From the IMG/VR virus record IMGVR_UViG_3300031841_002095, positions 1 to 32,964 of that record: a DNA stretch of 32,964 bases; one strand, written 5' to 3'. This document shows positions 1-32,964 of the stretch, one piece after another. The notes beneath the pieces were generated by a model that did no database searches, was not told the origin of the DNA, and was given only the letters and a program-made list of their open reading frames with translations. The stretch's first letter is position 1. Each line of letters begins with the position of its first letter. This stretch comes from a virus. Made by a program: the position numbers and the translations under genes.

Positions 1-2
1 AC

Positions 3-710
3 GAAGCAACTAAAAAGAATCATACATTCTTTAGTAATTTGATTCGTGCCACAACAGATATTAACCCTCTAGTACAAGTAGTAACAGAAACTTACTATGA
101 GGATAATTGGTGTATTCTACCATATGCAGATTTGCATAAAAAGAAAAGTATAGAAATGATAGACGCAGATTATCTATTTACTCATGTTCGTGGTGAAATA
201 CCGCCTCATGTAGTGCCAGAAGTAGATTTAGAAAGATTTGACAAGTTCAAAAATGTGTTTGCTGGAGACTTACATGCTCACGAGAATACTCAAAGAAATA
301 TTGTGTACCCAGGAAGCCCAATGACAACATCTTTTCATAGAAACGAAGTCCAAACGGGGTATCTAATTATTGATTATAACTTTGATTGGACATGGCATCA
401 GTTTGACTTACCACAACTTATTCGTAAGACTGTGGAAGACCCAAATGAAATGGAACAGACAGACTTCCATCACACTATCTATGAACTAACAGGAGATGTA
501 CAAGACTTGGCAAAAGTTAAAAACTCTGATTTACTTGACAAGAAAGTTGTAAAAAGAGAGATGGAAGCAACTCTTGACTTACAAGCAGATATGACAATGT
601 CAGACGAACTAGCACTATACTTAAAAGAGATAATGGCGCTAGATGAAACAAAAATAAGAAATATTATGGGAGTTTTTAATGATTATTCTTCAGAAATTGA
701 AATGGGATAA
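3..710 (+). CDS. sbcD: SbcD/Mre11-like (T4 gp47-like) nuclease subunit, 3' part
   Basis: C-terminal part of a calcineurin-like metallophosphoesterase of the Mre11/SbcD/T4 gp47 family. It is the exonuclease subunit that pairs with the ATPase encoded next. The frame is open from base 3 with no stop, so the gene begins outside the window; the TTG at 39 is an internal Leu codon, not the start. The visible family signatures are GDLHAHE (the Mre11 Gly-x-x-His-x-His metal motif) followed by IVYPGSP, the usual YxGS-type motif, and then FHRNE. The N-terminal metal-binding motifs lie off the edge. The last 32 bases overlap the SbcC-like gene, the usual coupled arrangement of these two subunits. The family call rests on motifs and on the neighbour. 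Confidence 0.85.
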   Translation, partial: EATKKNHTFFSNLIRATTDINPLVQVVTETYYEDNWCILPYADLHKKKSIEMIDADYLFTHVRGEIPPHVVPEVDLERFDKFKNVFAGDLHAHENTQRNIVYPGSPMTTSFHRNEVQTGYLIIDYNFDWTWHQFDLPQLIRKTVEDPNEMEQTDFHHTIYELTGDVQDLAKVKNSDLLDKKVVKREMEATLDLQADMTMSDELALYLKEIMALDETKIRNIMGVFNDYSSEIEMG

Positions 711-2493
711 TTGCTTTTCTTATGGGGAAGGCAACGAGTTAGACTTAGATAGTGCAACTCTAACACAATTAGTCGGTACAAACGGTGTAGGTAAATCTTC
801 CATACCTTTAATATTGGAAGAAGTATTGTTCAATAAGAACAGTAAAAATGTAAAGAAAGCGGATATTGCAAATAGATATGTTAACAAGGGATATGATATT
901 AGTCTTGACTTTTCTGTTGACGCTGATGTATATAACATTACTGTTATACGGCGTAGTACACTCAAATGTAAGTTAACGAAAAATGGTGAGGACATAAGTT
1001 CTCACACGGCTTCTAACACTTACAAAACTTTGGGTGAGACTTTAGGCATTGACTTCAAGACTTTTTCACAGCTAGTATATCAAAATACAAATGCGTCTTT
1101 ACAGTTCTTAACAGCGACAGACACAAATCGTAAAAAGTTTTTAATTGATTTATTAAAACTTGATAACTATGTTTCTTTATTTGAAATATTCAAAGAAGCT
1201 GTAAGGGTTTCTTCTAGTGATATTACAACTATCAATGCGAAAATTGCAACAATATCAAAATGGTTATCAGACAATATTCTCGAAAATAGTTCCATACTTC
1301 CAAAATTGGATTTACCATTTTACTCGGAAGATGATGAGAAAGCTTTGCGTTCTTTATTAATAGAACTCGAAAATATCTCTGAAAAGAATAAAAAGATATT
1401 AACTAATAATCAACTGAAGAAACAGTTAAATAATATCGATTTGCATGAATGGAAAAGAAGGTTGGCGGAAAACCCAGAAATTAACGATACTTCTAAGTAT
1501 CTAACAGCTGTTGGAACTTGGAATAGTGAGCGTATGCATGAGCAGAAAATGTTAAAGAAATACGAAGCCCTAGCGGGTATGCCAGACGCTACTTGTCCTA
1601 CTTGTGAAGGAGATATTAATCAAATATTTGTACAGTCTCAGATAGACGAACATACAGAAAGAATGAAAGTGTGCGAAGATTTTGCCACTAAAGAAAGGGA
1701 AAAGCTACAGGAGATAGAAAAAGCAAATGCGATACATAGGACAGCAAAACAAGAAATCGAAGATTGGGAAGACCTCTACAGGAGTATCGACCATGAACTC
1801 ACTACATCGATCCTCAATAAAGATGACTTGGAAGAAAAAATTGAAGCACTTCGTAGTGAAATTACCAGTGCTAAATCGGCTCTTCAAGAAGTAATTAATG
1901 AGAATGAGAAAAGAGAAAGACACAATACAAGACTTGAGATTATACTCGAACAGACTGGAGAGTTTCAATCAGAACTTGATAAGCTCCAAGATGAACTATC
2001 GAGTGCAGAAAACAAACTGGCGATTCTTGAGACACTTAAAAAAGCATTTAGCACAAACGGTCTACTCGCGTACAAAATCGAATCTCTTGTAAAAGAATTA
2101 GAGATACTTACAAATGAGTATCTTGCAGAGTTTAGTGATGGAAGATTTAGTATTAATTTTGTTGTAGAAAACGACAAACTTAATGTAGAAGTATCAGATA
2201 ATGGAAATATTATCGACATACTAGCTCTTTCTAGTGGAGAACTAGCAAGAGTGAATATTGCGACATTAGTTGCAATACGAAAACTTATGACATCTATTAG
2301 TAGAAGTCAAATTAATGTACTTTTCTTAGACGAGGTTAATCAAGCCTTAGATGAGCAAGGTAAAGAAAAAGTAGTGGATGTTTTACTCAAAGAGAAAAAT
2401 CTAAATACATATTTAGTATCTCACGGTTGGACTCACCCACTCTTAGAAAAAATAGAAATAGTTAAAGAAGATAATATTTCGAGGTTAGACTAA
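679..2493 (+). CDS. sbcC: SbcC/Rad50-like (T4 gp46-like) recombination ATPase
   Basis: A 604-aa SMC-type ATPase that would work with the preceding SbcD-like subunit on DNA ends during phage recombination and host DNA breakdown. It has Walker A GTNGVGKSS at 33-41, a zinc-hook CPTC at 306-309 in the middle of a predicted coiled coil, the ABC signature LSSGE at 517-521, Walker B VLFLDE at 547-552 and an H-loop His near 582. At about 600 residues it has the short coiled coil of T4 gp46 (about 560 aa), not that of bacterial SbcC (about 1050 aa). The ATG lies 32 bases inside the upstream gene, and its first residues run straight into the conserved beta-strand and FSYGE region, so no later start fits. 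Confidence 0.93.
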   Translation: MIILQKLKWDNCFSYGEGNELDLDSATLTQLVGTNGVGKSSIPLILEEVLFNKNSKNVKKADIANRYVNKGYDISLDFSVDADVYNITVIRRSTLKCKLTKNGEDISSHTASNTYKTLGETLGIDFKTFSQLVYQNTNASLQFLTATDTNRKKFLIDLLKLDNYVSLFEIFKEAVRVSSSDITTINAKIATISKWLSDNILENSSILPKLDLPFYSEDDEKALRSLLIELENISEKNKKILTNNQLKKQLNNIDLHEWKRRLAENPEINDTSKYLTAVGTWNSERMHEQKMLKKYEALAGMPDATCPTCEGDINQIFVQSQIDEHTERMKVCEDFATKEREKLQEIEKANAIHRTAKQEIEDWEDLYRSIDHELTTSILNKDDLEEKIEALRSEITSAKSALQEVINENEKRERHNTRLEIILEQTGEFQSELDKLQDELSSAENKLAILETLKKAFSTNGLLAYKIESLVKELEILTNEYLAEFSDGRFSINFVVENDKLNVEVSDNGNIIDILALSSGELARVNIATLVAIRKLMTSISRSQINVLFLDEVNQALDEQGKEKVVDVLLKEKNLNTYLVSHGWTHPLLEKIEIVKEDNISRLD

Positions 2494-2714
2494 TGAAAAT
2501 AGAAATCTATAGTATACCAAACTGTCCTTATTGTGTAAAAGCAAAAAATCTTGCAGAAAGAGAAGGACACGAGGTAGATTACAAAATGATGGGAGAAGAG
2601 TTTCAAGCAGGAGATGTTAGAGAACTATTCCCAACAGCTCGTACATTTCCACAGATTATTGTGGATGGCGAGAAAATTGGAGGTTATACGGAACTGGAGA
2701 AGTTGATTGGTTAA
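2493..2714 (+). CDS. Glutaredoxin
   Basis: A 73-aa glutaredoxin, a complete minimal thioredoxin fold. The dithiol active site CPYC is at 11-14, the cis-proline segment TFPQ at 51-54 and the glutathione-binding GGY at 63-65. It would reduce disulfides with glutathione. Because both ribonucleotide reductase subunits follow in the same operon, its probable job is to re-reduce the reductase, as T4 NrdC does; that role is inferred. The ATG shares one base with the stop of the SbcC-like gene (TAATG), which suggests translational coupling. Confidence 0.92.
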   Translation: MKIEIYSIPNCPYCVKAKNLAEREGHEVDYKMMGEEFQAGDVRELFPTARTFPQIIVDGEKIGGYTELEKLIG

Positions 2715-3195
2715 TTCAAGACGTAAAGGACATGACGCAGAAATTAAAGCTGCGGCTATGATGAAAAGAATTACAGGCAATGACTTTATACAGACTCCAG
2801 GCAGTGGCTCTGGTAAAATCAAAGGCGACTTGTATGTAGAACATAAACATAACTTATTCTGCATAGAAGTAAAGCACTACAAAGATATGGGATTTAATCA
2901 CAAAATATTTACTCAAAAGAGTAATGTATTTGTTAAGTGGTGGTCAAAACTTTGTAGACAGTCTGAAGAAATGAAACAAGAGCCATTGCTAATCTTCAAA
3001 GAAAACCACTCGCAGTGGTATGTGGCAACGACAAGAAAGCCATGTTACAAAAAACATATGTACATAAACTGGTTAGGGTGTTATGTCACCTTTGCCGAAC
3101 AATTTTTAGAAACACAAGAGGTACAATTTACAAATGGCGATACAATTTACGAGCCATGGAAAGCCGATTCCCAATGGGAACTTATTGATTGTTGA
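2707..3195 (+). CDS. PD-(D/E)XK nuclease, resolvase-like
   Basis: A 162-aa protein with the layout of a PD-(D/E)XK nuclease. An N-terminal basic segment with RRKGHDAE (5-12) is followed by TPGSGS (30-35), GD (40-41) and IEVK (53-56). E12, D41, E54 and K56 are the likely catalytic residues. This arrangement is typical of Holliday-junction resolvases and related VRR/Hjc-type endonucleases, so a branched-DNA nuclease acting with the neighbouring recombination proteins is likely. The substrate cannot be read from sequence. The start is TTG, chosen because GGAG lies 7 bases upstream and the frame then overlaps the glutaredoxin gene by only 8 bases. No good ATG precedes the conserved region. Confidence 0.75.
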   Translation: MVNSRRKGHDAEIKAAAMMKRITGNDFIQTPGSGSGKIKGDLYVEHKHNLFCIEVKHYKDMGFNHKIFTQKSNVFVKWWSKLCRQSEEMKQEPLLIFKENHSQWYVATTRKPCYKKHMYINWLGCYVTFAEQFLETQEVQFTNGDTIYEPWKADSQWELIDC

Positions 3196-3991
3196 TGGAC
3201 TCAATCTAGCTTTTCGATGGAAACATCAAGGACGCAACGACTTCGAACATGATTATGTGAGAACAGTTGAATCTTTGGCAAAGTCCTATAACTGTGGGGA
3301 AATAGTAATACTTGGCGATGGTGGTAGTAACTATCGTAAAGAAATCTACCCAGAGTATAAAGCAAATCGTAAAGAACGATATGCAGAACAAACACCTGAA
3401 GAAGCAAAAGAGTTTGAAATGTTCCTTGCAGAGTTTAGTGATACAATGACTAATCTCAAAAGCAAAGGATATCTCACTCTAAAGTATGCAGGAGTTGAGG
3501 CTGATGATATAGCCGCACTTATATGCCAAAACCGAGAAAACATAGGTATAGATGAGATTTGGATGATATCATCAGATAAAGATTGGGATTTACTAGTTGA
3601 TTCCAAAATAAGTCGATTTTCGACAGTAACTAGAAAAGAAACAACACTCCTAAACTGGGACGAGCATTATGACTTTGATCCTGAGTACTTTTTAACTTAC
3701 AAGTGCTTAACTGGAGATAAAGGAGATAACGTCCCTGGAGTTGATGGTGTTGGCCCAAAGCGAGCATCCCAACTTATAGAACAGTATGGAGATATCTTTG
3801 ATATTATGGCGAGTTTACCTCTTGAAGGAAAGTACAAGTACATTCAGAACTTAAATGAGTTCGGAAGTGAAGGACTAGAAACAGGAATACAACTCATGGA
3901 TTTAACTTATGACGTAGACGGTGCAGTCTTAGGTCATGCAAAAGAAATTATAGGATTGGTAGAAAATTATGTCAGTGAAGATAGACTTTAG
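3134..3991 (+). CDS. 5'-3' exonuclease, FEN/T4 RNase H-like
   Basis: A 285-aa flap-endonuclease/5'-3' exonuclease of the PIN-like FEN family, which removes RNA primers and flaps during phage replication. Family motifs appear in order: VDGLN with metal ligand D21, GDGGSNYRK (61-69), YPEYKANR (72-79, helical arch), VEADD (121-125), SSDKDWD (146-152), and GDKGDN (194-199) followed by the helix-3-turn-helix GVDGVGPKRAS. All the acidic metal ligands seem present. The ATG at 3134 overlaps the upstream nuclease gene by 62 bases and has only AGAGG about 12 bases upstream. A TTG at 3185, with GGGAA just before it and giving MIVDGLN, is a serious alternative start. Function is near certain; the start is not. 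Confidence 0.9.
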   Translation: MAIQFTSHGKPIPNGNLLIVDGLNLAFRWKHQGRNDFEHDYVRTVESLAKSYNCGEIVILGDGGSNYRKEIYPEYKANRKERYAEQTPEEAKEFEMFLAEFSDTMTNLKSKGYLTLKYAGVEADDIAALICQNRENIGIDEIWMISSDKDWDLLVDSKISRFSTVTRKETTLLNWDEHYDFDPEYFLTYKCLTGDKGDNVPGVDGVGPKRASQLIEQYGDIFDIMASLPLEGKYKYIQNLNEFGSEGLETGIQLMDLTYDVDGAVLGHAKEIIGLVENYVSEDRL

Positions 3992-5744
3992 TAAAGATAA
4001 ACTTTTAGATGATTTTGCACTTGCAACTCTAAAAGATAGATATATGGTTGGTGATGAAACTTCACCCCAAGAAGCATTTGCTAGAGCTGCTATGGCTTTT
4101 GCAGATAATGATGCTCACGCACAAAGATTATATGATTATGTCAGTAATCTTTGGTTTATGTTTGCAACCCCAGTATTATCAAATGGAGGTACTAGCAGAG
4201 GACTTCCGATTAGTTGTTTCTTAAACTATGTTGATGATAGTAGAGAAGGAATTACAGAACACTATGTAGAAAATGCTTACCTATCATCTTTTGGTGGTGG
4301 TATCGGCGGTACTTGGAGTGATGTTCGTTCAGTAGGAACAAGAACATCAAAAGGCTCTGAGTCTACTGGTGTTGTTCCTTTTATAAAAGTAGTAGACGCA
4401 GAAATGTTGGCTTTCTCACAGGGAGTCACAAGACGAGGAAGTTATGCTGCGTACTTACATATGTCACACCCTGAAATAGAGGAGTTTTTAGATGGAAGAA
4501 AAACAACGGGTGGGGACTCGAATAGAAAGTTTCTTAACTTACACCATAGCATCGTTATTCCTGATAGCTTTATGGAGCTAATTCATAAAGCAACTAAAGA
4601 GGAAGGCTTTGATGATAGTTGGGAACTAATTGACCCACACACGAAAAAAGTAGTAAAGACAGTTAGTGCTAGAGCATTATGGGTAAAAATATTACAAAAT
4701 AGAATGGAAACTGGAGAGCCTTATCTTATGTTTGAAGATGCGGTAAACAATGCTTTACCTGAGTATCAAAAGAAAAAAGGCTTGAGAGTTCATCATTCAA
4801 ACTTATGTTCAGAAATAACACTTGCTACAAATGAGGAAAGAACAGCAGTATGTTGTCTATCCTCAGTTAACTTGGAATATTATGATGAGTGGAAAACCCA
4901 CCCAGCATTTATACCAGACTTGATTAGAATGTTAGATAATGTATTAACATACTTTATTGAAAATGCTCCAAGTCAATTAGAAAGAGCTAAGTTTAGTGCT
5001 ATGAGGGAGAGAAGCATTGGACTTGGCGCTATGGGATTCCATGCGTATCTACAGAAAAATAGTATTCCATTTGAGAGTGCTATGGCAGGGGGTACTAATT
5101 TAGAAATGTTTGCATATATAAAATCTATGGCAGACAAAACTACAAGAGAACTTGCAGTAGAAAGAGGCGCTTGTCCAGATGATGATTCTTGCTCAGTAAG
5201 AAATGCACATCTACTTGCAATCGCTCCTAATGCCAGTTCAAGTATTATTTGTGGTAATACTTCTCCAAGTATAGAGCCTTATCGTGCTAATGCGTATACT
5301 CAGAAAACAAAATCTGGGTCTAATCTAGTAAAGAATAAGTTTCTTGACCGAATCATTAGAGATAAAACTACTAGTGAAGAGGAATATACAGAAGTTTGGA
5401 GAAGCATAGTAGCAAATAAAGGAAGTGTTCAACATCTTACATTCTTAGAAGAATGGGATAAAGATGTATTTAAAACAGCAGTTGAAATAAATCAAGCCTG
5501 GATAATTGAACACGCCTCTGTAAGACAGCAATTTATTTGTCAGTCACAGAGTGTAAACTTATTCTTTCCACCTGATGTTAACAAAGGTGATTTACATAAT
5601 GTACATATGTTAGCATGGGCGAAAGATTTAAAAACATTATATTACCTAAGAAGTGAAGCTATTGGTCGTGCCGATAATGTTACTTCTTTGGCTAAAAGAG
5701 AGATAATCTTTGAGCAATCAGATTGTCTAAGTTGTGAGGGATAA
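3969..5744 (+). CDS. nrdA: Class Ia ribonucleotide reductase, large (alpha) subunit
   Basis: The 591-aa catalytic subunit reducing ribonucleotides to deoxyribonucleotides. C83 in ISCF and the second Cys of the C295/C296 pair match the active-site disulfide pair. NLCSE at 278-282 carries the radical Cys with its Asn and Glu partners. Y558-Y559 in TLYYLR are the radical-transfer tyrosines. The tail C586-x-x-C589, two residues from the end, is the swinging-arm pair reduced by glutaredoxin or thioredoxin. Bacterial NrdA is about 760 aa. This protein starts almost directly at the catalytic barrel, so the N-terminal ATP cone for dATP feedback inhibition seems absent. It overlaps the exonuclease gene by 23 bases and is followed directly by nrdB. 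Confidence 0.96.
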   Translation: MSVKIDFSKDKLLDDFALATLKDRYMVGDETSPQEAFARAAMAFADNDAHAQRLYDYVSNLWFMFATPVLSNGGTSRGLPISCFLNYVDDSREGITEHYVENAYLSSFGGGIGGTWSDVRSVGTRTSKGSESTGVVPFIKVVDAEMLAFSQGVTRRGSYAAYLHMSHPEIEEFLDGRKTTGGDSNRKFLNLHHSIVIPDSFMELIHKATKEEGFDDSWELIDPHTKKVVKTVSARALWVKILQNRMETGEPYLMFEDAVNNALPEYQKKKGLRVHHSNLCSEITLATNEERTAVCCLSSVNLEYYDEWKTHPAFIPDLIRMLDNVLTYFIENAPSQLERAKFSAMRERSIGLGAMGFHAYLQKNSIPFESAMAGGTNLEMFAYIKSMADKTTRELAVERGACPDDDSCSVRNAHLLAIAPNASSSIICGNTSPSIEPYRANAYTQKTKSGSNLVKNKFLDRIIRDKTTSEEEYTEVWRSIVANKGSVQHLTFLEEWDKDVFKTAVEINQAWIIEHASVRQQFICQSQSVNLFFPPDVNKGDLHNVHMLAWAKDLKTLYYLRSEAIGRADNVTSLAKREIIFEQSDCLSCEG

Positions 5745-6704
5745 ATGAGTCTATTAGAAGAAAGAGATTATTATAAACCTTTTGATTACCCTTGGGCATT
5801 TGAGTTTTACAAAAAACAACAACAAATGCATTGGCTACCTGAAGAAGTAGCATTACAAGATGATATTAAAGATTATAATCAAAAACTATCAGATGGAGAA
5901 AGAACACTTATAGATAATATATTTAAGTTTTTTACTCAAGCTGATGTTGATGTGTGTTGTGGATATGCTAAGCATTATCTACCCACATTCAAAGTACCAG
6001 AAATAAGAATGATGCTAGTAAGTTATGCTGCTATGGAAGCAGTACACCAAGAAGCATATTCTTTATTATTGGAAACATTAGGTAAGTCAGATGATATGTA
6101 CCAAGAGTTTTTTGATATACAAGCTATGTCAGAAAAACATGAGTATCTAACTGACTTCAATATGGATAATCCACACGAGATTGCAAAAACAATGGCAGTC
6201 TACAGTGGATTCACAGAAGGAGTACAACTATTCAGTAGTTTTGCTATACTTCTAAACTATCCTAGACATAACCTTATGAAAGGTATGGGGCAGATAGTAA
6301 CATGGTCTATAAGAGACGAGTCACTTCACGTTGAAGGGCTATCAAAACTCTTTAGAACCTTTATCGCAGAAAATCCAGAAATATGGACAGATAAACTAAA
6401 ATATGAGATATATTGTGCAGCAGAGCGCGTTGTTGAATTAGAAGATAAGTTTATTGATGTTTGTTTTGATAAAGCAGATATCAAAGATTTAACAGCAAAA
6501 GAAGTGAAAGAATACATAAGATACATCGCCGATAGACGATTATTAGGTCTTGGTATGAAAGCAATATTCCATAGTACAGTTAATCCACTTCCTTGGATTG
6601 ATATGCAGGTAAATGCAGTTGAGCATACCAACTTTTTTGAAAACCGTGCTACTGAGTATGCTAAGGCTAGTACACAAGGAAATTGGCAGGACATATTTAA
6701 ATAA
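5745..6704 (+). CDS. nrdB: Class Ia ribonucleotide reductase, small (beta) subunit
   Basis: A 319-aa ferritin-like radical-generating subunit. The di-iron ligands and tyrosine are visible at the family spacing: D67, E98 and H101 in EAVHQEAY with the radical tyrosine at Y105, then E158 in FTEGVQ, and E192 and H195 in RDESLH. Because the tyrosine is kept, this is a standard class Ia-type radical enzyme and not a tyrosine-less class Ic form. The ATG directly follows the nrdA stop, with GAGG about 5 bases upstream. The acidic/aromatic end NWQDIFK resembles the beta C-terminal peptide that docks on alpha. It should form the holoenzyme with the preceding gene product. Confidence 0.96.
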   Translation: MSLLEERDYYKPFDYPWAFEFYKKQQQMHWLPEEVALQDDIKDYNQKLSDGERTLIDNIFKFFTQADVDVCCGYAKHYLPTFKVPEIRMMLVSYAAMEAVHQEAYSLLLETLGKSDDMYQEFFDIQAMSEKHEYLTDFNMDNPHEIAKTMAVYSGFTEGVQLFSSFAILLNYPRHNLMKGMGQIVTWSIRDESLHVEGLSKLFRTFIAENPEIWTDKLKYEIYCAAERVVELEDKFIDVCFDKADIKDLTAKEVKEYIRYIADRRLLGLGMKAIFHSTVNPLPWIDMQVNAVEHTNFFENRATEYAKASTQGNWQDIFK

Positions 6705-6901
6705 TGCAAATACAAGAAATGATAAGTATAGATGGTGTTGATTACGACACCGATGAGTTTACTAAAGACCAAAAGTTAATAGTAGTTGCAATGAACTATT
6801 GCGATACAAAAATCGCTGAAACAGAGCAACAACTAGCTGCGTTAAAAACGGCTAGACAAGCCTATATAAACGACTTAGGGTCTCAACTAAAAGAGGATTA
6901 A
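6704..6901 (+). CDS. Small conserved phage protein, coiled-coil end
   Basis: A 65-aa acidic protein. The first 20 residues read like a short beta-hairpin (SIDGVDYDTDEF), then comes a helix, and the second half (ETEQQLAALKTARQAY) is a likely coiled coil. From memory it resembles a small family common in cyanophages and marine bacteria (DUF6447-like: IDG.EY....L....K......D..I..L..QLA.L.TAR.AY). No function is known to me. The ATG shares one base with the nrdB stop, so it is probably translated with nrdB, but a role in nucleotide metabolism would be a guess. Confidence 0.7.
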   Translation: MQIQEMISIDGVDYDTDEFTKDQKLIVVAMNYCDTKIAETEQQLAALKTARQAYINDLGSQLKED

Positions 6902-6902
6902 T

Positions 6903-7562
6903 ATGGTAATTTATATTGGCTACGATTCAAAACAACCTGAAGCATACGAAGTATGTAAGGAAAGTATTTTAAGATACAATCGTAGCCATGTTATCAAACC
7001 ATTAATACGTAGTGAACTAGAAGAGCAAGGAGTATACTGGAGACCGTTTCAAAATGAAAGTACAGAGTTTGCTTTCACACGGTTTCTAGTACCTTATCTT
7101 TCTGATTATCAAGGGTATGCTTTATTCTGTGATAGTGATTTTATGTGGAGATGTGACCCTGCTGAATTATTTGATTTTATGGATATAGAATGGATGGATA
7201 ATAGACTAGGTGTATATTGTGTTCAGCATCCCGCTTTTTTACCTCCAAATACAAAAATGAATGGTAAACTAAACTTAGACTATCGTAGAAAGTATTGGTC
7301 ATCTTTGATGTTATTTAATAATCGTCATTGTAAAGAACTTACAAAAACTGCTGTAAACCAAGCCCCAGCGGGTTTTTTACATGAGATGCTTTGGGCAGAT
7401 GGTATTGGAAGTTTGCCTGCTGAATATAACGCAATGATAAATTATTATCAATTTAAAAATCCAAAAGCAGTTCACTTTACAGATGGTGGACCGTGGCATG
7501 GTATAAACGACAACGAGGAGTACTCCCAAGAATGGCAAGAGATATACAAAAAGATTCAGTAA
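6903..7562 (+). CDS. GT-A fold glycosyltransferase
   Basis: A 219-aa glycosyltransferase of the GT-A type. The N-terminus IYIGYDS is the nucleotide-binding first strand. STEFAFTRFLVPYL precedes ALFCDSDF, whose D77-S-D79 is the DxD metal and nucleotide-sugar motif. WSSLMLFNN and a C-terminal HFTDGGPWHG complete a pattern I recognise from small phage and bacterial transferases distantly like GT8. Donor and acceptor are unknown. AGAGG lies six bases before the ATG. Its 3' end overlaps the GT29-like gene, so two sugar-transfer steps are probably produced together. Likely roles are modification of virion glycans, DNA or host surface polysaccharide; the sequence does not choose between them. Confidence 0.8.
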   Translation: MVIYIGYDSKQPEAYEVCKESILRYNRSHVIKPLIRSELEEQGVYWRPFQNESTEFAFTRFLVPYLSDYQGYALFCDSDFMWRCDPAELFDFMDIEWMDNRLGVYCVQHPAFLPPNTKMNGKLNLDYRRKYWSSLMLFNNRHCKELTKTAVNQAPAGFLHEMLWADGIGSLPAEYNAMINYYQFKNPKAVHFTDGGPWHGINDNEEYSQEWQEIYKKIQ

Positions 7563-8179
7563 TATTAGTAGGAAACTCTGTAGAAATATTACAACATAAT
7601 TATGGAGAGTACATAGATAGTTTTGACCATGTTGTTCGCTTTGGCCAAGGAGTACCTAGAAAAGATATTTCAAAATCCGTAGGGTCAAAAACAGATTTTT
7701 GGGTCACAGGTTGGTTAAGAAAAAATTATTGGCATCATTTTCCAAATGCGGAGATTCTATTTAATCGTAGTAGAATCCACTTGAATGTAGAGCCAGAACT
7801 AGACCTGCCGTTTGATGATTATACGATTATGTTTTCCGATGAAGAACTTTTAAAGATTTTTGCTCAGATAGGGGCGGAGTCTAATAAAGCCACAAAAGGT
7901 GCAAGGCCTTCTGCTGGATTTCTCGGTATTTTATATTTTCTCACAAAACTCAAATGTGAAAATATTACATTGATTGGATTCGATTTCTTTTCAAAGAAAT
8001 TACCAATATTCTCTGGAGGCAATCAGCCCTCTAGTTGGCATATCCCTTTTAATAGTGCGAGCGTAAATCCACACAACCCTCATGAAAAGGGTTGGGTATG
8101 GAAATGGTATAAAGAAGGGAAGTTAGATTGGAAAATCTTATCTGACTTAAAAGACGAGCAACTAGACCTTACCCAATGA
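7532..8179 (+). CDS. GT29 (sialyltransferase-family) glycosyltransferase
   Basis: About 215 aa with the sialylmotif architecture of family GT29. The L-motif is VILVGNS followed by YIDSFDHVVRFG (GNS at 14-16 from this start). The S-motif is RPSAGFLG (125-132) followed by ITLIGFDFF. A terminal HNPHEKGW (181-188) supplies the His/Glu of motif VS. Eukaryotic and bacterial members transfer sialic acid from CMP-sialic acid, and a related CMP-linked sugar is the best guess for the donor. There is no signal anchor, so it is cytoplasmic. An ATG at 7493 is in frame, but it overlaps the upstream gene by 70 bases and adds 13 residues with no family match. The ATG at 7532, with AGGAG about 11 bases upstream, is preferred. 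Confidence 0.8.
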   Translation: MARDIQKDSVILVGNSVEILQHNYGEYIDSFDHVVRFGQGVPRKDISKSVGSKTDFWVTGWLRKNYWHHFPNAEILFNRSRIHLNVEPELDLPFDDYTIMFSDEELLKIFAQIGAESNKATKGARPSAGFLGILYFLTKLKCENITLIGFDFFSKKLPIFSGGNQPSSWHIPFNSASVNPHNPHEKGWVWKWYKEGKLDWKILSDLKDEQLDLTQ

Positions 8180-9097
8180 AAATCCTGCTGTAATTAATTT
8201 ACCAGCAGCAGCTTTTTGTTTATTCGACTTAATTAAAATCTTTTCATTTAATCTTCCGTCTTTAAATCTAGCTGGAATCTTTTCCATTAGTGGAGTGTAT
8301 AAATCCCAAGGTATACTTAATTGTAAACCTGTTCTACACTCATAGTAATCTCTTTCTAATAAGTAACTTGGTATATCTAAGTTGTATGCTTTTCTTAACA
8401 TAATATTATAATTAATACAATCCATCGCTCCAAGAGCATCTAATTCTATTAAAGGGTCTACTTTGCCGTGCATATAAATAGGCATCTTACTTGTTTCTAT
8501 AGTTTTAAAGTAAGTTGTTATTTGTTCATCTCTTGCATGATTTATGTAAGCATCAAGATCATGTTCCCACTTATATTTTTGAATAGGAGGAGTGCCATCT
8601 TTCATAAATAGTTCAGATTCTGTCATGTTTTCTAACTCATTCCAGTTCCATATTAAAAAAGAAGTGTCCACTTTATATCCACCAGTCTGACCTAGTATAT
8701 TATAGTAAGTTTTAAAAATACCATGATTATGAAAAGTATTTCTAGAAGTTGTTGCAACTAACTTTTTAAACCAAGAATTAGGTGGTAGTTGATTTCCTAT
8801 AAGTTCTTTTGTAAATATAGGTGCGCGTGTATAGCTTTGTATAATTTTGTTTATTTTACCTTTACCCATCCAATGTCTTTTAAACTGTAAAATCTGTTTT
8901 GCAGCTACATGGGTATCGTAAGGAGCTTGATATACTTGTACGTTATCAAAACTCTGTATGAGCCAATCTGCAACATCTTGGTCGTATTCATTATCGGACA
9001 TATACACATGCAAACGAAACTTCTCTGTCTTATCTAACAAAGAGGCAAACGTAAACATGGAATATTTAGGGTGGTATCTAAGTAATATTTCTATCAT
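8162..9097 (-). CDS. Unknown protein, last gene of the tail-strand operon
   Basis: A 311-aa protein I do not recognise. It is soluble, with no signal peptide or membrane segment, and rich in Tyr, Trp and His. The N-terminal 60 residues (EILLRYHPKYSMF, then LHVYMSDNEYD and VQVYQAPYDTH) look like alternating beta/alpha units of a Rossmann-like half. The middle carries a Trp-rich stretch (FLIWNWNEL) and the end is basic. The start overlaps the previous gene by ATGA, so it is probably translated together with the GT-B-like protein. That pairing hints at a glycan-related or nucleotide-sugar-related job, but nothing in the sequence proves it. Its 3' end overlaps the GT29 gene tail to tail by 18 bases. 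Confidence 0.75.
   Translation of the reverse strand: MIEILLRYHPKYSMFTFASLLDKTEKFRLHVYMSDNEYDQDVADWLIQSFDNVQVYQAPYDTHVAAKQILQFKRHWMGKGKINKIIQSYTRAPIFTKELIGNQLPPNSWFKKLVATTSRNTFHNHGIFKTYYNILGQTGGYKVDTSFLIWNWNELENMTESELFMKDGTPPIQKYKWEHDLDAYINHARDEQITTYFKTIETSKMPIYMHGKVDPLIELDALGAMDCINYNIMLRKAYNLDIPSYLLERDYYECRTGLQLSIPWDLYTPLMEKIPARFKDGRLNEKILIKSNKQKAAAGKLITAGFSLGKV
8185..8217 (+). terminator. Candidate intrinsic terminator at the convergent junction
   Basis: CTGCTG at 8185-8190 can pair with CAGCAG at 8206-8211, one base before TTTTT at 8213-8217; a second CAGCAG at 8203-8208 gives an alternative register. The hairpin sits six bases after the stop of the last + strand gene, where transcription of the left module should end. 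It lies wholly inside the 3' coding end of the opposing gene. The loop is long (12-15 bases), so strength is uncertain. On the other strand the T-run is short (GATTTT), which makes the signal mainly + directed. Confidence 0.5.
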
Positions 9098-9987
9098 TTT
9101 GTTTTATAATCCCAAAAGTTTTCCTGGTAAAGATACATTCTTTCTTCTGCATCTTCATCGAAGTCAAATATCATTCCTGACCTCTTGCTTGATAATATTT
9201 TAAGTAAAGCTTCTCTTGAGTTTCGTACATCTGGTTGTGATATTGCATGATATACCGCTTCATAGGTAAGAGGTTGTTTTTCTCTTGCGCTATATGGCGT
9301 TGAAACTAAACTTAATTGTTTATCTAATAATAATGCTATAATACCCATTTCACTGTTAGGGCATACTGCAGCTTCTTTGCAGTTAAGTAATACTTCAAAA
9401 CCACCTTCCTTGTGTCCTAGGACGTTTTCTTCTCCTAGTTCCATCTTTAATTTTGCTCTCCAAAGATGTGCTGTTATTGGATGTGGTTTTACTTTAAATC
9501 CTCTATCTACATGGTCTTTCATTCTTCTCCAAGATACAACGTTTTTATTCATTAAGTTGCTTCCTGGCGGGAAAATAACTTTTTCAGGAAACTCTTGTGG
9601 AGTTTGCAAAGTATATTTATTATGTAGATTTTCTCTTATTTTTTCTATTCTATCCCAATCAATCTCTTTTTCTCTAAGAGCAATTGAATGTAGTAGATTG
9701 TTATTTATTAATATGGAATTAACTCTAATATAAATCCCATTTCCTAAAAAATCTGTATATAACCAGCTTCTAATAGAGTACCTTTCATTAGTATTAAACC
9801 AAAGGTCATACTCAAAAGGCAATCCTCTATAATCTCTAGGAATTATTCTCTTCTTAAACTCTGCTAGTCGGTTTAAATCCTCTTTAGGTCTAAAACACGA
9901 ACCTGACTTCATTACATGAGTAGGAATATCTCCAAGGCTTTCGTTAATAGTCATGGCATCTATTGGGTTTTTAGATTTAACTGCCAT
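9094..9987 (-). CDS. Possible GT-B-like / capsule-polysaccharide-type transferase
   Basis: A 297-aa protein of uncertain family. The second half has features of GT-B-like polysaccharide enzymes such as capsule-synthesis and glycerophosphotransferase proteins. KVKPHP at 165-170 is followed by an acidic segment, a strand ending in ENVLGHKEGG, and then AAVCPNSEMGIIALLLDKQL (207-226). The last matches the pattern in which a Ser/Glu-containing loop binds the nucleotide or phosphate of the donor. The N-terminal half is unfamiliar, and no acceptor domain or membrane anchor is seen. It overlaps the 58-aa gene upstream by 11 bases and the unknown 311-aa gene downstream by 4. Function as a sugar or sugar-phosphate transferase is inferred from a few motifs only. 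Confidence 0.5.
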   Translation of the reverse strand: MAVKSKNPIDAMTINESLGDIPTHVMKSGSCFRPKEDLNRLAEFKKRIIPRDYRGLPFEYDLWFNTNERYSIRSWLYTDFLGNGIYIRVNSILINNNLLHSIALREKEIDWDRIEKIRENLHNKYTLQTPQEFPEKVIFPPGSNLMNKNVVSWRRMKDHVDRGFKVKPHPITAHLWRAKLKMELGEENVLGHKEGGFEVLLNCKEAAVCPNSEMGIIALLLDKQLSLVSTPYSAREKQPLTYEAVYHAISQPDVRNSREALLKILSSKRSGMIFDFDEDAEERMYLYQENFWDYKTK

Positions 9988-10153
9988 TTTGTTTTAACTC
10001 AAATATTATTTTTTCTAAGTTTTTTACTCTTTCCTCGTATTCACCGATACTTTCAAAGAAAGCACTCATCATGCTTTCCATTTTTTTATTTAAATAATCT
10101 GTATCGACCTTAGTTCGTTCATTTAAAGGAACTCTTGTATCTTGTATTGACAT
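9977..10153 (-). CDS. 58-aa coiled-coil protein
   Basis: A short gene fills the gap between the Thr-rich fibre gene and the GT-B-like gene. It runs from ATG at 10153-10151 to TAA at 9979-9977 and encodes 58 aa beginning MSIQDTRVPLNERTKVD. Its ATG shares one base with the fibre gene stop (TAATG), the junction style used throughout this strand. It overlaps the next gene by 11 bases. Residues about 20-55 form a likely amphipathic helix or short coiled coil (YLNKKMESMM through ERVKNLEKIIFEL). No family is recognised. The position directly after a repeat fibre would suit a small chaperone or trimerisation partner of that fibre, but this is only a guess. Confidence 0.65.
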   Translation of the reverse strand: MSIQDTRVPLNERTKVDTDYLNKKMESMMSAFFESIGEYEERVKNLEKIIFELKQNGS

Positions 10154-13100
10154 TATGTTTCACTCCATTTTGAGCCATCCCAGAAGGAGAATCCATAATC
10201 TGCGTCACTTGTAACTTCAGTGTCAAATAAGGTTCCAGCTGAGCTGGCGGTTAATCTTTCAAATATCGACGTTTGTGTTAAAGTTTGAATCGTCGTTAAA
10301 TGATCTGTTGTAATTGTTGTAAGTGTTGACTTACTTGTATTAAATGTTGTAGTTGTTGTGACCGTGGTATTAAAGGTTGTGGTAATAGTTGTATTAAATG
10401 TTGTTGTAGTACCAAAACCTGTTGTAGTTGTAATTGTTGTATTATATGTTGTTGTTGTACTTCTAACTGTGTCTGTACTTCTTGTTGTATTAAAAGTAGA
10501 TACTGTATCTCTACTTGTTTCTGTAGTTCTTTGTGTATTAAATGTAGTAACAGTTGCTCTACTTGTAAGTGTTGACTTACTTGTATTAAATGTAGTTGTT
10601 CTATTTGTTTCAAATACAGTAGTTGTACTTCTAGATGTTCCAGTATTTCTAGAACTTGCTCTTGAAGTTTGGAAAGCTGTTTCAAATGTAGTTGTTCTAC
10701 TAGTAGCTGTATTTACAGCGAATGTTGTTACAAAAGAGGTATTAGCTGCAAATGTTGTTTGAGTACTTCTTGAAGTAGTAGTACCTAATGATGTATTTGT
10801 ATTTACACCAAATGTTGTTTGAGTACTTCTTGAAGTGGTAGTACCTAATGATGTATTTGTGTTTACTCCGAATGTACTTATAGTAGTTCTTGAAGTAGTA
10901 GTACCTAATGCTGTATTTGTGTTTGCAGCAAATGTTGTTATAAAAGAGGTTGCTCCTACAAAGTTTGTAATAGTTGACACACAAGTAGTTGTATTTCTTG
11001 TTGTACTTACGCTTGTATTTGTATTTGCAGCAAATGTTGTTATAAATGCAGTATTAACATTAGGCAATGCTGTTTGTCTAGAAGTATTTGTACTTCTACT
11101 TGTGCTTACACTTGTATTTGTATTTGCCGCGAATGTTGTTATAAAAGCTGTATTTACAGCGAATGTTGTAGTTACACTTGTATTTGTACTATTTGTAAAT
11201 CCTGTGCTTACTGATGTATTTGTAGCTACTGCTGTATTTGTATTTGCAGCGAATGTTGTTGTTATTGAAGTAGTAGTAGCATTAGTAAATCCTGTACTTA
11301 CTGATGTATTTGTAGCTACTGCTGTATTTGTATTTACAGCGAATGTTGTTGTTCTACAAGTAGTAGTTGCATTTGTAAATCCTGTACTTACGCCATATTG
11401 AGTTACGTTTGTAAATGCAGTAGTAATATTTGGTAACGCTGTACCATAACTTGTTGTTGTTCCTCTAGATGTATTTGTTGATGCTACAGGTATGGCTGTA
11501 CCTCTTGTAGTATTATATGCTGTATTTCTAGCTGTATTAGTGTTTCTTGCAGTATTTGTTGCTACAGCGAATGTTGTAAGAACGGCAAGTAGTTGAGTAT
11601 TTCTTGTTGTATTAGCTGCTGTATTTGTATTTCTACTCTCTGTCATAAAGTCAAAGAATGTTTCAAATTGCTCTTCACAGAAGGATACAATTGTATTAAC
11701 TACGAATACAGTTAGGTTAGTACCTCCAGTAGCATATGCTGTAGATCTTGATGTTGTTGTTCCTACAGATGTATTTGTATTATTCGTAAATCCTGTAGAG
11801 TTTGTAAACGATGTAGCTCTTGATGTGCCGTATGCTGTATTTATTGACGTATTCGTGTTATTTGTAAAGCTTGTAGTAACGTTTACGTTAGTTTGTCTAG
11901 AAGTAGTAGTTGCTCTACCTGTATTTGTATTTTGCGAAGTAGTAGTAGTTACAGCTGTATTTGTATTAACATTAGGCAATGCTGTTTGTCTAGAAGTATT
12001 TGTAGAGTTTGTAAACCCTGTATTTACCCCGAATGTTGTAACTCTTGCTGTGTTAGTATTTACATTTGGATATGCTGTATTTACAGAAGTATTTGTAGAG
12101 TTTGTAAACCCTGTATTTACTCCGAATGTTGTAACTCTTGCTGTGTTAGTATTTACAGCAGGGTATGCTGTATTTACAGAAGTATTGGTACTTCTACTTG
12201 TGCTTACTGATGTATTTGTACTTGCTCCAAATGTCGTTATAAAAGCTGTATTTACAGCGAATGTTGTTTTTCTAGAAGTAGTAGTTGCTCTACTTGTACT
12301 TACACTTGTATTTGTACTATTTGTAAATGTTGTTACAAAACTTGTAGCTGCTGTAAAGTTGGAAATAGTTGATATAGATGTATTTGTATTTCTCGTTGTA
12401 CTTACACTTGTATTTGTACTATTTGTAAATGTTGTAGTTGCTGCAAAGTTTGTAATAGTTGATATAGAAGTATTCGTTGCATTACTAAATGTTGTAACTG
12501 CCGCAAAGTTTGTAAGAGTTGCTATAGAAGTATTCGTTGCATTACTAAATGTTGTAACTGCTCCAAAGTTTGTAAGAGTTGCTATAGAAGTAGTTGTTCC
12601 TCTAGATGTTGTTACTGATGTATTTGTGCTATTTGTAAAACCTGTATTTCTTGATGTAGCAATTACTGTATCAAAGAATGTTGTATAGGCTGTCACAGTT
12701 GTATATGCAGTAACAGTAGCTAGTGAAGTATTAAATGTAGTTACTCTACTTGTTTCAAAAGTCGTAGTTGTACTGAATATAGTAGTAGTACTTAACGTGG
12801 TGTTAAATGTTGTTGTAGTACCAAAACCTGTTGTAGTTGTAATGGTAGTGTTGAATGTTGTAGTTGTGCTAAATACAGTATCAGTTGCTCTACTTGTGGT
12901 AAAAGTAGATACTGTATCTCTAGTTGTTTCTGTAGTTCTTTGTGTATTAAAAGTAGATACTCTAGAAGTATTGAATGTAGAGATAGTATCTCTTGTGGTA
13001 TTAAATATTGTTGTAGTATTAAATGAAGTTTCTTGAGTACCAGAAATATACGTTGTATTAGTATTAGTATTTCTATCAGTGACAAATACGATTTCAAACG

Positions 13101-13224
13101 GGCCCGCTAAAGACCCACTATCATTTACATATACTTCATTGACACGACGAAGTGTGCCACCGTCATTAACGGCAAGGAAGTCGATAGTTCGTAAACTACC
13201 GTTGTCATTGATATATAACGCCAT
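10153..13224 (-). CDS. Giant Thr/Asn/Ser-repeat fibre-like protein
   Basis: A 1023-aa protein of extreme composition. By eye about a third or more of residues are Thr, with Asn, Ser, Ala, Phe and Val making up most of the rest. Residues 1-45 hold three short repeats, INDNGSLR, VNDGGTLR and VNDSGSLA. Residues about 50-980 are imperfect NTNTSV/TTFxVNT repeats, with 20-residue and 31-residue units visible in tandem. One non-repetitive island (about 499-529, VFVVNTIVSFCEEQF onward) interrupts them. The last 35 residues are ordinary and end in FWDGSKW, a common tail-fibre pattern. Being among tail genes, it is probably a virion fibre or adhesin with a beta-rich repetitive shaft. No enzymatic motif is seen. 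The start has only a weak ribosome site and lies 3 bases after the upstream gene. Confidence 0.8.
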   Translation of the reverse strand: MALYINDNGSLRTIDFLAVNDGGTLRRVNEVYVNDSGSLAGPFEIVFVTDRNTNTNTTYISGTQETSFNTTTIFNTTRDTISTFNTSRVSTFNTQRTTETTRDTVSTFTTSRATDTVFSTTTTFNTTITTTTGFGTTTTFNTTLSTTTIFSTTTTFETSRVTTFNTSLATVTAYTTVTAYTTFFDTVIATSRNTGFTNSTNTSVTTSRGTTTSIATLTNFGAVTTFSNATNTSIATLTNFAAVTTFSNATNTSISTITNFAATTTFTNSTNTSVSTTRNTNTSISTISNFTAATSFVTTFTNSTNTSVSTSRATTTSRKTTFAVNTAFITTFGASTNTSVSTSRSTNTSVNTAYPAVNTNTARVTTFGVNTGFTNSTNTSVNTAYPNVNTNTARVTTFGVNTGFTNSTNTSRQTALPNVNTNTAVTTTTSQNTNTGRATTTSRQTNVNVTTSFTNNTNTSINTAYGTSRATSFTNSTGFTNNTNTSVGTTTSRSTAYATGGTNLTVFVVNTIVSFCEEQFETFFDFMTESRNTNTAANTTRNTQLLAVLTTFAVATNTARNTNTARNTAYNTTRGTAIPVASTNTSRGTTTSYGTALPNITTAFTNVTQYGVSTGFTNATTTCRTTTFAVNTNTAVATNTSVSTGFTNATTTSITTTFAANTNTAVATNTSVSTGFTNSTNTSVTTTFAVNTAFITTFAANTNTSVSTSRSTNTSRQTALPNVNTAFITTFAANTNTSVSTTRNTTTCVSTITNFVGATSFITTFAANTNTALGTTTSRTTISTFGVNTNTSLGTTTSRSTQTTFGVNTNTSLGTTTSRSTQTTFAANTSFVTTFAVNTATSRTTTFETAFQTSRASSRNTGTSRSTTTVFETNRTTTFNTSKSTLTSRATVTTFNTQRTTETSRDTVSTFNTTRSTDTVRSTTTTYNTTITTTTGFGTTTTFNTTITTTFNTTVTTTTTFNTSKSTLTTITTDHLTTIQTLTQTSIFERLTASSAGTLFDTEVTSDADYGFSFWDGSKWSET
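10741..10920 (-). repeat. Three tandem 60-bp units in the Thr-rich gene
   Basis: Three consecutive 60-base units (10741-10800, 10801-10860, 10861-10920) encode 20-residue units of the type NTNTSLGTTTSRSTQTTFGV. The first two differ at only a few bases, which suggests recent duplication; the third has diverged more. Confidence 0.85.
11993..12178 (-). repeat. Two tandem 93-bp units in the Thr-rich gene
   Basis: Segments starting at 11993 and 12086 repeat with a 93-base period. They encode a 31-residue unit with STNTSVNTAYP, VNTNTARV and TTFGVNTGFTN. Differences are scattered single bases, apart from a short run within the AYPxV segment. Confidence 0.8.
12421..12600 (-). repeat. Three tandem 60-bp units near the 5' end of the Thr-rich gene
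   Basis: Units 12421-12480, 12481-12540 and 12541-12600 encode the 20-residue unit TSIATLTNFAAVTTFSNATN. The last two are almost identical. This is a different 20-residue family from the one at 10741-10920, so the shaft is a mosaic of separately expanded units. Confidence 0.85.
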
Positions 13225-13227
13225 ATA

Positions 13228-13452
13228 TTAACTCGAATATACAAACCATATATGACCACTCGATGTTCCACTTACGTTAGTGGGAGCTGTTTGAGTAATT
13301 GTATATGGTAGTCTTGCTGATGAAACAGTTCCACTTGTGATTTTATCCGCTGCTATAGTAATATCTGCTGCAGCTCCTGCGCTGTCAAACTTTTCACTAC
13401 CATCAACACTTAAACCTGCGTCCTCGATGTTAAAGTTTAATTTTGTTCCCAT
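13228..13452 (-). CDS. Small tail appendage protein
   Basis: A 74-aa protein between two large fibre genes. It ends in SSGHIWFVYSS. The GxIWF(V/D)Y pattern is the short beta-hairpin seen in many phage fibre and collar proteins, and is echoed by GDLFYDT in the 125-aa protein of this operon. The central part (ADITIAADKITSGTVSSARLP) is like the I-x-x-x-KI-x-x-GTV units of tail-fibre repeats. A strong ribosome site (AGAGGT, six bases ahead of the ATG) supports expression. It is probably a structural or adaptor piece of the fibre assembly; no precise role is known. Confidence 0.7.
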   Translation of the reverse strand: MGTKLNFNIEDAGLSVDGSEKFDSAGAAADITIAADKITSGTVSSARLPYTITQTAPTNVSGTSSGHIWFVYSS

Positions 13453-13453
13453 T

Positions 13454-16198
13454 TTATACCTCTATTGTTGTTCTAATGAACTTATAACTCATGCTGTCTG
13501 TTGAAGCAGGAGTTACTCTTAATCTTACGTTACCACCACTTATATCTGCATCAAATGTTGCTTGTGCGCCATTGTCAAATATAGAAGCGTACTGTGTTAA
13601 ATAAACTGTTGTTCCGTCATGGAATAGTACTATTTCTAAAGATTGATAATCTGAATCTGTACTATTTGTAATCTGTACTAGATACTTGGCAGTTCTAAAT
13701 GTAGCTGCTGCAAAACTGTCTAGTGTAAATTGTGTAGTTGCTGTTGAAGTTCCTGTACCTACATCCATACCAGCTACTTCGTCTATATGAAGTTTTTGAA
13801 CTGGATTTGCATCTTGAATACCTAACTTACCTTTTACCTCAATTATAGCACTAGTACCATTACCAAGACCTATATTAGCACCGCTAAATCCCATATTTCC
13901 TGTCATTGATTTACCATCAAGTGCTGCACTTGATAATTGTGTAGTTGTTATAGAATTATTTGCAATCTCACTTGACCCAACAGCGTTAGCGGCTATTTTA
14001 GCTGCTGTTACAGAGTTAGCTCCTAGTTTTGCATTTGTTACATTAGCATTGGCAATCTTTGCTGTTGTAACTTGTAAGTTTCCTAAATGTGCTGTATCAA
14101 TACTGCCATCTACATAATGTTCTGAATCTATAGAATCATCTGCTATTTTTGTACCATCTACTATATCTGCTGCTAAATGTATTCTGTCTACACTTCCTGA
14201 AGCAATTTCGGAACTATCTATTGAGTTTGCTGCTATTTTAGCTGAGGTTACAGAGTTAGCACCTAGTTTTGCGTTGGTAACATTTGCATCAAGTATCTTT
14301 ACTGTTGTAACAGAATCTGCTGCTAATTTAGCTGTTGTAACTTGTAAGTTTCCTAAATGTATTGTGTCTATAGAACCTGAAATTAATTCTGCTGAATCTA
14401 CTGAGTTAGAAGCTAATTCACTTGAACCAACTGCTCCTGCAACAATAGCTGCGGCTCCTACAGAGTCCGTTGCTATTTTATTTGTTGTTACTGCATTATC
14501 TGCAATATGAATTGCATCAATAGAACCTGTTACTATTTCTGCGCTGTCTACTGTGTTTGCAGCCAAAGTTGTTGATAAAGCTACTGCAGCTCCTCCGTTA
14601 AAATTAACTGCTGAAGCTGTTACATCTCCTGTTAAAGAGAAAGCTCTATTTGTTGCTAGAGTAGTAGCTGTATCAGCGTTTCCTGTTAAATCGCCAGTTA
14701 CATTACCCTCTATATTAGCTACAAGTGTTCCTGTTGTTACTGTTAAGTCGCCTGTTGAAGCACCAGTAAATGTACCTGTACCCATAAGGAACTTATCTGC
14801 ACTTTCATCAAATCCCATAAAGGCATTGTTAGAGTCTCCTCTTTCTATTACGATACCTGCATCGTTTGATGGAGTTCCTGTTGTTCCTGTACCGAGTTCC
14901 ATTAATGGATCGGCAATTGTTGTAGTGGTTGAGTTAACTGTTGTAGTTGTTCCGTTTACAGTTAGATTACCTGAAAGTGTGACATTTCCTGTGAATGTCT
15001 GTCCACCAAGTGCATCTGATTTTAATTCTGAAGCTGACACAGCGTTTGCTGCAATATGACTTGCATCTATATTACCTGTAGCTATATGTCTTGATAATAG
15101 CGAATTAGTAGCAACTTTTGAAGCATCTACTGCGTTATCTGCTATATTACCAGTAGCAATAGTATTATCAGCTATCTTTGCACTTGTAACTGCGTCGTCT
15201 GCTATTTTTGCAGTTGTAACTTGTAAAGCTCCTATGTGTATAGTATCAATACTACCACTTACTAATTCACTTGAGTCTACTGAGTTTGCAGCTATCTTAC
15301 CTGCTGTTACTGAGTCTGTTGCTAAGTGTATTGTATCTATTGAGCCAGTTACTAATTCTGCTGAATCTACTGAGTTTGATGCAAGTTCAGAAGCACCTAC
15401 TGCGGCGGCTCCTATATGTCTTGCTTGAACACTATCTGTAGCTATTTTTGTTCCATCTATTGCGTTATCTGCTACATTTCCTGTTGCGATAGTATTAGCA
15501 GCTATTTTAGCTGAAGTTACTTGTAAGTCTCCAATATGTGCTGTATCTATACTAGCATCTACTAAATGTTCTGAATCTATAGAGTCATCAGCAATTTTAG
15601 CACCTGTTATCGCATCTGCAGCGATTTTTGCAGTAGTAACCTGTAAGTTACCTATGTGTATCGTATCGATAGAGCCAGTAATTAATTCTGCGCTGTCAAC
15701 ACTGTTTGCTCCAAGTTGAGTGCTAGTGATACTCCCATCAGCAATATGATGAGCAGTAACGTTGTTTGCAGCAATTTTTGCAGTTGTAACCGCATTACCT
15801 GCTATTTCTGAAGAGCCTATTACTCCTGTTCCAATTTCTGCGGAAGTAATAGCATTAGCGGCTATTTTAGCTGTTGTAATTTGTCCTGTGCCTATATGTA
15901 TGGTGTCTATTGACCCACTTACTATTTCACTAGAGTCTACTGAGTTTGCAGCTATAGATGCTGCGTCTATTGAGTTATCTGCTACACCTGTGATAGCGGA
16001 TGCTTGTAATTGTGCTGAGCCTATAGCGTTAGTAGCAATCTCCGATGTTCCGACAGCGTTTGCTGCGATTTCACTGGAGCCTACTGCATTTGCTGCTATC
16101 TCGCTTGCAGTAATAGAATTACTTACTATTTCAGTAGTTCCGACTGCATTGGCCTCCAATACGGAGACTAAATGATTTTCCTTACCTATTAATGCCAT
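13454..16198 (-). CDS. Decapeptide-repeat tail fibre protein
   Basis: A 914-aa fibre. Residues about 15-385 are some 35 consecutive ten-residue units with the consensus xx(N/D/G)(A/S)(V/I)x(S/T)xx(I/L), for example AANSVDSSEI and VTGSIDTIHI. Residues about 386-545 are a different module (TFTGNVTLSGNLTVNGTTTT, then a strand-rich stretch) often seen in phage fibres. About 20 more decads cover 545-760. The C-terminal 150 residues form a compact domain with LHIDEVAGMD, FRTAKYLVQITNS and LEIVLFHDGTTVYLTQY, which I recognise from cyanophage structural proteins. The regular hydrophobic residues at positions 5 and 10 suit a beta-solenoid or trimeric beta shaft. The role in host attachment is inferred from operon and fold type. 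Confidence 0.85.
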   Translation of the reverse strand: MALIGKENHLVSVLEANAVGTTEIVSNSITASEIAANAVGSSEIAANAVGTSEIATNAIGSAQLQASAITGVADNSIDAASIAANSVDSSEIVSGSIDTIHIGTGQITTAKIAANAITSAEIGTGVIGSSEIAGNAVTTAKIAANNVTAHHIADGSITSTQLGANSVDSAELITGSIDTIHIGNLQVTTAKIAADAITGAKIADDSIDSEHLVDASIDTAHIGDLQVTSAKIAANTIATGNVADNAIDGTKIATDSVQARHIGAAAVGASELASNSVDSAELVTGSIDTIHLATDSVTAGKIAANSVDSSELVSGSIDTIHIGALQVTTAKIADDAVTSAKIADNTIATGNIADNAVDASKVATNSLLSRHIATGNIDASHIAANAVSASELKSDALGGQTFTGNVTLSGNLTVNGTTTTVNSTTTTIADPLMELGTGTTGTPSNDAGIVIERGDSNNAFMGFDESADKFLMGTGTFTGASTGDLTVTTGTLVANIEGNVTGDLTGNADTATTLATNRAFSLTGDVTASAVNFNGGAAVALSTTLAANTVDSAEIVTGSIDAIHIADNAVTTNKIATDSVGAAAIVAGAVGSSELASNSVDSAELISGSIDTIHLGNLQVTTAKLAADSVTTVKILDANVTNAKLGANSVTSAKIAANSIDSSEIASGSVDRIHLAADIVDGTKIADDSIDSEHYVDGSIDTAHLGNLQVTTAKIANANVTNAKLGANSVTAAKIAANAVGSSEIANNSITTTQLSSAALDGKSMTGNMGFSGANIGLGNGTSAIIEVKGKLGIQDANPVQKLHIDEVAGMDVGTGTSTATTQFTLDSFAAATFRTAKYLVQITNSTDSDYQSLEIVLFHDGTTVYLTQYASIFDNGAQATFDADISGGNVRLRVTPASTDSMSYKFIRTTIEV

Positions 16199-16199
16199 A

Positions 16200-16532
16200 T
16201 TATGTTTGCTCCAAATATGATAGGACTACATCGATACTACTTGCTACGTTGCTTTGTACTTGTATACTGTCCCCTGCCTCTAATACTACTTTTGCGTCTC
16301 CACCTATGACCGCTATTGACGTGCCACTTGGTATTGGTGTATTATGTGTTATGTTTACTAATGTAGATGAACTGCTATCACTGAAAACAGTGTTTGCTTC
16401 GATTGAGCCACCACTTTGATTACATAAGTACATACCTATTATAGTGCTGGTACTACCTACTGGTGATGTATAAACCGTTGTAAGCGAAGTGCCTACATTT
16501 GCTGCCGTTGCTGTCTTAAATGATGAAGCCAT
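16200..16532 (-). CDS. Small beta-rich tail protein
   Basis: A 110-aa beta-strand-rich protein (SLTTVYTSPVGSTSTIIGMYLCNQSGG, LEAGDSIQVQSN). The pattern of an early VYTSP strand, a mid-protein YLCNQS strand and a late LxxGDSIxVxS strand matches small beta-sandwich proteins common in phage structural operons, in which the sandwich attaches to a larger fibre. I know no specific function. It has AGGAT about six bases before the ATG and sits one base after the next gene's start region. Confidence 0.7.
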   Translation of the reverse strand: MASSFKTATAANVGTSLTTVYTSPVGSTSTIIGMYLCNQSGGSIEANTVFSDSSSSTLVNITHNTPIPSGTSIAVIGGDAKVVLEAGDSIQVQSNVASSIDVVLSYLEQT

Positions 16533-16536
16533 ATTT

Positions 16537-16740
16537 CTATCCTAGTGCTATGGCTAACGCTAGTACATCGTCTTCGGTTTGTCCACCTGAAGAACCTATT
16601 GTTACTATTGAACCATTAGCCGCTTTTGTATAAATCTTACCGTCTGCGATATTCATCGCAATTTCATGTGTTTGTAGGTCACTTGACTCTGGTATATTAC
16701 CACTTGTTTCTGACCTTTTTGGTTTAATCACATGAGCCAT
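16537..16740 (-). CDS. Small fibre-like protein with KxKRS start
   Basis: A 67-aa protein matching the first domain of the 526-aa fibre encoded just upstream. KPKRSETSGNIP, then LQTHEIAMNIADGKIYTK and NGSIVTIG, follow the same K-x-KR-S / L-x-x-xE-(L/I)-A / K-(L/I)-(Y/F) / G-x-V-x-x-I-G layout. Standing alone, it is a stripped-down fibre head or attachment domain, possibly derived by duplication. The end is a short hydrophobic helix (DDVLALAIALG). GGAGGT lies 10 bases ahead of the ATG, inside the end of the upstream gene. Confidence 0.7.
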   Translation of the reverse strand: MAHVIKPKRSETSGNIPESSDLQTHEIAMNIADGKIYTKAANGSIVTIGSSGGQTEDDVLALAIALG

Positions 16741-16741
16741 A

Positions 16742-18322
16742 TTAGAACGTACCTCCGTCTAATATATTACTCCATGCTATTGTTCCGTTTGCTCCAACTT
16801 GCAGTACTTGTCCTACTGAATTAGTAGAGTCATATGCTCCGATAGCAAGTCTAGTATAAGAACTACCGCCATTTGCTCCAAAGATTAAGTCACCTTCTGA
16901 AACTGAGCCAATACCTTTTATTCTTAGAATATCAGAATTAATTTCAATTGTTGTATCATCTACTCTTACATCTAAAGTGTTACCTGTAGCTAATAAACCA
17001 TCTCCTGCTGTTATCTGTCCAGCACCTGAGAATTGTGTATATACTAAGTTGTCTGTACCTAATGTTGCGGAGCCTGTTACTGAAGTTAAAACAAAACCAT
17101 TGTCGCCATTTGTAGTACCTTCTTCAACGAATGTAAACATACCACCTGTAACTTCTGCAGAAGAATCTGCATCAGTTGTTCTTGTTAGTACAAAAGCAGT
17201 ACTTCCATCTCCGACTGTTGTTACGCTATAAAGACCATTTTGAGTAGTAGTAGTTTGATTTTTAACAAGTACTCTGTTACCAGAAGTTAAAGTGACTCCA
17301 TCAATTGAAATTGCACCATTTGCATCTGCTGTAAGTGTAGCTCCTACACCACCTGTTCCATTGTCATATGTAGCTGCTAAGTTTGCTGTGGTTGCTACTC
17401 TTGCTGAGTCTTTAATGTCTAGTGCTTGTTTAACGCTATCTACATAAGCTTTTGTTGTTGCGTCTGTTGCTTGGGTAGGAGTACCAATATTTCGTACTCT
17501 ATTTCCACCCATATCAATAGTATTTGTAGAAGCAACATTTAATCCATTACTAAAGTCTACGGTGTTCCCGAAAGTTGCATTACCATTGATAGTTATTGTG
17601 TCTGTTGAAGCATCTCCTAAAGTAACTGCTCCGTTACCTGTAAGTGCTCCTGTGATTGTAACTCCAGAAGAAAAAGTTGCGGCATTAGTTACTCCTAAAG
17701 TACCACTAATACTTGTATTACCTTCTCCTGCTGATACTGTAAACTTATTTGTATTTACAGTAATGTTACCTGTGACTCCTAAATTACTTCCCACATTTGC
17801 TGAACTTGTAACTTCTAAAGTACCGCCAGTATTTAGAGACATTGTTCCTACATTTATGGATTCAGAGCCATTAGTTGTTATAAATGATAAATAAGGTGTT
17901 GTTCCTTCTTTTATAACAAAAGATGCTGCTTCATTATCAGCAATTAATAAATCAGTTGCTTGAGCATCTACATCTATTGCACCACCATGAGTAACTACTA
18001 AGTCTCCTGTTGGAGCTATAGTTAAATTACCTGATGAAGTTGAAATTGTATCTGAAGAACCAGTAACTACAATATTACCAGATTTAAACTGGTCAACTTT
18101 ACTTTGTGCGTCTACAAGAATTGCAGAACTTGCGGTAAGTGTACCAGCAGTATGGTCAAGCATAGCGACATATAAGTCGCCGCCTATTGTTGTAACTGTT
18201 CCATCAGATGGAGCTCCAATAAATAGCTTCTGCGAATTAGAAGAATACGCTAATTCACCAGCACTTAATGAAGTTGGCGTGGCGGAACTGCTACTTCTTT
18301 TAATTTTAATTGTTTGTGCCAT
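16742..18322 (-). CDS. Tail fibre protein
   Basis: A 526-aa fibre. Residues 1-45 are the KIKRSSSSATP / LSAGELAYS / KLFIG attachment domain seen at the start of many phage fibres. Residues about 90-285 are strand-rich repeats of the SGNIVVTGSSDTIS, LGVTGNITV and LGVTNAATF type. TKAYVDS near 288 starts a conserved module that continues with RVATTANLA and IDGVTLTSGNRVLVKNQ (about 336-352) and QNGLYSV, a widespread fibre domain. The protein ends VGQVLQVGANGTIAWSNI, a common fibre terminus. It is probably a virion surface protein. No tail spike enzymatic motif is seen. The ATG has AGGAC about seven bases upstream. Confidence 0.85.
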   Translation of the reverse strand: MAQTIKIKRSSSSATPTSLSAGELAYSSNSQKLFIGAPSDGTVTTIGGDLYVAMLDHTAGTLTASSAILVDAQSKVDQFKSGNIVVTGSSDTISTSSGNLTIAPTGDLVVTHGGAIDVDAQATDLLIADNEAASFVIKEGTTPYLSFITTNGSESINVGTMSLNTGGTLEVTSSANVGSNLGVTGNITVNTNKFTVSAGEGNTSISGTLGVTNAATFSSGVTITGALTGNGAVTLGDASTDTITINGNATFGNTVDFSNGLNVASTNTIDMGGNRVRNIGTPTQATDATTKAYVDSVKQALDIKDSARVATTANLAATYDNGTGGVGATLTADANGAISIDGVTLTSGNRVLVKNQTTTTQNGLYSVTTVGDGSTAFVLTRTTDADSSAEVTGGMFTFVEEGTTNGDNGFVLTSVTGSATLGTDNLVYTQFSGAGQITAGDGLLATGNTLDVRVDDTTIEINSDILRIKGIGSVSEGDLIFGANGGSSYTRLAIGAYDSTNSVGQVLQVGANGTIAWSNILDGGTF

Positions 18323-18342
18323 GTTTTTGTCCTATTGAGCTA

Positions 18343-18720
18343 TTAAAAAGCTCCTGCGTCTATCGTGTCAGAATCTGCTGAGTCGTTACCTATCATTATA
18401 GGAACAAAAGTAGCTGAGCCATCGACATCTCGATAAACCTTTAACTGATTGTCGTCAGTATCATAAAATAAATCTCCTTCAGCAAGATCTTGTGTGTTTG
18501 CTGATGGAGCTGTTGTTGCAACATAAAATTGATTTGCTAGAAAGTTGAGTGCGTTTTCAACATTTGATTGCGATGATAATGTACCTACAGGATTAGATAA
18601 AGTAATTCCTGCAGCATCACTTGCACTACCACCAACTGCCGAAGATATTGTCAAGGTTGTAGTTTGTGAAGTGGCGTTCAGGCTAGTATTATTAGGAGTA
18701 ATAGTTATCGTTGTTGCCAT
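18343..18720 (-). CDS. Fibre-associated tail protein
   Basis: A 125-aa protein. Its N-terminus is Thr/Ser-rich beta (TTITITPNNTSLN, TTTLTISSAVGG). The C-terminal half holds DLAEGDLFYDTDDNQLKVYR, the short beta module common to phage fibre tips and collar proteins. Its last residues DTIDAGAF recall the LDGGTF end of the 526-aa fibre downstream, a shared small terminal motif. It overlaps the 112-aa gene by one base (TAATG). A structural role at the tail tip is likely from context; its partners are unknown. Confidence 0.7.
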   Translation of the reverse strand: MATTITITPNNTSLNATSQTTTLTISSAVGGSASDAAGITLSNPVGTLSSQSNVENALNFLANQFYVATTAPSANTQDLAEGDLFYDTDDNQLKVYRDVDGSATFVPIMIGNDSADSDTIDAGAF

Positions 18721-19058
18721 TATCTTGTTACATTTTGTGTAACTCTTGCTACACCTTGAATTAATCTAGCCATTGAATCAAGGCCAGAATTATATATTTC
18801 TAAATCATAATAGTATTTACCTGCTGTAATATTTGCTGTTGTTGCGTGTCCAAGGGACATTTTCAGCGCACCATTTGCAGCATCTGTTATTGTACAGGTG
18901 AATGTTGCTGTTAGGGTATTTGAAGAGGGGGTAGGTCGAAGTTGAGCGGATGCTGTGTGACTTGATAAGTTTGTAGCGACTCCGTCTTCGGCAATAGTAA
19001 TCAAGAGTGCAAAGTCTGCTCCCTGATCGATAACTATATCATAATTTCCCGCTGCCAT
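18720..19058 (-). CDS. Conserved phage beta-sandwich protein
   Basis: A 112-aa protein. It follows a pattern I recognise from many phage structural operons: YDIVIDQGADF near the N-terminus, then HTASAQLRPTP, F-x-C-T-I-T-D, GALKMSLGHATTANI, GKYYYDLEIY and a terminal VTQNVTR. Relatives seem to be small beta-sandwich proteins encoded with fibres or baseplate parts, but no certain function is known to me. It is the first gene after the consensus promoter and has an ideal ribosome site (AGGAG, then six bases, then ATG). It should be the most strongly expressed member of the fibre operon. Confidence 0.75.
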   Translation of the reverse strand: MAAGNYDIVIDQGADFALLITIAEDGVATNLSSHTASAQLRPTPSSNTLTATFTCTITDAANGALKMSLGHATTANITAGKYYYDLEIYNSGLDSMARLIQGVARVTQNVTR

Positions 19059-19079
19059 AAAATACTCCTATATGCAATA

Positions 19080-19108
19080 ATTATATCAAAAACTTGAGGT
19101 GATGTCAA
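19080..19108 (-). promoter_or_regulatory. Consensus sigma70 promoter for the fibre operon
   Basis: On the - strand, TTGACA (19108-19103) and TATAAT (19085-19080) are exact consensus boxes with a 17-base spacer, the optimal distance. The predicted start is near 19073. A leader of about 15 bases carries AGGAG at 19069-19065, six bases before the ATG at 19058. It lies in the only sizeable gap of the - strand module (74 bases). An exact match at both boxes with optimal spacing is very unlikely by chance, so host sigma70 RNA polymerase probably starts transcription of the fibre genes here. Confidence 0.85.
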
Positions 19109-19120
19109 GAATTATTTTTG
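19087..19120 (-). terminator. Inverted repeat and T-run interleaved with the promoter
   Basis: On the - strand CTTGA (19109-19105) pairs with TCAAG (19097-19093) across a 7-base loop and is followed at once by TTTTTG (19092-19087). An upstream CAAAAA (19120-19115) can pair with that TTTTTG if a 5-base bulge is allowed. This is terminator-like for transcripts coming from the J gene, though the stem is weak. The -35 box lies inside the left arm and loop. The element could be a weak terminator, an operator or both. Confidence 0.4.
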
Positions 19121-19132
19121 AAGGGTAGTTAT

Positions 19133-19585
19133 CTAAGCTGGTGGAGCATAGTAATGTTCACCATAAAGATCGTGACATACCTGCACTTTAAAGGCATTGA
19201 GTCTAAAACCTCCACCTTCGTTTAACACATCCAATACCCATTGTTTCATTTGATCTGTTGTTAAAGCATTGTGAGGAGTCCAGCCGTTAACAATTCCTGT
19301 ATACGGACTTGCGCCTCCACTTGCTCTAGTTGTAGGAAAGAACCCTAGTTGATAAGTTCCTGTAAGAGTTTGGTCTGACTGTCCTGTTATTAAATAAGGT
19401 GCGTTTGAAGTTGTTGTATCTGTTGCAGTATAAGTTAAAAATACTTTATCTACAATCATTTCTAAGTCTCCACAATCTTTTGTCTCATGATGTGAGTATG
19501 CCCAAGTAACATTTATCTGACAATCCAGAGTTGTTGTTACTGCATTTCCTTCGCTATCTGTTCCTGTTTTTATTATCCAATCCAT
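19133..19585 (-). CDS. Unknown protein following J
   Basis: A 150-aa protein with no family I can name. It begins MDWIIKTGTD and has strands around CQINVTWAYSHHE. The middle (LTGTYQLGFFPTTRASGG) is loop-rich. A helix (TDQMKQWVLDVLNEGG) precedes a C-terminal part with Cys, His and Tyr (VQVCHDLYGEHYYAPPA). Its ATG shares one base with the J stop, and its ribosome site lies within the last codons of J, so it is translationally coupled to J and probably a tail-tip or assembly factor. It is the last gene before the internal promoter. Confidence 0.75.
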   Translation of the reverse strand: MDWIIKTGTDSEGNAVTTTLDCQINVTWAYSHHETKDCGDLEMIVDKVFLTYTATDTTTSNAPYLITGQSDQTLTGTYQLGFFPTTRASGGASPYTGIVNGWTPHNALTTDQMKQWVLDVLNEGGGFRLNAFKVQVCHDLYGEHYYAPPA

Positions 19586-22500
19586 TATTCTTTTACCTGC
19601 TCCGAGTTATGTGTTACGATGTTTTCTACAATATAAGTATCTGCGTCTTCAACATTAAAGTTATAAGTTTGTACTTCTTGGTCTACTCTCTGTTTGCGCC
19701 AAACTTTTTCTAATACTAAATTATTTGTAACTAAGAAATCGCCTTCTAGTATATCTTCTGCTCGTTCCCAGCTATAAGTGTCCCCTCTTAATATTAAGAA
19801 AGGATGTTCATATGTTGCATGTACTTTTTCATTTAGTATATAGTACCATGAGTAAGAATCTACATATACTGTTTCTACTGTAGAAGTAGTTTTAGTTGTA
19901 TTTACTAGTGAAGGAGCTGTCCAAGTTTTATAGGCATCTTCGTTGCTCTCATCTAAAGTAGTGTCTGTTATAGCTTCTAGTGAATCTCCAACTACTATAT
20001 CCTGAACTTTTTTACTTGTGCCATCTGCCATCATTATGTTTGAGCCGTAAACCAAACAACCGCCACCGCCACCACCTGGTGGTGTAGAGGTGCCTCCAGT
20101 TGTTAATGACCACCCTCTTGCTACACCTCCAATAGTTACTGTTGTTGATGTTGTTGATAAGTTTGAAGCTGATGTAGTCATTTGTACGTTTACATAACTA
20201 CCGTTTGATATTTGTTGGCTACTTGTTCCAAAACTACCGTTATCAATTTTAAACTGTGCACTTCCACCTGCTATTGAAACTGTTTTTGTTCCTTGGAATC
20301 CTCCAGTTACTTGTGTATTAGCATATAGAGTAGTGCTTAGTGATTGTCCAGTTAGATTACTAAAACTAAATGCTGGGTCTGTTGTACCAAACTTAATAAA
20401 ATTATATTTAATAAATCCTAGCTTAGAACTACTATTATCTCCTTGGGCTGCTACATATAGATTTATTGTTCCTGTTCCTTCATATTTAAATGAAACTGGA
20501 ATCATTCCTTGTGTTCTTGAAGCAAAGTTAGGATCAGTTGAAGTACCACCTGTGCCGTTAGTTCCAATTACTGGAGGGAATACTCTAGATTCATGGATAG
20601 CATGGTCAATGTTTTTACATAGTCTTGCACTAAATGGACCAGATTCTTGTTGAGTAGCAAAAGTAACAGTAGTAGTACTATTAGTATGTAAATTAGAACC
20701 GTCACTTACATGAAAATGTAATGTTTTGACGTGAGCTGTTCCACCTACTCCTGATACTAAAATGTTTCCTACATAGTATCCTGCTCCTGTTCCCACATCA
20801 CCAAGATATCTATAGTTAAAATCATTCTGATAGAATGTTCCAATAGTAGTACCACTTACATTGGCTCCTGTTGAAGCTAATGTAATATTTGATGTTGTTA
20901 ATGTTCCTGAGATTGTAACATTGTTTCCTACAATTGTACCTTTGAACTCTGCATTTCCTGCTGAATCTATAAAGAACTCTTTTGAATGTATTGACCCTGC
21001 TGATGCTAATTGTATTCCTTGGTTTGTAAAATTATTTGCTTGTACAGTTGGAGAGCCTCCTGATATTGCGCTAGATGTTATTGTCCACCCACCAACACTA
21101 CCTCCAGTTTTTGCTCCACCTGCTAAGGTATTTGTATTAGCTGCTGTGTTTGCTTGTGATAAAGTAGCTTTAGAGTCTGCTGTAGTTTGTGCATCTGAAG
21201 CTGCGTTAGCCGCATCTGAAGCCGCATTAGCTGCTGTATTAACTGAGTCTGAAGTAGCCCCACCTGCATCTGTTACAGAACCTATAGTTAAACTTCCTTT
21301 GAAGAAAGCGTTACCTGAAGTATCTATATAAAATTGTTTAGCGTGAATAGACCCTTGACTATTTAAAGTAATACCCCCCGTAGTATATCCACTAATATCT
21401 TTTGTTCCACTGTAAATTGCACTACTGTCAATAGTCCAGCCGCCTACTGTGCCTCCTGTCTTAGCTCCGCCTGCCAAGGTATTTGTATTAGCTGCTGTAT
21501 TCGCTTGTGCTAAAGTAGCTTTAGAGTCTGCTGTATTTTGTGCAGCTGAAGCTGAGTTAGCTGCTGAATTAACTGAGTCTGAAGTAGCTCCGCCTGCATC
21601 TGTTACAGAACCTATAGTTAAACTTCCTTTGAAGAAAGCATTTCCACTTGTATCTATATAAAATTGTTTTGCATGTATTGAGCCGGCACTATTTAAAGTA
21701 ATACCCCCCGTAGTATACCCATCAGTATCTTTTGTTCCGCTGTAAATTGCGCTACTGTCAATAGTCCAGCCACCCACACTACCACCAGTTTTAGCCCCGT
21801 TTGATAGTATGTTTGTATTAGCTGCTGTATTCGCTTGTGCTAAAGTAGCTTTACTATCTGCCGTATTTTGAGCGTCTGAAGCTGCAGCTGCTGCTCCTAC
21901 TTCTGCTTCAATAGCAGAAGCTGCTGTTGCTCCTATTTGTACGGATTGCCCTATAGCTAGTGTTCCGTTTGCACTATAGAACTTAATAAACTTGTTCCCT
22001 GAATCCTGTCCAATATTTACATTACCAGCACCGTCAAAGTATACACCTAAGTCCCCGTCTGCAAACGTGGTTTTATTTGCTGTGACAAACTTACCATTAT
22101 CTCCACTTGTTCCTAATTGAATTGTGTTTGCTATATTTGCTCTATTTGTAAATGTAGTATTTGCACTTAATCTATTTGCTTGTAATGTTCCTTCAACAAT
22201 TACTGAGCCATCGAAAGTTTCAACAACTAATGAACTAAAGTTTGCTGCTGTTATTGAACCTGATGAAGTAGCTGCAGAACCGTTATATATTCTTGTACCT
22301 GCAACATCTGCACTATTGTCTGTTACTGTTATTCTATCGTTTGGTCTTATTGTGCTATCACTTGCATTTGCTATTACAGCTGAAGCTACCGCTTGTGCGG
22401 AGGCATTATTAAGAGTACCTGCAAAATTACTTGCTTGTGCTGCTGATATTTGTGAAGTATCACTTTCTTCAAAAGTAAAGATACTTGAACCTCTAACCCC

Positions 22501-25500
22501 ATCAACACCTATGCTACCAGCATTTACTTTTACAAAATTAAGTGTTTTTACTGCTACTGTTACGCCGTCTGAATTATCGATAATAGGAATAGTTGTGCTA
22601 CCTGTAAGAGTTGAACCACTTCCTATAGCTGAGTTTGCATTTAAAGAAACTACTCCACTACTTGATACTGCTGAACTTACGTTAACATCTGTTCGTGTTC
22701 CATACCTGAAACTATTTGCAGTATAAGGAGAACTTGCATCATAGCTATATATTTGGCTTCCTTTATATACTTTTGGAGTTGAACTAAAAGTTGTAAAATC
22801 ACTGATAGTACCACTGCTATTTGCATCAAAAGCATGTGATTCATTATCAAAAGTTACAGTATATGCATCTACTCCTGGAGTACCATCATCTCCTCCGATT
22901 GATTTAGATAATGATTGTACTTTTGTAAATGTAAACTCAGTGCCATCACTATTTTTAACTATAATAGTATAAGTTACTTTTGCATTATTTGCAGTCATGG
23001 AGTTATGTACTCCAAATCTTCTTGTGTATGTTGAAACAGTACTTGCAGTTCCTACTCCAATACTAGTACCTGAAGCAGATACTCTAAAAGAAGGAGAAGC
23101 ATAAGGAGAGCTTCCATCATAAGGAACTTGAGTTGTTCCATCGTATACTATAATGTCTGTACCAGAATCTTGATAATTTACTGAACCCTGATTAGTTGTA
23201 GGCATGGTGTGCGCTTCATTAGATAATATAACAGTTATCGCATTTGCACCATCATCACCGTCTGTTCCGTCTGTTCCAGGTTTTATACCGTATACTGTTA
23301 ATTGGTCTCTAGCTTTAATTGCTGCAGAGCCACTATCTCTAATTTGAACTTCTATTTTATCAGGCATATTGCCGAAAGAAGATTGAGGTGTGTATGTGTA
23401 AGTATTTGTAGTAGTATTTGCCTGACTTACATCATTTAAGAAAAACTCGTAATATACAGTTCCATTTGTATTTAATGCAGTAGCTGTTACTGTTGTACTT
23501 GAAGGAGAAGGAGTGCTTCCTGTATTTGCATAGGTAAATGCTTGGTCACCTATAGTTAAGTTTACTGTTCTTGAATCTTCTCCTGCTGAGCCATCTTCAC
23601 CATCTGCACCTGGCAGTCCGTCTGCTCCTTTCTCTCCACTAGCAAAATTAACTAAAGAGAATGTACCTCCAGTATTTAGTACTGAAGCTATTACAGTATC
23701 TTTCTGTCTATCGAATCTTAATGATTGTGCAAATAAGTTGGCTCCTGAGTATGTTCTGTCAGAGCCACTAGCTACAGTCATTGAAGTATCATTTTCAATA
23801 TGTGCTACTCTTGCCCAAAAACGAGAAGCTCCAGCATCGTCTAATATTACTAAGTCCCCTGCTCTAAAGTCTGATAAAAATGTTGTGGAAGACCCAACTA
23901 CATTTGAACTAAATCTTTCTAAACTAAAAGTACCATTTGCTTGACTTAAGTCTTCATTTGATTGTCCTAATCTTTTAAAGAAGCTAAAGTAATATGGTTG
24001 TCCTCCAGTAGCTGTAGCTGCTACATTATCTGTTCCAGCAACGACTGCTCTTAATACGTCTGTTCTTGTATTTCCTCTTGCTAAGTTTCCGTCATAATCG
24101 AATAATAAATAACCTGTTTGACCATTTGCTAAACTTGAAAAGTTTTGTTGAGTAAAATTAGTATTACCACTTGCTATAGATATACTAGGTATTCCAGTAG
24201 GTGGAGTAAATGTATAAGTGCTTGAATCAAAAGTTACAGTACCGTTTGCACTGCCTATACTCATTCCTGTAGTTAAAGTTCCACCTCTAGCAATTTGTTG
24301 ATTTAATCCTGCTCCAATTACACCTTCACTTGGTATACCTATATCTGAAGGATCAAAAGTAAACTTAGCTTGTATAAACTCAGAAGTGTACCCTTGAGTA
24401 TTAACTGTTCTTACGCGTACTCTGTACTCATCCCCTGGTGGTATATTTCTTATGCTAAAACTGCTTTGTCCTCTACTTCTAATTTGTTCTCTAATAAAGC
24501 CACTATTATTTCTTACTTTATCAGATTGAGGCACATCATGTTCTAAGTCAAAACCAGCTAAGTGTTCATAAATATCATCTAATGCATTTCCGTCTGAATC
24601 TGTTCTTATAGATTTTGGTGCTGTCCATTGTACTAAAGCTTTATAACCTTTTATTGGTTGGTCAACATCTGTAACATCTCCACCTTCTTCATCAGGTACT
24701 ATTTGTACAGATACATTTATTGGTAGTGGAACTATCTCTGTTCTAAGAGGTGGTCTCATTATATCAGGTATATCTGGTATTACCCAACCTCTATCTATTT
24801 CTGTAAACTTGTTAACATCATATTCTGCTGCAGTAATTTCAAACTGTAGCTCTTTTGTTTTTTCTTTTATACCAGTAATAATATATTCTTTTGCACTTCC
24901 AGTTACATCAGCTCCTGTTGCTTGTTGTCCTGTAATTGCATATATTACTTCACTGTTAGGTGCGGAACTAAATGCACTTGATACAGTTACATTTGATGAG
25001 TTATATGATGAAATAGGTTTTGTTTCTATTCTTTGATCTTCTGACCATATAACTTGTACTTGGCCACCTGAATCATCTTTTAATTGTGATGCAGAAGCTT
25101 GAGTTGAGATTGCTGTTCCGTTTGCGTGTTCTAATACAAGGTCGCCTACTTTATAATCTGTGCTGTTAATTGTAGCAGTTGGTTGCGCTATATATGCACC
25201 TCCGCTTGGATATATTAAATGTAAATCAAAATTATCTGTACCATTTAGACTTAATGCTCTATCTGTTTCGATTACAGTAGTAGTAGAAGCTTTTGCAGTT
25301 GATACTCTTCCAGAGAATTGTACATCTTTGTCATCTGCATCTTGTACAAGAATAACATCTCCAGCAACTAAAGCACCCCCATTGATACCTGTACTAAATG
25401 TTACGATTTCTTTTTCTAATTTTTCAGTAAGTAAATGCCATCTTCCAAGTCTTTGTGCTTGACCTTGAGAAGTACAACCAAGAGCTGGTAAATCTTTTGA

Positions 25501-27615
25501 TATTACCCTACCTGTTTCTGCAATATTATTATCATCTGTTACTATTTCTACTGCTTGTTTGTATCTATTATCTGGGTCGTTCCAAGTAACCTTTACTTCA
25601 TTTGTTCTAAATCTTCTAGAACTGCCTGAATAACTAAAAGTTCCTTCAATAACATTTGATTTACCAAAAGTATATATCGGGCCTTTCTCTCTGTTTGAGT
25701 TTAAACTCACTTGACCATTGTGCCAAATAAGCATACCACGAATCATAGTACTTAAATCTTTCAGTAATCTTAATGCATCTTGCCCTTTCTGTATAAATAA
25801 GTTACATGAGAAGCGAGGCTCTGTTCCGCCTTTTCCATTTGGTACAAGTTCGTCACAGTATTTCGCTAAGTTATATAAAGTATACTTATCTACTTGTGTA
25901 AAGTCAAAATCTGGGTCTACATACTTTCCAAGTCCATATCTTGGATTCGTAATTAAGTCCATAAATATCCATACTGGGTTGCTGGTATATACAGGCATAT
26001 AGTTAGGACTTGTAGCGTTAAAAGTCTTTTGGTCTCCCCTAAAATTACCATCCCAGTCTACAGGATTTCCTGTATCTGCCCCTGTAGTAACATTACGACT
26101 ATAAGAAGCAGTTGCTCTTCTTGCTCCTGTATCATCATGTATTTCATCTGCTGGGAAATAGTTAGTAGGAACTTTTACTTTTAGCCCTCTAATTTCGTAT
26201 GCTCTTTCAGGTATATCATCAAAATCCTCAGCATCAACTACTACAGCTGCATAAGCTGTATAAGGATAAGTTAACTTATCAGTAATAATATTTTCTATAG
26301 ATACTAAACTGCCTTGGTTACTTTGTTGCCAGCTATTTTCTTTTTGATTTACTGGAGATACTCTTTGAACTTCTATTTTGTAATCAGTAAAAGGTTGGTA
26401 TTTTGATATATCAAAACTAAATATACTATTGAAAGGAGCTTGTATCTGTCCATCAATTATACCTGAGCTACCAGATCTTACACGAGTATTTGCATGATAA
26501 TCTCTAACATTTGAAGATAAAGTTCTTCTACCATAAATAACGTGTTCATTATTTGAAAAACTATCTGTTGAATCTGTTTTATATGAGAAGACTATTCTAT
26601 ACTCAGCAAATCCAGGCCCTTTCTTCCCATTTTCTTTGTTAGAAATCATTGAAGCATGATTTAAAGTTACACGAATAAAATCTACTTCTCCTGGGTCTGC
26701 TATATTCATACCAGTAGAAGCAACTCTGCTAATTCCTGATTCTCCGTTTCTATCAGGAGAAATGTCAGTACTTATTCCTAAAGCAGTATTAGTTGGTTGA
26801 CCTATCGATCTTAAATCTGTTTGGTCTAATGCTGCATTTATTGAATGTGCTGAAGAAGCACTACCTATACCAGAAGGAGCAGATAGATATGCTTGTTCTC
26901 TTTCTCCTTTTCTAAATGCCCAGCCAAAGTTGTTAAAATTGTATTTTAGTACGTCTCCTGCTGCTGATTTAGGAGGAGATATTATAACTGCAGTAGCTGA
27001 AGTTGTTATTCCGCCACCATTTGTTAAAGTTGCCTGAGTGCTACTACCTATAGCTGAAATTGTGTCTACTAAGTCGATTGAAACATTAGCAGAAGAAACT
27101 GTTTTTGCAGGAGGACTGTCTACTCTTACATGAGTAACATTTATAAATTGAGTTATTTGACCTGCATACTCTGTGCCGTCTTTACCCGCTCCTTCTATTC
27201 TAATAAATTGATTTAATGGTTTTGCTTCATCTCTAATATCATCTGCTGCAAAGAAAGAAGTAGCGGTACTTACAATATTATTACCTGCTGATGTAGAAGC
27301 ATTTGTTGCTCTCTTCTTACCTGCTATTACAGAAATATATCTTTCTCCTTGTGCAGTAGTAAGATTTTCAAATACAGCTCCACCACCTTGGTCTGTTACT
27401 ATACCACTTGTTGCATTATAAGAAGCATTAGGAGTTCTAAGTAGTTGAAAATAAGTACCTACATTGGCAGATGCTGCAGGGTTACCGTCAATTATAATAC
27501 TGTTCGGTCCGTTAACTAATCCTTCAATTGGTCCTTCGGACACAGCATCATATATGACAGCAGTTTGATGCCTAGTAGATTTTGTTAATTTATTATATCT
27601 AGAGTTTCCTGCCAT
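19585..27615 (-). CDS. J-like tail tip (host specificity) protein with C-terminal intein domain
   Basis: A 2676-aa central tip protein; lambda J is 1132 aa. The N-terminus YDAVSEGPIEGLVNG, later WIFMDLITNPRYGLG, IRGMLIWHNGQVSL and EVKVTWNDP are J-family signatures. A fibronectin-III-like domain lies at about 975-1080 (GYKALVQWTAP, GDEYRVRVRTVN). Short collagen-like GxD runs start near 1325 and recur. Two related beta domains with SNEAHTMP and SNxSSG-like strands follow (about 1450-1700). Three tandem GGWTIDSSAIYSG / AGSIHAKQFYIDTSG / FKGSL units occupy about 1945-2210. A terminal beta-sandwich leads to six glycines and then a Hint domain (2520-2670). It should recognise the host receptor at the distal tail. 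The order H-M-L-K-I-J around it matches lambda exactly. Confidence 0.93.
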   Translation of the reverse strand: MAGNSRYNKLTKSTRHQTAVIYDAVSEGPIEGLVNGPNSIIIDGNPAASANVGTYFQLLRTPNASYNATSGIVTDQGGGAVFENLTTAQGERYISVIAGKKRATNASTSAGNNIVSTATSFFAADDIRDEAKPLNQFIRIEGAGKDGTEYAGQITQFINVTHVRVDSPPAKTVSSANVSIDLVDTISAIGSSTQATLTNGGGITTSATAVIISPPKSAAGDVLKYNFNNFGWAFRKGEREQAYLSAPSGIGSASSAHSINAALDQTDLRSIGQPTNTALGISTDISPDRNGESGISRVASTGMNIADPGEVDFIRVTLNHASMISNKENGKKGPGFAEYRIVFSYKTDSTDSFSNNEHVIYGRRTLSSNVRDYHANTRVRSGSSGIIDGQIQAPFNSIFSFDISKYQPFTDYKIEVQRVSPVNQKENSWQQSNQGSLVSIENIITDKLTYPYTAYAAVVVDAEDFDDIPERAYEIRGLKVKVPTNYFPADEIHDDTGARRATASYSRNVTTGADTGNPVDWDGNFRGDQKTFNATSPNYMPVYTSNPVWIFMDLITNPRYGLGKYVDPDFDFTQVDKYTLYNLAKYCDELVPNGKGGTEPRFSCNLFIQKGQDALRLLKDLSTMIRGMLIWHNGQVSLNSNREKGPIYTFGKSNVIEGTFSYSGSSRRFRTNEVKVTWNDPDNRYKQAVEIVTDDNNIAETGRVISKDLPALGCTSQGQAQRLGRWHLLTEKLEKEIVTFSTGINGGALVAGDVILVQDADDKDVQFSGRVSTAKASTTTVIETDRALSLNGTDNFDLHLIYPSGGAYIAQPTATINSTDYKVGDLVLEHANGTAISTQASASQLKDDSGGQVQVIWSEDQRIETKPISSYNSSNVTVSSAFSSAPNSEVIYAITGQQATGADVTGSAKEYIITGIKEKTKELQFEITAAEYDVNKFTEIDRGWVIPDIPDIMRPPLRTEIVPLPINVSVQIVPDEEGGDVTDVDQPIKGYKALVQWTAPKSIRTDSDGNALDDIYEHLAGFDLEHDVPQSDKVRNNSGFIREQIRSRGQSSFSIRNIPPGDEYRVRVRTVNTQGYTSEFIQAKFTFDPSDIGIPSEGVIGAGLNQQIARGGTLTTGMSIGSANGTVTFDSSTYTFTPPTGIPSISIASGNTNFTQQNFSSLANGQTGYLLFDYDGNLARGNTRTDVLRAVVAGTDNVAATATGGQPYYFSFFKRLGQSNEDLSQANGTFSLERFSSNVVGSSTTFLSDFRAGDLVILDDAGASRFWARVAHIENDTSMTVASGSDRTYSGANLFAQSLRFDRQKDTVIASVLNTGGTFSLVNFASGEKGADGLPGADGEDGSAGEDSRTVNLTIGDQAFTYANTGSTPSPSSTTVTATALNTNGTVYYEFFLNDVSQANTTTNTYTYTPQSSFGNMPDKIEVQIRDSGSAAIKARDQLTVYGIKPGTDGTDGDDGANAITVILSNEAHTMPTTNQGSVNYQDSGTDIIVYDGTTQVPYDGSSPYASPSFRVSASGTSIGVGTASTVSTYTRRFGVHNSMTANNAKVTYTIIVKNSDGTEFTFTKVQSLSKSIGGDDGTPGVDAYTVTFDNESHAFDANSSGTISDFTTFSSTPKVYKGSQIYSYDASSPYTANSFRYGTRTDVNVSSAVSSSGVVSLNANSAIGSGSTLTGSTTIPIIDNSDGVTVAVKTLNFVKVNAGSIGVDGVRGSSIFTFEESDTSQISAAQASNFAGTLNNASAQAVASAVIANASDSTIRPNDRITVTDNSADVAGTRIYNGSAATSSGSITAANFSSLVVETFDGSVIVEGTLQANRLSANTTFTNRANIANTIQLGTSGDNGKFVTANKTTFADGDLGVYFDGAGNVNIGQDSGNKFIKFYSANGTLAIGQSVQIGATAASAIEAEVGAAAAASDAQNTADSKATLAQANTAANTNILSNGAKTGGSVGGWTIDSSAIYSGTKDTDGYTTGGITLNSAGSIHAKQFYIDTSGNAFFKGSLTIGSVTDAGGATSDSVNSAANSASAAQNTADSKATLAQANTAANTNTLAGGAKTGGTVGGWTIDSSAIYSGTKDISGYTTGGITLNSQGSIHAKQFYIDTSGNAFFKGSLTIGSVTDAGGATSDSVNTAANAASDAANAASDAQTTADSKATLSQANTAANTNTLAGGAKTGGSVGGWTITSSAISGGSPTVQANNFTNQGIQLASAGSIHSKEFFIDSAGNAEFKGTIVGNNVTISGTLTTSNITLASTGANVSGTTIGTFYQNDFNYRYLGDVGTGAGYYVGNILVSGVGGTAHVKTLHFHVSDGSNLHTNSTTTVTFATQQESGPFSARLCKNIDHAIHESRVFPPVIGTNGTGGTSTDPNFASRTQGMIPVSFKYEGTGTINLYVAAQGDNSSSKLGFIKYNFIKFGTTDPAFSFSNLTGQSLSTTLYANTQVTGGFQGTKTVSIAGGSAQFKIDNGSFGTSSQQISNGSYVNVQMTTSASNLSTTSTTVTIGGVARGWSLTTGGTSTPPGGGGGGCLVYGSNIMMADGTSKKVQDIVVGDSLEAITDTTLDESNEDAYKTWTAPSLVNTTKTTSTVETVYVDSYSWYYILNEKVHATYEHPFLILRGDTYSWERAEDILEGDFLVTNNLVLEKVWRKQRVDQEVQTYNFNVEDADTYIVENIVTHNSEQVKE
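19606..20058 (-). other. Mini-intein / Hint domain at the C-terminus of J
   Basis: Residues 2520-2670 of the J-like protein form a complete Hint domain of 151 aa. It starts with Cys2520 after a run of six glycines (CLVYGSNIMMADG, block A, with VGDSLEA following). Block B is VHATYEHPFL with the TxxH pair. The C-terminal block is TYIVENIVTHN, ending His2669-Asn2670, followed by Ser2671 as +1 nucleophile. All four residue classes used in canonical protein splicing are present. There is no LAGLIDADG or other homing endonuclease insert. The C-terminal flank is only SEQVKE. Confidence 0.88.
21263..21639 (-). repeat. Exact 47-bp repeats 330 bases apart in J
   Basis: Bases 21263-21309 and 21593-21639 are identical over 47 positions and lie 330 bases (110 codons) apart. 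They belong to a roughly 110-residue unit (GGWTIDSSAIYSG to GATSDSVN) present about three times between 21,050 and 21,800, the copy nearest the C-terminus being the most diverged. Exchange between copies would change the number of units without shifting the frame. Confidence 0.85.
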
Positions 27616-28310
27616 TATTTTTGTTCCTCTGAAGCTATAGCGTCATTACCGCCGCCAGTTCCACCACCTGAGCCGCCGCCTGCCGAGCCGCCGCCAGTTC
27701 CGCTTGAATAGCTACCTGAGTAGGTTCCATCTTTCTTTCCAAAAGTAAATCCATTACTTGCAGTAATTTTTGTGTCTGTAAATCCAAAGTTTATAGGTGC
27801 GCCCCCTACTTCTAACTTACCATAAGCTAGAGGTACTGGTATACCTACTTTGGCATTATTAATCGGGCCTTTGAACAGGTTTGATTCATCCGATTCATCA
27901 TCGGGCATTTCGGGAGTTAACATATCTACTATTCCTTTTAGTGCGAGTAATCCTCCCCCAACTATAAGAGCTACCCCAACAGCTGTTGTTGCTCCAAAAG
28001 TAAATACTCCTAATATAATTAGTGCTACTCCTAAGAGTGCTTTTAAAAAATCTGCTCCCTGAGGTAAAGGAGTAATAATTAAATCATTCTCTCCTAAGTC
28101 ACTGTGTAAATTATCATAATCAAGAAGCTCTGAGCCTTTTGCAACGTGAAACTCTATACCTTTATCGGTACAGTCTAATAAATATTTTCTAACGCCACCT
28201 TTCATTTGGTCAATAGCGTGCATAGCTTCATGAACATTTTTACATACCAGTTCATGCTCTTTTCCAAAGAGTTCGCCCATTCTTCCTAATAATATTATCT
28301 TTCTTTTCAT
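27615..28310 (-). CDS. Lambda gpI-like tail assembly protein
   Basis: A 231-aa tail assembly protein of the lambda I type, thought to act with gpK, gpL and J in building the tail tip. Residues 1-80 are a compact ubiquitin-like N-terminal region (KIILLGRMGELFG, NDLIITPLPQG). A long Gly/Ala/Val/Ile hydrophobic stretch covers about 88-130 (FLKALLGVALIILGVFTFG), a hallmark of gpI. NNAKVGIPVPLAYG at 151-164 is the family motif near the C-terminal domain. The last 35 residues are Gly/Ser-rich. The gene lies between the JAMM protein and J with ATGA and TAATG overlaps, the same position as in lambda. Confidence 0.88.
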   Translation of the reverse strand: MKRKIILLGRMGELFGKEHELVCKNVHEAMHAIDQMKGGVRKYLLDCTDKGIEFHVAKGSELLDYDNLHSDLGENDLIITPLPQGADFLKALLGVALIILGVFTFGATTAVGVALIVGGGLLALKGIVDMLTPEMPDDESDESNLFKGPINNAKVGIPVPLAYGKLEVGGAPINFGFTDTKITASNGFTFGKKDGTYSGSYSSGTGGGSAGGGSGGGTGGGNDAIASEEQK

Positions 28311-28621
28311 TGTGGTTCTAAAATAAATACCTCTTGTTGTGGGTAAGATACAATCATATATGGTATACCTACCGCGTTACAGTTGTCAATGTCATACTGG
28401 CTTGGACGACATTCCGAGTCATAGTGACTATGGACAACATATTTTATATTCGAATTGAGTTGATGATGTATGAACAGTTTTGCGTCAATTTTAAACTGTG
28501 AAATATCTTCGTGGAGATTTTCACTCGGAATATATTTTTCCTCATTCTCATCTACTATAACAAGTCCGCAACATTCTCCTGGAGCAGCCGATTTTGCATG
28601 AGCAAATATATCAGCTATCAT
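28307..28621 (-). CDS. JAMM/MPN metalloprotease, short gpK-like tail protein
   Basis: A 104-aa protein consisting only of the JAB1/MPN (JAMM) domain found at the N-terminus of lambda gpK. The metal and catalytic residues are intact: E16 in GECCGL, H64-S-H66, S74 and D77 with the required spacing HxH-x7-S-x2-D. Lambda gpK is about twice as long and carries a second NlpC/P60 peptidase domain, which is missing here and is not encoded separately among the adjacent genes. In JAMM phage proteins the substrate is thought to be a tail component or cell wall; neither is shown here. It overlaps its neighbours by 1 and 4 bases. Confidence 0.88.
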   Translation of the reverse strand: MIADIFAHAKSAAPGECCGLVIVDENEEKYIPSENLHEDISQFKIDAKLFIHHQLNSNIKYVVHSHYDSECRPSQYDIDNCNAVGIPYMIVSYPQQEVFILEPQ

Positions 28622-29844
28622 TATGAGAACGCCTTAGCTGCTGGAAAGCCTCCAAACGGCAACTCAGCAGTAGTGTCTGTGCTGGATTTCCCAGTTGTAC
28701 TAGTATTTGATGCATCTTTTGGTATAAATCCAAATCTCATCTTACATCCATCTAAACTTTTACTACAAGTATCTCCTCTTGACCAGTAAATACCAAAATC
28801 TGGTTTTACATTCTCATTTGGTTTTACAGCTTTCCACATAAGCACTTTGTTATATGTTGGGCTAGAAGATACGTTATCTGTGAATATTACATAATCATTA
28901 TATCTATCATCTGAATATGTAAAATATTCTGTGCCATGTGAATATGTTGTATATGTTCTCACAGGCTTAAACTTACTATTTGATAAACTTATTGTACCTG
29001 GGCTACTAGTAGTTTCTGTAGCCTGCCAATACAACGCATTAGTAACACTTGTTGTTGTTCCGTTTGCATTAAATCTCAATGCAGTTGTATTTGTTTTATA
29101 ATAAGCATCTATTGTAATACTAGCTGGAGTATTACTTGCTGTTAAACTACTAACAACACTTGCTGGAATGATATACTCATCATCTACATTTGTATATACT
29201 GTGTATTCTGTTCCACCATTTTTAATAGGCTTATATTTATTATCTACATTCCAAGTACAGCCACTTTGTGCTTTTTGGTACTCTTCTAAATGGTCACTTG
29301 CTCCCTGATACATAAAGGGACATCTATTTGCTACAATAGAACGACCTGGTAATTGTATTCCACTTAAATCAAAAGGAGAAGCAAGTTCTAAAGTTACTTG
29401 TATCTTAGTTCTTGATTTAATTCTATCTATGTACCATACTTGTCTAGGAAACTCTACTGGTGGACTTGCATCGCCGCTTTCTCCATACAGATATTTCTTA
29501 AGAGTAAGTCTGCGAATTACTTTTAGTCCAACTAAAGAATCATATTCTGTAGTTCCTATTCCACCACTAAATGCTGTAGTTGCATTTGCTATCGAGACAG
29601 TAGGCTTTGGCTGAGCACCATCATTTTTAGTTTCAAAACCGTCTGCTTTCATTGGTATAGCAGTGTAAGTTCTAATAGTACTATTATTAGTAAAGTCTCT
29701 CATCTGAACACTAGTCAAATCAGAGTCTACACCTGACATTACATATATGTAAGCATTTTTAGTATACTCTATTTCAAAAAGTTGTACCAGTTCTGAGCCT
29801 GGGTCTAGCTTTTGTAAATCCTTTATTATAATCTTTTCTGTCAT
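28621..29844 (-). CDS. gpL-like minor tail protein with large insertion
   Basis: A 407-aa protein in the position of lambda gpL (232 aa). Cys175 (NRCPF), Cys196 (SGCTW), Cys360 (DTCSK) and Cys367 (DGCKMRFG) match the gpL cysteine quartet, which in lambda holds an iron-sulfur cluster; the last pair keeps the 7-residue spacing. The family ending LPFGGFP is present at about 394-400. The N-terminal part includes VWYIDRIKSRTK and QVTLELASPFD, also typical. Between the second and third cysteines lie about 160 residues, Thr- and Tyr-rich and beta-like, where lambda has 22. It should sit at the tail tip with J. Start and stop overlap the flanking genes by one base. Confidence 0.85.
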   Translation of the reverse strand: MTEKIIIKDLQKLDPGSELVQLFEIEYTKNAYIYVMSGVDSDLTSVQMRDFTNNSTIRTYTAIPMKADGFETKNDGAQPKPTVSIANATTAFSGGIGTTEYDSLVGLKVIRRLTLKKYLYGESGDASPPVEFPRQVWYIDRIKSRTKIQVTLELASPFDLSGIQLPGRSIVANRCPFMYQGASDHLEEYQKAQSGCTWNVDNKYKPIKNGGTEYTVYTNVDDEYIIPASVVSSLTASNTPASITIDAYYKTNTTALRFNANGTTTSVTNALYWQATETTSSPGTISLSNSKFKPVRTYTTYSHGTEYFTYSDDRYNDYVIFTDNVSSSPTYNKVLMWKAVKPNENVKPDFGIYWSRGDTCSKSLDGCKMRFGFIPKDASNTSTTGKSSTDTTAELPFGGFPAAKAFS

Positions 29845-30221
29845 TATGCTTCGTAAACTCGTCTAGCTGTTGCTTTTAAGTCATAGTAGTCGTCATACTT
29901 CCAAGTTTGATTCCATTTTTCTATAACCACTTTTACTGTTTCTTCATTCCCACTTTCATTAGTATTTGCAAAAGTATAATCAAAAGCTGTTGCTCCTTTT
30001 TTACTTGCAAAGAAGTCTACAATATCATCAATCTCATCTTTAGGTCTATTTACAAAAGAAAGTTCAAAAGATTGCTTAGTATTATTTATACCATTTGCAA
30101 TTCTTTGCTCATATCCATCACCGAACTCTGCTTTAAATATTACAGTTTCGTTTGATTGTGTAAAACCTTTATCTGGTCTTACAACTCCTAATGTTCCACC
30201 TACGTTAAATCCTAATGCCAT
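29844..30221 (-). CDS. gpM-like minor tail protein
   Basis: A 125-aa protein of the phage minor tail protein family that includes lambda gpM. The signature FGDGYEQR at 33-40, GINNTKQSFEL, FFASKKGATAFDYT and the terminal beta segments with VVIEKWNQTWKYDD all fit. It is part of the tail tip complex between tape measure and gpL. AGGAT lies about six bases ahead of the ATG, and four bases separate it from the tape-measure stop. Length is close to that of lambda gpM (109 aa). Confidence 0.9.
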   Translation of the reverse strand: MALGFNVGGTLGVVRPDKGFTQSNETVIFKAEFGDGYEQRIANGINNTKQSFELSFVNRPKDEIDDIVDFFASKKGATAFDYTFANTNESGNEETVKVVIEKWNQTWKYDDYYDLKATARRVYEA

Positions 30222-30225
30222 AATC

Positions 30226-32964
30226 TTATCCTGTTGGGTTTAATATTCCGCCTGGAGCTTGTTCTTTCATAATGGTTGACATTACGGAAGCATTAATTGC
30301 TTCTGCTAGTGCTGAACCACCGTCTGCTGTTACATCTGCATTTGCTCCTGAGCCATCAATATTTACATTTATACTTGTATTGTTTGTTGCGTTTGCACCT
30401 CTTCCTAAATCTACTGGTATACTTCTATTATCTGGTAGTGGCACAACGGCTTCATTTTGTTTTCCTTCTCCAACTAAATATGTTGGTTGAGTTGCTATTC
30501 CACCATCAGCATATCTTGGCATTACACCACCTTTTGCTAGTCCAATGATTCCACCTTTTGCTAATCCGAAGATAGATAAGAATGGTGCAATCATGTTTAA
30601 TCCAGGTATCATACCTATAATAGAGGAAAGTATTCCTCCACCTGCTAGGCCTCCGCCTCCGCCTCCGATTCCTAACATACCCATTATTCCTGATAATGGG
30701 CCACCTGCTGCTCCTGTAGTGCCTTCTGTTCCACCCATTGCTCCACCAATAGCATCTGATATTTTTCCATCCGCACCTGCTCCTGATGCAGTCAATAATT
30801 TCTTCGGGTCGTCAACAATAGCAACAGACATTGGATTATTCGGAGTTCCTAGTACTCCTGCTAAGCCCTTTCCTGCCTTTGCACTTCCAAGTATACGATT
30901 GGCTAAATCTGTACCTTGTATACCACCTGCGGCCATAATGCCTCTTTTTTCAGATAGATTGTCAATTGTTCCTTGAACTCCTGTTCTTGCTGATTCTATT
31001 CCTTTAATTCTATCTGAGTTATCTTTATGTCCATAGCCGAAGAAAGCGTCTCCTTGACCTTGAAGTATTCCGATAGTTTGTGTTAATTGGTTTTGAGTAC
31101 TTTGTGCTTGTTTAAGATAATGATCGACTATTCCTATACCAGCTGACTGTGTGGTTTTATCTGATACACTTTCAGCAACTACTGCAGCTGGGTCTTCTCC
31201 AGATATTACTTTAGCCATATTCTGTACATGCTGACTCATTACACTTGCCATTCCCTCTATGTGTGATGTAAATAATGCTTGTTGTTTGTTTGCTAGTTGT
31301 TCTTCTTCAGTCATGTCCATAATTTGCTGTCCTGGTATTATACCAAGTTGCTGTGCAATATTACCTCTAAGAGCATCGAATCCTTTTTGGAATCCACCAA
31401 CTAGTGGATTTACTATAAATCTCTCAACTCCTATACCCATTAGTTGTTTTTGAATACCATCTTTTATTGCTGCAAATCCTTCAGCACTACCTTTATCTCC
31501 AAGTAGTATATCTGTAAAGTTTGTTTGTGCAAGTTTTTCAAATGTTTCTGTAAATGTTGTTGCTATTTCTCCAACTAAACTTAACTGACTTTGTAAGGCT
31601 AGTATTTGAGCATCCATTATGCCTAATTGGTCTTCTTGCGATTGTGCTAGTAATTGTACTTCTCTACTATTTTCTCCATACTGCGTTTTAATTCGGTCTA
31701 GCATATAGCTTTGTTCTTCATCTAGTGTAGCTCTTTTTGCGGCTAATACTATTAGTTCATTTTCTGTTTTAAATCTTTCATTTATTTTTGTATTAAAGAT
31801 ACCTAGTAAGGTGCTTTCTATTTTTTGTCTATCTCCTAGTCTTTTTGTAATTACCTGCATATCGGCAATTACTTGTAATTCGTCTCTTCTAATTTGAAGG
31901 GCTTTTTTCAATTCACCGACGGTTTTGCTTTCGTTATCTGTAATAGTTTTGCCATAATCTATCATTTTTTCATCTAATAATATTTTTTCCATTATGCTAG
32001 TATTATATTGGCTCATTAGAGATGCTGCTTTATCTAAAGCCTTTAGTTCTTTTTCAAAGAAAGAACCTTCTACTTGTTTAATAAGAGAAGATCTTGAATC
32101 TACTAAACCTTCAGTTATTTCTTTTAATTCTGCAGACACCATACCTAATCTATTTAATTTTACTACTTGTGTTTCTACATCATCTGCATTTGTTTGTAGA
32201 GTTATTGATAACTGTCTAAATAGTGGGTTTATTTCATTTAATTTATTTATATTATCTTGGACTCCCATTGCTAAATTGCCATATTCTGCAGTGTTTACAT
32301 CTTGTTGTTTTTGTAGTAATCTTAGCTGACCCACTAAACCAGCAGTTCCTATTTGTTTTGCATAAATCTCAATCTCTCTTGTTGTACCTTTAAACTTATC
32401 ATCAAGTTCAAAGTTTGCTAAAGTAGTGTAAAACTGTTGAGTAGCCTTGTACATATCTTCCATAACTTTCTTTCTGGCGTCAAGTGCTTTACTATCTTTT
32501 GTTGCTTTTTCATATTTTCTCTGAGCTGATACTTCATCTTCTATAGACTGTAACCTCATTTTATGAGCTTTTTCTGCAAAACCAAAAAACTCTAGTACAC
32601 TTGCAGCCATTCTTTTAAATCCTGCCATAGCTTTTCTAAATCCTAGAATAACACCGTCAAAGTTTTTTATAATTTGTACAATAGAACTAACTACCATTAT
32701 AACTATACCAAGCACACCAGCTGCACCCATCACTTTGCCTAAGAAAGTCATAGTAGCTGCACCTGCTCTAGATATCATTGCAAACATAGTTTGGAAGTGT
32801 CCAGTAAGTGTCATGGTCATAATTTTACCTTTTGCAACATATCTTTGCATATGGAATCCTAGTTTTTGAAAAGTAGTAGCACTACCTGCTTTCATTTTTG
32901 CAAAAGATATTTCCATATCTCTAACTTTCTTAATGTTAGCTCCTTTAAATATACCAGTAGTTAT
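30226..32964 (-). CDS. Tape measure protein, 5' end outside the window
   Basis: C-terminal 912 residues of a tail tape measure protein (lambda gpH type), which sets tail length and is ejected ahead of DNA. The frame stays open to the right edge (16 codons beyond the internal Met at 32916), so the true start is not in view. It has a hydrophobic segment near the visible start (GKVMGAAGVLGIVIMVVSSIV), long charged coiled-coil stretches through the middle, and a Gly-rich hydrophobic region (GGGILSSIIGMIPGLNMIAPF). The C-terminal pattern AKGGVMPRYADGG, then YLVGEGKQNEAVVPLP, is the classic tape-measure terminus. No lysozyme or peptidase motif is seen in the visible part. Confidence 0.9.
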   Translation of the reverse strand: MTTGIFKGANIKKVRDMEISFAKMKAGSATTFQKLGFHMQRYVAKGKIMTMTLTGHFQTMFAMISRAGAATMTFLGKVMGAAGVLGIVIMVVSSIVQIIKNFDGVILGFRKAMAGFKRMAASVLEFFGFAEKAHKMRLQSIEDEVSAQRKYEKATKDSKALDARKKVMEDMYKATQQFYTTLANFELDDKFKGTTREIEIYAKQIGTAGLVGQLRLLQKQQDVNTAEYGNLAMGVQDNINKLNEINPLFRQLSITLQTNADDVETQVVKLNRLGMVSAELKEITEGLVDSRSSLIKQVEGSFFEKELKALDKAASLMSQYNTSIMEKILLDEKMIDYGKTITDNESKTVGELKKALQIRRDELQVIADMQVITKRLGDRQKIESTLLGIFNTKINERFKTENELIVLAAKRATLDEEQSYMLDRIKTQYGENSREVQLLAQSQEDQLGIMDAQILALQSQLSLVGEIATTFTETFEKLAQTNFTDILLGDKGSAEGFAAIKDGIQKQLMGIGVERFIVNPLVGGFQKGFDALRGNIAQQLGIIPGQQIMDMTEEEQLANKQQALFTSHIEGMASVMSQHVQNMAKVISGEDPAAVVAESVSDKTTQSAGIGIVDHYLKQAQSTQNQLTQTIGILQGQGDAFFGYGHKDNSDRIKGIESARTGVQGTIDNLSEKRGIMAAGGIQGTDLANRILGSAKAGKGLAGVLGTPNNPMSVAIVDDPKKLLTASGAGADGKISDAIGGAMGGTEGTTGAAGGPLSGIMGMLGIGGGGGGLAGGGILSSIIGMIPGLNMIAPFLSIFGLAKGGIIGLAKGGVMPRYADGGIATQPTYLVGEGKQNEAVVPLPDNRSIPVDLGRGANATNNTSINVNIDGSGANADVTADGGSALAEAINASVMSTIMKEQAPGGILNPTG

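What the first reader, a model, noticed from the sequence alone, without database searches (positions are those of the whole stretch)
19585..20058. Complete mini-intein at the very end of the tail tip protein, with a six-residue C-extein
Seen: Cys2520 after six Gly, a TxxH block, His2669-Asn2670 and Ser2671, and then only SEQVKE before the stop. Known: these residues suffice for canonical protein splicing, and Hint domains also act as hedgehog-type or bacterial-intein-like autoprocessing units that cut or ligate their N-terminal partner through a thioester. Inference: splicing here would merely add six residues to J. Removal of the domain, or making a reactive Gly-thioester at the end of a flexible Gly linker on the tip of the virion, may therefore be the real purpose. 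One possibility is covalent attachment of J to a tail partner or host nucleophile. Tip maturation by self-cleavage would be the simpler version.
Basis: partly seen in the sequence, partly recalled or inferred. Interest (0 to 1): 0.8.

Follow-up and report, generated by a model that had tools for sequence, protein, structure and literature searches.

The report
Self-processing Hint cap on phage tail tip
The tip protein of this marine phage's tail ends in an intein-like self-cutting domain that, judging from its relatives, is built to detach itself (possibly passing the cut end to a lysine in its own short tail) rather than to splice like a normal intein, and it is swapped between phages together with the tip's host-recognition end.

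Summary
In detail: the 2676-aa lambda-J-like protein (19585-27615, minus strand) ends in PPGGGGGG-Cys2520, a complete ~151-residue Hint domain (T2601xxH2604, H2669-N2670) and SEQVKE. A confident model (pLDDT 89.6) matches bacterial intein-like (BIL) domains best (Z 20.3 and 18.9).

Relatives change the interpretation. In 23 distinct J-Hint sequences Cys1 (Ser in three), TxxH and HN are kept, but +1 is V/K/A/I/N and Ser only in the window's lineage, so canonical splicing is not the conserved function. The domain is A-type-BIL-like and under purifying selection.

It sits at the very end of J, followed by a DUF7936-like gene (39/39). Sister phages 90-97% identical on both sides lack exactly window 19135-21060: distal J, Hint and that gene swap as one cassette. 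Terminal Hints also end unrelated tail proteins of jumbo phages, and a second class sits inside a ~430-aa virion protein.

Unexpectedly, every terminal C-tail (1-12 aa) holds a Lys, and +1 is Lys in 79/79 internal cases. Tetrahymena BIL2, the closest solved fold, makes a Lys isopeptide.

Best reading: a self-releasing C-terminal cap (0.6); Lys-isopeptide transfer is the novel reading (0.2). Nothing was tested experimentally.

The parts
19606..20058 (-). Hint domain of J, Cys2520 to Asn2670 (A-type-BIL-like)
20056..20058 (-). Cys2520, N-terminal nucleophile (Cys, or Ser in three of 23 J relatives)
19804..19815 (-). T2601-x-x-H2604 (block B); His invariant, Thr at least 90% conserved in the 38-member alignment
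19606..19611 (-). His2669-Asn2670 (block G), invariant
19588..19605 (-). C-tail SEQVKE (residues 2671-2676) with Lys2675 in the K-x-stop position; Ser2671 at +1 is peculiar to the window's lineage
20059..20076 (-). six-glycine leash 2514-2519; Gly at -1 in Cys-type J-Hints, acidic EEEA in the Ser-type clade
20077..21060 (-). distal part of J, directly before the Gly leash; absent from 92%-identical sister J proteins
19585..27615 (-). lambda-J-like tail tip protein, 2676 aa (Phage-tail_3 612-763, fn3 988-1077)
19133..19585 (-). DUF7936-like protein, 150 aa; its start overlaps the J stop; found directly behind a J-Hint in 39/39 loci
19135..21060 (-). exchangeable cassette: distal J + Gly leash + Hint + DUF7936-like gene, without counterpart in two sister phages

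Best explanation
[quoted passage not shown] After folding, Cys2520 attacks the Gly2519-Cys2520 bond and forms a Gly thioester (inferred). Asn2670 cyclises and cuts the short tail (inferred). The thioester is then resolved by water or by an amine, so that the Hint leaves J (inferred). The net product is a mature J ending in poly-Gly, with or without the short tail. The domain thus acts as a temporary, self-releasing cap for the receptor-binding end of J, comparable in logic to the self-cleaving Peptidase_S74 chaperone caps of other phage fibres. Shown here: fold, conservation of the catalytic set, absence of a conserved +1 nucleophile, fixed terminal position, purifying selection, and exchange as one cassette with distal J and the DUF7936-like gene. 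Inferred: that cleavage occurs, its timing, and the capping role.
For: Catalytic residues kept in 38 diverse members; dN/dS 0.15-0.36. Closest folds are BIL domains, which the literature describes as mainly cleaving because they lack a +1 nucleophile (PMC7664689; PMC7765530). +1 is not C/S/T in 22 of 23 distinct J-Hints, while four phage inteins have C, T, C, T. Hints end within ~12 aa of the C-terminus of unrelated tail proteins: J, collagen-like jumbo-phage tail proteins, a serine/threonine-rich repeat fibre, a Shewanella-borne fibre, which argues for a terminal function. Cassette swap with distal J: sister J proteins are 92% identical up to about residue 2204 and lack the end and the Hint. 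Tail fibres sharing J's stalk repeat end in Peptidase_S74 instead, a domain class removed by autoproteolysis after fibre folding (PMC10579305).
Against: No cleavage was observed; everything is from sequence. Removing only a tail of 4-8 residues does not by itself explain why Asn is invariant. The S74-ending proteins are not J orthologues (no PF13550 in their records), so a shared 'slot' holds for the stalk repeat, not for J. Sister phages manage without any cap. The Lys signature is not explained by simple hydrolysis.
Confidence: 0.6

Rival explanations
1. Lys-isopeptide transfer: the Gly thioester on Cys2520 is attacked by the epsilon-amine of the tail Lys (Lys2675; +1 Lys in internal Hints), and Asn cyclisation then frees the Hint, leaving J's C-terminal Gly joined to the tail by an isopeptide bond. 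Lys replaces the usual C/S/T.
For: Every terminal C-tail examined contains Lys although tails are 1-12 aa; post-hoc chance over ten lineages about 4e-7 against background proteins of the same loci. K-x-stop in 20 of 23 distinct J tails, Lys at +1 in the other three. Internal-Hint virion family: +1 Lys in 36/36 distinct and 79/79 loci. The closest solved fold, Tetrahymena BIL2, is reported to make an isopeptide with a nucleophilic Lys of its C-extein (PMC8616854).
Against: Lys and Glu near the stop partly overlap the ribosome-binding site of the next gene, though L027, L038, L080 and L156 have that site after the stop and still carry Lys. The distance from Asn to Lys varies. The modelled tail is disordered. 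The lineage count and test were made after seeing the data.
Confidence: 0.2
2. Canonical class 1 protein splicing: Ser2671 accepts the acyl group and SEQVKE is ligated to ...GGGGGG.
For: All class 1 residues are present in the window.
Against: Ser +1 is found only in the window's own lineage among 23 distinct J-Hints; tail length and sequence vary; the Hint is not inserted in a conserved enzyme site.
Confidence: 0.07
3. Thioester handed to another molecule: J is covalently joined through its Gly end to a tail partner (for example the DUF7936-like protein) or to a host-surface nucleophile, hedgehog- or BUBL-like.
For: Strict linkage and co-exchange with the DUF7936-like gene; Gly at -1 as in hedgehog proteins (general knowledge); BIL2 conjugates to substrates.
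Against: No invariant Cys or Lys in the DUF7936-like family; no acceptor known; an invariant Asn and a Lys tail are unneeded for simple transfer.
Confidence: 0.07
4. Inert structural cap or trimerisation domain that stays on the virion.
For: Terminal position on a trimer-forming class of protein (general knowledge).
Against: Invariant nucleophile, His and Asn.
Confidence: 0.04
5. Decayed selfish mini-intein without present function.
For: The Hint fold is shared with inteins.
Against: Purifying selection; catalytic set kept; fixed terminal place in unrelated genes; the internal-Hint family shows no Hint-less member among its best 80 relatives.
Confidence: 0.02

Closest known systems
[quoted passage not shown]
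   Same: fold (Z 18.9, rmsd 1.4 over 131), profile E 1.6e-13, N-terminal region, TxxH, terminal HN, no conserved +1 nucleophile
   Different: here fixed at the extreme C-terminus of a phage tail tip on a Gly leash; tail of 4-8 aa with Lys; virion context
BIL2 of the Tetrahymena BUBL1 locus (6Y75, 6TMM)
   Same: best structural match (Z 20.3, rmsd 1.9 over 140); its reported acceptor is a Lys amine, as our Lys signature would require
   Different: eukaryotic polyubiquitin-like locus flanked by ubiquitin-like domains; Lys lies in a folded C-extein
PT-HINT (PF07591) of bacterial polymorphic toxins
   Same: Pfam match above cut-off (30.0 vs 27.7 bits)
   Different: no toxin downstream; five bacterial PT-HINTs read here have C, S, C, A, C at +1
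Peptidase_S74 intramolecular chaperone caps of phage fibres
   Same: C-terminal self-removing module at fibre tips; follows the same stalk repeat in other fibres
   Different: unrelated fold and chemistry; not found in J orthologues here
Hint domains already annotated in phage records (NCTB 'contains intein domain', Erwinia/Dickeya jumbo phages, BFVD 'Hint domain containing protein')
   Same: same terminal Hint in tail proteins
   Different: annotation only; no functional study found in the open library searched

Membership tests
HINT superfamily | horseshoe Hint fold | tested here: met
   AF2 pLDDT 89.6; 85 chains at Z>=8, rows shown all BIL/intein/hedgehog
A-type BIL | conserved C-terminal His-Asn | tested here: met
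   invariant in 38 members and in further loci
A-type BIL | no conserved C/S/T at +1 | tested here: met
   V14 K3 A2 I2 S1 N1 in 23 distinct J-Hints
A-type BIL | sits in variable regions of non-conserved proteins | tested here: met
   distal J cassette swapped between sister phages
A-type BIL | N- and C-terminal self-cleavage | not testable with these tools
   needs expression and mass spectrometry
Canonical class 1 intein | +1 Cys/Ser/Thr | tested here: not met
   met in the window only, not in the family; control inteins C,T,C,T
Canonical class 1 intein | insertion in a conserved site of a host protein, precise removal restoring it | tested here: not met
   Hint always ends within the last ~12 residues, in unrelated tail proteins
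Hedgehog (Hog) | sterol-recognition region after the Hint | tested here: not met
   protein ends 6 residues after Asn2670
PT-HINT (PF07591) | curated Pfam score | tested here: met
   30.0 vs 27.7 bits
Polymorphic toxin pretoxin-HINT system | toxin domain behind the Hint | tested here: not met
   only SEQVKE follows
BIL2-type isopeptide splicing | Lys amine as acceptor | tested here: inconclusive
   Lys in every tail and at +1 of internal Hints; chemistry untested

The most novel reading that the evidence does not exclude
Phage virion proteins use BIL-type Hint domains to make isopeptide bonds: the Gly (or Leu) thioester is passed to a Lys (in the short terminal tail of J-like proteins, at +1 of the internal class), a splicing chemistry without Cys/Ser/Thr that we found reported for one Tetrahymena domain, used here to mature or covalently lock tail parts during assembly.
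Probability: 0.2. Interest if true: 0.85.

Novelty: new variant of a known kind. Interest (0 to 1): 0.62.

Why it matters
It would show that tailed phages use intein-type chemistry as part of virion maturation: a self-releasing cap on the receptor-binding tip, exchanged with the host-recognition cassette. If the Lys signature reflects chemistry, it defines a large natural set of isopeptide-forming BIL domains (hundreds of phage loci) for mechanism work and protein-ligation tools, and makes the open question of what BIL domains are for directly testable in purified virions.

Tried and rejected
Vint (PF14623) search of the window record: no match. First working label 'B-type BIL' dropped: the review says B-types lack the C-terminal motif, A-types keep HN. 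'Hint and S74 are alternative ends of J' rejected: the S74-ending relatives share only the stalk repeat, and their records hold no PF13550. The K-x-stop motif as a pure ribosome-binding-site effect: partly a confound in the J clade but it does not explain L027, L038, L080, L156. DUF7936-like partner: fold search gave nothing useful (best Z 3.7; no Foldseek hit below E 0.1). Named-phage search with the marine J-Hint found only NCTB. Literature searches found Hint in phage terminases (PMC3556154, PMC5259590) but no study of terminal Hints in tail proteins; the library is open-access only. One search lists two mis-framed short loci (L122, L128), left out of the tally; their tails are KEIA.

Full report
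WHAT IS THERE. The minus-strand ORF 19585-27615 encodes a 2676-aa lambda-J-like tail tip protein (Phage-tail_3 at 612-763, E 1.4e-23; fn3 at 988-1077; PHROG 'central tail fiber J' E 7.4e-106). It ends in six Gly, Cys2520, a Hint domain to His2669-Asn2670, and SEQVKE. Pfam PT-HINT scores above its cut-off on the C-terminal part. The AlphaFold2 model has pLDDT 89.6. Its closest solved folds are BIL2 of Tetrahymena BUBL1 (Z 20.3, rmsd 1.9 over 140) and the C. thermocellum BIL 2LWY (Z 18.9, rmsd 1.4 over 131), followed by mini-inteins and hedgehog 1AT0 (Z 17.5). A profile of relatives finds 2LWY at 1.6e-13 and 6Y75 at 2.7e-12 by sequence alone.

RELATIVES. Scans of viral contigs gave 4, then 70, then 147 (80 kept) relatives. 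The patterns of the two profile scans lie inside the Hint (around D2659-Y2661) and do not include Cys1, HN or the residues after HN, so conservation there is not forced by the search. Across 38 aligned members H2604, D2659, Y2661, H2669 and N2670 are invariant; Cys1 is Cys in all but three, which have Ser with an acidic instead of a Gly leash. Pairwise dN/dS in the J-Hint set is 0.15-0.36. The domain is therefore maintained, not decaying.

THE +1 RESIDUE. In 23 distinct J-Hints the residue after HN is V (14), K (3), A (2), I (2), N (1), and S (1, the window's lineage) (two mis-framed rows left out). Conserved HN without a conserved +1 nucleophile is the description of A-type BILs (PMC7765530; PMC7664689).

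PLACE IN THE PROTEIN. The Hint ends within about 12 residues of the C-terminus in unrelated tail proteins: J; the collagen-like tail protein of Alexandravirus-type jumbo phages and relatives (Erwinia, Dickeya AD1, Yersinia fHe-Yen9-02, Alcaligenes Afa-NA1, NCTB); serine/threonine-rich repeat fibres (L027, L038); a Shewanella-borne fibre (L080). Phage NCTB has three Hint genes in one tail cluster, one of them a stand-alone 153-aa Hint.

THE CASSETTE. A scan that used only the gene downstream of J (DUF7936-like, weak Pfam match E 0.0056 for the window; 22 of 23 relatives match, best 1.9e-7) found 39 loci, and all 39 have a J ending in a Hint directly upstream, usually with overlapping stop and start. 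Two sister phages are 96-97% identical over window 15185-19134 and 90-93% from 21061 onward, but have no counterpart of 19135-21060, that is, roughly the last 470-490 residues of J with the Hint plus the whole DUF7936-like gene; they carry ~2.4 kb of other small genes instead. Their J is 92% identical up to residue 2204 and then ends. Distal J, Hint and the DUF7936-like gene are thus exchanged as one unit, as expected of a host-recognition module (the role is inferred).

PROCESSING. Established chemistry of the family (from the literature): Cys1 forms a thioester with the preceding residue; Asn cyclisation cuts after itself; without a +1 nucleophile cleavage dominates, though amine attack can still ligate. 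Applied here, the Hint would leave J, giving a tip that ends in poly-Gly. Fibres that share J's stalk repeat end in Peptidase_S74 in eight of the nine scanned (the ninth, L098, has neither domain), a class of C-terminal chaperone removed by autoproteolysis and proposed to act as a transient cap in related settings (PMC10579305). The S74 proteins are not J orthologues, so this is an analogy of role, not of descent.

AN UNEXPLAINED LYS. All terminal C-tails contain at least one Lys, even those of one or two residues (HNK*, HNVK*); most end K-x-stop. Against 382 other proteins of the same loci, the chance over ten lineages is about 4e-7, a post-hoc figure. In the J clade the next gene's ribosome-binding site overlaps the tail and favours purine-rich codons; four other tails have that site behind the stop and still carry Lys. 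A second class, ~430-aa proteins encoded near a tail-sheath-like gene (gene named by eye), has the Hint between an N-part and an fn3-like C-part: Leu at -1, Cys1, HN, and Lys at +1 in 36/36 distinct sequences. A scan with the N-part alone found 249 relatives; all 80 kept run into a Hint, and +1 is Lys in the 79 that are complete. The closest solved fold, BIL2, is reported to form an isopeptide bond with a Lys of its C-extein (PMC8616854). Lys as thioester acceptor is therefore a concrete, testable hypothesis, not a result.

VERDICT. Observation confirmed; interpretation partly supported. Membership: HINT superfamily and A-type-BIL-like, not a canonical intein. Mechanism: self-releasing cap most likely (0.6), Lys-isopeptide variant 0.2. 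No step of the reaction has been shown here.

Noticed in passing
L165-L241 and L257-L336 (viral contigs), Hint in the middle of a ~430-aa ORF: Large family of marine phage virion-type proteins near a tail-sheath-like gene with an internal Hint, invariant Leu at -1 and invariant Lys at +1, followed by an fn3-like part; no Hint-less member among the best 80.
   Followed up: partly
L040:1888-3798, L052:3691-6408, L078:4162-6906: Proteins with several Hint domains in tandem, in L052 and L078 separated by only 1-2 residues (HN-K-C, HN-RA-C, HN-AP-C), ending HNK or HNKL; N-terminal part unidentified.
   Followed up: no
L006:6480-6941 (phage NCTB): Stand-alone 153-aa Hint gene directly behind a tail protein that itself ends in a Hint.
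   Followed up: no
window 28307-28621 and 27615-28310: The J-Hint shares its operon with a Prok-JAB (isopeptidase-type) protein (Pfam E 1.3e-12) and a gpI-like protein with a Gly-rich end; both are normal for lambda-like tails, but JAB next to Gly-thioester chemistry is suggestive.
   Followed up: partly
L162, L163 (sister phages), between J and the conserved genes: The alternative cassette carries three paralogous small genes beginning MA[DN]R[VI] and containing GK, in place of distal J, Hint and the DUF7936-like gene.
   Followed up: no
L016:4819-6483: Terminal-Hint protein whose next gene reads like a subtilisin-type protease (by eye).
   Followed up: no
window 10153-13224 and 13454-16198: Two very repetitive fibre-like genes (NTNTS/TTTF repeats and SEIA/AKI repeats); a similar serine/threonine-rich repeat fibre carries a terminal Hint in L038.
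   Followed up: no
L139, L146, L153 (J-Hint loci): A J-Hint clade with Ser instead of Cys1, Ala at -1, an acidic linker (such as DDGDDGEEE) instead of poly-Gly, and the tail KEIA/KEIT.
   Followed up: partly
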